This document shows, one piece after another, positions 1 through 64,000 of a stretch of 64,000 nt of DNA; within the stretch, counting starts at the first letter, position 1; the number at the start of each line of letters is the position of its first letter. The notes under the pieces are model-generated. The model was not told the DNA's origin and ran no database searches. It worked only from the letters and a program-made list of their open reading frames with translations. The translations under genes and the position numbers were made by a program. The stretch covers positions 2,593,501 through 2,657,500 of the forward strand of contig NZ_CALSBP010000002.1 in assembly GCF_943373825.1 (NCBI RefSeq), written 5' to 3'. This stretch comes from Aquimarina spinulae. GTDB lineage: Bacteria; Bacteroidota; Bacteroidia; Flavobacteriales; Flavobacteriaceae.

Positions 1-91
1 TATAATCATCATTATTAATTTTAAATTTAAAAAAAAGAAAAAGATATATTTAATATATGTTGAAAACTATAAAGAAAATATGAATACTAGG

Positions 92-331
92 TTATACAAT
101 TCTAAGATGAGAATTTGTGTTCAGATCACTTATGATCTGAAGTACTTTGTTTTTGTCTCTTTTATGAACTTTTAAATTAATACCTCCCAGTGCGTTTGAG
201 TAGAAAGGAAAAACACCGACCATTGTTTCATTTTCGAAGAAATAAGAAATACCTTCTTGATCTAGAAGTAGTTTAAGTATAGCATACTCAAAAGGATATG
301 TATATGTTTTGATAGTAATAAAATCTTTCAT
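92..331 (-). CDS. DUF2007-like small protein
   Basis: A 79-residue protein with no signal peptide or membrane segment. The pattern (hydrophobic strand, helix with LLLDQEGI, then a strand with FFENE and a C-terminal basic helix) resembles the DUF2007 putative signal-transducing fold, a ferredoxin-like domain that is common as a stand-alone protein in Bacteroidota. No catalytic motif is visible and the role is unknown. It is transcribed away from rnr. Family assignment rests on overall pattern only. Confidence 0.65.
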   Translation of the reverse strand: MKDFITIKTYTYPFEYAILKLLLDQEGISYFFENETMVGVFPFYSNALGGINLKVHKRDKNKVLQIISDLNTNSHLRIV

Positions 332-459
332 TTCTTAAAATTATTCCTTGATAATCTTATTTCTACAAGATACAAAATAAGCGTAACAATCAAATTGATA
401 CTAATCAAAACGAATATCAATTTCTCTTAGATTGATAAATAATTTTTTATAGTAAAAGA

Positions 460-639
460 TTAATTGATTTGACTGGCTTCACGATCTGTTTTTACAGAAC
501 TATTTATTTCTGATCCTTCTAAAGTATCTTGCTTATGATCTATTGTATTATTAATGTATAAGGTAAACGAATATATACCCAATAGAAATATGAGTATGAA
601 GAGTAATATGATCTTATGTATTTTTTTGATTTTGTGCAT
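460..639 (-). CDS. small single-pass membrane protein, 59 aa
   Basis: A minus-strand reading frame of 59 codons starts with ATG at 639 and stops with TAA at 460. It has a lysine/histidine-rich N-terminus (MHKIKKIHK), one strong hydrophobic segment at about residues 10-28 and a short acidic, polar tail. This is the usual architecture of a small inner-membrane protein with the basic side in the cytoplasm. It accounts for most of the space between the DUF2007-like gene and rnr. The amino-acid pattern favours a real gene, but no family was recognised and the function is unknown. Confidence 0.5.
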   Translation of the reverse strand: MHKIKKIHKIILLFILIFLLGIYSFTLYINNTIDHKQDTLEGSEINSSVKTDREASQIN

Positions 640-878
640 ATCGAATTAAATACTAAACGGATAAAATTGAATCCTAGTGTACTAAAATTAAGTAAATTTT
701 AAGAAAAATAGCCGTAATTATTTACTTTTTTTTGATGTAATATCTTGATTTACAGATAATGGATTTTATAGCTATTTGGTAGTAATATGATTTAAGTATT
801 AATAAAAGTTTAAAGTTAAAATTACTGATGTTAAAAGATAAGCTGTACTTTTATCATAAATATATAGAATAGACATTA

Positions 879-3080
879 ATGAAAAGAAAGAGTAGAAGAA
901 GAAAAAAGAAGTCACCTAAAATAGAGAATATTACCCAGGAAATACTCAAAATATTAAAAGCTGAATCAAATAAAAGTTTTAATTATAAGCAAATCGCATC
1001 AAAACTAGGAGTAGATGATGCAAGTAGTAGAAACCAGATTATAAAAAAATTATCTCAACTTGCTGCTAAGAAACAGATAGAAGAGGTAGATAGAGGAAAA
1101 TTTAAAATCATACCTAATATTAATACCTATACAGGTATTCTAGAAATCACTTCAAAAGGTACGGGATATGTAATTGTAAAAGATCTTGAAGATGATATTT
1201 TTATTCCAAATAACAATCTTAATAAAGCGTTAAACGGAGATGAGGTAGAGGTTTATGTGTATCGTAGAAAACGAAGAGGAAAGAGCGAAGGAGAGATTTC
1301 GAGGATTATTTCTCGCAAAAGAAGTGAGTTTGTTGGTGTAATAGAGATTCAAAAAAATTATGCCTTTGTAAATATGCAAGACGGCAAAATGTATACTGAT
1401 ATTTTTATACCTAAGAATAAAATAGCCGATGCAGAGAACGGAGATAAGGTTTTAGTAAAACTAGAAGACTGGCCAGAAAAAGCAGATTCACCTTTTGGAA
1501 AAATAGTTAAAGTATTAGGAAAACCAGGAGAACACAATACCGAGATACATGCTATTTTGGCTCAGTATGGTCTGCCCTATGAGTTTCCTGAGGAGGTAGA
1601 GAATTATGCTAACACTTTAGATACATCTATTCAGGAATCAGAAATCAAGAATCGTAGGGATATGAGAAAAATTCTTACGTTTACTATTGATCCTAAGGAT
1701 GCCAAAGACTTTGATGATGCATTATCATTTCAGATTTTAGAAAATGGTAATTATGAAATCGGAATTCATATTGCAGATGTATCACATTATGTAAAACCAG
1801 GAACAATACTTGATGATGAAGCTTATGAAAGAGCAACATCTGTATACCTGGTAGATAGAGTAGTACCTATGTTACCCGAGGTCCTATCTAATAATGCCTG
1901 TTCATTAAGACCAAACGAAGAAAAATATACATTTTCTGCAGTGTTTGAATTAAATGATAAAGCAGAAATTAAAAACCAATGGTTTGGAAGAACAGTAACC
2001 TATTCTGATGCAAGATTTGCATACGAAGAAGCGCAGCATATTATAGAAACCCGCGATAATGTAATTCCCGCAGAGATTTCACTTACCAGAAAAGAATATA
2101 AAGCCGATCAAAAAATAGCCGATGCTGTACTTAAATTAGATGAGCTTGCCAAAGTTATGCGAGGTAAACGAATGGGAGAAGGAGCTATTTCTTTTGATAA
2201 AGTAGAAGTAAAATTTAGTCTAAACGAAAATAACGAACCAGTAGGAGTGTTTTTTAAGACTTCTAAAGACGCTAATAAACTTATTGAGGAGTTTATGTTA
2301 TTAGCTAATAAAAAGGTCGCAGAGTTCATAGGAAAGCAAAATCCTAAAAAAACATTTATTTATCGGGTGCATGATGAGCCTAATGACGAAAAATTAGCAG
2401 CATTACAAAATATTATTGGAAGATTTGGATATAAATTAGATCTTAGAGATCGAAAGACTACTACCAAGTCATTAAATGGATTATTAAAAGATGTTCAAGG
2501 TAAAAAAGAACAAAATTTAGTTGATACTTTAGCTATACGTAGTATGAGTAAGGCAGAATATACTACTCATAATATTGGTCATTATGGATTAGCATTTGAT
2601 TATTATTCACATTTTACTTCGCCAATACGTAGATATCCAGATGTTATGGCACACCGTTTGTTACAGCATTATTTAGATAAAGGAAAATCTGTTGCAGAAG
2701 ATGAGTATGAAGAAAAATGTAATCATAGTAGCAGTATGGAAAATCTAGCTGCCAGTGCAGAACGTGATTCTATAAAGTTTATGCAGATAAAGTTTATGAA
2801 AGATCATGAGGATGAACAGTTTCTTGGAGTCATCTCTGGAGTTACCGAGTGGGGGATTTATGTAGAAATAATTAATAATAAATGTGAAGGTATGATTCGT
2901 CTGCGGGACATGAGTGATGATCACTATGTTTTTGATCAAGATGAATATGCTATTATAGGAGAACAAACCAAAAAAGTATACCAATTAGGAGATGAGGTAT
3001 ATGTAAAAGTAAAAAATGCTGATCTTATAAAACGACACTTAGATTTTACCTTGTTAGGAAACAAGGAAGAAATAGAATAA
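879..3080 (+). CDS. rnr: ribonuclease R
   Basis: A processive 3'-5' exoribonuclease of the RNB family, acting in the cytoplasm on structured RNA. The 733-residue length is normal. Order: basic N-terminus with a winged-helix region (about residues 15-75), OB/cold-shock domains (about 80-220), the RNB catalytic core (about 255-590) and a C-terminal S1 domain (about 640-725). The core shows the metal-binding signature IDPKDAKDFDDA near residue 270 and the TSPIRRYPDVMAHRLL motif near residue 577. The ATG at 879 begins the expected lysine/arginine-rich tail. It appears monocistronic or leads the gene at 3148; no clear terminator follows. Confidence 0.95.
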   Translation: MKRKSRRRKKKSPKIENITQEILKILKAESNKSFNYKQIASKLGVDDASSRNQIIKKLSQLAAKKQIEEVDRGKFKIIPNINTYTGILEITSKGTGYVIVKDLEDDIFIPNNNLNKALNGDEVEVYVYRRKRRGKSEGEISRIISRKRSEFVGVIEIQKNYAFVNMQDGKMYTDIFIPKNKIADAENGDKVLVKLEDWPEKADSPFGKIVKVLGKPGEHNTEIHAILAQYGLPYEFPEEVENYANTLDTSIQESEIKNRRDMRKILTFTIDPKDAKDFDDALSFQILENGNYEIGIHIADVSHYVKPGTILDDEAYERATSVYLVDRVVPMLPEVLSNNACSLRPNEEKYTFSAVFELNDKAEIKNQWFGRTVTYSDARFAYEEAQHIIETRDNVIPAEISLTRKEYKADQKIADAVLKLDELAKVMRGKRMGEGAISFDKVEVKFSLNENNEPVGVFFKTSKDANKLIEEFMLLANKKVAEFIGKQNPKKTFIYRVHDEPNDEKLAALQNIIGRFGYKLDLRDRKTTTKSLNGLLKDVQGKKEQNLVDTLAIRSMSKAEYTTHNIGHYGLAFDYYSHFTSPIRRYPDVMAHRLLQHYLDKGKSVAEDEYEEKCNHSSSMENLAASAERDSIKFMQIKFMKDHEDEQFLGVISGVTEWGIYVEIINNKCEGMIRLRDMSDDHYVFDQDEYAIIGEQTKKVYQLGDEVYVKVKNADLIKRHLDFTLLGNKEEIE

Positions 3081-3147
3081 TTAAAAAATTAGTGTCGTTT
3101 ATTTTTTGTAAGATCAGAGTTGAAATATAAATCTTAAAAACAGGGCG

Positions 3148-3825
3148 ATGAAAAAATTGATATTTCTTTTTATGTTTTTATGGGTTGCATTAGGGCAAGC
3201 ACAAGAAGACGTTAAAACCAAAAATCTAGATTATTTTACAGAAGTAAAAGTTTTTGATAAAATAAAAGTAACTCTTGTTAAAAGTGATAAACATAAAGTT
3301 ATAATCACTGGTTATAAAAGATACGACGTAGAAGTTATTCAAGAAGGTCTTATTTTAAAAATTAGAATGTCTTTGGATAATCTGTGGGATAAAAGTAATA
3401 CCGAAGTTTTGGTGCATTATGAAGAGCTTAGAAAAATTGATGCTAATGAAGGATCAACAGTAGAAGTAAAAGATGTTCTTACCAGAAATAAACTTGATCT
3501 TAGAGCTCAGGAAGGAGCAATTATACAAGCAAAAACTAAAAGTGAAACATTATTTGTTAAAGCGGTTACAGGCGGAGAAGTACATTTAGAGGGTATAGCT
3601 AAAGAACAGGAAGTCGTTATTAATTCTGGAGGAAAGTATTTTGGTAGTGAACTCGAAACAAAAAGAACACAAGTAAAAATTAGTGCTGGTGGAGTAGCAG
3701 AAGTAAATGCTAAAGATTATATCAAAGCAAATACTAATGCAGGAGGAAGTATAAGGATTTATGGAGATCCGAAACAAAAGGATACTAAAAAATTTTTAGG
3801 TGGAAAAATTGTTGAAGTTAACTAA
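3148..3825 (+). CDS. exported GIN-domain (DUF2807) protein
   Basis: A 225-residue protein with a Sec signal peptide (hydrophobic residues 3-17, cleavage after GQAQ). The mature part opens with a short strand-rich segment containing the FTEVKVFDKIKVTLVKSDKH pattern and continues with repetitive strands rich in Gly, Val and Glu. This fits the putative auto-transporter adhesin, head GIN domain (DUF2807) seen in many Bacteroidota periplasmic or surface proteins, which form a beta-solenoid. No T9SS sorting domain is present. Its molecular role is unknown. It sits 67 bases after rnr. Confidence 0.75.
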   Translation: MKKLIFLFMFLWVALGQAQEDVKTKNLDYFTEVKVFDKIKVTLVKSDKHKVIITGYKRYDVEVIQEGLILKIRMSLDNLWDKSNTEVLVHYEELRKIDANEGSTVEVKDVLTRNKLDLRAQEGAIIQAKTKSETLFVKAVTGGEVHLEGIAKEQEVVINSGGKYFGSELETKRTQVKISAGGVAEVNAKDYIKANTNAGGSIRIYGDPKQKDTKKFLGGKIVEVN

Positions 3826-3841
3826 GTAGTTTTTAACTTTG
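3812..3841 (+). promoter_or_regulatory. promoter for the LysE-type exporter
   Basis: TTG at 3812-3814 is followed after 19 bases by TAACTTTG at 3834-3841, a perfect match to the Bacteroidota -33/-7 consensus TTG-N17-23-TANNTTTG. Transcription would begin near 3848, about 15 bases before the ATG at 3863. The -33 element lies inside the end of the preceding gene. Confidence 0.55.
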
Positions 3842-3862
3842 TAATAAATACGCTTAGACCCT

Positions 3863-4558
3863 ATGCTTCAAGATGCTCAAGCAGCTATACCATTAGGTTT
3901 TTTATTAGCCTTTCTAATTGGACCCGTTTTTTTTGTACTTCTGGAAACAGCAGCTATTAAAGGGTTTAGAGCAGCTTTAGCTGTAGATTTAGGAGTTATC
4001 TTTGCAGATATAGTATTTATTCTTATCGCTTATTTTAGTACCAATCAGATTTTAGAAAAAATAAAAGATGATCCTGCCTTATTTATATTTGGAGGGATGT
4101 TATTATCTACTTATGGTGTAATTTCTTTTATTCAGGAAAGAAAAAACTATAATAAACTTAGAGATACTACGGTAGAAATTATCAATAAGCATAACTATTT
4201 TATGTTATTTATAAAGGGTTTTTTACTCAATTTTATAAATATTGGAGTATTAGGATTTTGGTTAAGTGTTATTATTGTTATAGGACCACAGTTAGATATG
4301 AATACCAATAGAATTCTACGTTTTTTTACAATGGTTTTAGGTACATATCTTTTTATTGATTTCTTTAAAATGTTGCTAGCAAAGAGATTGAAGAGAAAAT
4401 TAACTCCAAAAAGAACCTATATCATCAAAAGAGTCATTAGTATTATTATGATTGTATTTGGTGTATTTCTTATTTTAAAAGGTGTTTTACCAGATACAAT
4501 GGAGAAACGAATTCAGGACGAAATTGAAAAAATAACACCAGAATCCAGATTTAAATAA
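3863..4558 (+). CDS. LysE family translocator
   Basis: A 231-residue inner-membrane protein. The N-terminal pattern, a hydrophobic helix with PLGFLLAFLIGPVFFVLLE followed by a gap and GFRAALAVDLGVIFADIVFI, is the signature of the LysE/RhtB amino-acid exporter family. About six hydrophobic segments are visible (near residues 8-28, 40-60, 70-88, 115-140, 150-170 and 190-210), with a charged cytoplasmic tail. The substrate cannot be read from sequence. It has its own promoter at 3812-3841 and ends in a bidirectional hairpin terminator shared with tRNA-Cys. Confidence 0.88.
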   Translation: MLQDAQAAIPLGFLLAFLIGPVFFVLLETAAIKGFRAALAVDLGVIFADIVFILIAYFSTNQILEKIKDDPALFIFGGMLLSTYGVISFIQERKNYNKLRDTTVEIINKHNYFMLFIKGFLLNFINIGVLGFWLSVIIVIGPQLDMNTNRILRFFTMVLGTYLFIDFFKMLLAKRLKRKLTPKRTYIIKRVISIIMIVFGVFLILKGVLPDTMEKRIQDEIEKITPESRFK

Positions 4559-4587
4559 AAAATCCTGCACGTAAGTACAGGATTTTT
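4557..4587. terminator. bidirectional terminator between the LysE gene and tRNA-Cys
   Basis: The inverted repeat AAAAATCCTG / CAGGATTTTT has a 10-base loop and A/T runs on both sides. It can end the LysE-type gene on the plus strand and the tRNA-Cys transcript on the minus strand. Confidence 0.8.
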
Positions 4588-4588
4588 G

Positions 4589-4659
4589 AGGTGTCGAGCG
4601 GATTCGAACCGCTGTAGATGGTGTTGCAGACCACTGCCTAGCCACTCGGCCACGACACC
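4589..4659 (-). tRNA. tRNA-Cys (GCA)
   Basis: A cloverleaf can be folded by eye on the minus strand. The acceptor stem is GGTGTCG/CGACACC, followed by discriminator T, which is typical of tRNA-Cys. The anticodon stem GTGGT/ACCAT closes the loop CTGCAAC, giving anticodon GCA. The T arm GCGGTTCGAATCCGC is complete. The length is 71 nt and no CCA is encoded. Confidence 0.95.
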
Positions 4660-4677
4660 CAATTTTTGATTGGAAGG

Positions 4678-4685
4678 CAAATGTA
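4678..4685 (-). promoter_or_regulatory. -7 promoter box of tRNA-Cys
   Basis: The minus strand reads TACATTTG, a perfect TANNTTTG match ending 18 bases before the tRNA 5' end, so transcription would start about 10 bases upstream of the tRNA. No clear -33 TTG was seen. Confidence 0.5.
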
Positions 4686-4754
4686 AAAAAATTTATGATT
4701 ACTTCTTAAATGATTTTACAATAAAACGCTTTTCATGCAATTTTAACACTATAG

Positions 4755-5111
4755 TTATCGGTTTTTACTCCTTGTGATAGTAACCATTTCTACATTTCCG
4801 CCTATAGGTGGATTAATTTTAGAAACATCTACAACAACTTTATCAACCAATGGTAATTCATCTAATATACGAACTAAAATTCGCTCTGCGGCATGTTCTA
4901 ATAATTTAGAACGAATAGCCATCTCTTCTTTTACAATATGATTAAGATGAACATAATCTACAGTTTCTGCTAAACGATCAGATATTGCAGACTTTGATAA
5001 ATCGGCCTTAATCTTTAGATCTACTCTGTAATCCGATCCTATTTTTTTCTCTTCAACAAGGCATCCATGATAAGCATAAACCTTGATATTTTTTAACTTT
5101 ATTAGTCCCAC
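4755..5111 (-). CDS. folB: dihydroneopterin aldolase
   Basis: Converts 7,8-dihydroneopterin to 6-hydroxymethyl-dihydropterin in folate synthesis. From GTG at 5111 the protein is 118 residues, the usual FolB length, and begins MGLIKLKNIKVYAYHG, the typical family start. The YHG motif, the E-rich dimer segment and the C-terminal KINPPIGG motif with the catalytic lysine are present. A longer in-frame TTG start at 5126 exists, but it overlaps the probable promoter box (5124-5131), so the GTG start is preferred. Transcription starting 6-8 bases downstream of the box would leave a very short leader. Confidence 0.92.
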   Translation of the reverse strand: MGLIKLKNIKVYAYHGCLVEEKKIGSDYRVDLKIKADLSKSAISDRLAETVDYVHLNHIVKEEMAIRSKLLEHAAERILVRILDELPLVDKVVVDVSKINPPIGGNVEMVTITRSKNR

Positions 5112-5123
5112 GGGGTTTTTAAG

Positions 5124-5131
5124 CAAATGTA
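5124..5131 (-). promoter_or_regulatory. -7 promoter box of folB
   Basis: The minus strand carries TACATTTG (TANNTTTG). Its position, 13 bases before the GTG at 5111, makes the upstream TTG codon at 5126 unlikely as a start and implies a nearly leaderless transcript. No good -33 element was found. Confidence 0.45.
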
Positions 5132-5246
5132 AAAAGAATCTTTATGATTTGTGTAGGGAGAATACCCCTTTTCTGATGAATTTTGATATTAATAAAATAA
5201 TTGCATTAAAGATTTTTATACAATAGCAAGGCAGGATTAGAATTTG

Positions 5247-5254
5247 TAGTTTTG
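5247..5254 (+). promoter_or_regulatory. -7 promoter box of glnS
   Basis: TAGTTTTG matches TANNTTTG. A start of transcription near 5261 supports the ATG at 5273 over the in-frame upstream codon at 5252, which would lie inside the promoter. Confidence 0.45.
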
Positions 5255-5272
5255 TGTTTTATTAGATTACAG

Positions 5273-7315
5273 ATGTCAGAAGAAAAAAAACCGCTTAATT
5301 TTATAGAGCATATTGTAGAGGAGGACCTTACAACAGGTATGAGTACAGAAAATTTACGTTTTCGTTTCCCTCCAGAACCCAATGGATACTTACATATAGG
5401 GCATACCAAAGCAATAGGTATTAGTTTTGGTCTTGGTCTTAGGTATAATGCACCAGTAAACCTACGTTTTGATGATACTAATCCTGCCAAAGAAGAACAG
5501 GAATATGTAGATGCAATTAAAGAAGATATAACATGGTTAGGATATCAATGGGATAAAGAATGTTATTCGTCTGACTATTTTCAGCAATTATATGATTGGA
5601 CTGTTCGACTTATTAAGGATGGTAAAGCCTATGTAGATTCTCAATCTGCAGAAACTATTGCTTCTCAAAAAGGAACTACCACAGAACCAGGAACAAATAG
5701 TCCATATAGAGACCGTTCTGTTAAAGAAAATTTAGAGCTTTTTCAGAAAATGAAAGAAGGTGAGTTTAATGAAGGTGATCATGTTGTGAGGGCAAAGATC
5801 GATATGGCAGACCCAAATATGCTAATGCGAGATCCTTTGATGTATAGAATATTAAAAAAATCACATCACAGAACCGGTGATGATTGGTGTATATATCCAA
5901 TGTATGACTGGACACATGGCGAAAGTGATTATATAGAAAACATCTCACATTCTTTATGTTCCTTAGAATTTAAACCACATAGAAAATTGTATGACTGGTT
6001 CCTTGATCAAGTATATAGTACGAATATACGACCAAAACAAAGGGAGTTTGCAAGACTTAATTTAAGTTATACGATCATGAGTAAGCGTAAATTACTCAAG
6101 TTAGTAAAAGAAGGAGTAGTATCTGGATGGGATGACCCCAGGATGCCTACAATTTCGGCATTAAGAAGGCGTGGGTATACTCCAACATCAATACGAAAGT
6201 TTGTTGAAACTGTTGGCGTTGCAAAACGTGAAAATGTAATTGATGTATCATTATTAGAGTTCTGTGTACGAGAAGATCTTAATAAAACAGCACCAAGAGT
6301 AATGGCCGTTTTGGATCCGGTTAAGCTTGTTATTACCAATTATCCAAAAGGAGAAGAAGAGTGGTTAGAAGCAGAAAACAACCCAGAAGATGAAGCTGCA
6401 GGTTCTAGAAAAATACCGTTTTCTGGCGAATTATATATCGAAAGAGAGGACTTTAAAGAAGAGGCAGGGAGAAAGTTTTTTAGGTTAACTTTAGGAAAAG
6501 AGGTACGCCTTAAAAATGCGTATATCATCAAAGGAGAACGAGTGATAAAAGATGCCGAAGGAAATATTACAGAAATCCAATGTACATATGATCCAAAGAG
6601 CAAGTCGGGAAGTGGTACCGAAGAATCAAAACGTAATGTAAAAGGTACGTTACATTGGGTATCAATAAGTCATGCTATTCCCTCTAAGGTTAGGATTTAT
6701 GATCGATTATTTAATGATGAAGCTCCAGATGGTCATAAAGACAAAGATTTTGTTGAGTTTTTAAACCCAGATTCTTTAAAAATAATAACAGGTTATATAG
6801 AGCCTAGTCTAAAGGATGTTAAACCATTAGACCAGTTTCAGTTTCAAAGATTAGGGTATTTTAATGTGGATATAGATAGTAAACCTGATGCTTTGGTATT
6901 TAATAAAACTGTTGGTTTACGAGATACATGGGCAAAAGTAAAACCGGTTTCGATAGATCAAAATAATCAAAACAAACCTCAGAATCAGCAAAAAGGAATA
7001 CCTGCAATCGAAGAAATAAAAAGAGCAGGGAAGAAGTATACAAATGTACCAGATATTAAAAGAGAAGGGCTTAAAATCAAAATTATAGAAGCTGCCAAAA
7101 CTGTAGAAATAGAAGAGCTTGTACCTCTTTATGAAACAGCTGTAAAAAAAGCAGGAACTCGTATTGCTACTATGATCGCCTTAAGTGAAATCCTTAAAAA
7201 TAAAGGAATTCAACCTGATCAGTTAGCAAAAGATTTTGTTACCAAAGCTCTTGAGGATAAGAATGAATTATTGCAATTAGAAGCCAAAAAAGTGGCTTCT
7301 AACTATAATATATAA
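5273..7315 (+). CDS. glnS: glutamine--tRNA ligase
   Basis: Class I aminoacyl-tRNA synthetase that charges tRNA-Gln with glutamine. From ATG at 5273 it is 680 residues. The catalytic Rossmann domain carries PPEPNGYLHIGHTKA (HIGH, about residues 35-47) and the KMSKS-like segment TIMSKRKLL (about 266-274). An anticodon-binding beta-barrel part follows (about 340-550). The last 120 residues (KKAGTRIATMIALSEILKNKG and flanks) form a GatB/YqeY-like tail, which explains why it is longer than the E. coli enzyme; this extension is common in Bacteroidota. A hairpin at 7319-7363 ends the transcript. Confidence 0.96.
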   Translation: MSEEKKPLNFIEHIVEEDLTTGMSTENLRFRFPPEPNGYLHIGHTKAIGISFGLGLRYNAPVNLRFDDTNPAKEEQEYVDAIKEDITWLGYQWDKECYSSDYFQQLYDWTVRLIKDGKAYVDSQSAETIASQKGTTTEPGTNSPYRDRSVKENLELFQKMKEGEFNEGDHVVRAKIDMADPNMLMRDPLMYRILKKSHHRTGDDWCIYPMYDWTHGESDYIENISHSLCSLEFKPHRKLYDWFLDQVYSTNIRPKQREFARLNLSYTIMSKRKLLKLVKEGVVSGWDDPRMPTISALRRRGYTPTSIRKFVETVGVAKRENVIDVSLLEFCVREDLNKTAPRVMAVLDPVKLVITNYPKGEEEWLEAENNPEDEAAGSRKIPFSGELYIEREDFKEEAGRKFFRLTLGKEVRLKNAYIIKGERVIKDAEGNITEIQCTYDPKSKSGSGTEESKRNVKGTLHWVSISHAIPSKVRIYDRLFNDEAPDGHKDKDFVEFLNPDSLKIITGYIEPSLKDVKPLDQFQFQRLGYFNVDIDSKPDALVFNKTVGLRDTWAKVKPVSIDQNNQNKPQNQQKGIPAIEEIKRAGKKYTNVPDIKREGLKIKIIEAAKTVEIEELVPLYETAVKKAGTRIATMIALSEILKNKGIQPDQLAKDFVTKALEDKNELLQLEAKKVASNYNI

Positions 7316-7318
7316 TGG

Positions 7319-7363
7319 AAAAACTTGTAGATACAGAAAATGTTTTGTGTCTATAAGTTTTTT
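7319..7363. terminator. bidirectional terminator, glnS and convergent gene
   Basis: A roughly 16-bp imperfect hairpin (AAAACTTGTAGATACA against TGTGTCTATAAGTTTT, with G-T wobbles) followed by TTTTTTAATTTTT. It lies between the convergent ends of glnS and the gene at 7369. Confidence 0.7.
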
Positions 7364-7368
7364 AATTT

Positions 7369-7878
7369 TTAATTATCTGCAATATGCTCATCTAAAGGAA
7401 TTTCTATATCTGTTTTAAAATTAGGAAAGAGCTTTTTGGTATGCGGATCATCAAGAAGTTTATTAGATTCTACAAAATACCATTGAGATTTTTTCTTGTT
7501 ATAAAAACCAAATAATGAACTTTTTAAAGTAATTAACCTACCATTAAAGTCCATTTTCACTGTGTTTTTAACCAAACAATGATATTCTTTTCTTTCTTTT
7601 TTTATCTCGGTTACTTCATCTATTTCAGAACTAAGGATTTTTATTTTTTGAGCATCCATGGTTCTGTAAATTTCATCCATAGTATCCATTAGTTGTTTTT
7701 CCCCATAAGCTTTGTAAACTTCTGGATGAGTATATTTGAGTATTGTACTTAAATTTCTATCTATAGATGCTTTAGAAGTTGCTTTGGCATCTCGTAATGC
7801 AAATTCTTTAAGTGTATTTATGTCTTGACAAAAAATACTACCAGAAATGAAAATGAAAACAAATAAAAAGTTTTTCAT
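7369..7878 (-). CDS. exported protein of unknown function
   Basis: A 169-residue protein from ATG at 7878; an in-frame TTG three codons upstream is less likely. It has a Sec signal peptide (MKNFLFVFIFISGSIFCQ) and a mature part with an amphipathic helix followed by strands, ending in the motif KSQWYFVESNKL and an acidic tail. The organisation, a helix with RNLSTILKYTHPEVYKAYG and then a sheet, recalls SnoaL/NTF2-like folds, but the family was not recognised with confidence. Probably periplasmic. It is convergent with glnS. Confidence 0.7.
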   Translation of the reverse strand: MKNFLFVFIFISGSIFCQDINTLKEFALRDAKATSKASIDRNLSTILKYTHPEVYKAYGEKQLMDTMDEIYRTMDAQKIKILSSEIDEVTEIKKERKEYHCLVKNTVKMDFNGRLITLKSSLFGFYNKKKSQWYFVESNKLLDDPHTKKLFPNFKTDIEIPLDEHIADN

Positions 7879-8109
7879 GGGAGACAATTTTTCTTAAAGA
7901 TAACAATTTTTTATAGTATAAAGAATTCTTATGGTTTTTAAGAAATCATTATTTTTTCTTATTAAAAATGGATTCATATAAAAAGATGTAAGAGAAGAAA
8001 AAAAAGAGGTAATATAATCTTATCACTTTTATGTGTTGGTTGTATAAAAACGCGTTATTTTAAGTTTTTTAGAAAAATAACAACAATTTTAAATTATTGT
8101 AGAAAAAAT

Positions 8110-8146
8110 AAACCCGATCACAAAGTTTGATCGGGTTTACGAATTA
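8110..8146 (-). terminator. terminator after the SPFH gene
   Basis: A strong 11-bp stem (AAACCCGATCA / TGATCGGGTTT, 8110-8120 with 8128-8138). On the minus strand it is followed by ATTTTTTC. It lies 15 bases or so beyond the stop of the SPFH gene. Confidence 0.8.
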
Positions 8147-8160
8147 AAATTATATTTTTA

Positions 8161-9105
8161 TTAATTGTTGTCTGGTTTTTTGCCAAGACCCTTTTTGGCG
8201 TTTTGCTTTTTCATTTCTTCTCCAATTTGATTTGAAGCCGTAAATGATGCAATCATGTTATTTAACATATCGCTTCCTGCTTGTGGAGAATTGGGAAGCA
8301 AAATTAAATTACTGTTAGTTTCTTCACCAATAGATTGTAAAGTATCATAATGCTGTGTTACTACGATTAGAGCAGAAGCTTCCTGAGAATTAATACCTAC
8401 GTTATTTAAAACATCAACACTCTCTTCTAGACCTCTGGCAATTTCTCTACGTTGATCTGCAATACCTTGTCCTTGTAATCTTTTACTTTCAGCTTCAGCA
8501 CGTGCTTTTGCTACAATTTTAATTCTTTCAGCTTCAGCTTCATATTCTGCTGCCACCTTTTCACGTTCGGCAGCATTAATTCTGTTCATAGCTTCTTTAA
8601 CCTGCATATCAGGATCAATATCTGTCACCAAAGTTTTAATGATATCATATCCATAATTTACCATGGCTTCATTAAGTTCTTGTTTTACTGCTATGGCAAT
8701 ATCATCTTTACGTTCAAAAACATCATCTAGTTTCATTTTTGGTACTTCGGCACGAACAACATCAAAAACATAAGATGTAATTTGATCATGTGGATTTTCT
8801 AATTTATAAAAAGCATCGTATACTTTTTCTTTAATTACCTGAAATTGAACAGAGATTTTAAGACGTACAAATACATCATCTTTTGTTTTGGTTTCGACAA
8901 GAACATCAAGCTGTTGGATTTTTAGATTGATTCGTCCGGCGATTCTATCAAAAATCGGAATTTTAAAATGTAATCCCGAGTTTCTGATACTCAAAAATTT
9001 ACCAAATCGCTCAACCACTGCAGAGGTTTGTTGTTTTACGGTGAATATACCTGAAAGCAGAATGATAAATCCGAGAATTACTATTGGAATTAAAAATAGT
9101 CCCAT
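8161..9105 (-). CDS. SPFH/Band 7 membrane protein (stomatin/paraslipin type)
   Basis: A 314-residue membrane-anchored scaffold protein of the SPFH (stomatin-prohibitin-flotillin-HflK/C) superfamily. One N-terminal membrane segment (residues 2-22) is followed by the SPFH domain, with TVKQQTSAVVERFGKF at about 23-38 and the conserved NYGYDIIKTLVTDIDPD near 150-166. A charged coiled coil follows (about 170-235; many EAEAERIK/ARAEAESKR repeats), then a C-terminal region ending in basic residues. The pattern is closest to the QmcA/paraslipin group. The role is usually membrane organisation or protease partnering, but no NfeD-type partner gene is adjacent. The small DUF4177-like gene upstream may share its transcript. 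Confidence 0.9.
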   Translation of the reverse strand: MGLFLIPIVILGFIILLSGIFTVKQQTSAVVERFGKFLSIRNSGLHFKIPIFDRIAGRINLKIQQLDVLVETKTKDDVFVRLKISVQFQVIKEKVYDAFYKLENPHDQITSYVFDVVRAEVPKMKLDDVFERKDDIAIAVKQELNEAMVNYGYDIIKTLVTDIDPDMQVKEAMNRINAAEREKVAAEYEAEAERIKIVAKARAEAESKRLQGQGIADQRREIARGLEESVDVLNNVGINSQEASALIVVTQHYDTLQSIGEETNSNLILLPNSPQAGSDMLNNMIASFTASNQIGEEMKKQNAKKGLGKKPDNN

Positions 9106-9175
9106 TGTTTTATATATTAAGAGTTAAAAGTTTTTCTGAAAATCAATGTACTAATAAATTGTAAATGATTGATCG

Positions 9176-9343
9176 TTATTTTGAAATTGTTATCATAGCT
9201 ATATATGTATTTGCTAAAAAAGAAATGTCAACAACTTCCCAGCCTTCTTTAGAGAACTTGTTCATAGCATTTTCTGCCTTTTCTCTAAGCTTTTCTGAAG
9301 ACCAATTTTCTGATATACGTATAACTTTATATTGTTTCCCCAT
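9176..9343 (-). CDS. DUF4177-like small protein, 55 aa
   Basis: A 55-codon minus-strand frame begins with ATG at 9343 (MGKQYKVIRIS) and ends at TAA 9176. The layout is a strand (YKVIRIS), a helix (SSEKLREKAENAMNKFSKEG), then WEVVDISF and a final hydrophobic strand. This is the typical DUF4177 pattern, in which a small alpha/beta protein carries a G-W-E-V turn. It lies 70 bases upstream of the SPFH gene on the same strand, so the two are probably co-transcribed. The function is unknown. The plus-strand frame over the same bases is a shadow. Confidence 0.7.
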   Translation of the reverse strand: MGKQYKVIRISENWSSEKLREKAENAMNKFSKEGWEVVDISFLANTYIAMITISK

Positions 9344-9380
9344 AGTTTAATAGTTTAGTGCAGTTACTGTATCAGTATAG

Positions 9381-9388
9381 TAATTTTG
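9381..9388 (+). promoter_or_regulatory. possible -7 box upstream of the lipoprotein gene
   Basis: TAATTTTG matches TANNTTTG and lies in the divergent space between the DUF4177-like gene and the lipoprotein gene at 9533. No convincing -33 TTG was found, and the leader would be long (about 140 bases), so this is tentative. Confidence 0.3.
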
Positions 9389-9431
9389 ATATATGTTACA
9401 TTTTAGGAGAAAAGAATTATAGATAAGTAAA

Positions 9432-9450
9432 CCATCACTTTTTTGGGCAT
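9432..9450 (+). repeat. 19-bp motif, copy 1
   Basis: AACCATCACTTTTTTGGGC occurs here and again, identically, at 45521-45539. Both copies lie about 80-150 bases upstream of a gene for an exported protein. The function is unknown; a regulator site is possible. Confidence 0.45.
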
Positions 9451-9532
9451 AATCATCACAATCTTTTTTTAGAATACTAATTTGTTTTATGATTCTGGTA
9501 TGTTAGCACCCTTTAATTTAAAAGGTAAAATA

Positions 9533-10090
9533 ATGAAAATAATGAAAAAATTATTACTTGTAGTATTAATAACAATCTTTATTTCTTCTTGTAACAGTAA
9601 GCTTTCGTTCGATGCAAAAGGATTTGAAGGAGTAGAGGAGAACTTAAAAAGTAAATTTGGAGATAATGCTTTTTATACCGAACTATCAATTACATATGTT
9701 GAGCAAGTAGGAACCATAATTACTACAACAGTAACCAAAGATCCGTCGTCATTAAAAATGGAAAGTTGGAATTTTAGTAACAGCTCATGGTCGCAAACAG
9801 CAGATGTTACTCTCGAATTATCTGGCGGTAAGGCTCAAGATTTTATGTTTAATTTAAATGAAGAGGTAGACTTAAGTAAACTAGGAGAACTTGTAGAAAG
9901 TTCTATAAAAAAACTTAAAGAAGAGAAAGATATTAGTGCAGTTGTTTTGAATATAACTTCTATCATGGCACCTGATGATGGAGATAAGTCAAAGATGAAT
10001 TATTTCATTCAATTAAAACCAGAAAATGGAGGGACTGATTTTACTTTCGTTTATAATTTGGATGGAACATTAGAAAAATTCGATTATTAA
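9533..10090 (+). CDS. putative lipoprotein
   Basis: A 185-residue protein read from ATG at 9533; a second ATG at 9542 is also possible. The N-terminus is a lipoprotein signal, MKKLLLVVLITIFISSCNSK, with the lipid-carrying cysteine after FISS. The mature part alternates strands and acidic segments and has no recognisable domain. It presumably sits in the inner leaflet of the outer membrane or the inner membrane. A frame open further upstream (to 9482) would bury the lipobox and is rejected. A strong terminator follows. Confidence 0.7.
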   Translation: MKIMKKLLLVVLITIFISSCNSKLSFDAKGFEGVEENLKSKFGDNAFYTELSITYVEQVGTIITTTVTKDPSSLKMESWNFSNSSWSQTADVTLELSGGKAQDFMFNLNEEVDLSKLGELVESSIKKLKEEKDISAVVLNITSIMAPDDGDKSKMNYFIQLKPENGGTDFTFVYNLDGTLEKFDY

Positions 10091-10107
10091 AAGTCATTAA
10101 TAATATT

Positions 10108-10148
10108 ACAGGTCACTATTAGTATGAAATAGTGACCTGTATTTTTTT
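10108..10148. terminator. terminator between the lipoprotein gene and gltX
   Basis: A perfect 13-bp stem (ACAGGTCACTATT / AATAGTGACCTGT) with a 7-base loop, followed by ATTTTTTT. It lies between convergent genes; the T run favours the plus strand. Confidence 0.85.
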
Positions 10149-10149
10149 A

Positions 10150-11661
10150 CTAGTTTTTCTCGATGGCGTTTTCTATTCTTTTAGTAGTTTCTTTTTTACC
10201 GATCATAGACGCAATTTGAAATAAATCTGGCCCTTGAAGCGAACCGACTAAAGCTATACGAAGTGGCATCATGATTTTGCCAAAACCAATTTCTTTCCCT
10301 GCAATCCACCCTTTTACAATAGTTGAAACATTATCTTCTGAGAAATCTGAAATGTCATTTAGTATTCGTGTTAACTCGTGCATTAAACCTGGCGTATCTT
10401 GTTTCCAAGCCTTTTTAATGGCCTTTTCATCATATTCACTGGGTGATAAAAAGTAAAAATGACTAAGATCCCAAAAATCTTTGGTGAATGTAGCCCGTTC
10501 TTTTATCGTATCTATAATAACATTAAGATCTAAGGTTGTAGAAATGTTTTTTTCAGATAAAATGACCTCAAATTGTTGGGACAATATAGTACTATCGATT
10601 TTTTGTAACTGTTGCTGTTGAAACCATTTAGTTTTTTCTGGATCGAATTTGGCACCTGCTTTATTAACACGTTTTAAGTCAAATTCTTTGATTAACTCCT
10701 GTAAAGAAAATAATTCTTGTTCTGTACCTGGATTCCACCCTAAAAAGGCAAGCATATTAACAACAGCTTCGGGTAAGTAGCCATCTTCACGATATCCAGA
10801 AGAGATACTTTGACTTTTTGGATCTACCCATTGTAATGGGAATACCGGAAATCCCATTTTATCACCATCTCTTTTGCTAAGTTTTCCTTTACCTACAGGT
10901 TTAAGAATGAGAGGTAAATGTGCAAAACTTGGAGCCTCCCAACCAAATGAGCGGTACAAAAGAACATGAAGCGCTAAGGATGGTAACCATTCTTCTCCTC
11001 GAATCACATGTGTAATTTTCATTAAATGATCATCTACAATATTAGCAAGATGATATGTAGGCATCCCATCACTTTTAAATAAGATTTTATCATCTAGAAC
11101 ATTAGTGTCAATACTTATGTCTCCACGGATTTCATCTGTAAGATGTAAAATCTCATCTTTAGGAGATTTAAACCTAATAACGTAAGATTCTCCAGAGTTA
11201 ATTTTTGCCGTTACTTCATCTTCAGATAAGGATAGAGAATTGGTAAGTTTTTCTCTGTTATGCCAATTATAAATAAATGTCTTGCCATAGGCTTCGTGAT
11301 CTTTTCTATGACTATCAAGAGCTTCAGTAGTATCAAAAGCAAAATATGCGTGACCTTCTTTTATTAATTGATCTGCATATTGCTTGTATAAATGTTTACG
11401 TTCGCTTTGTCTATACGGTCCAAATCCTCCATTTTTTCCTGGTCCTTCATCGAATGGAATACTACACCAATCGAGCGCTTCTTTAATATAATCTTCGGCA
11501 CCAGGAACGTATCTGTTTTGATCGGTGTCTTCTATTCTAAGAACAAAGGTTCCATTATGTTGCTTGGCAAAGAGGTAGTTAAATAATGCAGTTCTCACAC
11601 CTCCTATATGTAAGGGTCCGGTAGGACTTGGTGCAAATCGTACCCTAATGTCTTTTGTCAT
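10150..11661 (-). CDS. gltX: glutamate--tRNA ligase
   Basis: Class I synthetase charging tRNA-Glu. The 503-residue length is normal. The catalytic domain begins RVRFAPSPTGPLHIGGVRTALF (HIGH-type motif, residues 7-28). The KMSKS-type motif KLSKRDGDKMGF lies near residue 260. The helical anticodon-binding domain occupies the C-terminal third. The presence of both glnS and gltX in one window indicates direct charging of tRNA-Gln, so this GltX should be the discriminating type. A probable -7 box lies at 11704-11711. Confidence 0.96.
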   Translation of the reverse strand: MTKDIRVRFAPSPTGPLHIGGVRTALFNYLFAKQHNGTFVLRIEDTDQNRYVPGAEDYIKEALDWCSIPFDEGPGKNGGFGPYRQSERKHLYKQYADQLIKEGHAYFAFDTTEALDSHRKDHEAYGKTFIYNWHNREKLTNSLSLSEDEVTAKINSGESYVIRFKSPKDEILHLTDEIRGDISIDTNVLDDKILFKSDGMPTYHLANIVDDHLMKITHVIRGEEWLPSLALHVLLYRSFGWEAPSFAHLPLILKPVGKGKLSKRDGDKMGFPVFPLQWVDPKSQSISSGYREDGYLPEAVVNMLAFLGWNPGTEQELFSLQELIKEFDLKRVNKAGAKFDPEKTKWFQQQQLQKIDSTILSQQFEVILSEKNISTTLDLNVIIDTIKERATFTKDFWDLSHFYFLSPSEYDEKAIKKAWKQDTPGLMHELTRILNDISDFSEDNVSTIVKGWIAGKEIGFGKIMMPLRIALVGSLQGPDLFQIASMIGKKETTKRIENAIEKN

Positions 11662-11703
11662 GATTGTGTTTTTTAAACTTTAAAAAGTCTTACAAATAAA
11701 TAG

Positions 11704-11711
11704 CAAAGATA
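11704..11711 (-). promoter_or_regulatory. -7 promoter box of gltX
   Basis: The minus strand reads TATCTTTG (TANNTTTG), 43 bases before the gltX ATG at 11661. No good -33 TTG was found at 17-23 bases. Confidence 0.45.
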
Positions 11712-11772
11712 CAATCTTAAATATGCTATGGAAATGATTTTGCGGGATAACCCATGAAATTCTTATTACCTT

Positions 11773-12813
11773 TTAAATACTTTTCATTTCACGTGGAACG
11801 CGTTTATTCATAATCAAAAACCACAGGGGAGGGAGTAATGATAATACCATAGATGTAGGATAACCAAAAGGTAATTGAGGACTTTTATCATGATGATCTA
11901 AAATTTGATATTTTTTTGATGCTCTGTGATGATGATCACTATGTCGTGTTAGTTCATACAACATAATTCTTCCCAAAGTATGATTCGAGTTCCATGAATG
12001 AATTTCCCTTACACGTTCATAACGACCAGAGTTTTCTTTCTTTCTTACTAAACCATAATGCTCAATATAGTTAATAGTTTCAAGTAATAGGAAGCCGGTT
12101 ACTCCACTTAAAACTGCAACCAGCAATCCTAAAAGACCAAAGAAATAGGTAAGTGATGTTAGATATAGAAGAGTAATAAAAAAATAGCAGAGCATATCAT
12201 TTTTTATAGAGAAGAAAGTTTGATTGTTTTGTTTTAGTAATTTGAATTGTATTTTCCAGGCATTTATGTATTGCCGTATAGTCGAAGTTATCCAAAAAAA
12301 ATAGACAGGTTGATTATATCTTGCTGTGGCGGGATCTTCTTTAGTAGCCACGTTTAAGTGATGACCAAAATTATGCTCTATATAAAAATGCATATACAGC
12401 GATGGAAGAAGAAGAGCTTTGCCTATATATCTTTCTTTTGTATATCGATGACCTAATTCGTGTCCGACATTTATTCCGTTTGATCCCAAAACAATACCTA
12501 ATGAAATAATGATACCTATAATTTCATGAGTTTTTAGATTAGACGTAGTACAGGTAAAAATGCCGAAGAGTAAAATACTATAAACAATAGGAAGGTTGAT
12601 ATAAAGCATCCAGTCGAATATCTTTTTTTTGGATTGTAATATTTTGTGTTCGTCGTTTAAATTTTTGGTTGATGAATTTGTAAATAATTCTAGTATAGGA
12701 ATTAATCCAAAGGCGTACATAGGTGTTAGATAGGTATAAATTCCTTGTAACCAAATACCAATAATTGCCATAAATGGTATTGTGAATGCACAAATATATT
12801 TAAGATCTCTCAT
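11773..12813 (-). CDS. alkB: AlkB-type membrane di-iron hydroxylase (alkane 1-monooxygenase family)
   Basis: A 346-residue integral membrane enzyme of the fatty-acid desaturase/AlkB superfamily, which hydroxylates terminal methyl groups using a histidine-bound di-iron centre. All signature boxes are present: HELGH (118-122), EHNFGHH (146-152), NYIEHYGL (248-255, the AlkB-specific box) and RHSDHHH (290-296). About six hydrophobic segments surround them. It is somewhat short compared with Pseudomonas AlkB (about 400 residues). No rubredoxin or rubredoxin reductase gene is adjacent, so the electron donor lies elsewhere. Substrate (alkane or other lipid chain) cannot be told. Its last codons overlap a degenerate parS-like site. 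Confidence 0.88.
   Translation of the reverse strand: MRDLKYICAFTIPFMAIIGIWLQGIYTYLTPMYAFGLIPILELFTNSSTKNLNDEHKILQSKKKIFDWMLYINLPIVYSILLFGIFTCTTSNLKTHEIIGIIISLGIVLGSNGINVGHELGHRYTKERYIGKALLLPSLYMHFYIEHNFGHHLNVATKEDPATARYNQPVYFFWITSTIRQYINAWKIQFKLLKQNNQTFFSIKNDMLCYFFITLLYLTSLTYFFGLLGLLVAVLSGVTGFLLLETINYIEHYGLVRKKENSGRYERVREIHSWNSNHTLGRIMLYELTRHSDHHHRASKKYQILDHHDKSPQLPFGYPTSMVLSLLPPLWFLIMNKRVPREMKSI
11785..11800. other. degenerate parS-like site
   Basis: CATTTCACGTGGAACG keeps the CACGTG core and the GAAC arm of parS, but matches the universal parS at only about 12 of 16 bases. It lies in the last codons of the AlkB-type gene, 5 kb from the perfect parS cluster. It may be a weak ParB site or chance. 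Confidence 0.3.
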
Positions 12814-12914
12814 AACAACTTATGTTCTAGGTGATTGAATTATCATAAATATAACAATTCTATTAAAAATAAAATTGTAGATTTAGTGGTTAATGAAAAA
12901 GGAAGGTATAAAAT

Positions 12915-15900
12915 ATGGATAATTTTCAGTTCATAAAAAGCAAGTTAGAGCAGTTCACAAGAAAATACTATGTCAATGAACTTATAAAAGGTGTTATTCT
13001 TTTTTTCGCTATTGGTGTTTTATATTTTTTAATAACACTACTTGTTGAGAATTTTTTGTGGCTTAGTAGACTAGGAAGAACTATATTATTTTGGCTTTTT
13101 ATTACAGTCGAGCTCGGTTTGTTTGTGAAATTTATACTAGTACCAATTGCTAAACTATTTAAGCTTACAAGAGGAATTGATTATGAAAAAGCATCTGGTA
13201 TAATTGGAAATCATTTTCCCGAAGTAAGTGATAGACTTTTAAACCTATTACAATTAAGTGAAAATGAAAATTCATCTGCTTTGTTACTAGCAAGTATTGA
13301 ACAAAAGTCAAATGAACTAAAACCAATTCCTTTTAAGTTGGCTATTAACTTAAAGAAGAATGCTAAATATCTTAAATACGCAGCGATTCCTGTAGCTATA
13401 TTCCTACTATTGTTTGTTTTTAATAAAACAGGTTGGATCTCTGATAGCTATAAAAGAGTGGTAAATTATGAAGTAGCTTATGAGCCACCTGCACCTTTTC
13501 AATTTTTTATAGTTAATAAAGATTTGAACGCATTCGAAAATAAGGATTTTGTTCTTAAAGTAAGAACAGCTGGTGATATAGTTCCTGATAATGCTACAAT
13601 TACATATAATGATGAAATCTATTTTTTAAAAAATGTAGGCATAGGTGAGTTTGAATATAGGTTTATTCAACCAAAAGAATCTTTAGAATTTGTTATAAGT
13701 GCGAACGAAGTAAATTCGATACCACATCGTTTATTGGTGGTTCCAATTCCAGCTTTACTTAATTTTGAAATGAAATTGGATTATCCTGGTTATACTAAGA
13801 AAGTTGACGAAATTTTAAAAAGTTCGGGTAACGCAACTATCCCAGAAGGAACAAAAGTTAATTGGATTGTTTACACGAGAAACACAGATAAAGTAGAATT
13901 AAAAACTAAGGATTCTGTTATTCCTTTGGCAAAGAATGGAACCGATTTTTCTTACCAAAAACTAGTGTATTCTAATTTGGATTACCAAATCACTACCTCT
14001 AACCAGAATGTAAAAGATCATGATAATTTGGCGTTTAATCTTAATGTGATTAAAGATCAATATCCAGAGTTGAATTTGAAATCTGAAAAGGATTCTGTAG
14101 ATAATCAAACCATTTATTTCTTTGGTAGAATAAGTGATGACTATGGATTAAATAAACTGAGGTTGGTATATTATGACCGGGATAATGCATCGGATATTAA
14201 GATTAAAAATATAGCTATTAATAAAACTGTTTTTGATGAATTTATTTATGCTTTTCCGGCTGGAATTGATTTAGTAGAAGGGCGTAATTATGAGTTTTAT
14301 TTTGAGGTTTTTGATAATGATGTGATTCATAATTATAAGAGTACAAAAAGCCAGGTGTTCAATTTTAGACAACTCACTAAAGAAGAAAAAGAAAACGATT
14401 TGTTGAAAAAACAGAATGAAGCAATTTCTGGATTGAATAAGTCATTAGACAAATTTAAGGAACAAGAAGAGGAATTGAAAAGCTTAAGTAAAACCCAAAA
14501 AGAGAAAAAGAATTTAGATTTTAATGATAAGAAAAAACTTGAGGATTTTTTGAAAAGACAAAAAGAGCAGGAGAAAATGATGCAGGATTTTTCTAAAAAA
14601 TTAAAAGACAATCTGAACCAGTTAGAGAATAGAGAAAAAGAAGAACCTTTTAAAGATGCATTAAAAGAAAGGCTCGAAAGAAACGAGGAAAAACTTAAAA
14701 AGAATGAAAAACTTTTAGAAGAGATTGAACGTCTAGCAGATAAAATTAAGAAGGAAGAGTTAACAAAGAAACTGGAAGAGTTAGGTAAGGAAAATAAAAA
14801 CATAAAGAAGAACCTGGAACAATTATTAGAATTAACCAAGCGATATTATGTGATAGAAAAACATGAGAAATTGGTTAAAGAGTTAGAGGATTTGTCCAAA
14901 AGACAAGAAGAATTATCTGAGAAAAAAGAAGAAGAGAACACAAAACAAAAGCAGGATGAATTAAATAAAGAGTTTGAAAATTTCCAAAAAGAAATGGAAA
15001 AACTTAGGAAGGAAAATGAAGATTTAAAAAAGCCGATGAGTCTGGATCAGAAAAAGGAAGATGAAAATGAAATAAAAAAAGAACAACAGAAGGCAAGTGA
15101 AAACCTGGATAAAGAAAATAAATCAGACGCTAAGAAGAATCAGAAAAGTGCTGCTCAGAAAATGAAGCAGATGAGCAATGGCATGATGAAGCAAATGCAA
15201 ATGGCAGGTGGAGAACAACAGCAAGAAGATATGGAAATGTTAAGACAGATATTGGATAATCTGGTAGATTTTTCTATAGGACAAGAAGGTTTAATGAAGA
15301 AGTTTAAAGGTATAGATATTAATAATCCAAGCTATTCGTCTAAGCTTAGAAAGCAAAGTATATTAAGAGAGAATTTTATACATATAGACGATAGTCTTTA
15401 TGCTTTGGCATTACGTACTCCACAAATAACAGAAGTGGTAACACAAAAATTAACAGACATAGAATTTAATATAGATAAGTCATTAGAGAGGTTGGCAGAA
15501 AACCAAGTTGTTCAGGGTTCGGCTAATCAACAGTATACTGTTACCGGTTCTAATGATTTGGCATATTTGCTAAGCAGAACTTTGGATCAGATGCAAAATA
15601 GTATGTCGGCATCGGGAAGTAAAGGAAAAAGTGGTTCTAATGAGTTTCAATTACCAGACATTATAAAGAAGCAAGAAGAATTGAATAAGAAGATGGAAGA
15701 GGGAGCGGAAAAAGGAAAGAAGAAAGGAGATAAGAAGGGAGAACAAAAAGGAAGCAAACAAGGAGAAAAACAAGGCAAGGAAGGTAAGGGTAGTGGTAAA
15801 CAAGGAAATGAAAAGGGGGGCAAAGAAGGTAATAAAAACGATGGTAATGATAAAAATGGAGAAGGAGAGTCGCAGATGCAAAAGGAAGATATGAATGGTG

Positions 15901-16304
15901 AGTTATATGAAATATACAAACAGCAACAACAACTTAGAAATGCTTTACAAGATAAAATACGAAGAGAAGGAAAAGGTAATAAGATAGGAAGTAGTTTGTT
16001 GCGTAAAATGGAAGAGGTAGAGCAGGAACTTTTGGAAAAAGGATTTAATGAAAGAACATTGTCAAAAATGCTTAATTTAAAACATGAATTATTAAAATTA
16101 GAAGATGCTACGTTAGAGCAAGGTGAAGAAGAAAAAAGAGAAAGTAAAACAAATCAAGTACAATTTGGCAATCAAAACTCCCAGCAATTAGAGAAGGCAA
16201 AACAATATTTTAATACTACTGAAATATTAAATAGACAAGTATTACCTTTGCGGCAAAATTATAAGCAAAAGGTGCAAGAGTATTTCAAGAAAGACAATGA
16301 TTAA
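12915..16304 (+). CDS. DUF4175 family membrane protein
   Basis: A 1129-residue protein of the large DUF4175 family common in Bacteroidota. Two membrane segments lie near the N-terminus (about residues 20-42 and 50-75) and a third at about 150-172. An Ig/strand-rich periplasmic part follows (about 185-495), then a long lysine/glutamate coiled coil (about 500-740), a glutamine/methionine-rich segment and a glycine/lysine low-complexity stretch (about 935-985), and finally a helical tail. It overlaps ybeY by 8 bases, so the two are translationally linked. The function is unknown; an envelope scaffold is plausible. Confidence 0.85.
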   Translation: MDNFQFIKSKLEQFTRKYYVNELIKGVILFFAIGVLYFLITLLVENFLWLSRLGRTILFWLFITVELGLFVKFILVPIAKLFKLTRGIDYEKASGIIGNHFPEVSDRLLNLLQLSENENSSALLLASIEQKSNELKPIPFKLAINLKKNAKYLKYAAIPVAIFLLLFVFNKTGWISDSYKRVVNYEVAYEPPAPFQFFIVNKDLNAFENKDFVLKVRTAGDIVPDNATITYNDEIYFLKNVGIGEFEYRFIQPKESLEFVISANEVNSIPHRLLVVPIPALLNFEMKLDYPGYTKKVDEILKSSGNATIPEGTKVNWIVYTRNTDKVELKTKDSVIPLAKNGTDFSYQKLVYSNLDYQITTSNQNVKDHDNLAFNLNVIKDQYPELNLKSEKDSVDNQTIYFFGRISDDYGLNKLRLVYYDRDNASDIKIKNIAINKTVFDEFIYAFPAGIDLVEGRNYEFYFEVFDNDVIHNYKSTKSQVFNFRQLTKEEKENDLLKKQNEAISGLNKSLDKFKEQEEELKSLSKTQKEKKNLDFNDKKKLEDFLKRQKEQEKMMQDFSKKLKDNLNQLENREKEEPFKDALKERLERNEEKLKKNEKLLEEIERLADKIKKEELTKKLEELGKENKNIKKNLEQLLELTKRYYVIEKHEKLVKELEDLSKRQEELSEKKEEENTKQKQDELNKEFENFQKEMEKLRKENEDLKKPMSLDQKKEDENEIKKEQQKASENLDKENKSDAKKNQKSAAQKMKQMSNGMMKQMQMAGGEQQQEDMEMLRQILDNLVDFSIGQEGLMKKFKGIDINNPSYSSKLRKQSILRENFIHIDDSLYALALRTPQITEVVTQKLTDIEFNIDKSLERLAENQVVQGSANQQYTVTGSNDLAYLLSRTLDQMQNSMSASGSKGKSGSNEFQLPDIIKKQEELNKKMEEGAEKGKKKGDKKGEQKGSKQGEKQGKEGKGSGKQGNEKGGKEGNKNDGNDKNGEGESQMQKEDMNGELYEIYKQQQQLRNALQDKIRREGKGNKIGSSLLRKMEEVEQELLEKGFNERTLSKMLNLKHELLKLEDATLEQGEEEKRESKTNQVQFGNQNSQQLEKAKQYFNTTEILNRQVLPLRQNYKQKVQEYFKKDND

Positions 16305-16716
16305 TTTTTTTTACGAGACAAATATAGAGTTACCAAATGAGGCCGCATTATCTTCTTGGATTACTGCTGTTATTTCGTCAGAGAACAAAACAGAAGGAGA
16401 GATAAATTTTATCTTATGTGATGATGAGTATCTACTTAAAATTAATCAGGATTTTTTGAATCATGATACATTCACAGACATTATAAGTTTTGATAATACT
16501 ATGGGTGATCAACTAAATGGTGATATATTTATTTCTGAAGAAAGAGTAGCAGAGAATGCGAAGGAGTTTGTGGTTTCTGTTGAGGAAGAAATGAGACGGG
16601 TTTTGGTACATGGTATATTGCATTTTTGCGGTTATAAGGATAAGCTTGAAGAAGAGAAAAAGCTTATGAGACAAAAAGAAAATGAAAAATTATTAATGTT
16701 CCACGTGGAACATTAA
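16297..16716 (+). CDS. ybeY: rRNA maturation endoribonuclease YbeY
   Basis: A 139-residue metal-dependent RNase for 16S rRNA 3' maturation and ribosome quality control. The signature HGILHFCGYKD occupies residues 105-115. His105 and His109 match the first two zinc ligands, while the third position, normally His in the E. coli type HGxLHLxGYDH, is Asp115. This substitution appears to be common in Bacteroidota (from memory). The ATG at 16297 overlaps the DUF4175 gene. The last residues, FHVEH, are encoded by the first parS palindrome, so gene and centromere share bases. Confidence 0.92.
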   Translation: MINFFYETNIELPNEAALSSWITAVISSENKTEGEINFILCDDEYLLKINQDFLNHDTFTDIISFDNTMGDQLNGDIFISEERVAENAKEFVVSVEEEMRRVLVHGILHFCGYKDKLEEEKKLMRQKENEKLLMFHVEH

Positions 16717-16717
16717 T
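16692..16717. other. parS site 1 (26-bp palindrome)
   Basis: TGTTCCACGTGGAACA at 16697-16712, within a perfect 26-base palindrome with ATTAAT arms. This is a close match to the ParB-binding consensus TGTTTCACGTGAAACA. It overlaps the last codons of ybeY. Confidence 0.85.
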
Positions 16718-16740
16718 ATGTAATAAGTGGTAATAAAGCA

Positions 16741-16766
16741 ACAGTTGTTCCACGTGGAACAACTGT
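16741..16766. other. parS site 2, also terminator-like
   Basis: TGTTCCACGTGGAACA at 16746-16761, within a perfect 26-base palindrome with ACAGT arms. It is followed directly by seven T residues (16766-16772). The same bases could therefore also act as an intrinsic terminator for the DUF4175-ybeY transcript. Confidence 0.85.
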
Positions 16767-16786
16767 TTTTTTGAATAATAAAATGG

Positions 16787-16802
16787 TGTTCCACGTGGAA
16801 CA
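16787..16802. other. parS site 3
   Basis: A third identical TGTTCCACGTGGAACA, 14 bases before the mnmG start codon. ParB bound here would sit on the mnmG leader. Confidence 0.85.
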
Positions 16803-16816
16803 ATAGAATATAAATT

Positions 16817-18688
16817 ATGTTTGATAAGGAGTATGATGTTATAGTGGTGGGTGCAGGTCATGCCGGAAGTGAGGCGGCAGCGTCAGCTGCCAATTTAGGA
16901 TGTAGCACTTTGCTTATTACAATGAATTTGCAAAACATAGCGCAAATGAGTTGTAACCCTGCTATGGGTGGAATTGCAAAAGGGCAAATAGTAAGGGAGA
17001 TAGATGCACTTGGTGGATACAGCGGAATTGTGAGTGACCGTACCGCGATACAATTTAAAATGTTGAACAAGTCAAAAGGACCTGCGATGTGGAGTCCAAG
17101 AGTTCAAAGTGACAGAATGCGTTTTGCCGAAGAATGGAGACTGTTGTTAGAACAAACTCCTAATTTGGATTTTTATCAAGAGATGGTGAGCGGGATTTTG
17201 GTTGAAGATGGAAAAATAAAAGGAGTTAAAACTTCTTTAGGATTGGAAGTAAAAGCAAAGACGGTTGTGCTAACCAATGGAACATTTTTGAATGGATTAA
17301 TTCATATCGGAGAGAAGCAATTTGGTGGAGGTAGAGCTGGAGAAAAAGCAGCAACTGGTATAACAGAACAGTTGATTAATTTTGGTTTTGATGCCGGACG
17401 AATGAAAACAGGAACTCCACCAAGGGTAGATGGAAGATCTTTGGATTATTCTAAAATGATTGAGCAACCAGGAGATGATAATCCTGAAAAGTTTTGTTAT
17501 ACGGATGCAACAAAACCATTAACCAAACAGAGATCATGTCATATGACATATACTTCTTTAGAAGTTCATAATTTGTTGCGAGAAGGTTTTGATCGATCTC
17601 CAATGTTTAATGGTAGAATTAAAAGTATTGGACCTAGGTATTGTCCGTCTATAGAAGATAAGATTAATAGATTTGCTGATAAAGAAAGACATCAATTATT
17701 TGTAGAACCCGAAGGGTGGAACACCGTAGAGGTTTATGTAAATGGATTTTCTACATCATTACCAGAAGATGTTCAATTTAAAGCTTTGAAATCTGTAGTT
17801 GGTTTTGAAAATGTAAAGTTTTTTAGACCAGGATATGCTATAGAGTATGATTACTTTCCTCCAACACAATTAACACATACATTAGAAACGAAATTGATTT
17901 CCGGATTGTTTTTTGCAGGGCAAATTAACGGAACGACTGGATATGAAGAAGCGGCTTCTCAAGGATTAATGGCAGGAATAAATGCCGCGCTAAAAGTGAA
18001 AGAAAAAGAATCTTTTATTCTTAAAAGGAGTGAAGCATATATCGGTGTTTTAATAGATGATCTTATAACTAAGGGAACAGAAGAACCATATCGAATGTTT
18101 ACTTCACGTGCAGAGTATAGAACTTTGTTGAGACAAGATAATGCAGATTTTAGACTTACACCAAAATCTCATGAGATTGGTTTAGCTTCAGATGATCGAA
18201 TGAAAAGAATGGAAGAGAAGGAAAAAAAGGCAAGTGCTTTTGTTCAATTTTTTAAAGATACAAGTGTTTCTCCAGAAGAAGCAAATCCTGTTTTAGAAGA
18301 AAAGAAAACATCACCAATTAACCAGAGCGGAAAATTATTTAAATTATTTTCTAGACCTCAGATTACTTTGGATGATATAAAACATTTTGAGAAAGTTTCT
18401 ACATATATAGAGGAGAATAATTTGGATAAAGAAGTTTTAGAACAAACAGAGATCCAGGTGAAGTATTCTGGCTATATCGAAAAAGAGAAAAACAATGCAG
18501 ATAAATTAAACAGGCTCGAGGATGTAAAAATCCCTAAGAATTTTGATTATACAAAGTTGAAATCTTTGTCTTTTGAAGCAAGAGAGAAAATGTCTAAAAT
18601 AAAACCAGCGACCGTTTCTCAGGCATCACGAATTAGTGGAGTGTCACCTAGTGATATTTCTGTACTTTTAGTTTATATGGGTAGGTGA
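16817..18688 (+). CDS. mnmG: tRNA uridine-5-carboxymethylaminomethyl modification enzyme MnmG
   Basis: FAD-binding subunit of the MnmE-MnmG complex that installs cmnm5 on wobble uridine of several tRNAs. The 623-residue length is normal. The dinucleotide-binding motif VVGAGHAGSEAA lies at residues 10-21. The GGxxKGxxxREIDALGG region (about 52-69), the PRYCPSIEDKI motif with its conserved cysteine (about 273-283) and the C-terminal helical domain ending SRISGVSPSDISVLLVY are all present. As in many bacteria it lies beside parS sites, and mnmG is often origin-proximal. Its stop overlaps the next start (TGATG). Confidence 0.97.
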   Translation: MFDKEYDVIVVGAGHAGSEAAASAANLGCSTLLITMNLQNIAQMSCNPAMGGIAKGQIVREIDALGGYSGIVSDRTAIQFKMLNKSKGPAMWSPRVQSDRMRFAEEWRLLLEQTPNLDFYQEMVSGILVEDGKIKGVKTSLGLEVKAKTVVLTNGTFLNGLIHIGEKQFGGGRAGEKAATGITEQLINFGFDAGRMKTGTPPRVDGRSLDYSKMIEQPGDDNPEKFCYTDATKPLTKQRSCHMTYTSLEVHNLLREGFDRSPMFNGRIKSIGPRYCPSIEDKINRFADKERHQLFVEPEGWNTVEVYVNGFSTSLPEDVQFKALKSVVGFENVKFFRPGYAIEYDYFPPTQLTHTLETKLISGLFFAGQINGTTGYEEAASQGLMAGINAALKVKEKESFILKRSEAYIGVLIDDLITKGTEEPYRMFTSRAEYRTLLRQDNADFRLTPKSHEIGLASDDRMKRMEEKEKKASAFVQFFKDTSVSPEEANPVLEEKKTSPINQSGKLFKLFSRPQITLDDIKHFEKVSTYIEENNLDKEVLEQTEIQVKYSGYIEKEKNNADKLNRLEDVKIPKNFDYTKLKSLSFEAREKMSKIKPATVSQASRISGVSPSDISVLLVYMGR

Positions 18689-19167
18689 TGAATAGTGTAC
18701 TTTGTAAACAAGAAAAACCTATAAAAGGAAAAATTCTTTCTATTCTGGTTTTGGTAATTTCTGTTGCTTTTCTTTTTTATACTGAAGAACCAATTTTATC
18801 CAGATTTATCTTTTTACTTTTATCTTTAGGAGTATTTGGATATTCTGTTTCTTATAAAATCAATAGAGATTTTAATAATCAAAAACTTTTTTCGTTTTTT
18901 GGATTCCCTATTTTTAAAACAAAACTCGACTTAGAATATCCTGATTATATTTCCGTTTTTACAACTTCTTTTAGTTTAGATAATGAGTGGGGTGCTGTTA
19001 GTGCAATTGGAACAAAAGAAAGACACAGTAAAATTGTAGTTCGTTTTTTTACGGGAAACAAGAATTTTACACTTTATAAAACAGAAAAATATGAGAAAGC
19101 CAGTAGGAAAGCAAATGAGTTAAGTAAACTTTTGGGAGTAGAAATTTATGACAGATCTAAAGAATAG
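18688..19167 (+). CDS. two-pass membrane protein of unknown function
   Basis: A 159-residue protein starting at the ATG that overlaps the mnmG stop (TGATG at 18686-18690); a GTG one codon earlier is also in frame. Two adjacent hydrophobic segments (about residues 16-32 and 37-53) are followed by a soluble domain of strands and a C-terminal helix with KYEKASRKANELSKLLGV. The layout resembles a PH-like or bPH domain after a hairpin membrane anchor, but no family was recognised. Translational coupling to mnmG is likely. Its stop codon abuts parS site 4. Confidence 0.65.
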   Translation: MNSVLCKQEKPIKGKILSILVLVISVAFLFYTEEPILSRFIFLLLSLGVFGYSVSYKINRDFNNQKLFSFFGFPIFKTKLDLEYPDYISVFTTSFSLDNEWGAVSAIGTKERHSKIVVRFFTGNKNFTLYKTEKYEKASRKANELSKLLGVEIYDRSKE

Positions 19168-19181
19168 TTCCACGTGGAACA
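19166..19181. other. parS site 4
   Basis: AGTTCCACGTGGAACA: the 14-base core GTTCCACGTGGAAC is identical to the three upstream sites and only the first outer base differs. It lies between the membrane protein gene and the lipoprotein gene, 2.4 kb from the main cluster. Confidence 0.8.
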
Positions 19182-19221
19182 TTTTTTGTTGTAAGACATT
19201 CTAATTTTTAAAAAACAAATA

Positions 19222-19716
19222 ATGAAAAATTCTTTTATACTGCTTTTTGCTTTATTCTCGTTTTATTCGTGTGTCACTATACACAAAGTAAGACAGATTG
19301 ATAATTTTAGAATAGAAACTGAAAACATATTTAATGAAGAATCATTTCTTTTTAAACCCAACATGTATCCTGAAGAAGCAAAACGTTCATTACGAAAACA
19401 GTTTGGTTTAACAGGGGATCAAAATTTATCAGATTTTGACACAAAACTATTTGATAATTTTGATATTAAATTTAATGTCAAAATAAGTTTTGAAGTAGAT
19501 AGAGAAATAAGAACAAATCTGGTTAGTGATTTAATAAATAAATCGAACAAAGAAGATACTAAAAATGAAATAGGAGATGCTGAAACTTTTGTAAAAATTA
19601 TTATTGTAGATCCTAATGGTGATAATTGCCTTTCTACAAGATCGTTATTTTATAATAAAACCAGGTCGTTCTTAATTGATATTAAAAACAACATAAACAT
19701 AGAACCGTTATTTTAA
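19222..19716 (+). CDS. putative lipoprotein of unknown function
   Basis: A 164-residue protein with a lipoprotein signal (MKNSFILLFALFSFYSC, cysteine 17). The mature region contains the segment FEVDREIRTNLVSDLINKS and a C-terminal strand pair around FVKIIIVDPNGDNCLSTRSLF. No known family was recognised. It lies between parS site 4 and the methyltransferase gene, 18 bases upstream of the latter, and probably shares its transcript. Confidence 0.6.
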   Translation: MKNSFILLFALFSFYSCVTIHKVRQIDNFRIETENIFNEESFLFKPNMYPEEAKRSLRKQFGLTGDQNLSDFDTKLFDNFDIKFNVKISFEVDREIRTNLVSDLINKSNKEDTKNEIGDAETFVKIIIVDPNGDNCLSTRSLFYNKTRSFLIDIKNNINIEPLF

Positions 19717-19734
19717 ATTTTTCTAGCTGCATAA

Positions 19735-20586
19735 ATGAATACACAAAAAACTTTAGATTTTTTTATCGAATGTAAAGACCATACGGTTTCTGGAGAAAAG
19801 TTTCAGTTGCTTTACGATAAAGAATATGATATGTTGGTTACTTCTCCAAAACCTGATGAAAATAAATTGGGTAAATATTATGAGAGCGAAGATTATATTT
19901 CTCATACAGATTCCAAACGATCTCTTTTTGAAAAACTATACCACTTAGTTAAAACCTATTCTTTAAACAAAAAGGTTAAACTTATTTCTACATTAAATCA
20001 ACAAGTAGGTGTGCTTTTGGATATTGGTGCAGGAACAGGTGATTTTTTGAGTGCTGCAAAAAATAAAGGTTGGAGAATCGAAGGGGTAGAACCAAATGGT
20101 CAAGCAAAAGAATTAGCAAAACAAAAAGGAATTGATTTAAAGTCGGAAACGGCGAATTTGAATTCAAAAAGTTTTAATGTTATTACTATGTGGCATGTTT
20201 TAGAACATATCCCAGATTTGCAACTTCAAATTAGAGAATTAAAACGCCTTTTAAAACCAAATGGATTTGTAATTATAGCTGTTCCAAATTTTAAATCATA
20301 TGATGCAAAGCAATATAATTCTTTTTGGGCGGCATATGATGTACCCAGACATCTTTGGCATTTTTCTAAAACTTCTATCCAAAAACTTTTTGAAGAAGAA
20401 AATTTAAAATTAGAAAAAGTACTCCCCATGAAATTTGATTCATTTTACGTATCACTTTTATCAGAAAAATATAGAAGTGGTAAAATGAACTTTTTAAGCG
20501 CTTTTTGGATTGGATTACGTTCTAATCTTAAAGCAAAACGATCTGGCGAGTATTCTTCACATATTTACGTTCTTAAAAACGACTAA
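19735..20586 (+). CDS. class I SAM-dependent methyltransferase
   Basis: A 283-residue protein. An N-terminal segment (about residues 1-60) precedes a Rossmann-type methyltransferase domain: motif I LLDIGAGTGDFL (94-105), motif II acidic residue in IEGVEPNG (about 114-121), and NVITMWHVLEHIPD (about 145-158), typical of the Methyltransf_11/23 families. The N-terminal part with C-x-D-H could be the remnant of a zinc-binding segment found in related enzymes. The substrate is unknown; related genes are often linked to polysaccharide or lipid modification. Confidence 0.82.
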   Translation: MNTQKTLDFFIECKDHTVSGEKFQLLYDKEYDMLVTSPKPDENKLGKYYESEDYISHTDSKRSLFEKLYHLVKTYSLNKKVKLISTLNQQVGVLLDIGAGTGDFLSAAKNKGWRIEGVEPNGQAKELAKQKGIDLKSETANLNSKSFNVITMWHVLEHIPDLQLQIRELKRLLKPNGFVIIAVPNFKSYDAKQYNSFWAAYDVPRHLWHFSKTSIQKLFEEENLKLEKVLPMKFDSFYVSLLSEKYRSGKMNFLSAFWIGLRSNLKAKRSGEYSSHIYVLKND

Positions 20587-20785
20587 TTTTTATTTTTAGA
20601 TACTTTTTTTCTCTTTTTTGGGTTAACCACACCTATTTATACCTCTTTTTTTAAAAAAGAGCTTAGAGCGCTTTATTTTTATCTATTTTTAATAGTTTTT
20701 TCTTATTAAAACTAATTAATTAATTGTTTTTTCTTATATATGGTTTTTTACGACTATATAATGAATAACATCGCACGAACTTTGA

Positions 20786-20793
20786 TATTTTTG
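20786..20793 (+). promoter_or_regulatory. -7 box upstream of the OmpH-like gene
   Basis: TATTTTTG (TANNTTTG) lies 23 bases before the ATG at 20816, giving a short leader. The rest of the 229-base space after the methyltransferase gene is very AT-rich and shows no further gene. Confidence 0.4.
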
Positions 20794-20815
20794 CTCAGAA
20801 TTAAATTTTTGAAAA

Positions 20816-21349
20816 ATGAGAAAAATAGTATGGGTTGCAAGTGCACTATTAATTTTAGCCTCTTGTAATCAACAAATAGAAAAAACGGGTTATGTAAATA
20901 ACACCAAAGTTGTTTCTGATTTTAAAGAGATGAAAGCAGCGCAAGAAAAATGGACTAAACGTAATAATGAAGTGCGTGCAGAACTTGAAGAAAAAGCAAA
21001 ACAATTTCAGATTGAGGTAGAAGGATATAAAAATATTATGAAATCTATGTCTGCTGCCAATAGAGAAAAGAAAGAGCAAGAGCTTATGGTTAAACAACAA
21101 GGTTTACAAAGAGAGCAGCAAGCTAAAATGCAAGAGATTCAACAAGGAAGTCAAGTAGAGATAGATTCTATTATAGGTAAGGTGAAGAGTTTTATTGAGG
21201 ATTATGGTAAGAAAAATGGATATACTTATATCTACGGAGATACAGAAACCAGTAATATCCTGTATGGTAAAGAAGAATTAAACCTTACAGATAAGATTCT
21301 TACGGCATTAAACGGAGGAGATACTACAACTACTGAAACAAAAGAGTAG
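20816..21349 (+). CDS. OmpH/Skp family outer-membrane chaperone-like lipoprotein
   Basis: A 177-residue protein resembling Skp/OmpH, the periplasmic holdase that escorts outer-membrane proteins. The N-terminus is a lipoprotein signal (MRKIVWVASALLILASC). A YVNNTKVVSDFKEMKAAQEKW segment follows, then a long charged alpha-hairpin (about residues 45-125) and the typical C-terminal strand pattern YGKKNGYTYIYGD. Lipid-anchored OmpH relatives are common in Bacteroidota. Its position just before the T9SS adhesin island is suggestive but may be chance. A strong terminator follows. Confidence 0.88.
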   Translation: MRKIVWVASALLILASCNQQIEKTGYVNNTKVVSDFKEMKAAQEKWTKRNNEVRAELEEKAKQFQIEVEGYKNIMKSMSAANREKKEQELMVKQQGLQREQQAKMQEIQQGSQVEIDSIIGKVKSFIEDYGKKNGYTYIYGDTETSNILYGKEELNLTDKILTALNGGDTTTTETKE

Positions 21350-21365
21350 TTTTCTTTAAAACATT

Positions 21366-21400
21366 AAAAAACCCTCGTTGATACTCAACGAGGGTTTTTT
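21366..21400 (+). terminator. terminator after the OmpH-like gene
   Basis: A strong hairpin AAAACCCTCGTTGA / TCAACGAGGGTTTT with a 3-base loop, followed by a T run. Confidence 0.9.
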
Positions 21401-21671
21401 AATGCCTAAAAACTCATTTTAATATCATACGTGAGTGTGAATCTATCATTTTTGTAGGTAGATTATATTGGATTTCTTGCGATATTGTACTTGTAAAAAT
21501 GTCTTTCTTATTATCACTTCAATTAATCAAATACATACTTTTTTGTCTATTATTTAGGAACTAATCTACTCATAATGTGTTGATTATAAAAAACAAAACA
21601 CTAAACTAATTACCTGATTGTCAAATGATTATAAATTGTTAAATAACAAAAAATTAACGCTTTATAGTTTA

Positions 21672-21699
21672 TTGGAAGAAAGATTTCCTTATAAATTTG
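21672..21699 (+). promoter_or_regulatory. probable promoter of the adhesin-island gene at 21859
   Basis: TTG at 21672-21674 and TAAATTTG at 21692-21699 are spaced 17 bases apart, fitting the flavobacterial -33/-7 consensus. It would give a leader of about 150 bases. The remainder of the 21401-21858 space contains no convincing reading frame. Confidence 0.4.
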
Positions 21700-21858
21700 T
21701 AGGAATAATCTTAAAATCTAAAACCATGAATAGTCTTTGTTATTATATGTTTTGTTGTACTATCTGCTAGTGCTTTAAAAATCGGGAAATGCACTTCATC
21801 ATTTTCTGTAGACAACCCTATAATTATTCTACTACTATTTGATCATAAATGTGATATT

Positions 21859-23910
21859 ATGATAAAAAAATACAATTTATTAGCATTAACTGTTACTATT
21901 GTCCTGCTCTTATCGTTAAGAGCAGAAGCTCAGGAAATTGATCCTCCAATTTTTACTTTTCAAGGTACACCAAGCCTAATACAGAAACTCTGTATAGGTC
22001 AAAATAGCCCCAATCGAGAAGCTATAGCCAAGGCAAACATTTTATTTGCTACAGGTACAGAATTTGTTTTAGAATTATCAGATGAGAATGGTGTTTTTTC
22101 TAATGATGTTACCAGAGTTTTAACACGATTTACTACACCTATCGCGATTCCTCCAGGAGGAGATATCGAATTTCCTTCTTTTACTATCCCTACAGATTTA
22201 CGAGGAGAAAATTATGGTTTACGAGTTAATGTCCCTGCAAGTTCTACTTTAAGTGCAGTACAAGAAAATATTCCTATTTACTATTTTGATTTTTCACAAA
22301 TAGATTTGGATGGACCAAATAAAGATGCAAATATAGTCGTAGTCTGTAATGGTGGGTCTACAACCTTATTTGCAACTCCAGATGATTTTCCACAATATGA
22401 ATGGACTTTTAATGGAGTAACGATCGCCGGAGAAACAAATAGTACTCTTGAAAATGTAACTCAAACAGGAGTATATGAAGTTATTTTTAATATTGGATCT
22501 TGTGAGAATAGTACGCTCGGTGATAAAAATCAAAAACCAATAGAAGTTATTAATTTTGATACTACTTCTATAACTATTGAACAATCCTCACCACAACAAT
22601 TTTGTCCTAGTGATGTCAAAATATTAAGTACTTCTTTAAAATTTCCAGAATTCACTTATGAATGGTTTAAAGATGGAGTATTAATTCCCGAATTTGATAA
22701 CCATACAGTTACTTTACCAGAAAGTAATTTTGCAGGTGTATATACAGTAACCATAAGAACTCTAGAAGGGTGCTCTATTTCGGCAAATCCCGTCGAGGTT
22801 ATTAATTTGGGTTCAGATATTTTAACCCAGCCTCCTCCCCAGATTATGTTATTACCTACCCAGCCTACGTTGGTTTTGTCTATTACGACCAATGCTCCTG
22901 TTGCTGGCAGTACGGTAGAATGGTTTAGGAACGGAATAAGTGTTCAAGGTCCGCTCGCGGTTAATACACCGGGAGCTTTGTCTTTTGATGTCACTAACCC
23001 AGGAGTGTATCGTGTAGATGTCTTTGCAAACGATGCATGTATGGATACTCTTCAGGCTACTACCGAGGTTTTTGAGCCAGTAGGGTTTAGAACCCAGATT
23101 TCTACTTTGTTAGATTGTGATGCGGATACCGGTACTTTGGGTTTAGAGAATTTATTTGGTATTACTTCTAGTGGTACAGAGGTTCCTATTACCACCGATC
23201 AATATTCATTATTTGATTTTGAATGGTTTTTAGGCAGTCAGTCTACGGGAGTTACCGAAACGACATTTACAGTTAATGAGTCTAACATAGGTGAAGTTTA
23301 TGCTTTAGAAGCCACTTTACGAGGCACTACATTTCCTACTGCTCGATCTAATGATCTAACGGTTGAGTTTTTATCAGACGTTGTGGTAATAGAAGCTTCC
23401 CCGGCATTTATTCCATTTGGAGAGACCTCTACATTAAGTGTTCCCGAGAGTAGTAATTATGCTTATGAGTGGTTTATAGTTGTAGACGGCGAGAACCAAT
23501 CTTTGGTAGATGGTTCTACAGTTATAAGTGGTCAGGGAACAAGTTCTATAGAGATAGATACTATAGGGGATTACTTTGTTAGGATTACATTATTGGATTG
23601 TGTTATAGATTCCGAGATACTCAGTATTTCAGATGTTGCGGGTTCTTCAGAGATTATTCCCAATGTAGTTACGCCCAATAGTGATGGTATCAATGATAAT
23701 TGGTTGCTTCCTCCGAGTTTGTTTAATCAGCAAGCAGTAGAGGTTACGATTTATAACGCACGAGGTCAGGTTGATTTTACATCATCAAGTTATCAGAATA
23801 ACTGGCCCCGAGAGAATTCGAAATCATCGGGTCAGGACCCGTTTTATTATTATATAATCACCAAAAATAATTCCGTAGTCAGAAAAGGTTCGATAACAAT
23901 AATGAAGTAG
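21859..23910 (+). CDS. T9SS type B sorting domain surface protein, paralogue 1
   Basis: A 683-residue exported protein. The signal peptide spans about residues 1-25 (cleavage after AEAQ). Three or more Ig/PKD-like strand modules follow, each with a YEWFKDG or EWFRNG turn typical of Ig-like folds in adhesins. The last ~85 residues (from about 597), with NVVTPNSDGINDNW and ending in FYYYIITKNNSVVRKGSITIMK, form the gliding-motility-associated C-terminal (type B T9SS sorting) domain. It is secreted across the outer membrane by T9SS and retained with a PorP/SprF-like partner (inferred). Its 3' 1.1 kb is identical to that of the gene at 24448, while the middle differs. Confidence 0.85.
   Translation: MIKKYNLLALTVTIVLLLSLRAEAQEIDPPIFTFQGTPSLIQKLCIGQNSPNREAIAKANILFATGTEFVLELSDENGVFSNDVTRVLTRFTTPIAIPPGGDIEFPSFTIPTDLRGENYGLRVNVPASSTLSAVQENIPIYYFDFSQIDLDGPNKDANIVVVCNGGSTTLFATPDDFPQYEWTFNGVTIAGETNSTLENVTQTGVYEVIFNIGSCENSTLGDKNQKPIEVINFDTTSITIEQSSPQQFCPSDVKILSTSLKFPEFTYEWFKDGVLIPEFDNHTVTLPESNFAGVYTVTIRTLEGCSISANPVEVINLGSDILTQPPPQIMLLPTQPTLVLSITTNAPVAGSTVEWFRNGISVQGPLAVNTPGALSFDVTNPGVYRVDVFANDACMDTLQATTEVFEPVGFRTQISTLLDCDADTGTLGLENLFGITSSGTEVPITTDQYSLFDFEWFLGSQSTGVTETTFTVNESNIGEVYALEATLRGTTFPTARSNDLTVEFLSDVVVIEASPAFIPFGETSTLSVPESSNYAYEWFIVVDGENQSLVDGSTVISGQGTSSIEIDTIGDYFVRITLLDCVIDSEILSISDVAGSSEIIPNVVTPNSDGINDNWLLPPSLFNQQAVEVTIYNARGQVDFTSSSYQNNWPRENSKSSGQDPFYYYIITKNNSVVRKGSITIMK
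22012..22295 (+). repeat. paralogue N-block, copy 1
   Basis: A 284-base segment that is about 97% identical by eye to 24601-24884 (offset 2589). It encodes the same N-terminal domain in the two paralogues. Confidence 0.85.
22789..23897 (+). repeat. paralogue C-block, copy 1
   Basis: A 1109-base segment that appears identical to 25375-26483 (offset 2586). It covers the Ig-like modules and the type B sorting domain. Confidence 0.9.
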
Positions 23911-24447
23911 TAGTTTTATGATTTTTCTAAAAAAAGATTTTAAAGAAATATAAGTTGTTTGGAAAAGGTTTTTTTCTAATTTTTTCTATAATATCGTTTT
24001 TCTATGACCAAAAACTTAATGCTGTTTTTTACACTTAATCGAGAAAAATTACCTTTTTTAGAACATTTAGCGTATGGAAAATACGCCCAAAAACGTACAA
24101 ATAATATGATTTTTATACGAAATTCTTCCGGTTTTTTTATGAAAATAGGGGAGATTTAAACCTTTTTTATCAGTTTGAAATGATTTTTTACAATAGCTCA
24201 AGACATTGATTAACAAAATTTTATGTATATTGAAATGTTTTTTAGGATCGTATTTGTTTTAGTTAAAATAGAACAAGTAATAAAAGGTCAGAAAATTATT
24301 ACAAAAAAAAGTTAAATTTTAGTTTGATATAAACATTTAATTTATAATTTTATGTCTTGGTAAAAAATATATTAACAATATTATTAACAAGCGCCCCAAA
24401 TCGCAAAGTTAATATAGTATATTCACCTTAATCGTAAGTGTGATATC

Positions 24448-26496
24448 ATGAAAAAAAAACTTAACCTCATATCATTAATTGCTATAGTGACAGGCTTTCT
24501 ATTTTCTTCTTTGAAAGCTACTGCTCAGGATATTGGTGCTCCATTATTTTCTATTAGCGGATCTACTGCTACAATACTCTGTGTAAATCAAAATACTCCC
24601 AATCGAGAAGCTATAGCCAAGGCAAACATTTTATTTGCTACAGGTACAGAGTTTGTTTTAGAATTATCTGATGAGAATGGTGTTTTTTCTAATGATGTTA
24701 CCAGAGTTTTAACACGATTTACTACACCTATCGCGATTCCTCCAGGAGGAGATATCGAATTTCCTTCTTTTCCTATTCCTACAGATTTACGAGGCGAGAA
24801 TTATAGTTTACGAGTTAATGTCCCTGCAAGTTCTATTTTAAGTGCAGTACAAGAAAATATTCCTATTTACTATTTTGATTTTTCTCAGGGTGTTACATTA
24901 ACTGGAGCGAATATTGAAGCTAACACAGTAGCATTGTGCGTTGGAGAATCGGCAACATTGACAACCTTACCTGGAGATTTTCCAGAATATATTTGGTCTT
25001 TTAATGGCACAGTGATTCCTGGTGAATCAGGTAATACTCTTGAAAATGTGACACAAGTTGGAACTTATACAGTTCAAGTCAATTTCGGAAGCTGTAATCC
25101 TTCTTTTAACTTTGATTCGGCAACAGTAGAAGTTATTGATTTTAACGATACAACAGTACGGATCAATGAACCTTCGCCACAATCCTTTTGCCCCAGTGAT
25201 GTAAAAATATTAACCACTAGTGTTACCGACCCGGGATTCACTTATGAATGGTTTAAGGATGATGTTTTGATACCGGATTTTAATGGTCCATCAGAGATTT
25301 TACCGGCGAGTAATTTTGCTGGTATTTACACCGTTAGAGTTACAGGAACTCCAACATGTAATATAACTACTGCTCCCGTCGAGGTTATTAATTTGGGTTC
25401 AGATATTTTAACCCAGCCTCCTCCCCAGATTATGTTATTACCTACCCAGCCTACGTTGGTTTTGTCTATTACGACCAATGCTCCTGTTGCTGGCAGTACG
25501 GTAGAATGGTTTAGGAACGGAATAAGTGTTCAAGGTCCGCTCGCGGTTAATACACCGGGAGCTTTGTCTTTTGATGTCACTAACCCAGGAGTGTATCGTG
25601 TAGATGTCTTTGCAAACGATGCATGTATGGATACTCTTCAGGCTACTACCGAGGTTTTTGAGCCAGTAGGGTTTAGAACCCAGATTTCTACTTTGTTAGA
25701 TTGTGATGCGGATACCGGTACTTTGGGTTTAGAGAATTTATTTGGTATTACTTCTAGTGGTACAGAGGTTCCTATTACCACCGATCAATATTCATTATTT
25801 GATTTTGAATGGTTTTTAGGCAGTCAGTCTACGGGAGTTACCGAAACGACATTTACAGTTAATGAGTCTAACATAGGTGAAGTTTATGCTTTAGAAGCCA
25901 CTTTACGAGGCACTACATTTCCTACTGCTCGATCTAATGATCTAACGGTTGAGTTTTTATCAGACGTTGTGGTAATAGAAGCTTCCCCGGCATTTATTCC
26001 ATTTGGAGAGACCTCTACATTAAGTGTTCCCGAGAGTAGTAATTATGCTTATGAGTGGTTTATAGTTGTAGACGGCGAGAACCAATCTTTGGTAGATGGT
26101 TCTACAGTTATAAGTGGTCAGGGAACAAGTTCTATAGAGATAGATACTATAGGGGATTACTTTGTTAGGATTACATTATTGGATTGTGTTATAGATTCCG
26201 AGATACTCAGTATTTCAGATGTTGCGGGTTCTTCAGAGATTATTCCCAATGTAGTTACGCCCAATAGTGATGGTATCAATGATAATTGGTTGCTTCCTCC
26301 GAGTTTGTTTAATCAGCAAGCAGTAGAGGTTACGATTTATAACGCACGAGGTCAGGTTGATTTTACATCATCAAGTTATCAGAATAACTGGCCCCGAGAG
26401 AATTCGAAATCATCGGGTCAGGACCCGTTTTATTATTATATAATCACCAAAAATAATTCCGTAGTCAGAAAAGGTTCGATAACGGTAATGAGATAA
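24448..26496 (+). CDS. T9SS type B sorting domain surface protein, paralogue 2
   Basis: A 682-residue paralogue of the protein at 21859 with the same order: signal peptide (to about residue 26, AQD), N-terminal domain, Ig-like modules and type B T9SS sorting domain. Residues about 150-308 differ strongly from paralogue 1, whereas the region before is about 97% identical in DNA and the region after appears identical. It ends 4 bases before the SprF-fusion gene, so they are probably one operon. The 537-base space upstream (23911-24447) is AT-rich with no visible gene; the bases just before both starts are similar (TGTGATAT then ATG). Confidence 0.85.
   Translation: MKKKLNLISLIAIVTGFLFSSLKATAQDIGAPLFSISGSTATILCVNQNTPNREAIAKANILFATGTEFVLELSDENGVFSNDVTRVLTRFTTPIAIPPGGDIEFPSFPIPTDLRGENYSLRVNVPASSILSAVQENIPIYYFDFSQGVTLTGANIEANTVALCVGESATLTTLPGDFPEYIWSFNGTVIPGESGNTLENVTQVGTYTVQVNFGSCNPSFNFDSATVEVIDFNDTTVRINEPSPQSFCPSDVKILTTSVTDPGFTYEWFKDDVLIPDFNGPSEILPASNFAGIYTVRVTGTPTCNITTAPVEVINLGSDILTQPPPQIMLLPTQPTLVLSITTNAPVAGSTVEWFRNGISVQGPLAVNTPGALSFDVTNPGVYRVDVFANDACMDTLQATTEVFEPVGFRTQISTLLDCDADTGTLGLENLFGITSSGTEVPITTDQYSLFDFEWFLGSQSTGVTETTFTVNESNIGEVYALEATLRGTTFPTARSNDLTVEFLSDVVVIEASPAFIPFGETSTLSVPESSNYAYEWFIVVDGENQSLVDGSTVISGQGTSSIEIDTIGDYFVRITLLDCVIDSEILSISDVAGSSEIIPNVVTPNSDGINDNWLLPPSLFNQQAVEVTIYNARGQVDFTSSSYQNNWPRENSKSSGQDPFYYYIITKNNSVVRKGSITVMR
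24601..24884 (+). repeat. paralogue N-block, copy 2
   Basis: Partner of 22012-22295. Confidence 0.85.
25375..26483 (+). repeat. paralogue C-block, copy 2
   Basis: Partner of 22789-23897; no difference was seen by eye. Confidence 0.9.
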
Positions 26497-26500
26497 TTTT

Positions 26501-29500
26501 ATGGCCAGAAAATTACTATTAATAATCATATGTATATCCTTTAACCTTCTTAGGGGACAGGATGAAAGTACCACTACTTATGGTATTCTTCCTACGGATA
26601 TTCCTACTCATACTTTGGTAAAATATAACCGTTTTTATTTTAACCCTACCTTTTCTTTGGTTCGCGAAAACAAAAAGTCTATTAATGTTTATAATAAAAC
26701 ACAATGGGCTTCATTTAATGATAATCCTCAGACGTATTTAATTAACTATACCTCAAATTTTGACGAAAAAATAGGTGTTTCTATTGGTTTGCATCAACAA
26801 AATGAAGGTATTTACAGGTATTTTGGTGGTATAGCGAACTTTGCATATAATATCGAATTAAACAGAGATATGAACTTCACGTTTGGTTTAAATCTCGGCT
26901 TTTCGCAAAGCGGAATTAAGTCTAACATTGATTCAGCAACAAGCATTGTTTTAAATAATGGAGTAGAAGTAAGCGATCCGGTTATTCTTAACTATGAGAA
27001 TAGCTCAGTTTTTCAATTAACTCCTGGCGTTAACTTTAATTATACAGAATTTGATGTTGGGGTTTCTGTATCAAATCTTGTGGCTTATAATCTAACTGGT
27101 AGTGAGCTATTGACAGATAATATGGCTTTTACTGGTCATGTTATGTATACTACAAGCTTAGAAAGAAGGTCAGACAAGATGATACGAGGAATGGTATATG
27201 CCAATATGTTACCTGATTCGGGCGCAGATTCAAATCTTAGATATGGAGGTAATGTTATTGTTGAATTACCTGCACTAGGTTGGGCTCAAGCGGGGTATAA
27301 TAGTTTTTACGGAGCTTCATTGGGTATTGGAGGAAATATTACATCTAATATTTCGGTTGGATATACCTATGAAACGGGATTTGGAGATACTAGTAATTTC
27401 GGAGCAAGTCACGAGGTGGGTTTAGCATATAATTTTGAGAAAGAAAGACCAAGAAGAAGAAGGGGAAGTAAATCAAAATCAAGTACTCAAAAAGCATATG
27501 AAGAAAGAGATTCTGAAATTAGAAGACTTAAGAAGGAAATTCTTGAACAAAATAAACTAATAAGAGAATTACAAGAAGAACAAGGAGATTCTCGAAGCCA
27601 GGAACAAAAGGCAATGAGTGAGCTCGAAAAATCAATAGCAGAAGCTAGGGAGAAAGAAGCCAAAGCAGCCAGAGAGTTAGAATTACAACGAGCAGAAGAA
27701 GTAAAATTACTAAACAAAAAAGCAGAAGAAGAACGTCTGGCCGCTCAAAGACGAGTAGAGCGTGAAGAGGCAGAGCAAAACGCAGAAGAAGAACGTTTAG
27801 CTGCTCAAAGACGAATAGAGCGTGAAGAAGCAGAGCAAAACGCAGAAGAAGAACGTTTAGCTGCTCAAAGACGAATAGAGCGTGAAGAAGCAGAACAGAA
27901 GGCGGAAGAAGAACGTTTAGCTGCTCAAAGACAAATAGAGCGTGAAGTAGCAGAACAAAAGGCAGAAGAAGAAAGAATCGCCGCAGAAGAAGAAGCACGT
28001 GAAGCGGAGGCAGCGGAACAAGAACGTTTAGCTGCTCAAAAAGAGCTCGAACGTGAGGAAGCAGAACAAAAAGCAGAAGAAGAACGTCTAGCTGCTCAAA
28101 AACAACTAGAACGTGAGGTTACTGAGCAAAAAGTAGAAGAAGAGCGTTTAGCTGCTCAAAGACAGTTAGAACGTGAAGTGGCAGAGCAAAAGATAGCAGA
28201 TGAAGCAGCAGCAGCAGCTCGTTTAGCAGAAGAGAAGAGATTAGCAGATGAAGCAGCAGCAGAAGCAGCTCGTTTAGCCGAGGAGAAGAGATTGGCAGAT
28301 GAAGCAGCAGCAGCTCGTTTAGCAGAAGAGAAGAGATTAGCAGATGAAGCAGCAGCAGAAGCAGCTCGTTTAGCCGAGGAGAAGAGATTGGCAGATGAAG
28401 CAGCGGCAGAAGCAGCTCGTTTAGCCGAGGAGAAGAGATTGGCAGATGAAGCAGCGGCAGAAGCAGCTCGTTTAGCCGAGGAGAAGAGATTAGCAGATGA
28501 AGCAGCAGCAGAAGCAGCTCGTTTAGCCGAGGAGAAGAGATTAGCAGATGAAGCAGCAGCAGAAGCAGCTCGTTTAGCCGAGGAGAAGAGATTGGCAGAT
28601 GAAGCAGCGGCAGAAGCAGCTCGTTTAGCCGAGGAGAAGAGATTGGCAGATGAAGCAGCGGCAGAAGCAGCTCGTTTAGCCGAGGAGAAGAGATTGGCAG
28701 ATGAAGCAGCGGCAGAAGCAGCTCGTTTAGCCGAGGAGAAGAGATTGGCAGATGAAGCAGCAGCGGAAGCAGCGGCAGAGGCAGCTCGTTTAGCAGAAGA
28801 GAAGAGGTTGGCAGATGAGGCAGCAAAAGCAGCAGCTACTACAAACGAAGAAGGATTAGATGAGATTAAGAAAGAATTAGATAATAGTAGTCGAATCACA
28901 AGCAAGATATTTGCTCGTCGAGACTCATTATTAACGACCAGCTTAAATGTAGATAAACGTGAATTTAGCAAGCTTTTAGAATCACTTGTTAGTATGAATG
29001 ATGATGCAGATGAGGCTAAAAAAGAAGCAGATCCTGCCAGTTCTAAAAGATTGACAGCTAGAAATAGATTTGTAAAATTTGCTGAAACAACAAGACCTGA
29101 GGCTCAAATTGCAACCAAATTTATACCGGGATACCCAGAAGGATATTACTTAATTGGTAATGTATTTAAGGGAGGAACATATGCTGATAAATTCTCAGGT
29201 ACATTAAAAGATTTAGGATTTAACGACTCTAAAATAATACTTAATCCAGAAAATCAATTCCAGTATGTAGCTATAGAAAGCTATACAAACAAGGATGAGG
29301 CGACAGAAAAGTATTTAAATAATATTGATAATAGATACTTTGGTGATATGTGGATATTACACATTGCTAAGAGTAGAGTAGAATCCTATAAAAAGCTATT
29401 ACAAGAAACTCGACTCATCAAAGATACGGTTAAGGATGATACAGTATTAACAGAGAGTTTATCGTACATCGGAGGACATAATATTGAAAATGGATATTAT

Positions 29501-29719
29501 CTGATTACTAATATTTTCAAAAGAGAAAATTACTTTGAAAGAGGAATGGCGAAGCTACGAGCTCAAGGATTAGAGCCTCAATATTTCAGGAACCCAAAAG
29601 ACAACTATATATACGTATACTTAAAGAGACATGACAATCTTGAAGAAGCTAAACAAAGCTTATTCTCTAACGTAAATAACTCGTATGATGGAGATCTTTA
29701 TATATTGAAAATTCAATAA
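26501..29719 (+). CDS. PorP/SprF-like barrel fused to a long repetitive helix and two SPOR-like domains
   Basis: A 1072-residue protein with an unusual three-part build. Residues 1-19 are a signal peptide. Residues about 20-312 match the PorP/SprF T9SS-associated outer-membrane barrel (HTLVKYNRFYFNPTFSLV, later GYNSFYGASLGIGGNITSNISVGYTYE). After a basic linker (RPRRRRGSKSK) comes a charged helix of about 460 residues (about 325-785), built first from 20-residue units (AEEERLAAQRRIEREEAEQN) and then from 12 units of mostly 17 residues (RLAEEKRLADEAAAEAA). Residues about 873-968 and 993-1072 are two related SPOR-like domains (GYYLIGNVF / GYYLITNIF), which in other proteins bind septal peptidoglycan. 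A tether between outer membrane and cell wall is the simplest reading. Confidence 0.8.
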   Translation: MARKLLLIIICISFNLLRGQDESTTTYGILPTDIPTHTLVKYNRFYFNPTFSLVRENKKSINVYNKTQWASFNDNPQTYLINYTSNFDEKIGVSIGLHQQNEGIYRYFGGIANFAYNIELNRDMNFTFGLNLGFSQSGIKSNIDSATSIVLNNGVEVSDPVILNYENSSVFQLTPGVNFNYTEFDVGVSVSNLVAYNLTGSELLTDNMAFTGHVMYTTSLERRSDKMIRGMVYANMLPDSGADSNLRYGGNVIVELPALGWAQAGYNSFYGASLGIGGNITSNISVGYTYETGFGDTSNFGASHEVGLAYNFEKERPRRRRGSKSKSSTQKAYEERDSEIRRLKKEILEQNKLIRELQEEQGDSRSQEQKAMSELEKSIAEAREKEAKAARELELQRAEEVKLLNKKAEEERLAAQRRVEREEAEQNAEEERLAAQRRIEREEAEQNAEEERLAAQRRIEREEAEQKAEEERLAAQRQIEREVAEQKAEEERIAAEEEAREAEAAEQERLAAQKELEREEAEQKAEEERLAAQKQLEREVTEQKVEEERLAAQRQLEREVAEQKIADEAAAAARLAEEKRLADEAAAEAARLAEEKRLADEAAAARLAEEKRLADEAAAEAARLAEEKRLADEAAAEAARLAEEKRLADEAAAEAARLAEEKRLADEAAAEAARLAEEKRLADEAAAEAARLAEEKRLADEAAAEAARLAEEKRLADEAAAEAARLAEEKRLADEAAAEAARLAEEKRLADEAAAEAAAEAARLAEEKRLADEAAKAAATTNEEGLDEIKKELDNSSRITSKIFARRDSLLTTSLNVDKREFSKLLESLVSMNDDADEAKKEADPASSKRLTARNRFVKFAETTRPEAQIATKFIPGYPEGYYLIGNVFKGGTYADKFSGTLKDLGFNDSKIILNPENQFQYVAIESYTNKDEATEKYLNNIDNRYFGDMWILHIAKSRVESYKKLLQETRLIKDTVKDDTVLTESLSYIGGHNIENGYYLITNIFKRENYFERGMAKLRAQGLEPQYFRNPKDNYIYVYLKRHDNLEEAKQSLFSNVNNSYDGDLYILKIQ
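27722..28194 (+). repeat. 60-bp coding repeats (20-aa helix units)
   Basis: Imperfect 60-base units, roughly eight, each encoding a variant of AEEERLAAQRRIEREEAEQN. The first four are nearly identical, and a diverged unit lies near 27967-28020. Confidence 0.8.
28195..28830 (+). repeat. 51-bp coding repeats (17-aa helix units), 12 copies
   Basis: Twelve occurrences of GCTCGTTTAGC were counted, mostly 51 bases apart, with one shorter (45) and one longer (60) spacing. The units are near-identical, encode RLAEEKRLADEAAAEAA, and are expected to vary in copy number between strains. Confidence 0.9.
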
Positions 29720-29734
29720 TGTAAGAAAGAGATT

Positions 29735-32700
29735 ATGATGACTAAATACCCAAACACCCCACGGCTTATGAAACTTAGACTGAAATCTGCTATCGTTTTG
29801 GTTTTTTTAATGATAGGCATACAACAAATATCTGCTCAGGTACCCTTTACCGAGGTACCTAACAGTACGTTAAGAATTAACGGAGAGCTTAAAATAATTG
29901 GTAATGCTATTGTTGGGCTAAATCAAAGTGGTTTTACACCCAATGATAACTATAACGGAAATGCTTCTAATAACCAGAAATTTTTTGGATATATTGATAT
30001 AGATGGGGATACATCTACATTTAGTTCTAGTAGTGCAGAACTTCAGTTAACATCAGGTTGTGAAAGGATTGCATATGCTGGATTATATTGGTCAGCCTCA
30101 TATTTTACACAAATGAATCCGGCCGATACTCGTTTTGTTCAGTATACCGGTCTACCCTTTCCTGATAATAGACCCGATTTTAGAACTATAAAAATTAGAC
30201 CACCAGGTGGTGGAGGGTATGTTACTATTCCACCTACTCAAACACAGGTGATTTATGATGGATATCGTAATACTGCCACCAATCCAAGTAATAGCGCAGT
30301 AATAGATATTCCATATGTATGTTATGCAGATGTTACAACATTAATACAAGGACTTGGCGCAGGGAATGCAAATGGAACATATACTGTTGCAGACATGCGT
30401 GCTTCTACAGGTTTTTCTGGATTTAATGCCAACGGTATTGCTGGGGGATGGGTACTTGTGGTTGCTTATGAGGATCCTACTTTATCAGCAAAATATATAA
30501 GTACAAATAATGGGTATTTAGTGATTGCTCCTGGTAATCCCCTTCAAACTTTTTCGTATACTGGTTTTCAGACTTTACCTGCACCGTTACCAGTTCGTGC
30601 ACGATATTCTATTGCAACACTAGAAGGAGATAGACCATTTGCTGGGGATATATTTCAAGTGCAAAGACCAGACACGGCTTGGCAAAATATTTTTACAACC
30701 CCCGCTAACCCAAATAATAATTTTTATGACAGTTCGATTTCTATAGATGGTCAATATGTTACTACTGCAAACCCATTGACTCCAGATAGAACTCCATCTT
30801 CAATAAATACCTTAGGGTTTGATGCCGATATTTTTGATATTCCTAATCCGGGCAGAACAGTTATTGGTAATGATCAAACTTCTGCTAGTTTTAGAACAAC
30901 TTCGGCCGGTGATGCATATAGTGTGTTTTTCAATTCATTTCAAATTGAAATTATTGAGCCCGAACTTACGGTTACTAAAAGAGTTTTAGATATTAATGGC
31001 GTAGATATTACAGGTGATCCAGTAAATTTTGCGGATCAACTATTTTATGAGCTTACCATAGAAAATCAAGGAAATGAAGATATTACGGCAGCAAGTATTA
31101 GAGATGTGCTTCCTGATAATGTAGATTTTACATTAGGAACTATAACGACTAGTAATCCGGGTATAGTTGCCACTCCTAATGGTACAAATCGACAGATAGA
31201 TATTACAATAGCAGATCCGTTGATTGTTCGTAACGGGGGTGTTCATACCGTTCGTTTTGGAGTCAGCGTAGTGGCCACTTGTGCCGATTTGCGAGATGCG
31301 TGTTCTAATCAAATTAACAATGTAGCAATTTCAACCTATACAGGAGTAGAATCTGGTATTACACGAACTGGTGAAGAAAGTATTTTGGAACAAGATGCGT
31401 GTCAGTTTGATATTACAGGTACATCTAACGTTTTGATTAATGATGGCGTTTGTTTTACTACCGCTCAACCAGCTTTTATATGTACAGGATCTTTAACGCT
31501 TACAGCAGGTGCAGGCTTTTCTTCATATGAATGGGTAAATGCAAGTAGCCCTGGAGTTGTTATTGGTACTAATAGAGATTTAGTTGTTACAACCGCAGGA
31601 ACCTATATTGTAACCGAAACCGGTGCTCCTGGTTGTCAGGATGCTCAACAAACTTTTAATGTTGATGCCTTTAATACCGTTGTAAATCCGGTGGTAGATA
31701 TTGCAAATAACTTAGGATCTAATCCTAATGTAAATGGTAATGTTCGTACCTGTCCGATTACAGGAGATCCACTACCAGAGATCTTTTTATGTGGAGCAGG
31801 AACTACATTAACTATTCCAACTCCAGGAAACACATTAGGTTTTCCTGTTGGAACTACGGTTCAATGGCAGCGATTAGATCCTATGGATTGTCCTGCAGTA
31901 CCAAGAGATCCTAATTGTCCTACTACAGATTCAGGGTGTGATGGGGATTGGCAAACTTTAAGTACAGATATTAATAGTTTTACAATTTCACAAGCAGGAG
32001 AATATAGAGTTAATGCTACTTTTGATGGTAATTGTACCATTCCTTTTTATTTTAATGTATTCCAGAATAATTTTGACCCTGATCTTGCAGTTATACGACA
32101 AATTATTTGTGGTACGCCAGGAACAATACGAGTTCAAAATTCTTCTCTTCAATACGAATACCAATTAATTACACCTATAACAAATACAGTAATTGGATAT
32201 CAGGCTTCGGCAGAATTTACAGGGTTAACAGAAGTAGGAACATATACTGTAAATGTTCGTCAGGTAGGAGGTTTACCTACAGCTTGTGTTTTTCAGGAAA
32301 CTATCTTTTTAGACGAATTAGACGCTACAGAGACCGTTACTCCAACTTCTCCTACATGTCCAGGCGATCAAGGGCAGATTGAAATAACAGTAACAGATTC
32401 TCAAATTAATTATACATATATCATTAATAGTACTACAACAGCTTTTAATGATACAGAAGGACCTACTACGGTTCCTAACCATACATTTACAGGGCTTAAT
32501 CCTGATACTTATAACGTGCAGGTATTATCTGCTGATGGTAGTTGTTCAGAACCTTTTACAATAACCATAAACGATCCTGCAGCATTTTCGGCTACAATTA
32601 GACTTGTTGAAGATTTACATTGTAATCCAAATTATCAACCAGATATTAGTCTTCCTGACTATGATAATGATTTATTTATTGCGATTTATGAGGTGACAGT

Positions 32701-35700
32701 AACAGGAGGTTCTGGCAATTTTGCTTTTAATAACCAGGCAGATTTCTTGGGTACTGCGTTAGCACCACTAACAGGAACAACTTATCAATTTAGAGCAACT
32801 GCTGCGGGTAATTACCCAGTATTTGTTAATGACCTTGATAATAGTTGTACTATAGCCGCTGGTAGCGTCGATGTAAGCCCTTATACGGCAATTACAGCAA
32901 CTGCTACACCAATTGATCCTGTTTGTCCAACAGATAATGGATCTATTCAAGTTGCTGTTACTGCGGGATCAGGTTCACCGTTTACTTATGTTTTAGATCA
33001 AGGAACAGCAACAGAAGTAACTATTGGACCAACAGTTAATACTTCAGAAACATTTAATAATGTAGATCCATTAACAACGCATACAGTTATTGTTCAAGAT
33101 GGATTTGGATGTGATTTTGAAATTACTAATATAACTTTTACAGCGCCAACAGTTATTACTGCTAACATTGCAGTTACGGATTATCGTTGTGATGCTTCGG
33201 GTTCTAGTACGACACCACAATTAGCTCAGATTACGATTTCTGGGGCATCTGGAGGTAATGGTAGTTATGAATATAGTATTGATGGAGTTGATTTCAGTAA
33301 TACTACAGGGATATTCACAGGATTAACCGATGGTACTTATACTATTTATATTCGAGATACGAGTACAGCAGCATGTCCTGTTAATTTAGGTCAGCGTACA
33401 ATAGATCCACTTCAGGAGGTAACTGATCTTACCTTTGCTCAGACTCAACCTCAGTGTCCTGCACTTACTTCAGATATTACTGTTAGTGCAACGGGTACTA
33501 ATGGGGCTGTTAGTTTTGAATATCGAATTACTGCTCCTCCGGCTAGTGTTACAGCTTTTAGTGCTACTACGGTTTATACTTTACCAGCAGGAGACACTTA
33601 TACTTTTGAGGCAAGAACTACTACAGATGGCTGTATTTATTCGGAGAATTATACGATAGACGCTGTAGATCCTATAGCGGTTACTGCTAATATTACTGCA
33701 GAGCCTACCTGTGCTACAGATACAGATGCATCTATATCATTTGATGTTACGGGTATAGATTTAACATCTACGACCTATAGTTATGTTGTTACCGGCGGTA
33801 CTATTGTAGGTTCTATTACGGGAGGTCCTATTAATACGACTCCAACTTCAGTACCTAATCTTGGAGCAGGCACCTATACTATTGTAGTTACCGATGATAC
33901 TACTAATTGTAGTGCAACGCTTACTCCACCGATTACGATTACTGATCCTGCTGTTTTAAGTTTCACTACTACTGTTGTAGATTCGAATTGTGGAGTTACT
34001 TCAGGTATTATAACGGTAAATGCTAGTGGCGGTCGAGGTGGTTATCAATATGAATTACGAAATTCTGGAGGAGGAGTTATTACGGCATATCAGAATGGAG
34101 ATACTTTTAGTGGTTTAGCTGCTGCTAATTATATAGTTGCTGTACGTGATGGTAATACTGCTGCGGCATGTGAGGTTACCAATCCTGTTACTGTAGATCA
34201 ACTTACTCCACCTACTATTGCGACAGCAGTAGGGGGTGATGCATGTTATGATACGACGAATCAAGCGACACAATGGATTACGATTACTCCGAGTATTCCG
34301 GTTCCATTAGGTCCATTTACCTATAGTTTAGATGGTGGTGCTCCGGTTGCTGTGGTCTTTTTACCTGGTCCAGCTCCAGCGAATACTTTTGAGATTCCTA
34401 ACCTTACTCCGGGCACACATAGTGTTACGGTAAGTAATACGGCGAGTAATTGTACATCTACTGCGCTTAGTTTTGATATTAATCCAGAGTTGACTATTAC
34501 TGCGAATTTGGATAAAGATTTAGATTGTTCAGCGACTCCTGATGCGACGATTTCATTTACTGCTACAGGCGGTGATGGTACATATACTTTTGATGTTATT
34601 GAGGTAGGTCCTGGCACTGTTTTTCTTGCAGGGGTTACTTCACCTGTTTCAATAAATGCTGCGAACACGTATGAGATTCGAGTTACAGATGGATTAGGTT
34701 GTATAGCTACATCTTCACAGATTATTGTTAATCCTACGGTTGTACCTACAGCGACAACTACAGTTACAGATATAGTTTGTAATGGAGATTCGAGTGGTGT
34801 TGTGGTTATAAACCCAACCGCGGGAGTTGGCCCATTTGAGGCAAGAATAACATCACCAGTTGCAGGTGCATTTACAACAAACCTTACTTTTACAGGTTTG
34901 GCTGCGGGGACTTATGATTTTGAGATTAGAGATGCTAAGCAGTGTTTAGGTACAGTTCAGGCAATTGTTACAGAACCAACCTTAATTACAGTTACCAACA
35001 TTGCAGTTACGGATTATCGTTGTGATGCTTCGGGTTCTAGTACGACACCACAATTAGCTCAGATTACGATTTCTGGGGCATCTGGAGGTAATGGTAGTTA
35101 TGAATATAGTATTGATGGAGTTGATTTCAGTAATACTACAGGAATATTCACGGGATTAACAGATGGTACTTATACTATATATATTCGAGATACGAGTACA
35201 GCAGCATGTCCTGTTAATTTAGGTCAGCGTACAATAGATCCACTTCAGGAGGTAACTGATCTTACCTTTGCTCAGACTCAACCTCAGTGTCCTGCACTTA
35301 CTTCAGATATTACTGTTAGTGCAACGGGTACTAATGGGGCTGTTAGTTTTGAATATCGAATTACTGCTCCTCCGGCTAGTGTTACAGCTTTTAGTGCTAC
35401 TACGGTTTATACTTTACCTGCAGGAGACACTTATACTTTTGAGGCAAGAACTACTACAGATGGCTGTATTTATTCGGAGAATTATACGATAGACGCTGTA
35501 GATCCTATAGCGGTTACTGCTAATATTACTGCAGAGCCTACCTGTGCTACAGATACAGATGCATCTATATCATTTGATGTTACAGGTATAGATTTAACAT
35601 CTACGACCTATAGTTATGTTGTTACTGGAGGAACCATTCCTATTGCCACTCCTATTACAGGTAATTCTATTACTACGACTCCAACTTCAGTACCTAATCT

Positions 35701-38700
35701 TGGAGCGGGTACTTATACTATTGTAGTTACCGATGATACTACTAATTGTAGTGCAACGCTTACTCCACCGATTACGATTACTGATCCTGCTGTTTTAAGT
35801 TTCACTACTACTGTTGTAGATTCGAATTGTGGAGTTACTTCAGGTATTATAACGGTAAATGCTAGTGGCGGTCGAGGTGGTTATCAATATGAATTACGAA
35901 ATTCTGGAGGAGTCGTTATTACGGCATATCAGAATGGAGATACTTTTAGTGGTTTAGCTGCTGCTAATTATATAGTTGCTGTACGTGATGGTAATACTGC
36001 TGCGGCATGTGAGGTTACCAATCCTGTTACTGTAGATCAACTTACTCCACCTACTATTGCGACAGCAGTAGGGGGTGATGCATGTTATGATACGACGAAT
36101 CAAGCGACACAATGGATTACGATTACTCCGAGTATTCCGGTTCCATTAGGTCCATTTACCTATAGTTTAGATGGTGGTGCTCCGGTTGCTGTGGTCTTTT
36201 TACCTGGTCCAGCTCCAGCGAATACTTTTGAGATTCCTAACCTTACTCCGGGCACACATAGTGTTACGGTAAGTAATACGGCGAGTAATTGTACATCTAC
36301 TGCGCTTAGTTTTGATATTAATCCAGAGTTGACTATTACTGCGAATTTGGATAAAGATTTAGATTGTTCAGCGACTCCTGATGCGACGATTTCATTTACT
36401 GCTACAGGCGGTGATGGTACATATACTTTTGATGTTATTGAGGTAGGTCCTGGCACTGTTTTTCTTGCAGGGGTTACTTCACCTGTTTCAATAAATGCTG
36501 CGAACACGTATGAGATTCGAGTTACAGATGGATTAGGTTGTATAGCTACATCTTCACAGATTATTGTTAATCCTACGGTTGTACCTACAGCGACAACTAC
36601 AGTTACAGATGTGCTTTGTAATGGAGATTCGAGTGGTGTTGTGGTTATAAACCCAACCGCGGGAGTTGGCCCATTTGAGGCAAGAATAACATCACCAGTT
36701 GCAGGTGCATTTACAACAAACCTTACTTTTACAGGTTTGGCTGCGGGGACTTATGATTTTGAGATTAGAGATGCTAAGCAGTGTTTAGGTACAGTTCAGG
36801 CAATTGTTACAGAATCCCCTCAGATAACAGCTACTGTAGATTCTATTACTGATATAGATTGTTCTACAACTACCACAGGAACTATTGTTTTAAACCCTGC
36901 TACAGGAGGCTCTGTAGGGGTGACAGATTATACATATGTACTACTAGATCGAGTAGAATCTCCTCCTCTTAGTGGTACATTTATTATTACTCAAAATACA
37001 AGAACAACAACAAACCCGGTAAATCTTGCTACTGGAGTTGGGCCTACCTTTGATAATTTGGATGCAGGAACCTATTTAGTTGATATTATAGCTTCTGATG
37101 GATGTAGTAATAGAGTTGGTCCATTTGTGGTAACACAGCCACCGTTTGATTTAGATTTTGATGTAACTCCAGCACCAGCAGATTGTTCTACAGGAGCTAG
37201 ATATCAGATAGAAGTTTCAGGAGGAGAAGGACCATATCTAATTAATGAATTTAGAGCAACAGGTTCGGCAATACCACCTTATGAACCTCTAAATGGAATG
37301 CTAAACGGAGTGCTTACTCCGTTACCAAATGGATTTGGTAATGAAACAAGACACGAATTTACGGGTCTGGATTACGGAGTACCTTATGTATTTGAAATTA
37401 TAGATACGTCTTCAGGATGTAAATATTTTGAAACTGTAACTCCTGTTGATCCTCCTGGGTTTGATATAGCCATTACTAATAATGATCCTGTAGATTGTTT
37501 TGGAGGTGCTAATGGATTTATAGAATTTACGGTTACAACTCCGGCAGGAGCGACGACTGTAGATTGGGAGGTGTTTAATGCTGACACTGGTGTTACTACA
37601 GGTATATCAGGAACTCTAACCGCACCTCTTCTTAGTGGAACCGCATCTGGTTTAAGCGAAGGTAATTATTTTATTAGAGCGATTGAGACCGGTGGAGCAC
37701 CTATACCTTGTACAGATGCAGCACCTTTTACGATAACACAGCCTAGCAGCCTTCTCACCTTAAACTTTTTAAGTGCTACGACAGCAGATTGTAACACACC
37801 GTTATCGACAGTTACGATGGATGCTAATGGAGGAGTTCCTGGCTATAGTTTTGCGGCGGTTCCTGGATCGGCTCCACAGCCAGATCCGGGTGTTTATCCA
37901 CTTACAGAGGTGTTTACTTTAAACCCTGCTACTACTACTTGGGTAATTTTTGTACAGGATGCTAACAATTGTGTTGTATCAAGAGAAATTACGATTCCAC
38001 CTGTTACCCTTGCTCCGGTTATTAACACTATAGATCCTTTTGTAGATGATGCATGTAATTTTGATAATGATTATACATTTACGGTTACCGCTACGAGTAA
38101 TGTTCCGATACCACCAGGAACAGGTACATTGACGTTTTCTATAGATGGCGGTGCTCAAGTACCAGGTACGGTTACAGGAGCAAATACAGCTAGTCATGAT
38201 TTTGCAGTTTCAGGTCCTGGTACGTATAGTGTTGTTGTTTTTGATGAGAACGGTTGTCCTTCACCACCAAGAACGATTACGGTATATCCAGAGTTATTGG
38301 TTACTGCTACATTAACAGAGCCGACATGTCGCGATAATGATGCTACGATAGTGGCTACGGTTAGTGGCGGTTCAGATATTACGGCTAATCCAGGTAACTT
38401 TACTTTTGATTTGGTTAATGCAGGTACAGGTATAACAGTACCTGGAGTAACTCAAACCCCTGGACCAGGAGCAGATCAAGTTACTTTTAGTAGCACTGTT
38501 GCGGGTACAGATGGTATTTTCCCAGGAGATTATAGAGTAGAAGTTGTAGATAGCGCGATTGGTCCAGTACCAGGATGTGAGGCTACTTTTGACATTACTG
38601 TACCTACGTTTTTAGATCCGATACCATCAGGAGTATCGACTCCTGTTTCATGTTTTAATGGAACTGACGGTACTATTTTAGTGAGTTTAGACCCAACAAG

Positions 38701-41700
38701 AGACGATAATCCACCATATCAATATCAAATTGTAGCCGGTCCATTAACACGACCATTACAACCAAATCCTTTATTTGAAAATTTAGAAGCAGGAACATAT
38801 GATATTGTAGTTGTTTCTGATAAAGGTTGTTCTAATACTCCAGCGATTCAGGTAACAGTTGGAGGTCCAACGGCAGCTCTTACAGTAACACCAGATCCAC
38901 CAAGTGCTTATGGTTGTAATGCTTCCAATGCAGATGTATTCCCAGTGATTACGATAACTATCGAAGGAGGTACAGCACCTTATGATGTTTCTTATAGCGG
39001 TGCTGCTACTGGATCAGAGACCGATGTAGCTGATGCAGATGGAGTTAGAGCAGGAGTTCAGTATGAGGTTACGGCCATTGTTGCAGGTACTTATACGTTT
39101 ACGGTTACTGATGAGAATAATTGTGCTTTTGCCAATTTTGATGTTATTGTTCCTGCATTCCCTATAATGACAGACCCTACAATAACCAGGGATACTGCAG
39201 CAGTTAATAATGGTGTTATTTCATGTGATAATCCAGAAACGGTTACTGTTTCGATTACAGGAGGTACAGGTCCGTTTGATTTTGTAGAAGTAGGAGGGAC
39301 GTTATCTTCATTAGGAGTTGGTCCAGGAACAGATGATAATCCAGGTACAGTTGCAGTTGAGGCCAATGCTACCAATGTGACTTTTGCTTTACCAAGTGTT
39401 GGTTCGTATGTATTTACGATTACGGATCAGGGCACGGGATGTTCTATAGATACTCCAGCATATGTTATTGATCCTTTCGATACGATCACAGCTACATTAA
39501 CTACGGTTACCGATGTATTGTGTAATGGAGCTCTTACAGGAGCGTTAGAGTTGAACATTGGTGGTTATACAGGAGCTTATAATTATACAGTTGTAAACGC
39601 GGTTAGCGGAGCTAATGTTCCAGGTTATGTAAATATCGCTGCTGATGTAGTGACACGAAACCCAGAACCGATTACGGGATTACCAGCAGGAACATTTGAG
39701 GTTTCTGTAGAGGCATTAGATGCTCCTTTCTGTGATGAAGTGTCGAACACGGCGACAATTGATCAACCAGCACCTCTCACGTTAAACTTTTTAAGTGCTA
39801 CGATAGCAGATTGTAATACAGCCTTATCGACAGTTACTATGGATGCTAATGGAGGAGTTCCTGGCTATAGTTTTGCGGCGGTTCCTGGATCGGCTCCACA
39901 GCCAGATCCGGGTGTTTATCCACTTACAGAGGTGTTTACTTTAAACCCTGCTACTACTACTTGGGTAATTTTTGTACAGGATGCTAACAATTGTGTTGTA
40001 TCAAGAGAAATTACGATTCCACCTGTTACCCTTGCTCCGGTTATTAACACTATAGATCCTTTTGTAGATGATGCATGTAATTTTGATAATGATTATACAT
40101 TTACGGTTACCGCTACGAGTAATGTTCCGATACCACCAGGAACAGGTACATTGACGTTTTCTATAGATGGCGGTGCTCAAGTACCAGGTACGGTTACAGG
40201 AGCAAATACAGCTAGTCATGATTTTGCAGTTTCAGGTCCTGGTACGTATAGTGTTGTTGTTTTTGATGAGAACGGTTGTCCTTCACCACCAAGAACGATT
40301 ACGGTATATCCAGAGTTATTGGTTACTGCTACATTAACAGAGCCGACATGTCGCGATAATGATGCTACGATAGTGGCTACGGTTAGTGGCGGTTCAGATA
40401 TTACGGCTAATCCAGGTAACTTTACTTTTGATTTGGTTAATGCAGGTACAGGTATAACAGTACCTGGAGTAACTCAAACCCCTGGACCAGGAGCAGATCA
40501 AGTTACTTTTAGTAGCACTGTTGCGGGTACAGATGGTATTTTCCCAGGAGATTATAGAGTAGAAGTTGTAGATAGCGCGATTGGTCCAGTACCAGGATGT
40601 GAGGCTACTTTTGACATTACTGTACCTACGTTTTTAGATCCGATACCATCAGGAGTATCGACTCCTGTTTCATGTTTTAATGGAACTGACGGTACTATTT
40701 TAGTGAGTTTAGACCCAACAAGAGACGATAATCCACCATATCAATATCAAATTGTAGCCGGTCCATTAACACGACCATTACAACCAAATCCTTTATTTGA
40801 AAATTTAGAAGCAGGAACATATGATATTGTAGTTGTTTCTGATAAAGGTTGTTCTAATACTCCAGCGATTCAGGTAACAGTTGGAGGTCCAACGGCAGCT
40901 CTTACAGTAACACCAGATCCACCAAGTGCTTATGGTTGTAATGCTTCCAATGCAGATGTATTCCCAGTGATTACGATAACTATCGAAGGAGGTACAGCAC
41001 CTTATGATGTTTCTTATAGCGGTGCTGCTACTGGATCAGAGACCGATGTAGCTGATGCAGATGGAGTTAGAGCAGGAGTTCAGTATGAGGTTACGGCCAT
41101 TGTTGCAGGTACTTATACGTTTACGGTTACTGATGAGAATAATTGTGCTTTTGCCAATTTTGATGTTATTGTTCCTGCATTCCCTATAATGACAGACCCT
41201 ACAATAACCAGGGATACTGCAGCAGTTAATAATGGTGTTATTTCATGTGATAATCCAGAAACGGTTACTGTTTCGATTACAGGAGGTACAGGTCCGTTTG
41301 ATTTTGTAGAAGTAGGAGGGACGTTATCTTCATTAGGAGTTGGTCCAGGAACAGATGATAATCCAGGTACAGTTGCAGTTGAGGCCAATGCTACCAATGT
41401 GACTTTTGCTTTACCAAGTGTTGGTTCGTATGTATTTACGATTACGGATCAGGGCACGGGATGTTCTATAGATACTCCAGCATATGTTATTGATCCTTTC
41501 GATACGATCACAGCTACATTAACTACGGTTACCGATGTATTGTGTAATGGAGCTCTTACAGGAGCGTTAGAGTTGAACATTGGTGGTTATACAGGAGCTT
41601 ATAATTATACAGTTGTAAACGCGGTTAGCGGAGCTAATGTTCCAGGTTATGTAAATATCGCTGCTGATGTAGTGACACGAAACCCAGAACCGATTACGGG

Positions 41701-44341
41701 ATTACCAGCAGGAACATTTGAGGTTTCTGTAGAGGCATTAGGTGCTCCTTTTTGTGATGAAGTGTCGAATAGAGTAAATATTGCATCGCCTCCTGCGATT
41801 ACAGTAACATTAGATCAGAAACAAGATGAAACCTGTAATCCCGGTGATGACGCTTCGATAGAAGTAGTTGCCAATGGAGGAACACCTCCATTCCGATATC
41901 AACTAGAAAGTGAAGATAGCGGAGGTGTTATTTCAATACGAGTTCCATTCCAAACAACAACAACAATTTTTACAGGGTTGGATGCCAATAATGCGACTAC
42001 AAATGTACTATATAGAGTACGAGTTTTAGATGCCAATGACTGCCCATCAGACGAAACAATAGTTATAAACCCACCAGTACCTTTAGGATTAAATGCAATT
42101 GCACCAACGCTATTAGCTTGTTCTGATAGTGAGGATGGTACAATTACAGCTACTGCTTTTGGTGGTCAGGGACCAGGGACATATTTCTTTATGTTAACAT
42201 TCCCTGATGGTTCACAATCTGGAGCGATTGCAAGTACTACAGATACTTTCCAATGGATAGATCTTAAACCAGGTAACTATATTGTTACGGTTACCGATAA
42301 CTTAGCATGTGAAATTATTCAGGACCCTGTGGTTATTAATGCACCACCAGCTGTGACGATAGATGTGGTTCAAGGACCTATAAGTTGTCGTGGTGCTAGT
42401 CCTAACCCGATAACGGTTACTGCAGGAGGAGGAACTCCTGGCGGATATGAATTTAGTAGTGATGGTACTACCTTTGTTGCTGGTAACCTAACTCCTACCA
42501 CCCATGAATTTACTTTACTTGCGGGAGATTATAATTTCTATGTTAGAGATATAAATGGATGTGTTTCTCCGGCATCTAATACGATACCAGTACGAGATCC
42601 TGTTCCACTAACCGCAATCCTGGACTTAAGTAATACGTCTATTGTTTGTTTTGGTGAGCCAACAGGTTCTATTGATGCAAGTGTTACCGGAGGAATAGGA
42701 AATTATAGGTACAGAGTTGAAGGAACGGATTATTTAGGTAATCCAGTATTTCTGCCAGGTCCTGGTCCTACTGATACTCAGGACACCAGTTTCTTTGGAG
42801 ACTTGTTAGCAAGTACTGGGAATTATGAATATATTGTTACTAGTACGGCTATTCCCGTAAATCCATTAACAAGTTGTGATGAGGTTCGTGAACCTTTTCA
42901 AATAAGTCAACCAGCAGAATTTATAGCAGAAGCATTTGCAACGCCTATTTCTTGTAATGGAGAGACCGACGGTACTATACGAGTAACTGCTGTTGGAGGT
43001 ACTGCACAATATTACTTCTCGTTATATAATAGCGCAGGTAATGCAGTATTTACCTTTATTGAAGATGAATCTGAAAATCCGGATAATGAACATACGTTTA
43101 CAGATTTACCGGCAGATACCTATCGAGTAGAAGTAGAAGATGATAACGGTTGTCCAAGAACTATTCTTGATATTCAGATTATAGAACCAGCACCAATTTT
43201 GGCTACTGTAAATGCTACAACTCCAGAAGATTGTGCGGGAGATATGAATGGTACAGCTACCTTATCTATTACAGGAGGGTTACCACCAGCAAATCCAGCA
43301 GATCCTAGTTATTTCTGGAGTATTGATGGGGTAACTTATCAAGCGGTTACCGATCCTGCGAATTTGTTTATAGATAATCTACCAGGAGGCACAACTACAG
43401 TATTTATTAGAGATTCTCAAAACAATGCAAACTGTCAGGGAGCCTTTAATATTGATATTGAACCTGGTGTTAACCTTGCTGGTGAACTCGTACCAGAATT
43501 AGTGTGTCCTATATTTGACTATAGTGATCCTACGAGTCCTGTGATGACTAGTGAGGAGCAATACTTTGTAAGTTTTGATATTGTTGAAGAGTCACAAGGA
43601 TTAGGTATTATCTATACTTTAAACGGTATAAACGGAACACCAAATCCACCTAACAATTCGAATTTGACAGGTAATTTTGAGGTTACCCCAGGAGAGTACG
43701 AAGGTATTATGGAGTACCAGGGATGTACACGAACAGTAGATACTATCGAGATTCTTGAGTATACTCCATTAGCAATACCAGTTGCTCAAATGACCAATAA
43801 CCCAGAAGATCCTAATGAATATCAAATCATAGCATCAGGAGGAAGACCATTTGAAAACACTCCTTTCTATGCATTCTCATTTACGATGCTAGAAGAAGGA
43901 ATGACATTGGATCAATTAGAGCCTTCGGACTATACAGAATTAGATGGAAATATTTTTGTAATACGACAGACTGCTGATTATGTATTGCGTGTTGTTGATG
44001 CAGATGGTTGTGAAGTACTTACGGTTCAGAATTTGACTTATATTAATATTCGTATTCCGAATTACTTTACACCGGATAGTCCTAATAGCACAGCAGAAGA
44101 TCGTTTCTGGTATCCTAGACAGATTACTCCTAATATAGATGATCCTTTCTTCTTTGAGAACATGGAAGTAATTGTCTTTGACCGATACGGAAGAATGTTA
44201 GCAGAATTTAAAGGAGACCAACAAGGATGGGATGGTTTATATCAAGGAAAACAACTTCCATCAGGAGATTATTGGTATTCTATAATTCTGAATGATGTAG
44301 ATAATAGAGAATTTACAGGCCACTTTACATTATATAGATAA
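29735..44341 (+). CDS. giant SprB-like adhesin with type B T9SS sorting domain
   Basis: A 4868-residue surface protein. A signal peptide (cleavage near residue 34, ISAQ) precedes an N-terminal domain (about 35-405) shared with the protein at 45684. A DUF11-like domain follows (about 408-545; VDITGDPVNFADQLFYELTI), then a cysteine-bearing WQRLDPMDC...CPTTDSGC module (about 670-780) and a long array of SprB-type repeats, each opening with a cysteine and containing GG-x-Y/F-x-Y and AGTYxxxVxD motifs. The C-terminus (from about 4775, NYFTPDSPNSTAEDRFWYP ... PSGDYWYSIILND) is a type B sorting domain. Two blocks are tandemly duplicated. By analogy with SprB it probably serves gliding or adhesion. 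Its G+C is visibly higher than its neighbours. Confidence 0.88.
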   Translation: MMTKYPNTPRLMKLRLKSAIVLVFLMIGIQQISAQVPFTEVPNSTLRINGELKIIGNAIVGLNQSGFTPNDNYNGNASNNQKFFGYIDIDGDTSTFSSSSAELQLTSGCERIAYAGLYWSASYFTQMNPADTRFVQYTGLPFPDNRPDFRTIKIRPPGGGGYVTIPPTQTQVIYDGYRNTATNPSNSAVIDIPYVCYADVTTLIQGLGAGNANGTYTVADMRASTGFSGFNANGIAGGWVLVVAYEDPTLSAKYISTNNGYLVIAPGNPLQTFSYTGFQTLPAPLPVRARYSIATLEGDRPFAGDIFQVQRPDTAWQNIFTTPANPNNNFYDSSISIDGQYVTTANPLTPDRTPSSINTLGFDADIFDIPNPGRTVIGNDQTSASFRTTSAGDAYSVFFNSFQIEIIEPELTVTKRVLDINGVDITGDPVNFADQLFYELTIENQGNEDITAASIRDVLPDNVDFTLGTITTSNPGIVATPNGTNRQIDITIADPLIVRNGGVHTVRFGVSVVATCADLRDACSNQINNVAISTYTGVESGITRTGEESILEQDACQFDITGTSNVLINDGVCFTTAQPAFICTGSLTLTAGAGFSSYEWVNASSPGVVIGTNRDLVVTTAGTYIVTETGAPGCQDAQQTFNVDAFNTVVNPVVDIANNLGSNPNVNGNVRTCPITGDPLPEIFLCGAGTTLTIPTPGNTLGFPVGTTVQWQRLDPMDCPAVPRDPNCPTTDSGCDGDWQTLSTDINSFTISQAGEYRVNATFDGNCTIPFYFNVFQNNFDPDLAVIRQIICGTPGTIRVQNSSLQYEYQLITPITNTVIGYQASAEFTGLTEVGTYTVNVRQVGGLPTACVFQETIFLDELDATETVTPTSPTCPGDQGQIEITVTDSQINYTYIINSTTTAFNDTEGPTTVPNHTFTGLNPDTYNVQVLSADGSCSEPFTITINDPAAFSATIRLVEDLHCNPNYQPDISLPDYDNDLFIAIYEVTVTGGSGNFAFNNQADFLGTALAPLTGTTYQFRATAAGNYPVFVNDLDNSCTIAAGSVDVSPYTAITATATPIDPVCPTDNGSIQVAVTAGSGSPFTYVLDQGTATEVTIGPTVNTSETFNNVDPLTTHTVIVQDGFGCDFEITNITFTAPTVITANIAVTDYRCDASGSSTTPQLAQITISGASGGNGSYEYSIDGVDFSNTTGIFTGLTDGTYTIYIRDTSTAACPVNLGQRTIDPLQEVTDLTFAQTQPQCPALTSDITVSATGTNGAVSFEYRITAPPASVTAFSATTVYTLPAGDTYTFEARTTTDGCIYSENYTIDAVDPIAVTANITAEPTCATDTDASISFDVTGIDLTSTTYSYVVTGGTIVGSITGGPINTTPTSVPNLGAGTYTIVVTDDTTNCSATLTPPITITDPAVLSFTTTVVDSNCGVTSGIITVNASGGRGGYQYELRNSGGGVITAYQNGDTFSGLAAANYIVAVRDGNTAAACEVTNPVTVDQLTPPTIATAVGGDACYDTTNQATQWITITPSIPVPLGPFTYSLDGGAPVAVVFLPGPAPANTFEIPNLTPGTHSVTVSNTASNCTSTALSFDINPELTITANLDKDLDCSATPDATISFTATGGDGTYTFDVIEVGPGTVFLAGVTSPVSINAANTYEIRVTDGLGCIATSSQIIVNPTVVPTATTTVTDIVCNGDSSGVVVINPTAGVGPFEARITSPVAGAFTTNLTFTGLAAGTYDFEIRDAKQCLGTVQAIVTEPTLITVTNIAVTDYRCDASGSSTTPQLAQITISGASGGNGSYEYSIDGVDFSNTTGIFTGLTDGTYTIYIRDTSTAACPVNLGQRTIDPLQEVTDLTFAQTQPQCPALTSDITVSATGTNGAVSFEYRITAPPASVTAFSATTVYTLPAGDTYTFEARTTTDGCIYSENYTIDAVDPIAVTANITAEPTCATDTDASISFDVTGIDLTSTTYSYVVTGGTIPIATPITGNSITTTPTSVPNLGAGTYTIVVTDDTTNCSATLTPPITITDPAVLSFTTTVVDSNCGVTSGIITVNASGGRGGYQYELRNSGGVVITAYQNGDTFSGLAAANYIVAVRDGNTAAACEVTNPVTVDQLTPPTIATAVGGDACYDTTNQATQWITITPSIPVPLGPFTYSLDGGAPVAVVFLPGPAPANTFEIPNLTPGTHSVTVSNTASNCTSTALSFDINPELTITANLDKDLDCSATPDATISFTATGGDGTYTFDVIEVGPGTVFLAGVTSPVSINAANTYEIRVTDGLGCIATSSQIIVNPTVVPTATTTVTDVLCNGDSSGVVVINPTAGVGPFEARITSPVAGAFTTNLTFTGLAAGTYDFEIRDAKQCLGTVQAIVTESPQITATVDSITDIDCSTTTTGTIVLNPATGGSVGVTDYTYVLLDRVESPPLSGTFIITQNTRTTTNPVNLATGVGPTFDNLDAGTYLVDIIASDGCSNRVGPFVVTQPPFDLDFDVTPAPADCSTGARYQIEVSGGEGPYLINEFRATGSAIPPYEPLNGMLNGVLTPLPNGFGNETRHEFTGLDYGVPYVFEIIDTSSGCKYFETVTPVDPPGFDIAITNNDPVDCFGGANGFIEFTVTTPAGATTVDWEVFNADTGVTTGISGTLTAPLLSGTASGLSEGNYFIRAIETGGAPIPCTDAAPFTITQPSSLLTLNFLSATTADCNTPLSTVTMDANGGVPGYSFAAVPGSAPQPDPGVYPLTEVFTLNPATTTWVIFVQDANNCVVSREITIPPVTLAPVINTIDPFVDDACNFDNDYTFTVTATSNVPIPPGTGTLTFSIDGGAQVPGTVTGANTASHDFAVSGPGTYSVVVFDENGCPSPPRTITVYPELLVTATLTEPTCRDNDATIVATVSGGSDITANPGNFTFDLVNAGTGITVPGVTQTPGPGADQVTFSSTVAGTDGIFPGDYRVEVVDSAIGPVPGCEATFDITVPTFLDPIPSGVSTPVSCFNGTDGTILVSLDPTRDDNPPYQYQIVAGPLTRPLQPNPLFENLEAGTYDIVVVSDKGCSNTPAIQVTVGGPTAALTVTPDPPSAYGCNASNADVFPVITITIEGGTAPYDVSYSGAATGSETDVADADGVRAGVQYEVTAIVAGTYTFTVTDENNCAFANFDVIVPAFPIMTDPTITRDTAAVNNGVISCDNPETVTVSITGGTGPFDFVEVGGTLSSLGVGPGTDDNPGTVAVEANATNVTFALPSVGSYVFTITDQGTGCSIDTPAYVIDPFDTITATLTTVTDVLCNGALTGALELNIGGYTGAYNYTVVNAVSGANVPGYVNIAADVVTRNPEPITGLPAGTFEVSVEALDAPFCDEVSNTATIDQPAPLTLNFLSATIADCNTALSTVTMDANGGVPGYSFAAVPGSAPQPDPGVYPLTEVFTLNPATTTWVIFVQDANNCVVSREITIPPVTLAPVINTIDPFVDDACNFDNDYTFTVTATSNVPIPPGTGTLTFSIDGGAQVPGTVTGANTASHDFAVSGPGTYSVVVFDENGCPSPPRTITVYPELLVTATLTEPTCRDNDATIVATVSGGSDITANPGNFTFDLVNAGTGITVPGVTQTPGPGADQVTFSSTVAGTDGIFPGDYRVEVVDSAIGPVPGCEATFDITVPTFLDPIPSGVSTPVSCFNGTDGTILVSLDPTRDDNPPYQYQIVAGPLTRPLQPNPLFENLEAGTYDIVVVSDKGCSNTPAIQVTVGGPTAALTVTPDPPSAYGCNASNADVFPVITITIEGGTAPYDVSYSGAATGSETDVADADGVRAGVQYEVTAIVAGTYTFTVTDENNCAFANFDVIVPAFPIMTDPTITRDTAAVNNGVISCDNPETVTVSITGGTGPFDFVEVGGTLSSLGVGPGTDDNPGTVAVEANATNVTFALPSVGSYVFTITDQGTGCSIDTPAYVIDPFDTITATLTTVTDVLCNGALTGALELNIGGYTGAYNYTVVNAVSGANVPGYVNIAADVVTRNPEPITGLPAGTFEVSVEALGAPFCDEVSNRVNIASPPAITVTLDQKQDETCNPGDDASIEVVANGGTPPFRYQLESEDSGGVISIRVPFQTTTTIFTGLDANNATTNVLYRVRVLDANDCPSDETIVINPPVPLGLNAIAPTLLACSDSEDGTITATAFGGQGPGTYFFMLTFPDGSQSGAIASTTDTFQWIDLKPGNYIVTVTDNLACEIIQDPVVINAPPAVTIDVVQGPISCRGASPNPITVTAGGGTPGGYEFSSDGTTFVAGNLTPTTHEFTLLAGDYNFYVRDINGCVSPASNTIPVRDPVPLTAILDLSNTSIVCFGEPTGSIDASVTGGIGNYRYRVEGTDYLGNPVFLPGPGPTDTQDTSFFGDLLASTGNYEYIVTSTAIPVNPLTSCDEVREPFQISQPAEFIAEAFATPISCNGETDGTIRVTAVGGTAQYYFSLYNSAGNAVFTFIEDESENPDNEHTFTDLPADTYRVEVEDDNGCPRTILDIQIIEPAPILATVNATTPEDCAGDMNGTATLSITGGLPPANPADPSYFWSIDGVTYQAVTDPANLFIDNLPGGTTTVFIRDSQNNANCQGAFNIDIEPGVNLAGELVPELVCPIFDYSDPTSPVMTSEEQYFVSFDIVEESQGLGIIYTLNGINGTPNPPNNSNLTGNFEVTPGEYEGIMEYQGCTRTVDTIEILEYTPLAIPVAQMTNNPEDPNEYQIIASGGRPFENTPFYAFSFTMLEEGMTLDQLEPSDYTELDGNIFVIRQTADYVLRVVDADGCEVLTVQNLTYINIRIPNYFTPDSPNSTAEDRFWYPRQITPNIDDPFFFENMEVIVFDRYGRMLAEFKGDQQGWDGLYQGKQLPSGDYWYSIILNDVDNREFTGHFTLYR
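33164..34975 (+). repeat. adhesin repeat A, copy 1
   Basis: A 1.8-kb in-frame block (about residues 1143-1747 of the giant adhesin). Copy 2 begins 1833 bases later. They are near-identical except for a short window near 33800-33840. Confidence 0.9.
34997..36814 (+). repeat. adhesin repeat A, copy 2
   Basis: A direct tandem copy of 33164-34975, 6 bases longer because VGSITGGPINTT is replaced by PIATPITGNSITTT. Confidence 0.9.
37760..39747 (+). repeat. adhesin repeat B, copy 1
   Basis: A 1988-base in-frame block (about residues 2675-3337). Copy 2 is offset by exactly 2022 bases. Differences were seen only in the first ~80 and last ~30 bases. Confidence 0.9.
39782..41769 (+). repeat. adhesin repeat B, copy 2
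   Basis: A direct tandem copy of 37760-39747 separated by 34 bases; the interior looks identical. Confidence 0.9.
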
Positions 44342-44434
44342 TATATAGAGCCTTAGTAAGTTATAAGACTATATGGTGAAAAGCCAGATGGTATAGAAAG
44401 AGAAAAGTTAATGATCTGTAATTTTTAATATTAG

Positions 44435-45391
44435 ATGAAGAAGTATATTATCATATTTAGCCTATTTGCAAGTTATTGTACTTTTGCTCAGGAGTTTTTT
44501 GCTCCTGTACAAAATCAATATATTGCAGATAACCCATATTTGATATCCTCGGCCTACGCGGGTATTGGAGATTGTTGGCAGATCAGAGCTTCGGGTTTTG
44601 AGCAATGGGTAAGTATCGAGGATTCTCCGGGTACACAATCCTTATCAATAGATGGTAGAATATCTGACCGTTCTGGTGTAGGTGCAATTCTATTTAATGA
44701 TCAGAATGGATTTACAACTCAAAAAGGGATTCAGTTATCTTTTGCACACCATTTAACACTAAGTGAATATAATAATCAATACCTATCGTTTGGGATTAGC
44801 TATAAGTTCACCCAATTTGGTATTGACACTTCAAGGTTTAATAATGGAGACCCTGACAACCCATTTAATCCTGGATTAGCAGATATAAGTGTAAATGATT
44901 CTAATTTTGATATTGGATTGTTATATCGTATTGGCCGATTCTTTTTGAGCGCCAATGCGGTGAATTTATTACAGAAAGAGATTGATGATTTTAATCCAAC
45001 CGAACCTTCACAGATACAGAACTATTATCTATATACTGGATATACATTCTATCATAGATTTAGTGATATCGAGGTAGAGCCTTCTATGTTGTATCAAAAC
45101 TTTGCTGGTGATGGTCGTTCTACAGCAGATCTTAACTTAAAAGTTCGTAAAATGCACCGTGGAGATTATTATTGGATAGGCGTTAGTCTTCGATCTCTTG
45201 TTGATCAGGATTTTAAACCACTTTCTGTATCTCCTATGTTAGGGATCAAAAAAGCTAATTTTTATGTTGCGTATGGATATCAGATTAATGTAAATGAAGT
45301 TTTACAACCAACCACAGCAGCAGGATCGCATATGATCACGCTTGGATTTGATTTTGGTTGTAGACAAAGTAAATGTGGATGTACCTATTAA
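44435..45391 (+). CDS. PorP/SprF family T9SS outer-membrane protein
   Basis: A 318-residue outer-membrane barrel. The signal peptide (MKKYIIIFSLFASYCTFAQ) is followed by the family start, QNQYIADNPYLISSAYAGIGD, a run of amphipathic strands, and a C-terminal strand ending GFDFGCRQSKCGCTY with three cysteines. Stand-alone PorP/SprF proteins commonly lie just downstream of a type B adhesin gene and are needed for that adhesin to reach or stay on the surface (known for SprF with SprB). Here it lies 93 bases after the giant adhesin, most likely as its partner. A strong terminator follows. Confidence 0.92.
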   Translation: MKKYIIIFSLFASYCTFAQEFFAPVQNQYIADNPYLISSAYAGIGDCWQIRASGFEQWVSIEDSPGTQSLSIDGRISDRSGVGAILFNDQNGFTTQKGIQLSFAHHLTLSEYNNQYLSFGISYKFTQFGIDTSRFNNGDPDNPFNPGLADISVNDSNFDIGLLYRIGRFFLSANAVNLLQKEIDDFNPTEPSQIQNYYLYTGYTFYHRFSDIEVEPSMLYQNFAGDGRSTADLNLKVRKMHRGDYYWIGVSLRSLVDQDFKPLSVSPMLGIKKANFYVAYGYQINVNEVLQPTTAAGSHMITLGFDFGCRQSKCGCTY

Positions 45392-45414
45392 TAATTTTGA
45401 AAACATCATATAAT

Positions 45415-45449
45415 AAAAAAAACCTACTCAAGAAGAGTAGGTTTTTTTT
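45415..45449 (+). terminator. terminator after the PorP/SprF gene
   Basis: Hairpin AAAAAACCTACTC / GAGTAGGTTTTTT with loop AAGAA and a long T run. It ends the adhesin operon. Confidence 0.9.
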
Positions 45450-45520
45450 ATTATATGATTGTCTTGTCCTGAAATAACGTTACACCAAAATGTTATTTAT
45501 AGAAAAAAGCATAAGATTAC

Positions 45521-45539
45521 AACCATCACTTTTTTGGGC
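45521..45539 (+). repeat. 19-bp motif, copy 2
   Basis: Identical to 9432-9450. Here it runs into TTTGGG...CCCAAA, a small inverted repeat (45534-45554). It lies 145 bases before the adhesin gene at 45684. Confidence 0.45.
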
Positions 45540-45683
45540 GCTTTCGTCCCAAAGTTGACTTGTTCTATGATTATGTATGTTTTTATTCTTGATATTTGGC
45601 GATTCTTTTATGTAGTATTATGATGAAATTAAAGATTTACAAACAATCATATACACAAATTTAGAAACTCTAATAATCTGACT

Positions 45684-48600
45684 ATGAAAAACCTTTTTCT
45701 TTTTAAAGTGTCTATACAAATTATTTTTCTTTTTTTCTGTATTCAATTATTTGCTCAGGTGCCTTTTTCACCAGTACCAAATAGTACAATGACAATAAAT
45801 GGAGAATTAAAAACAATAGGGAATTCTATTGTAGGGCTTAATGAAACGATAGACGGCACTGCATATACACCAAATGACAATTACAACGGAATTTTATCAA
45901 ATAATCAAAAAACATTTGGTTATATTGATGTTGATAATGATCAGAGTACTTTTAGCTCTAGTAGTGCAGTTTTTACCAGTAGCGGGCCTTGTGCAAAAGT
46001 TGCTTATGCCGGTTTGTATTGGGCAGCGTCTTATTTTGTAGATAGAAATGCAATCGATAGTGATAAGATACAATATTCAGGTTTACCTTTTCCGGATAAT
46101 AGACCTGATTTTAGAACATTAAAATTTAAACCTCCGGGGGTTACAGATTATCTTGACATCCCATCATCTGATACACAAGTAATTTTTGATGGGTATCGTA
46201 ATACACCTACAAACCCCGAGAACAATGCATTAATAGATATTCCATACGTATGTTATGCAGATGTAACCGATATTGTAAAAGGGTTATCTACACCCAATGG
46301 CACGTATACAGTGGCCAATATGAGAGCTTCGACTGGTTTTTCTGGATATAATACCAATGGCATATCAGGAGGGTGGGTTTTGGTGATAGTATATGAAGAT
46401 AATTCATTATCCAAAAAATATATAAGTACAAGACAAGGGTTTATAAATAATCAGCCTTGTAATCCTAACGATCCAGAATGTTTAAAGAGCTTTACTTATA
46501 GTGGTTTACAAACTCCTTCGGCACCATTACCTGTACGTGCACGATATGCTGTTGCAGCACTAGAAGGAGATAAGCCGTTTGCCGGAGATGTATTCCAAAT
46601 ACAGACTCCAGGTTTGTCAAGACAAAACATATTTACTGCTCCTGCTAACCACAATAATAATTTTTTTGATAGTTCAATATCTGTAGACGGAAGTTATGTA
46701 ACTAGTAGAGTTCCAGCTTCGCAAAATACTTTAGGATTTGATGTTGATATTTTTGATATCCCTAACCCTGGAAATACATTAATAGGCAATGATCAGACTT
46801 CTGCTACATTTTATACTTCTTCTTCAGGAGATGCATATAGTATATTTTTTAGTTCTTTTCAGGTAGAAATTATAGAACTAGAATTTTTGGTAACCGAACG
46901 TGTTTTAGATGCAAACGGTATTGATATCACAGGTGAATCTGTAAACTTTGCAGACAAGTTATTTTATGAACTAACCATAGAAAACCAGAGTAATGAAGAT
47001 ATCACCAGTGTTAGTATTAGGGATATTTTACCTACCAATGTAGACTATATACCGGGAAGTATTTCCGTTAGTAATCCAGGAATAAGTGTTGTTCCTGATA
47101 CAAACAATAGAGAGCTTAACATTACTATTGATGACGCTCTTTTAGTTCGCAATGGTGGAGCCCATACAGTTCGTTTTGGTGTACAAGTTGCAGCTATATG
47201 TGCAGATTTAAGAGATGCATGTTCTAATGAAATTGACAATACTGTAACGTATACATATACAGGAGCAGATTCGGGAGTTACCAATACGGGTGAAAGTATT
47301 TCAGATCGGGATTCTTGCGGATTTGATATTGCTAGTCCGGTTAATGTTTTGATTACGGAGGATGAGTGTTTTACAAACACAGAAATTACTGTGATGGTAG
47401 TGAAACCTATAACGTGTTCGGAAGGTAATGATGGTGAACTTCAATTAACAGTTAATAATGCAGGACCAACACTTAACTTTAATTATGAAGTAGTACAGGT
47501 ACCTACAAACAATGTTATTACAGAAGGTGTTTCTAGTAATAGCTCTGTAGTGATTTCTGACCTTTCTGCAGGAACTTATTACATGAAGGTTGCGTATATA
47601 AATTCAAGTTGTGAATACATTACCCCACAAGTTATAATAGAAGAAGTAACTCCAATTACAGTTGATCTTATTGTAACACAACCCACAAGTCAACAGGATT
47701 TTGGTGAAATTACTGTTACTGCATTAGGAGGGGTACCACCTTACACCTATTCTATAAATAATACTTTACCAGTGTTCACTAATATTTTCACAGATTTGTC
47801 TCCAGGTAGTTATTCTATTACCGTAGGAGACAGTCATGGTTGTATGTTTGAAGATTTGGTTTTTGTTGAACCAGCACCAGAAGAACTTTCTGTAGTATTG
47901 AATATGGAAAACACTCATATTTTATGTTTTTCTGAAGCCACAGGAGAAATTAGTTCTGAGGTTTCTGGTGGTTCGGGAAATTATATATATACCTTAACAG
48001 GAACTAATTTCTTAGGTTCTTCTGTCACTATTGGCCCTAAGGAAGATGGGGTCTTCAGCAATTTATTGGCAGGAAGTTATTTATATAAGGTCGAAAGTGC
48101 TGGGGCTACCCCTGTACATATTCCATTTACTGTTTTTCAACCATCTAGATTGGTTACTGATTCGTTTGTAAACTCAATACAGTGCAATGGAAATCAGAAT
48201 GGAACAATCAAAGTGATTGCTACTGGGGGAACTCTACCATATTTCTTTTCTTTATATACCAGTAACGGAGAGGCAAAGTATATTTTTATAGAGGATATGG
48301 GAGAACATACTTTTGAAAACCTTTCTGCCGGTACCTATAGAGTAGAAGTAGAAGACACGAATGGTTGCCCTGTTTCTATTAATGACATTATTATTACAGA
48401 ACCAAACGCTTTAGCAATGGATATAATAACAAAACCGTTAACAGCAAATAGTGATGCAGAAATAACGGTTACAGCTTTTGGAGGAACAACTCCATATACA
48501 TACGAGTTAATAGAAGCTAGCACATCTGTAGTGGTTATACCAACACAAACAAATAGTACATTTACATTAAATACAACAGGAAGTTATATTGTAAAAGTTC

Positions 48601-49223
48601 AGGATACGAATGGTTGTCAATTATTACAAGAAGTAACTATTGATACAGTAGATGAAGTACCTCTTTTAGAATATGCAGATGAAATTCTTTTTTGTGCAAT
48701 TACAGGGCAAAGTTATCCGGTTATTTCTATACAAGATCAAGATGGAGTGACGCTAGAAGTTTCATTTATTGAAACAGCATCTATTGTGTGGCAAAAACTA
48801 GATGATATTTCTTGTAGCATAACATTAGAGGATGATTGCCCGACGACAGATTCAAGTTGTAGTTCTAATTGGTTTGATATCGATACAGGAGCAAAATCGA
48901 ATATTAAAGAAGAAGGAGAGTATCGTATTGTGATCACATTTGCCAATAGGGCGACAAACAATACCGAAATCTACTATTTTAAAGCAGAAAAAAACTTACC
49001 AGATGCTGTGGAGGGTTTTGTAATGTATCCTAATCCTTCAGAGGATATGGTAAATGTAAATACTGATATCAAAAATATAAAAGTTTTTGATATCATGGGT
49101 AAGCTTGTTTTAGAAACTACTCAGAATCCATATAGTATTTATGACCTTCGCAATGGTATATACTTTGCAAAGATTAAAACGAATGATAATAAAGAAGTTA
49201 TCATTAGAGTGATCAAAAAATAA
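45684..49223 (+). CDS. adhesin paralogue with type A T9SS sorting domain
   Basis: A 1179-residue exported protein. The signal peptide (to about residue 25, LFAQ) is followed by the same N-terminal domain as the giant adhesin (VPFSPVPNSTMTINGELKT). A DUF11-like domain follows (about 395-535; NVDYIPGSI), then five or so SprB-like repeats (about 555-985), the CPTTDSSC module (about 1002-1102) and a short type A sorting domain (MYPNPSEDMVNVNTDIKNI, to the end VIRVIKK). It is thus a shortened paralogue carrying a different sorting signal. Type A domains are usually cut and the protein is attached to A-LPS or released. It has its own upstream space and a terminator. Confidence 0.87.
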   Translation: MKNLFLFKVSIQIIFLFFCIQLFAQVPFSPVPNSTMTINGELKTIGNSIVGLNETIDGTAYTPNDNYNGILSNNQKTFGYIDVDNDQSTFSSSSAVFTSSGPCAKVAYAGLYWAASYFVDRNAIDSDKIQYSGLPFPDNRPDFRTLKFKPPGVTDYLDIPSSDTQVIFDGYRNTPTNPENNALIDIPYVCYADVTDIVKGLSTPNGTYTVANMRASTGFSGYNTNGISGGWVLVIVYEDNSLSKKYISTRQGFINNQPCNPNDPECLKSFTYSGLQTPSAPLPVRARYAVAALEGDKPFAGDVFQIQTPGLSRQNIFTAPANHNNNFFDSSISVDGSYVTSRVPASQNTLGFDVDIFDIPNPGNTLIGNDQTSATFYTSSSGDAYSIFFSSFQVEIIELEFLVTERVLDANGIDITGESVNFADKLFYELTIENQSNEDITSVSIRDILPTNVDYIPGSISVSNPGISVVPDTNNRELNITIDDALLVRNGGAHTVRFGVQVAAICADLRDACSNEIDNTVTYTYTGADSGVTNTGESISDRDSCGFDIASPVNVLITEDECFTNTEITVMVVKPITCSEGNDGELQLTVNNAGPTLNFNYEVVQVPTNNVITEGVSSNSSVVISDLSAGTYYMKVAYINSSCEYITPQVIIEEVTPITVDLIVTQPTSQQDFGEITVTALGGVPPYTYSINNTLPVFTNIFTDLSPGSYSITVGDSHGCMFEDLVFVEPAPEELSVVLNMENTHILCFSEATGEISSEVSGGSGNYIYTLTGTNFLGSSVTIGPKEDGVFSNLLAGSYLYKVESAGATPVHIPFTVFQPSRLVTDSFVNSIQCNGNQNGTIKVIATGGTLPYFFSLYTSNGEAKYIFIEDMGEHTFENLSAGTYRVEVEDTNGCPVSINDIIITEPNALAMDIITKPLTANSDAEITVTAFGGTTPYTYELIEASTSVVVIPTQTNSTFTLNTTGSYIVKVQDTNGCQLLQEVTIDTVDEVPLLEYADEILFCAITGQSYPVISIQDQDGVTLEVSFIETASIVWQKLDDISCSITLEDDCPTTDSSCSSNWFDIDTGAKSNIKEEGEYRIVITFANRATNNTEIYYFKAEKNLPDAVEGFVMYPNPSEDMVNVNTDIKNIKVFDIMGKLVLETTQNPYSIYDLRNGIYFAKIKTNDNKEVIIRVIKK

Positions 49224-49240
49224 ATTTAATAGTGTTAAAG

Positions 49241-49279
49241 ATAAGAAGAGCACCAAATAGATGCTCTTCTTATTTTTTT
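49241..49279 (+). terminator. terminator after the adhesin paralogue
   Basis: A 12-bp hairpin ATAAGAAGAGCA / TGCTCTTCTTAT, followed by TTTTTTTA. Confidence 0.85.
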
Positions 49280-49289
49280 ATAGTTTTTC

Positions 49290-49688
49290 TTATAAAGAAA
49301 CTACATATAACCCAAAGATGGCCACTACAAAGTAACAGGTGATTGTTAAGGCCCCTTGATAGTCTTTTGCTACTCTTTGTCCAAAAAGCAACATTAAAAG
49401 CGTTATACAGGCTAAAAACATAGCCAAAATGGCATAGCATGTAATATCATCTGTAATAAGATAATAAATACCAATAACGCAACATACAGCCGTAATCATT
49501 TCAATGATTAAAACAATTGTTAAAAGAAGAGGAACCATATTCCCCATAAAAGTAGAAGCAAAATGTTCTTTTAGCCAACCAAGGTTTCCTTTCCAATCGA
49601 TTATTTTATCGATCCCTGATTGCAAAAAAGTAATGAGAAGAAATAGTAAGATGGTTATTGAAACAATATTATTTATAAAATTATCCAT
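49290..49688 (-). CDS. DoxX-like membrane protein
   Basis: A 132-residue protein with four hydrophobic segments (about residues 8-25, 52-72, 82-102 and 112-131). The segment after helix 1, FLQSGIDKIIDWKGNLGWLKEHFA, is characteristic of DoxX-type proteins in Bacteroidota. Members are linked to redox or stress responses in other bacteria, but the role here is unknown. It is convergent with the adhesin gene at 45684 and separated from holB by about 100 bases. Confidence 0.78.
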   Translation of the reverse strand: MDNFINNIVSITILLFLLITFLQSGIDKIIDWKGNLGWLKEHFASTFMGNMVPLLLTIVLIIEMITAVCCVIGIYYLITDDITCYAILAMFLACITLLMLLFGQRVAKDYQGALTITCYFVVAIFGLYVVSL

Positions 49689-49791
49689 GTGAGATTAGTT
49701 TAGAGTATCAAATATAGAATAAGATTTGGGACTAAAAAAAGTTGGTTTTTAATTTACTATCCTTAAGTATTAACAGGTAGCAAACTATGTG

Positions 49792-50946
49792 TTATGAACT
49801 TTTTTTATGTAATAATCGAGTAAGCTTTATCGAGAGATCGGTAAGGATTATTTTTGCATTACCATTTCGTTCTATATGATAAGCAGCATCCTGAAGTTCG
49901 TTACAGATATCCATAATATTGGCACCGTGTATAAAAGGAGCAAAGTTTTTTAATTTAAAACCATTTGTATTTGGTTCTAGAAAGACCAAATCTTCTGCAC
50001 CATAATTAAGTAACATTGCTTGTCTGAAAAAATCCAGGCAATATTTTAGAAACTTTTTTTGTGTTTCTCTTCCTGTACCTGCAATAGATTCGCTCCAGGT
50101 GATTAGGTCATTTACAGCAGACTTATTCCCTTTGGCTTTAAATGCTGTACGTACCCATTGTATAAACCAATCTTCAAATTGATCATCACCACCATCATGG
50201 TGTAGCAGGTGTAAAGCTTTACTATAATCACCATTAGCCTGATGTGCTATTTTTAAAGCATCGCTATCAGAAAGATTCTCTTTTTTCTGAAGCGCTTCTT
50301 TTATTACCTGTTCTCCCAAAGGAGGAAAATGTAATACCTGGCATCTGGATCTAATGGTTTGTATAAGCTGCTCCTCATCTTCTGTGATAAGTATAAATAT
50401 GGTTTTCTCAGGAGGCTCTTCAATTAATTTAAGAAGCTTATTAGAAGCGGCAATATTCATTTTATCCGCCATCCAGATCAACATTATTTTATACCCTCCT
50501 TCATAGCTTTTTAGTGAAAGCTTTTTAACGATTTCAAGAGCTTCATCTACTCCTATTTGACCTTGTTTTTTTTCAATTCCAAGAGAAAGATACCAGTCAA
50601 AAATACTTCCATAAGGATTTTCATTTACAAAATGCCTCCACTCCTCTGCAAATTGATCAGATGTGGGATGTTTTTTTACCTTATCGTTTACAGCAACAGG
50701 ATATACAAAATGCAAATCAGGATGCGCCAGATGATCAAATTTTACATTACATGACTCAAGGCCATTTGTATTTTCCCCATTTTGATTTTGGCACAAAACG
50801 TATTGTGCATAGGCAATAGCCATAGGTAAAGTCCCACTACCATTTGGGCCAACAAAAAGCTGCGCATGAGGTATTCTTTGACGATCAGCACTGGTGGTCA
50901 AATAGCTTTTGATATGTTTTAAACCTAATATTTCTGAGAAAAGCAT
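49792..50946 (-). CDS. holB: DNA polymerase III subunit delta'
   Basis: Clamp-loader delta' subunit, 384 residues from ATG at 50946 (MLFSEILGLKHIKSYL). The AAA+ region shows HAQLFVGPNGSGTLPMA where the Walker A lysine is missing, as expected for the non-ATPase delta' subunit. A DLHFVYPV segment and the TRSRCQ-like IRSRCQVLHFPPL motif (about residues 205-217) confirm the family. The cysteine-rich zinc knuckle seen in E. coli is only partly kept. The C-terminal helical part is family-typical. Confidence 0.92.
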   Translation of the reverse strand: MLFSEILGLKHIKSYLTTSADRQRIPHAQLFVGPNGSGTLPMAIAYAQYVLCQNQNGENTNGLESCNVKFDHLAHPDLHFVYPVAVNDKVKKHPTSDQFAEEWRHFVNENPYGSIFDWYLSLGIEKKQGQIGVDEALEIVKKLSLKSYEGGYKIMLIWMADKMNIAASNKLLKLIEEPPEKTIFILITEDEEQLIQTIRSRCQVLHFPPLGEQVIKEALQKKENLSDSDALKIAHQANGDYSKALHLLHHDGGDDQFEDWFIQWVRTAFKAKGNKSAVNDLITWSESIAGTGRETQKKFLKYCLDFFRQAMLLNYGAEDLVFLEPNTNGFKLKNFAPFIHGANIMDICNELQDAAYHIERNGNAKIILTDLSIKLTRLLHKKSS

Positions 50947-51184
50947 GGGCAAATATAAGAGATACCTAAAAAAGAAAGCAGATCTATAAGATATAAAACC
51001 TCATAAAAATTGAAGAATCCATAAATTACCAATACAGTAATTAAAACATGTGGTATTTATTTAACCTCAGGATGTGCACTCATAACAAGTATTACTTATT
51101 ATCTGTCTCTAGAAAATCCTTTCTATAAATACCAGAGCTAAACACAAAATAAATTAGTGTTGACCTTCACAGAAAATTAGGAAG

Positions 51185-51361
51185 TTATAACCCTTTTAGA
51201 TAAACTCCCAGTAGCAGAAGTACATATCCTGCTAGTACAAGCCAATTACTATTTGCTGCCAGAACAGGGTGAATATGTGAACCTAGAAGGCCTAAAAGAA
51301 CAAGTACAATACTTATGATTACTGTAATTTTTTTTGGTGTGCGTGCAGATAAATTACTCAT
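51185..51361 (-). CDS. small two-pass membrane protein, 58 aa
   Basis: A minus-strand 58-codon frame from ATG at 51361 to TAA at 51185: a short polar, basic N-terminus (MSNLSARTPKK), a hydrophobic helix (about 12-28), a short loop with HIHPVLAANSNW, and a second hydrophobic helix (about 41-55) ending KGL. Small two-helix proteins of this type are common in flavobacteria. The clean hydrophobic pattern supports a real gene. The function is unknown. Confidence 0.6.
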   Translation of the reverse strand: MSNLSARTPKKITVIISIVLVLLGLLGSHIHPVLAANSNWLVLAGYVLLLLGVYLKGL

Positions 51362-51737
51362 AATTAGATAGTTGTTTAGTTTTTTTGTAAATACAATATA
51401 TAAATAATATTTTTAAATGAAATCCTATTTGCATGTTTTACCAATACAAAGAGGGTGTTAATAGCTTCGAAGACTTGTCTTATTCTAAGGTATCTAAATG
51501 GGTAAGTATGAAAATAGGATGGAATAGTCGATTTTATAATAAACATCAAAATCGCAACTTTTTTGGTTTGATAGTAATACGATTATTTAACTATGATTCT
51601 TTTATTGAAAAAAGGGTTTTTATAAAAATTTGATAAAAGTGAAAAATTACCTTTGATTTCGGGTAATTTTTCTGTCAGATTTTGATGTTTTTAATGAAAT
51701 AGAATTATTTTCGTTTGCGAAAAACCAATTCAGTATC
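51362..51737. other. intergenic space before pgk
   Basis: AT-rich. A 66-codon plus-strand frame (51433-51633) lacks any recognisable pattern and is not called. The only clear structure is the hairpin at 51642-51671. Confidence 0.5.
51642..51671. terminator. orphan terminator-like hairpin upstream of pgk
   Basis: AAAAATTACC / GGTAATTTTT with a 10-base loop and A/T flanks. No called gene ends immediately before it on either strand. It might end an unrecognised short transcript or sit in the pgk leader. Confidence 0.45.
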
Positions 51738-52928
51738 ATGAAGACAATTGACGATTTTAATTTTGAAAATAAAAAAGCATTAATTCGAGTAGATTTTAAT
51801 GTTCCTTTAAATGAAAATTTTGAAGTAACAGATGACACTAGGATTCAGGCTGCAAAACCTACGATAATTAAGGTTTTAGAAGATGGAGGAAGTGCGATCT
51901 TGATGTCTCATTTAGGTAGACCAAAAGGAGTTCAGGATGAATTTTCATTAAGACATATCGTAGAAAAAGTTGCAGATACTCTTGGAGTTCAGGTAAAATA
52001 TGTAGCTAACTGTGTTGGTCAGGAGGCAGAAGATGCTGTTGCAGCGTTAAACTCTGGTGAAGTTTTATTATTAGAAAACCTAAGATTTCACCCTAATGAA
52101 ACAAGTGGAGACGCTGTTTTTGCTGAGCAATTATCAAAATTGGGAGATATCTATATAAATGATGCATTTGGTACAGCTCACAGAGCACATGCTTCTACTA
52201 CTATTATAGCACAATTTTTTCCTGAGCGAAAATGTTTTGGTAGCTTATTAGCAAAAGAAATAGAAAGTATTGATAAAGTATTAAGAAGTGGAGAGAAGCC
52301 AGTGACTGCTGTTTTGGGAGGATCAAAAGTATCTTCAAAAATTACGATAATCGAGAATATTCTGGATAAAATAGATCACTTGATTATTGGGGGAGGAATG
52401 ACCTATACTTTTATTAAAGCTCTCGGAGGCCAAATAGGGGATTCTATTTGTGAAGATGATAAACAAGAGCTGGCATTAGAGATTTTAAGAAAAGCTAAAG
52501 AAAAAGGAGTAGAAATTCACCTTCCTGTTGATGTATTGGGAGCAGATGCATTTGATAATAATGCAAACACTAAGGTTGTTGCTGTTAATACAATTCCTGA
52601 TGGTTGGCAAGGACTTGATGTCGGGCCCGAAACAATGAAAGCTTTTCATGACGTAATTTTGAAATCGAAGACCATATTATGGAATGGGCCACTAGGTGTT
52701 TTTGAGATGGAAAATTTTGCTAAAGGAACAATAGCATTAGGACACTCTATAGCAGAAGCTACAGCAAGTGGAGCATTCTCTCTTGTAGGAGGAGGAGATT
52801 CTGTAGCAGCAGTAAAACAATTTGGTTTTGGCACTAAAGTAAGTTATGTTTCTACAGGAGGAGGAGCTATGCTAGAAAGCTTAGAAGGTAAAACATTACC
52901 AGGAATAGCAGCAATAGAAAATGAATAG
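51738..52928 (+). CDS. pgk: phosphoglycerate kinase
   Basis: Glycolytic enzyme that transfers phosphate from 1,3-bisphosphoglycerate to ADP. The 396-residue length is normal. The N-domain substrate motif RVDFNVPLN (about residues 18-26), the SHLGRPKG basic patch (about 59-66), the hinge region and the C-domain nucleotide loop [10 protein letters not shown] (about 353-362) are all intact. The end [14 protein letters not shown] is typical. A hairpin terminator follows 44 bases downstream. Confidence 0.97.
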
Positions 52929-52972
52929 CACCTAATTTTGTAGGAAAACACTTAATTTTTATAAAAATTATG

Positions 52973-53000
52973 AAAAAACGGTTGTTTTAACCGTTTTTTT
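52973..53000 (+). terminator. terminator after pgk
   Basis: Stem AAAAAACGGTT / AACCGTTTTTT with a 5-base loop and a T run. Confidence 0.9.
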
Positions 53001-53136
53001 AATGTTTTTAACGCCTTGATTTTTTGCAGTTTAGAAAAAAAAGTCCGATTTTCGCTGCTGTATTGTTGATAACATGTTAAAAACAACACAAGTAGCCCCA
53101 AATTTCCGTTGAACTAAAAGCAAATGCATTTGTAAA

Positions 53137-54765
53137 ATGAATAACTATTGCACATTCTTTCTTTCTTTTTTATTAGTTTCGGTTTCATTGGTGGGACAAG
53201 AAACATCATCAGAAGAACAATCAAATCCTAAAAATACCAAGGAGATTGTACTTAATAAAACTCAGGACATAAAACAAAATACGGTTCGGGTAGTAGATAC
53301 AACTCAAGTAATCAAAACTACTGGCGAACTACAAACAACTACGTTAACATCGACGAGTGCAAAAGACAGTGTAATTTATGTCGCAAATGACCATCCCAAG
53401 ATGGCACAGCTAGATTCTATATGGAAGCAAGAATTATATAACTCTAACCTTTTTGATACTATTTACAAATCAGTTACCGAACTGAAATATGAACCCGTAG
53501 AATATGTCGATCTTCCTACCGATACGTTAAAAGCAAGATTGGCAGAACTTAATGCACGTACACCTTTTAATGTAGAGTACAATCCTTCATTAGAGAGTGT
53601 GATCAAGAGGTATTTAAAAAACAGACACGAACATTTGGAGCGCTTAATGGCACTAAGCGAATTTTATTTTCCGCTTTTTGAGCAGGAGCTAGACAATCAA
53701 AACATTCCTTTAGAAATAAAATATCTTGCTATTGTAGAATCTGCTTTAAAACCTAGAGCAAAATCCAGAGTTGGAGCTACAGGATTATGGCAATTTATGT
53801 TTGGTACGGGTAAAATGTTTGGTTTAGAGGTAAGTTCATATGTAGATGAGCGTATGGATCCCATAATGTCTACCAAAGCTGCTTGTAAGTATCTTTCTAA
53901 TTTATATAAAGTATTTGGAGATTGGGATCTTGCTTTGGCTTCGTATAATTCGGGTCCTGGTAACGTGACCAAGGCTATTCGTCGTAGTGGCGGATATACA
54001 AACTATTGGAATATCAGGCATAATCTTCCTAGAGAAACTGCTGGATACTTACCCGCTTTTTTAGCAACAATGTATATTTTTGAATATGCAGACAAACATG
54101 GGTTTAAACCCAGAAAACCTGAGTTTGCATATTTTGAAACTGATACCATACGAGTTAAGCAAATGATCACATTAGATCAGGTTTCAGAATATATCAATAT
54201 TGATATCGAAGAATTACAATTTCTAAATCCTTCCTATAAACTAGATATCATTCCATATATCGAAGATGAAGATTATGTATTGCGATTACCATTGGATAAA
54301 ATTGGTTCTTTTGTTACTAATGAAGATCAAATCTATACATTGGCAAAGGCAGAATTTGATAAGCGCGAAAAACCATTACCTAAATATCGTGAGGCAAATG
54401 ATCGGATTCGATATCGAGTACGTAGCGGTGATTATTTAGGAAGAATTGCGAGACGCTATGGCGTTAGAGTAAGTCAAATAAAAAAATGGAATGGTTTACG
54501 AAGTAATAATCTTAGAATTGGTCAACGTCTTACCATTTATCCTCGTAGACCAGTAGTAGATAAACCCAGAAAAACCACAACAAAAAAAACCTTAACTAGG
54601 GTTGCAGCTAATAGCTCAGAGGTGTATACTGTTAAGACAGGAGACACTTTATGGAGTATTTCACAGAAATTTAAAGGAGTATCTGTCGAAAATCTTAAAA
54701 ATTGGAACGATATTAGTGGTAGTGGTATAAAACCAGGTATGACACTGAAACTTTCAAAATCATAA
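53137..54765 (+). CDS. LysM-containing lytic transglycosylase (MltD-like)
   Basis: A 542-residue exported murein enzyme that cleaves glycan strands to 1,6-anhydro ends. The signal peptide covers about residues 1-21. A serine/threonine-rich linker leads to the SLT catalytic domain (about 185-320) with catalytic Glu201 in VESALKP, followed by GATGLWQFM and the ALASYNSGPGNV motif. Two LysM peptidoglycan-binding domains follow (about 427-470 and 496-542). This is the MltD layout. It lies 21 bases upstream of the DUF4837 gene and probably shares its transcript. A palindromic stretch around TAACATGTTA lies in its upstream region. Confidence 0.93.
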   Translation: MNNYCTFFLSFLLVSVSLVGQETSSEEQSNPKNTKEIVLNKTQDIKQNTVRVVDTTQVIKTTGELQTTTLTSTSAKDSVIYVANDHPKMAQLDSIWKQELYNSNLFDTIYKSVTELKYEPVEYVDLPTDTLKARLAELNARTPFNVEYNPSLESVIKRYLKNRHEHLERLMALSEFYFPLFEQELDNQNIPLEIKYLAIVESALKPRAKSRVGATGLWQFMFGTGKMFGLEVSSYVDERMDPIMSTKAACKYLSNLYKVFGDWDLALASYNSGPGNVTKAIRRSGGYTNYWNIRHNLPRETAGYLPAFLATMYIFEYADKHGFKPRKPEFAYFETDTIRVKQMITLDQVSEYINIDIEELQFLNPSYKLDIIPYIEDEDYVLRLPLDKIGSFVTNEDQIYTLAKAEFDKREKPLPKYREANDRIRYRVRSGDYLGRIARRYGVRVSQIKKWNGLRSNNLRIGQRLTIYPRRPVVDKPRKTTTKKTLTRVAANSSEVYTVKTGDTLWSISQKFKGVSVENLKNWNDISGSGIKPGMTLKLSKS

Positions 54766-54785
54766 CCGCTAATATTATCTACCTT

Positions 54786-55784
54786 ATGAGAAAATTATCC
54801 CTCGCAATTATTTGCCTGCTTTGTATTGTTAGTTGTACAGAAGAGGTTAAAAAAGAAAAAAGCCAGAAGAGTCAGGAGTCTATGGCACACTCTAATGGAA
54901 GAATAAATCATCTTTCTGTGGTTGTAGATAATGAACTATGGAACAGTAATGTTGGTGATACTATAAGAAAATATTTTGGAGCCGAAGTGCCGGGTCTACC
55001 TCAAGAAGAACCATTATTTACATTGCGACAGGTACCAATGGAAGCCTTTACCGGACTTACAAAACAGAGCCGTATTTTTCTGTGGATCAAAAAAGAAGAT
55101 GGAGGAGAAAATAAATATGGATTATTAAAAAATAAATTTTCTAATCCTCAAATCGGTGCTGTAATTTCTGGAGCTACAGATGATGACATTACTACTTTGA
55201 TTCGAGAGAAGCATGAAATGATCGTTTCAAAATATAAATCTTTAGAAACCAAAGAGAAACAAGCTATTATTAAAAAATCTTTAGAGAGGATTCCACAGCT
55301 ACAAGAAAAATTAGGAATCACTTTAAATATTCCTTCGGCATATCGTATTGCTACTGAAGAAGACAAGTTTTTTTGGATACGTAAAAATGTTAAACATGGT
55401 AGTATGAATCTTATGATCTATGAATTACCATTAGGAACGGTAACCAAAGATTCTAATACAGTTTCTAGTATCATAAAAATGAGAGATTCTATAGGAACAG
55501 TAAAAATTCCTACTCCAGAAGTTGGTCATTTTATTACAGAAGAGGCGTATGCACCTTACCTTTACGAAATTGAGTTAGATAATAGGTTTACTTTCGAGAC
55601 CAAAGGAACCTGGGAGATCAAAGATCGTTTTATGGCAGGCCCATTTGTTAATTATGCTATAGAAGACATTGCTAATAATAGACTAATGGTATTAGAAGGT
55701 TTTGTATTTGCTCCTTCGGTTAGTAAAAGAGATAACATGTTTGAGCTCGAAGCTATTATAAAGTCTATAAAGTTTGATAAATAA
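54786..55784 (+). CDS. DUF4837 family lipoprotein
   Basis: A 332-residue lipoprotein (signal MRKLSLAIICLLCIVSC, cysteine 17). The mature start, with RINHLSVVVDNELWNSNVGD, and the recurring two-lobed pattern, including ALDI-like strands and LPQEEPLFTLRQVP, match the DUF4837 family found in Bacteroidota beside cell-wall enzymes. The function is unknown. Close linkage to the MltD-like transglycosylase suggests an envelope role. Confidence 0.85.
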   Translation: MRKLSLAIICLLCIVSCTEEVKKEKSQKSQESMAHSNGRINHLSVVVDNELWNSNVGDTIRKYFGAEVPGLPQEEPLFTLRQVPMEAFTGLTKQSRIFLWIKKEDGGENKYGLLKNKFSNPQIGAVISGATDDDITTLIREKHEMIVSKYKSLETKEKQAIIKKSLERIPQLQEKLGITLNIPSAYRIATEEDKFFWIRKNVKHGSMNLMIYELPLGTVTKDSNTVSSIIKMRDSIGTVKIPTPEVGHFITEEAYAPYLYEIELDNRFTFETKGTWEIKDRFMAGPFVNYAIEDIANNRLMVLEGFVFAPSVSKRDNMFELEAIIKSIKFDK

Positions 55785-55976
55785 GACAACTATCTCATTT
55801 TCTTATCTGATATGTAGTAGTAAAATTATAGCTTCAATACATACATATTTAGGTATCACATAGAGATATGTATACGAAAATTAATTTTTTAAAAAAATTG
55901 TAGAAAACTTTCTCCTCAGTATAAAATAATCTTTCATTTTTGGCATTATATTTAGCGATTCCAAAAACTTGATTTT

Positions 55977-58103
55977 ATGAGTATCGTTTCTTTTATAGCG
56001 AAGCAGATTCCTGTTTCAGAAAAACAAATTGCTAAAACTATCTCTTTACTAGACGATGGGGCTACGATTCCTTTTATCTCTAGATATCGTAAAGAGATGA
56101 CAGGAGATCTTGATGAGGTAGCTATCGGTGAAATTGTAAAACATAAAACTGCTTTTGAAGCTTTAGTAAAAAGAAAAGAAAGTGTATTAGCCACAATCAA
56201 AGAACAAGAAGCTTTAACACCAGAGTTGGAGAAAAAAATTCTGGCTGCCGATACACTTACACAAGTAGAGGATTTGTATTTACCATACAAGAAAAAAAGA
56301 AAAACCAGAGCTACTGTCGCCAAAGAACTAGGATTAGAACCTTTAGCAAAGATTATTATGCTACAAAAAGAGGAAGAAATCCTTTTTGTAGCTTCGCAAT
56401 ACCTAAACGATACTGTTACTAGTGAAGAGCTCGCATTACAGGGAGCAAGAGATATTATAGCAGAATGGGTTAATGAAGATGAAAAAATAAGAAATAGATT
56501 ACGAAGACTATATCAACGCAAAGCTACAATAACCTCTACCATAATCAAGACAAAAAAGGATGATGTAGCTGCTCAGAAATACTTACAATATTTTGATTGG
56601 GAAGAACCACTGCATAAGTGTCCATCGCATCGGCTATTAGCAATTTTAAGGGCCGAAAACGAAAAAATAGTAAGAGTAAAAATTACAGTACCAGAAGATG
56701 ATGCATTAGATATCATAGATAGTGTGATGATCAAAACAAATGTCGAAGCTTGTACAGATCATATGTTTTTGGCTGGTTCTGATGCTTATAAACGATTGTT
56801 AACACCAGCAATCTCTACAGAAATACTCAATCAATTTAAAGAAAAAGCAGATGATAATGCTATAAAAGTTTTTGCACAAAACTTAAAACAATTACTATTA
56901 GCCTCGCCACTAGGACAAAAGAGAATCCTGGCTTTGGATCCAGGTTTTAAATCAGGATGTAAAGTAGTTTGTCTAGACAATCAAGGTGATTTACTGCATA
57001 ATGAGAATATTTACCCTCACCCTCCACAACGAGAAACTACAGGTGCCATTAAAAAAATACGATCTCTTGTAAATGCATATAAAATTGAGGCTATTGCTAT
57101 AGGAAACGGTACCGCCGCCCGAGAAACAGAAACTTTTATCAAAAAGATACCGTTTGATAAACCAATCCAAGTGTTTATGGTAAATGAAAGCGGAGCTTCA
57201 GTATACTCGGCGTCCAAAATTGCTAGAGCAGAGTTTCCAACTTATGATGTAACTGTGCGGGGTGCAGTATCTATAGGAAGAAGACTAGCCGATCCTTTGG
57301 CAGAATTAGTAAAAATCGATCCAAAAGCTATAGGAGTAGGGCAGTATCAACATGATGTAGATCAAACCAAGCTCAAAAACGAATTGGATACGGTAGTAAT
57401 GAGTTGTGTAAACGGTGTGGGTATTAATGTAAATACCGCTAGTGTTCCGTTATTAAGTTATGTTTCGGGTATCGGTGAAAAACTTGCAGAGAATATTGTA
57501 ACGTATCGATCAGAAAATGGAGCGATACAATCACGTGAAGAACTCAAAAAAGTGCCAAGATTGGGAGGAAAAGCCTATGAACAAGCAGCAGCTTTTTTAC
57601 GAATAACCAGTCCTAAAAACCCACTTGATAATTCTGCAGTACACCCAGAGCGATATAAATTGGTTTCGAAAATGGCAAAAGACGCAGGAGTTCCTATAAA
57701 TGAGTTAATAGGGAATAGAGAGGCCATTACAAAAATCAAACTACAAAACTATATTACCGATGAGGTAGGGCTTCCCACATTAACCGATATTGTTAGAGAA
57801 TTAGAAAAACCCGGTGTAGACCCAAGAAAAAAAGTAACCGTTTTTGAGTTTGATCCTAATGTAAAAACCATAGAAGACATAAAAACAGGAATGAAACTAC
57901 CAGGAATTGTAAATAATATTACAAATTTTGGATGTTTTGTCGATATAGGGATTAAAGAAAGTGGATTAATTCATATCTCAAAATTAGCAAACGAATATAT
58001 TAGTGATGTAAATGCTGTAGTACAATTACATCAACACTTGATGGTAACTGTAATTGATGTTGATATAAACAGAAAAAGAATTCAACTTTCTCTAATAGAC
58101 TAA
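55977..58103 (+). CDS. tex: Tex family RNA-binding transcription accessory protein
   Basis: A 708-residue cytoplasmic nucleic-acid-binding protein. Order: Tex N-terminal helical domain (SIVSFIAKQIPVSEKQIAKT... to about 200), YqgF/RNase H-like core (RILALDPGFKSGCKVVCLD, about 318-440), helix-hairpin-helix region (LLSYVSGIGEKLAENIV, about 485-501) and a C-terminal S1 domain (MKLPGIVNNITNFGCFVDIG, about 640-706). The length is somewhat shorter than E. coli YhgF (about 770). Tex homologues affect transcription and ribosome-linked RNA handling. No operon partner is evident. Confidence 0.95.
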   Translation: MSIVSFIAKQIPVSEKQIAKTISLLDDGATIPFISRYRKEMTGDLDEVAIGEIVKHKTAFEALVKRKESVLATIKEQEALTPELEKKILAADTLTQVEDLYLPYKKKRKTRATVAKELGLEPLAKIIMLQKEEEILFVASQYLNDTVTSEELALQGARDIIAEWVNEDEKIRNRLRRLYQRKATITSTIIKTKKDDVAAQKYLQYFDWEEPLHKCPSHRLLAILRAENEKIVRVKITVPEDDALDIIDSVMIKTNVEACTDHMFLAGSDAYKRLLTPAISTEILNQFKEKADDNAIKVFAQNLKQLLLASPLGQKRILALDPGFKSGCKVVCLDNQGDLLHNENIYPHPPQRETTGAIKKIRSLVNAYKIEAIAIGNGTAARETETFIKKIPFDKPIQVFMVNESGASVYSASKIARAEFPTYDVTVRGAVSIGRRLADPLAELVKIDPKAIGVGQYQHDVDQTKLKNELDTVVMSCVNGVGINVNTASVPLLSYVSGIGEKLAENIVTYRSENGAIQSREELKKVPRLGGKAYEQAAAFLRITSPKNPLDNSAVHPERYKLVSKMAKDAGVPINELIGNREAITKIKLQNYITDEVGLPTLTDIVRELEKPGVDPRKKVTVFEFDPNVKTIEDIKTGMKLPGIVNNITNFGCFVDIGIKESGLIHISKLANEYISDVNAVVQLHQHLMVTVIDVDINRKRIQLSLID

Positions 58104-58361
58104 AGTATACAGACAAAAACCATAGTAATTTCTTGTTTCCATACTAAGCACAAATTAACATTTCTATCAATTTGTCGATTTATGAATTGAAAAGATCCAT
58201 TCATTAGCTGAAACCATATAACTACCAATTCTATATCATAATTATTTTCTGATATGCATATGTTTGATTTTTAAGAATGTCTATTATTTAAGACAAAAGA
58301 ATCAGTAAAAAACACCTGTTTTTAAAGCTTTAAGAAACTCAGGAAATTTTGGTAGGTTATC

Positions 58362-60812
58362 ATGAAAAAATACTTGTTTTTAATTTTAATATTTATTTTT
58401 AAAATTATTTCGGCGCAATCTATCGTCGATGTACATACAGCTAACTCAAATGTTATTGTTGTTGTTCTTGAAATGAGCGTAGAGAATCAGGATGTAATTC
58501 CTTCTACCTCTGGTTGGACTGTAAACGGCACTATTCCTGTTTCTATAGGAAGAGGGGCTAGTGTTTATGACGAAAGAAAGTATGATTGGACCGTGGGATA
58601 TTATGAGATTTTGGTACGACATAATATATATATCGAATTAAATCAAAACTTAGTAAATAATACAAACTATACTATAGTAAGCCCCTATGGTACTACATCG
58701 TTAGCTTTTTCTGATACAGAAGTGTTTTGCGAATCAATTAAAGTAAATCAAGAAGGGTATAGCGGAAATGCAACAGGAAATTATGCCAATTTTGGTTATT
58801 ACGGCGGCAATCTTGGATCCACAATGTTTGATGTGATACCAGACTACCAGATAGTTAATGAGAATAATACTGTGATTACTTCAGGAAAACTAATCTATTG
58901 GGGAGATGATACCGATATAGGACTGGCAACTTCTGGTGAACACGTATACAGGATAGACCTATCAAATGTTCCTGTAGGAGGGCCATACCATATTGTTGTA
59001 AATGGTGTTGGTAGATCTTATTCCTTTGGCGTTGGGAATAATTATTTACGTAAAATAGCCGAAGTTCATGCGCGAGGGATGTTTCATCAACGTTGTGGTA
59101 TCGAACTCAAAAGACCATATACAGAATATGAAAGAGAAATATGCCATGAAGAAAGTGCTTTTACGATGGATACATGGTCTTCTTCGAGTTTTATTGATGT
59201 GCCAGACGATGCAGAAATGCATGCTGTTATAGGTGGATATCATGATGCTGGGGATTTTGACAGACGGCCTTATCATACGGTTATTCCGATAACAATGCTT
59301 TCAACTTTTGAAGCATTTCCTCAAAATTTTATTGACAGGCAATATAATATTCCAGAATCGGGAAATGGAATTCCTGATTTTCTTGATGAAGCTTTATGGG
59401 GCGTTTTAATTTGGGAAAATTTACAACTAAATCAGGATAACTGGGATAACCCAGATGATTTTGGAGGAGTAATGCAAGGAACAGAAACAATGGCGCATCC
59501 AACATATGGAGCACATAGGGCAGATTATGAAGATGATCGCCAATATGGAACTTTTGAGGTTGGGATAAAAACAACTCTTGAAGCAGCCGGAATGTTTGCA
59601 CAAGCTTCCAGAATTATCGAACCTTATGATTCTGACAGAGCTTCGGATTTGTTTGCAAAGGCAGAACAGGCATGGTCTTATATAGACAGAAATTACGTCC
59701 CTGAAACACATCGTGGAGCTATGCTGTATGCTGCGTTGCAAATGTATCTGGTTACTGCGATAGGTAATGATACAGAGGATGCACAGAATAGGTATCATAC
59801 ACTATTTAGAGATGAAGTAATAAACACTATCATTAATGGAGGAACATGGCCCGATCAGTACTTAGGAGGTAATATGTCTGCAACAATTAAATCTTCTCAG
59901 TTTATTAGTTATTTGCTTGTAAGTGATATTTATACAGATCCCACTATAAACGAAGGATTGCTTAATGCGCTCAAATTTCAGGCTGATACTGGGGGATACA
60001 TGGGTTGGAATGAAAATGATTTTCCATATGCGCAAGGTGTTACAAAATATAATGGATGGGGAGCTTCTACTGCACAAGGTAGATATACAGAAGACCTTGG
60101 TTATATGATGCGGTTAAGCACTTCAGAAGAAGATAAGCAGCATTATTATAACCAGATAAGCAATTATGCCAATTATTCTCTAGGACTTAACCCGCAAGGG
60201 CATAGTTATGTAACAGGACTGGGAGATAAACAACCTATAAGTCCGTTACACCTTGATAGTTACTATACCAAATACGGTGAATTACCAGGTGGGGGTACAC
60301 AACCGGTCATCGGAAATGTTCCTGGTATAGTCGTCTATGGCAGTACCGAAGGTAGAAGCGGTCAGCAATATCAAAGAGTTATTACAGACAAACTTTATCC
60401 GGTTTGGGATGACTTACCTGGGTTAAGAAGATGGAGTGACGGATGGTCTCTAGTTAATGGGAATGAATTTACTACCTGGGAAACAATGGTTTGGAACGTA
60501 TGTATGTTTGGAATTCTCTATGACGCTTCTAGTGATGAAACAGTAATAGTAGTAGATGAAGTAGATCAAGTAGATGAATCTTACAACGAACTTATCGTTT
60601 ATCCTAATCCTTCAGAAAATACGATAAATATTAGCTATTCTGAATTAGAAGGAGCCAGAGTAGAGATAATAGATATGATAGGTAAAAGAATTTATCGTGA
60701 AGTAGCGAGTCAAAATGAACACTTTATTAGGCACTCGTTTGCAAAAGGAGTATATTTTTTAACTGTTTCTAAAAAAGGAGAAACTCTCGTTAAAAAATTT
60801 ATTGTTCAATAA
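58362..60812 (+). CDS. T9SS-secreted glycoside hydrolase family 9 protein
   Basis: An 816-residue extracellular glycosidase. The signal peptide spans about residues 1-19 (IISAQ). A CelD-type Ig-like N-domain (about 120-230; IKVNQEGYSG) precedes the (alpha/alpha)6 GH9 catalytic domain (about 235-730). This shows the catalytic aspartate region GGYHDAGDFDRRPYHT (about 290-306), the histidine-bearing loop, and the general-acid segment FTTWETMVWN with Glu near 707. The last ~70 residues (YPNPSENTINISYSELEG to FIVQ) are a type A T9SS sorting domain. GH9 enzymes act on beta-1,4-glucans or chito-oligosaccharides; the specificity cannot be read. A hairpin terminator follows. Confidence 0.9.
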   Translation: MKKYLFLILIFIFKIISAQSIVDVHTANSNVIVVVLEMSVENQDVIPSTSGWTVNGTIPVSIGRGASVYDERKYDWTVGYYEILVRHNIYIELNQNLVNNTNYTIVSPYGTTSLAFSDTEVFCESIKVNQEGYSGNATGNYANFGYYGGNLGSTMFDVIPDYQIVNENNTVITSGKLIYWGDDTDIGLATSGEHVYRIDLSNVPVGGPYHIVVNGVGRSYSFGVGNNYLRKIAEVHARGMFHQRCGIELKRPYTEYEREICHEESAFTMDTWSSSSFIDVPDDAEMHAVIGGYHDAGDFDRRPYHTVIPITMLSTFEAFPQNFIDRQYNIPESGNGIPDFLDEALWGVLIWENLQLNQDNWDNPDDFGGVMQGTETMAHPTYGAHRADYEDDRQYGTFEVGIKTTLEAAGMFAQASRIIEPYDSDRASDLFAKAEQAWSYIDRNYVPETHRGAMLYAALQMYLVTAIGNDTEDAQNRYHTLFRDEVINTIINGGTWPDQYLGGNMSATIKSSQFISYLLVSDIYTDPTINEGLLNALKFQADTGGYMGWNENDFPYAQGVTKYNGWGASTAQGRYTEDLGYMMRLSTSEEDKQHYYNQISNYANYSLGLNPQGHSYVTGLGDKQPISPLHLDSYYTKYGELPGGGTQPVIGNVPGIVVYGSTEGRSGQQYQRVITDKLYPVWDDLPGLRRWSDGWSLVNGNEFTTWETMVWNVCMFGILYDASSDETVIVVDEVDQVDESYNELIVYPNPSENTINISYSELEGARVEIIDMIGKRIYREVASQNEHFIRHSFAKGVYFLTVSKKGETLVKKFIVQ

Positions 60813-60850
60813 TAATTTGATGGTATTCAATATTACATTCAGAAAAATAA

Positions 60851-60881
60851 AAAAACCCAACTCTCATGAAGTTGGGTTTTT
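60851..60881. terminator. bidirectional terminator between the GH9 gene and tatA
   Basis: AAAAACCCAACT / AGTTGGGTTTTT with a 7-base loop and A/T runs on both sides, between convergent genes. Confidence 0.88.
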
Positions 60882-60900
60882 ATGTATTTGAATACAAAAA

Positions 60901-61089
60901 TTATTTTTTTTCGTCAATTTTAGGATCTTCTTCTTCTTTTGAGGCATCCTTAAATTCTTTTATACCACTACCAAGGCCTCTCATTAGCTCGGGAATTTTC
61001 TTTCCACCAAATAAAAGCAATACAATTGCTACAATTAAAGCAATTTGCCATGGGCCAATCATTCCTAAAAATATACTAGATAATATCAT
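60901..61089 (-). CDS. tatA: Sec-independent translocase TatA/E-type protein
   Basis: A 62-residue inner-membrane protein of the twin-arginine translocon. A short N-terminus leads to one membrane helix ([19 protein letters not shown], about residues 13-31), then the conserved amphipathic helix [16 protein letters not shown] and an acidic tail. TatA and TatE types cannot be separated by sequence alone. No tatC is nearby, so the translocon genes are dispersed. A -7 box lies at 61109-61116. Confidence 0.92.
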
Positions 61090-61108
61090 GATCTTAACTA
61101 TTAGATTA

Positions 61109-61116
61109 CAAAGTTA
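61109..61116 (-). promoter_or_regulatory. -7 box of tatA
   Basis: The minus strand reads TAACTTTG (TANNTTTG), 20 bases before the tatA ATG at 61089. The rest of 61117-61398 is AT-rich with no supported gene. Confidence 0.45.
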
Positions 61117-61398
61117 GCAAGAAATGATTAAATATATGTTTTTAGCTGTTAAAAAACGGATTTTTATATCAATTTTATCAAAATCAATAGACGATTTACA
61201 TATCAAAACCGTTGTGTTTTAATATGGAGTAAGTTGAATTTATCTCTGAAGGAATATTTACATTTCATAAGATTAACTTTTTGTAAGAAAGGCGTTTTTG
61301 ATTGAAATAATAATGTAGTAATTTGATAAAAAGACAAAATTAGAAGGTAAAATATAAATTTCGCAGGTAAAAGGTAAACCCAAGATGAGTTCATTATG

Positions 61399-61406
61399 TA
61401 TATTTG
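61399..61406 (+). promoter_or_regulatory. -7 box of the M23 peptidase gene
   Basis: TATATTTG (TANNTTTG) lies 49 bases before the ATG at 61455. No -33 TTG was found. Confidence 0.4.
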
Positions 61407-61454
61407 CGATTAATGATACCGATTTGATAACATTCTTTATTGAAGATGTAATCT

Positions 61455-62327
61455 ATGGCAAAAAAGAACAAAGAACAAAAAAAAATTACCAAGAAGCTAC
61501 TTAACAAGTATCGCCTGGTTATCCTTAATGAGGATACTTTTGAGGAACGAATATCATTTAAATTAAACAGGCTTAATGTTTTTGTAATGGTTACTATTAC
61601 CTCAATTGTTTTGGTAGCAGGGACCACTTTTTTAATAGCATTTACTCCGCTTAGAGAGTATATCCCGGGATATTCTTCTACTTCACTCAATTTGAGAGCT
61701 AACAGATTGGTGGCTACTACAGATTCTTTGGAGTCGGTGATTAATATAAATCAAGAATATTATAAATCAATCAGAAAAGTACTTACAGGAGATGTAAAAA
61801 CTGTAGAATTTGATATTGATTCTGCAATACAATCCCAAAAGCTAAATCCTGAAGAGATAGATCTTAAACCTTCAGAACAAGATATGAAACTTCGTGAAGA
61901 AGTATCTAAAGAAGATAAATATAGTCTATTCGAAAGTGAAAAATCAAGCTCTGATTTTTCATTGTTTCCGCCGGTAAAAGGTAATATCACTTCTAACTAT
62001 AATATGAATGAAAAACATTATGGTATAGATGTAGCGGTCCCCAAAGATACTCCGGTAAAAGCAGCATCTTCTGGGACTGTAATTTTTTCTGAATGGACAG
62101 CAGAAACTGGTCATGTAATTATACTTAAGCATAGCAATAATTTACTTACAGTATATAAACATAATGCCTCTCTAACCAAGCGACAAGGAGAACAAGTTAA
62201 GGCCGGAGAAGTAATTGCTACAGCAGGCTCTACGGGAGAGTTGTCTACAGGGCCTCATTTACATTTTGAATTATGGCGAGATGGATACCCAACAGATCCT
62301 TCTAACTTTATTGATTTTGAACAATAA
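61455..62327 (+). CDS. M23 family peptidase, membrane-anchored
   Basis: A 290-residue bitopic protein. A basic cytoplasmic N-terminus (KKNKEQKKITKK) precedes one membrane helix (about residues 38-58) and a coiled segment (about 75-165). The LytM/M23 domain (about 180-288) retains the zinc motifs HYGIDVA and HLHFELW, so it can be a catalytically active murein endopeptidase of the MepM type. It ends 6 bases before the GH3-type gene and the two are probably co-transcribed. It may also activate other amidases. Confidence 0.93.
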   Translation: MAKKNKEQKKITKKLLNKYRLVILNEDTFEERISFKLNRLNVFVMVTITSIVLVAGTTFLIAFTPLREYIPGYSSTSLNLRANRLVATTDSLESVININQEYYKSIRKVLTGDVKTVEFDIDSAIQSQKLNPEEIDLKPSEQDMKLREEVSKEDKYSLFESEKSSSDFSLFPPVKGNITSNYNMNEKHYGIDVAVPKDTPVKAASSGTVIFSEWTAETGHVIILKHSNNLLTVYKHNASLTKRQGEQVKAGEVIATAGSTGELSTGPHLHFELWRDGYPTDPSNFIDFEQ

Positions 62328-62333
62328 TTATCT

Positions 62334-63833
62334 ATGTCCTTAAAAACATTAGGAGCTAAAGTATTTGCTAAGCGAATTCGCAAAAAAATTAATAAATGGG
62401 CTTCAAACCCAATAAAAACTCAAGAACAAGTTTTTGCAGACCTTATAGAAAAAGCAAAAAACACGGCCTTTGGTAAAGATCATAATTTTCAGGATATAAA
62501 AACATATTCAGACTTTACACAAAATGTCCCCATACGAGATTATGAAGAATTAAAATCATATGTAAATCGTGTCGTAGCTGGCGAGAATGATGTACTTTGG
62601 CCAGGAAAACCATTATATTTTGCTAAGACATCAGGAACTACAAGTGGAGCAAAATATATTCCTCTTACCAAGGACTCTATGCCTACTCATATTAGAGCGG
62701 CTCGTAATGCGATTTTGTGCTATATTGAAGAAACCAAAAAAGCTGATTTTGTAGATGGTAAGATGATATTTCTTCAGGGGAGTCCAGAGATGAGTGAAAA
62801 AAATGGAATATTATTAGGAAGACTCTCGGGAATAGTGGCGCATTATGTACCAAAATATCTTCAAAAAAATAGAATGCCTAGCTGGGAAACTAATTGTATT
62901 GAAGATTGGGAACAAAAAGTCGATGCTATTGTTGAAGAAACAGTACATCAGAATATGAGCGTGATAAGTGGTATTCCGCCATGGGTACAAATGTATTTTG
63001 AAAAACTACAACAAAAGACAAATAAAACTATAGGAGAACTTTTTAAAGGCTTCGAACTCTTTATATATGGTGGTGTAAATTTTGAACCCTATAAAGCTAC
63101 ATTCGAAAAATTAATTGGTAGAAAAGTAGCTGGTATCGAATTGTATCCGGCTTCAGAAGGGTTTTTTGCATTTCAGGACAGTCAGAATGAAAAAGGAATG
63201 CTATTGCAACTGGATTCGGGGATGTTTTATGAGTTTGTAAAAGCAGATGAATTTTTTGAAAAAAATCCAAAGAGATTAACTATTGGTGAGGTCGAAATAG
63301 GAGTAAATTATGTAATGCTGGTTTCTACTAATGCTGGGTTATGGGCATATAATATTGGAGATACAGTATTGTTTACAAACACATCACCATATAGAGTAGT
63401 TGTTTCTGGTAGAATAAAGCATTTTATTTCAGCATTCGGAGAACATGTGATAGGTAAAGAAGTTGATCAGGCAATTAAGGATGGTATAGAAGCCACTGGG
63501 ATAATGATTAATGATTTTACTGTAGCACCACAAGTTAATCCAGATAAGGGTGAATTGCCCTATCACGAATGGTTTATAGAATTTCTAGAAACTCCAGAAG
63601 ATACAAGAAAATTAGCTTTAGAAATTGAGAATTCATTACGAAAACAGAATTCATATTATAATGATTTGATCGAAGGAAAAATATTGAAAACATTAAAAAT
63701 AACCCCCGTTTCTAAAGACGGGTTTAAAGATTATATGAAATCTGTAGGTAAACTAGGAGGGCAAAATAAACTTCCCAGACTTTCTAATGATAGAAATATA
63801 GTAGATGTACTCACAACTATAATAGACAAATAG
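62334..63833 (+). CDS. GH3 auxin-responsive-promoter-like acyl-adenylate enzyme
   Basis: A 499-residue enzyme of the ANL-type GH3 (plant JAR1-like) family, which adenylates acyl substrates and couples them to amines. The nucleotide loop FAKTSGTTSGAKYIPLT lies near residues 98-114. The segment IELYPASEGFFAFQD (about 277-291) and the C-terminal region with the INDFTVAP and YHEWFIEF patterns match the bacterial GH3 family common in Bacteroidota. The real substrate in bacteria is unknown. It is linked to the M23 peptidase gene upstream. Confidence 0.88.
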   Translation: MSLKTLGAKVFAKRIRKKINKWASNPIKTQEQVFADLIEKAKNTAFGKDHNFQDIKTYSDFTQNVPIRDYEELKSYVNRVVAGENDVLWPGKPLYFAKTSGTTSGAKYIPLTKDSMPTHIRAARNAILCYIEETKKADFVDGKMIFLQGSPEMSEKNGILLGRLSGIVAHYVPKYLQKNRMPSWETNCIEDWEQKVDAIVEETVHQNMSVISGIPPWVQMYFEKLQQKTNKTIGELFKGFELFIYGGVNFEPYKATFEKLIGRKVAGIELYPASEGFFAFQDSQNEKGMLLQLDSGMFYEFVKADEFFEKNPKRLTIGEVEIGVNYVMLVSTNAGLWAYNIGDTVLFTNTSPYRVVVSGRIKHFISAFGEHVIGKEVDQAIKDGIEATGIMINDFTVAPQVNPDKGELPYHEWFIEFLETPEDTRKLALEIENSLRKQNSYYNDLIEGKILKTLKITPVSKDGFKDYMKSVGKLGGQNKLPRLSNDRNIVDVLTTIIDK

Positions 63834-63867
63834 TCCTAATTGAATTTTAATGTTCAGTTAGTATACT

Positions 63868-63875
63868 TATATTTG
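63868..63875 (+). promoter_or_regulatory. -7 box of the partial gene at the window end
   Basis: TATATTTG (TANNTTTG) lies 13 bases before the ATG at 63889. No -33 TTG was seen. Confidence 0.4.
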
Positions 63876-63888
63876 CTAGGAAAAATTT

Positions 63889-64000
63889 ATGGCAAATCTT
63901 ATTTTACAAGGAAGAACAAGAGCTCAGGAAAGCTCTAGTGCAATTGAACGCATGTACATAACTATGCGCCATCTATTTAATAGAGGTTTTTATAAACCCA
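63889..64000 (+). CDS. DUF6909-like protein (partial, N-terminus only)
   Basis: The first 37 codons of a gene cut by the window edge. The N-terminus, with the pattern QGRTRAQESSSAIERMYITM followed by RHLFNRGFYKP, is one that I associate with a conserved Bacteroidota family (DUF6909). This is remembered rather than checked. The function is unknown. Confidence 0.6.
   Translation, partial: MANLILQGRTRAQESSSAIERMYITMRHLFNRGFYKP

What the first reader, a model, noticed from the sequence alone, without database searches (positions are those of the whole stretch)
26501..29719. PorP/SprF barrel fused to a very long repetitive helix and two SPOR-like domains
SprF-like proteins are normally about 300-residue barrels. 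Here the barrel continues into about 460 residues of charged helical repeats and then two SPOR-like domains. A straight helix of that size would be near 69 nm (0.15 nm per residue), longer than an ordinary periplasm, so it must fold back, coil or lie along the wall. The build suggests an outer-membrane-to-peptidoglycan tether for the neighbouring adhesin machinery, perhaps spatially guided by denuded glycan. It lies directly between an adhesin paralogue and the giant adhesin in one operon.
Basis: partly seen in the sequence, partly recalled or inferred. Interest (0 to 1): 0.7.

Follow-up and report, generated by a model that had tools for sequence, protein, structure and literature searches.

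The report
Gliding protein SprD with long arm
The odd fusion protein looks like SprD, a known but unexplained part of the gliding-motility gene cluster of marine bacteria; its build (outer-membrane barrel, long arm, cell-wall-type tip) is shared by much of the family and suggests how it could hold a surface protein to the cell wall or to the moving track.

Summary
ORF 26501-29719 encodes a PorP/SprF barrel (PF11751, E 6e-44), about 470 residues of charged helical repeats, and two C-terminal domains with SPOR topology. It is not a one-off. The gene order is that of the sprC-sprD-sprB-sprF gliding operon: the ORF sits in the SprD position, after SprC-like type B proteins, before a giant SprB-like adhesin, and SprF follows with the Cys-X-Cys tail that couples to GldK. 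A SprC-like gene precedes it in every locus read, including 80 of 80 named genomes. The barrel plus SPOR-like build recurs in Flavobacteriaceae; long charged linkers are typical of Aquimarina and of the Winogradskyella/Flavobacterium group, while Zobellia-type relatives have 146-233 linker residues. I read it as the carrier and anchor of SprC, with a built-in periplasmic tether instead of SprF's disulfide or a separate PorE. SprC's reported movement on the track argues against a fixed wall anchor, so a long, reversible leash fits better. What the tip binds is untested, Pfam SPOR does not match this protein directly, F. johnsoniae SprD itself was not read, and the 2011 operon paper is not held.

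The parts
26501..29719 (+). SprD-like protein, 1072 aa (whole gene)
26606..27436 (+). PorP/SprF (FadL/PorV-like) outer-membrane beta barrel, residues 36-312
27491..28900 (+). Charged, Pro-free repetitive helix, residues 331-800 (20-residue then 17-residue repeats)
28196..28773 (+). 51-bp tandem array (17-aa repeat), 11.5 copies; copy number differs between near-identical proteins
   Evidence: TRF; 12, 7, 8, 13, 7, 13 copies in the six proteins printed
29141..29365 (+). SPOR-like domain 1, residues 881-955
   Evidence: beta-alpha-beta-beta-alpha-beta in models; homology to PF05036-matching relatives
29492..29713 (+). SPOR-like domain 2, residues 998-1071
24448..26496 (+). SprC-like type B CTD protein, 682 aa, directly upstream; proposed substrate of the barrel
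   Evidence: PF13585 CHU_C E 2.9e-13; TIGR04131 E 2.7e-06 but below its cut-off; conserved neighbour
21859..23910 (+). Second SprC-like type B CTD protein, 683 aa
   Evidence: PF13585 E 5.2e-13
29735..44341 (+). SprB-like giant repetitive adhesin, 4868 aa
   Evidence: related giant follows SprD in relatives
44435..45391 (+). SprF, 318 aa, C-tail ends CRQSKCGCTY (Cys-X-Cys)
   Evidence: PF11751 E 7.8e-64; tail

Best explanation
The ORF is the SprD protein of an sprC-sprD-sprB-sprF gliding operon (identity by gene order; I put it at about 0.9). Its barrel most likely collects the SprC-like type B substrate encoded just upstream from the T9SS translocon and keeps it on the surface, as SprF does for SprB (inferred; about 0.75). 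Where SprF is coupled to the moving track by a disulfide from its Cys-X-Cys tail, and other PorP-like barrels are paired with a separate wall-binding PorE, SprD carries its own periplasmic arm: a helical rod of about 450 residues (about 67 nm at 0.15 nm per residue), too long to stand upright in the periplasm and so lying along it or bending, tipped by two SPOR-like domains. I commit to a reversible peptidoglycan grip at the end of a long leash (about 0.4 for this step): it holds SprC-SprD near the wall and track while allowing movement. Shown here: barrel homology and fold, charged-helix signature, SPOR-type topology, conserved neighbours, no Cys-X-Cys tail. Inferred: carrier role, rod state in the cell, glycan binding, reversibility.
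For: Barrel. Helix. SPOR; four PorE-like relatives match this C-terminus at E 6e-25 to 3e-18 and carry PF05036 at 6.6e-12, 6.3e-08, 1.1e-11 and 1.2e-13. Gene order SprC - this gene - giant adhesin: SprC in 20 of 20 chosen Aquimarina loci, giant in 19 of 20, one contig ends; 11 of 11 for both in chosen other genomes, one with SprC and SprD in one frame; 16 of 16 for both in more divergent ones; SprC 20 of 20 and giant 18 of 20 in short-SprC genera; SprC 80 of 80 and giant 78 of 80, two contig ends, in named genomes that include Flavobacterium cellulosilyticum. A SPOR-like C-terminus is found in 80 of 80 of these when the last 130 residues are scored alone, 74 of 80 with the whole protein. The carrier of a type B substrate is commonly the next gene downstream (PMC12618676, passages). 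SprF here keeps the Cys-X-Cys tail; beyond residue 30 SprD has no Cys in 182 of 183 database proteins of the Aquimarina and Zobellia types and 79 of 80 named loci. This genome's 11 PorP/SprF genes: Cys-X-Cys tail 3, adjacent PorE 4, SprD 1, none seen 3. SprD falls in outer-membrane proteomes of lolA1 and TamL-depleted cells (PMC11885536, PMC12045153, passages).
Against: SprC is reported to move on the track (PMC12635249, a passage citing a thesis), which a fixed wall tether would oppose. PF05036 does not match this protein, nor 6 of 6 SprD proteins tested from outside Aquimarina and Zobellia types, mostly the Winogradskyella/Flavobacterium side; the motif residues I recall for glycan binding look substituted. 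With the A2 profile, 4 of 20 loci gave no SPOR-like match (one of them cut by a contig end). Lone cysteines do occur: 5 of 16 SprD proteins in the set and 1 of 20 in the set, none as Cys-X-Cys. The long helix is not universal: P0064, whose barrel falls among Aquimarina ones in the tree (81/85 support), has a 121-residue linker, and G088 has a 469-aa form. Some Aquimarina-type linkers (P0015, P0016, P0020, P0058, P0060) hold 6-12 Pro and 8-16 Gly, with other repeat units in those printed, so not all are plain rods. F. johnsoniae SprD was not seen among the 80 loci kept of 292 or the 120 rows listed of 1576. No SprC-SprD complex was predicted or measured.
Confidence: 0.5

Rival explanations
1. 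Fixed anchor: SprD pins a surface adhesin to peptidoglycan through its SPOR-like domains, as proposed for PorP-PorE with non-mobile type B proteins, and serves as a stationary foothold.
For: PorE-PorP-type B complexes are proposed to be wall-anchored and non-mobile (PMC9143113, passages). PorE-like OmpA proteins carry homologous SPOR-like domains.
Against: SprC is reported to move on the track (PMC12635249). SprB has its own SprF with the Cys-X-Cys tail.
Confidence: 0.2
2. Track rider: the long charged helix lies along the moving GldJ/K/N track and grips it by many weak contacts, replacing the disulfide for which SprD has no Cys-X-Cys tail; the SPOR-like tips bind a track or motor protein rather than the wall.
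For: No Cys-X-Cys found in SprD. SprC moves on the track (PMC12635249). The helix is far longer than the gap to the wall (inference).
Against: Zobellia-type SprD has only a 146-233-residue linker without the charge pattern. No partner was tested. Rails still form in each of the spr mutants examined (PMC9870892, passage), so SprD is not needed to build them.
Confidence: 0.25
3. Carrier only: the barrel secretes SprC; the repeats are neutral, slippage-driven filler, and the SPOR-like domains merely place the protein at division sites or poles.
For: Copy number of the 17-residue repeat differs between proteins with identical ends (12, 7, 8). Linker length ranges 389-1120 in Aquimarina-type proteins and is 121 in P0064. 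SPOR domains elsewhere mark septal wall (recalled).
Against: None of the 61 measured Aquimarina-type linkers is below 389 residues. Charge spacing typical of helices is kept on the median in two groups although the spacing type differs.
Confidence: 0.15

Closest known systems
SprD of the Flavobacterium johnsoniae sprC-sprD-sprB-sprF operon (Fjoh_0980)
   Same: Gene order: SprC-like type B protein upstream, giant adhesin downstream, then SprF in the window. A Flavobacterium locus (L176, F. cellulosilyticum) has SprC - SprD - giant and a barrel plus long charged repeats.
   Different: The F. johnsoniae sequence was not read; the 2011 operon paper is not held.
SprF / PorP (type B carrier barrel)
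   Same: PF11751 and TIGR03519 barrel; a type B CTD protein encoded directly upstream.
   Different: SprF ends just after the barrel with a Cys-X-Cys tail; this protein's only cysteine is residue 11, in the signal-peptide region, and it has about 760 more residues.
PorE (OmpA-type wall-binding partner of PorP)
   Same: PorE-like relatives P0081-P0084 carry homologous SPOR-like domains; the proposed wall link is similar.
   Different: PorE is a separate lipoprotein with TPR, propeller and OmpA domains (PMC9143113, passages); none of these is matched here.
SPOR domains of DedD, RlpA, CwlC, FtsN
   Different: No direct PF05036 match; glycan binding untested.
TolA (recalled)
   Same: Long Ala/Glu/Lys-rich periplasmic helix linking membrane parts.
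   Different: TolA is anchored in the inner membrane and has no barrel; not compared by any search.

Membership tests
PorP/SprF barrel family (PF11751, TIGR03519) | Profile match above the curated cut-off over the barrel | tested here: met
   151.1 bits against 22.3, and 152.7 against 90.55
PorP/SprF barrel family (PF11751, TIGR03519) | Carrier-type outer-membrane barrel fold | tested here: met
SprD (sprC-D-B-F operon) | Position between sprC and sprB, with sprF downstream | tested here: met
   Window layout; SprC and giant neighbours in relatives; SprF tail in the window. SprF downstream of the giant was not checked in relatives
SprD (sprC-D-B-F operon) | Sequence similarity to F. johnsoniae SprD (Fjoh_0980) | not tested
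   F. johnsoniae is not among the 80 kept loci or the 120 rows listed
SprD (sprC-D-B-F operon) | Needed for gliding-related spreading | not testable with these tools
   Stated for F. johnsoniae sprC,D in PMC9389320 (passage)
SPOR domain (PF05036) | Direct profile match of this protein | tested here: not met
   No PF05036 row at E up to 1 for the whole protein or up to 10 for C-terminal pieces; hence called SPOR-like
SPOR domain (PF05036) | beta-alpha-beta-beta-alpha-beta fold | tested here: met
SPOR domain (PF05036) | Homology through intermediate sequences | tested here: met
   4 of 4 PorE-like relatives carry PF05036 above cut-off; 5 of the 120 rows list it
SPOR domain (PF05036) | Binds denuded glycan | not testable with these tools
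   none
Single alpha helix (SAH) | Opposite charges spaced i,i+3 or i,i+4; no helix breakers | tested here: met
Single alpha helix (SAH) | Monomeric rod in solution | not testable with these tools
   none
PorE | OmpA-type peptidoglycan-binding domain | tested here: not met
   No OmpA row at E up to 1

The most novel reading that the evidence does not exclude
Gliding Flavobacteriaceae use a third way to couple surface adhesins to the envelope, besides the SprF disulfide and the PorP-PorE pair: SprD, a carrier barrel with a built-in rod tens of nanometres long and a wall-binding tip. The rod's reach is adjustable by gain and loss of 51-bp repeats, and long rods were built or rebuilt from different repeat types (i+3 against i+4 charge spacing) in Aquimarina and in the Winogradskyella/Flavobacterium group.
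Probability: 0.3. Interest if true: 0.7.

Novelty: new member of a known kind. Interest (0 to 1): 0.48.

Why it matters
SprC and SprD are needed for the colony spreading that goes with gliding, but their role is stated to be unknown (PMC9389320, passage). A domain plan for SprD (carrier barrel, rod, SPOR-like tip) turns that into specific tests: does SprD carry SprC, does the tip bind peptidoglycan, and does rod length set motion? In the held open-access library no paper holds PorP, SprF and 'SPOR domain' together (0 papers), and the one paper holding 'SPOR domain', gliding motility and Bacteroidetes is a review of monoderm surfaces (listing only). Six papers hold SprD, SprC, outer membrane, peptidoglycan and gliding; I read passages of four of them. 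The library lacks the 2011 SprD paper, so this does not show that the plan is unpublished.

Tried and rejected
Chance or artefact: rejected; one frame, strong profiles and conserved neighbours. A one-genome oddity: rejected.

Attempts to reach F. johnsoniae: genome-contig scan, a family search, genus searches around G198, G312 and G071 and a protein search did not show it by name. The family search with A2 matched 344 of 397 genomes, but many rows are weak and were not counted as SprD. Whether the long helix is ancestral or arose twice: the barrel tree leaves the deep forks open.

Script errors: rerun with a score threshold; it stopped after six of eight same-species rows; the family part was run, the last two rows were not repeated. 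Not measured: P0036 (no barrel) and P0027 (stray second match), so 61 of 63. The loci were chosen by me from longer match lists (nine of the eleven genomes because they had two strong A2 matches close together), and some species recur between sets, so the sets should not be added up. The start used for 18 of the 80 named SprD frames is not an ATG-type Met in the translation (62 of 80 begin with M); it is the match start given.

Full report
OBSERVATION. The frame 26501-29719 is single and intact. Residues 36-310 match PF11751 at E 6e-44 and residues 6-312 match TIGR03519 at E 1.5e-44. Of the 11 PorP_SprF genes in this genome it is the only long one: a 1075-residue open frame against 309-347 for the other ten. 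Residues 331-800 contain no proline and two glycines; the DNA holds 60-bp and 51-bp tandem arrays. Opposite charges are enriched at i+3 and i+4 and low at i+5 against shuffles. The full-length model has a barrel, a nearly continuous helix from 330 to 777, and two small C-terminal domains, at modest confidence. The barrel aligns equally well to FadL-type channels and to chain F of two T9SS translocon entries, which I take from memory to be PorV.

HOW WIDESPREAD. A search with the C-terminus gave 84 proteins. P0001-P0063 are of the Aquimarina type (every one that carries a name is Aquimarina), and 61 of these 63 gave a measurable linker of 389-1120 residues. P0064, an unnamed relative whose barrel falls among Aquimarina ones, has a linker of 121. 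In the genus, 52 of 66 genomes (50 of 58 good ones) have the full C-terminal match. Searching from P0080 gave 1151 proteins; all 120 listed show a barrel match, a linker of 146-233 residues and the C-terminal match; those named include Zobellia, Maribacter and Ulvibacterium. A third set is 80 named loci, the best of 292 relatives found, from Winogradskyella, Psychroserpens, Lacinutrix, Bizionia, Gelidibacter, Flavobacterium and others. Their linkers have a median of 426 residues with charge pairs enriched at i+4 (median z 6.3), against i+3 in Aquimarina (median z 6.6); Zobellia-type linkers show little of either. Their C-termini match the A2 SPOR-like profile in 74 of 80 as whole proteins and 80 of 80 when the last 130 residues are scored alone, but Pfam PF05036 matched none of six SprD proteins tried from that side and nearby. 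Not every Aquimarina-type linker is a plain rod: five checked ones hold 6-12 Pro and 8-16 Gly. The barrel tree does not resolve whether long helices are shared or arose separately.

GENE ORDER. In 20 of 20 chosen Aquimarina loci the gene follows a SprC-like type B protein, and in 19 of 20 a giant adhesin follows; the twentieth contig ends. The same holds in 11 of 11 chosen genomes of other genera (in G311 SprC and SprD share a frame, and in G380 the giant matched only by its middle part), 16 of 16 more divergent ones (three giants by the middle part only), 20 of 20 for SprC and 18 of 20 for the giant in genera mostly with a short SprC (one contig ends, one, G088, has no SprB-like gene there), and 80 of 80 and 78 of 80 in named genomes, where the last two contigs end. 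The window's next gene after the giant is a 318-aa SprF whose tail carries Cys-X-Cys. This is the order of the F. johnsoniae operon sprC, sprD, sprB, sprF, known to me here from the title of Rhodes 2011 in reference lists; that paper is not held. One paper names Fjoh_0980 as SprD (PMC12045153, passage).

WHAT THE LITERATURE SAYS. Read as passages only (and one part of the reference list of PMC12635249): PMC9143113 reports a PorE-PorP-PG1035 complex and postulates that mobile type B proteins use only a PorP-like barrel while non-mobile ones are also tied to the wall through PorE. PMC12618676 shows type B substrates with dedicated SprF-like carriers, commonly encoded directly downstream, and notes F. 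johnsoniae operons with a PorE homolog. PMC12635249 shows that the SprF Cys-X-Cys tail forms a disulfide with GldK of the moving track, and states that SprC also moves on the track, citing a thesis. PMC9389320 says the role of SprC and SprD is not known. PMC9870892 reports rails in each of the spr mutants examined. PMC11885536 and PMC12045153 report less SprD in lolA1 and TamL-depleted cells.

INTERPRETATION. In this one genome the 11 PorP/SprF genes fall into classes: Cys-X-Cys tail (3), adjacent PorE-like gene (4), SprD with its own arm (1), none seen in the stretch fetched (3). Beyond residue 30, SprD has no cysteine in 182 of 183 Aquimarina- and Zobellia-type database proteins and 79 of 80 named loci; 5 of 16 in the set and 1 of 20 in the set have lone cysteines, none as Cys-X-Cys. 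So this SprD cannot use SprF's disulfide, and its arm looks like a built-in alternative. By the next-gene rule its substrate should be SprC. The arm would span about 67 nm if straight, far more than a periplasm is deep (general knowledge), so it must lie along the envelope or bend. A fixed wall anchor conflicts with a moving SprC. I prefer a long, reversible leash, and give weight to the arm riding the track instead. None of this was measured.

STRAIN VARIATION. Three proteins with identical first 395 and last 228 residues carry 12, 7 and 8 copies of the 17-residue unit, and three near-identical ones carry 13, 7 and 13. Some short forms come from small contigs, and several Aquimarina contigs end inside this gene, so assembly collapse may explain part of this.

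VERDICT. The protein is best filed as a long-armed SprD: a new member of a known but poorly understood kind. The value lies in giving SprD a testable domain plan.

Noticed in passing
21859-23910 and 24448-26496: Two tandem SprC-like type B genes; among the 20 Aquimarina loci read only the same-species one (L035) also shows two, within the stretch fetched.
   Followed up: partly
L202:6137-7090 (G000:C3): A second SprF with the same Cys-Gly-Cys tail, downstream of another giant adhesin, elsewhere in the same genome.
   Followed up: no
P0065-P0079: Peptidase M56 proteins, most also with peptidyl-prolyl isomerase or TonB_C domains, those with names from Aquimarina, that end in one copy of the same SPOR-like domain.
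   Followed up: no
L066, L068-L083 (e.g. L066:4539-7763): A PorE-like OmpA protein with SPOR-like domains lies about 20 kb from the sprC-D-B genes in the nine genomes read that far; these were picked because they had two strong A2 matches close together.
   Followed up: partly
L078:2467-6399 (G311): One 1311-aa frame that joins SprC, its profile match ending before the C-terminal end, to SprD; a real fusion or an assembly gap.
   Followed up: no
L115:3495-4769 and 4717-5673 (G137): SprD appears as two overlapping frames, barrel and C-terminal part.
   Followed up: no
L119:8866-10272 (G088): A short SprD (469 aa) with one SPOR-like match and no long helix; no SprB-like gene found next to it.
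   Followed up: no
L095:9628-10122 (G254): A separate 165-aa frame with SPOR-like matches between SprD and SprB.
   Followed up: no
G056:C5:167826-169446: Several SPOR-like matches in frames of 884 and 249 aa in one Aquimarina genome.
   Followed up: no
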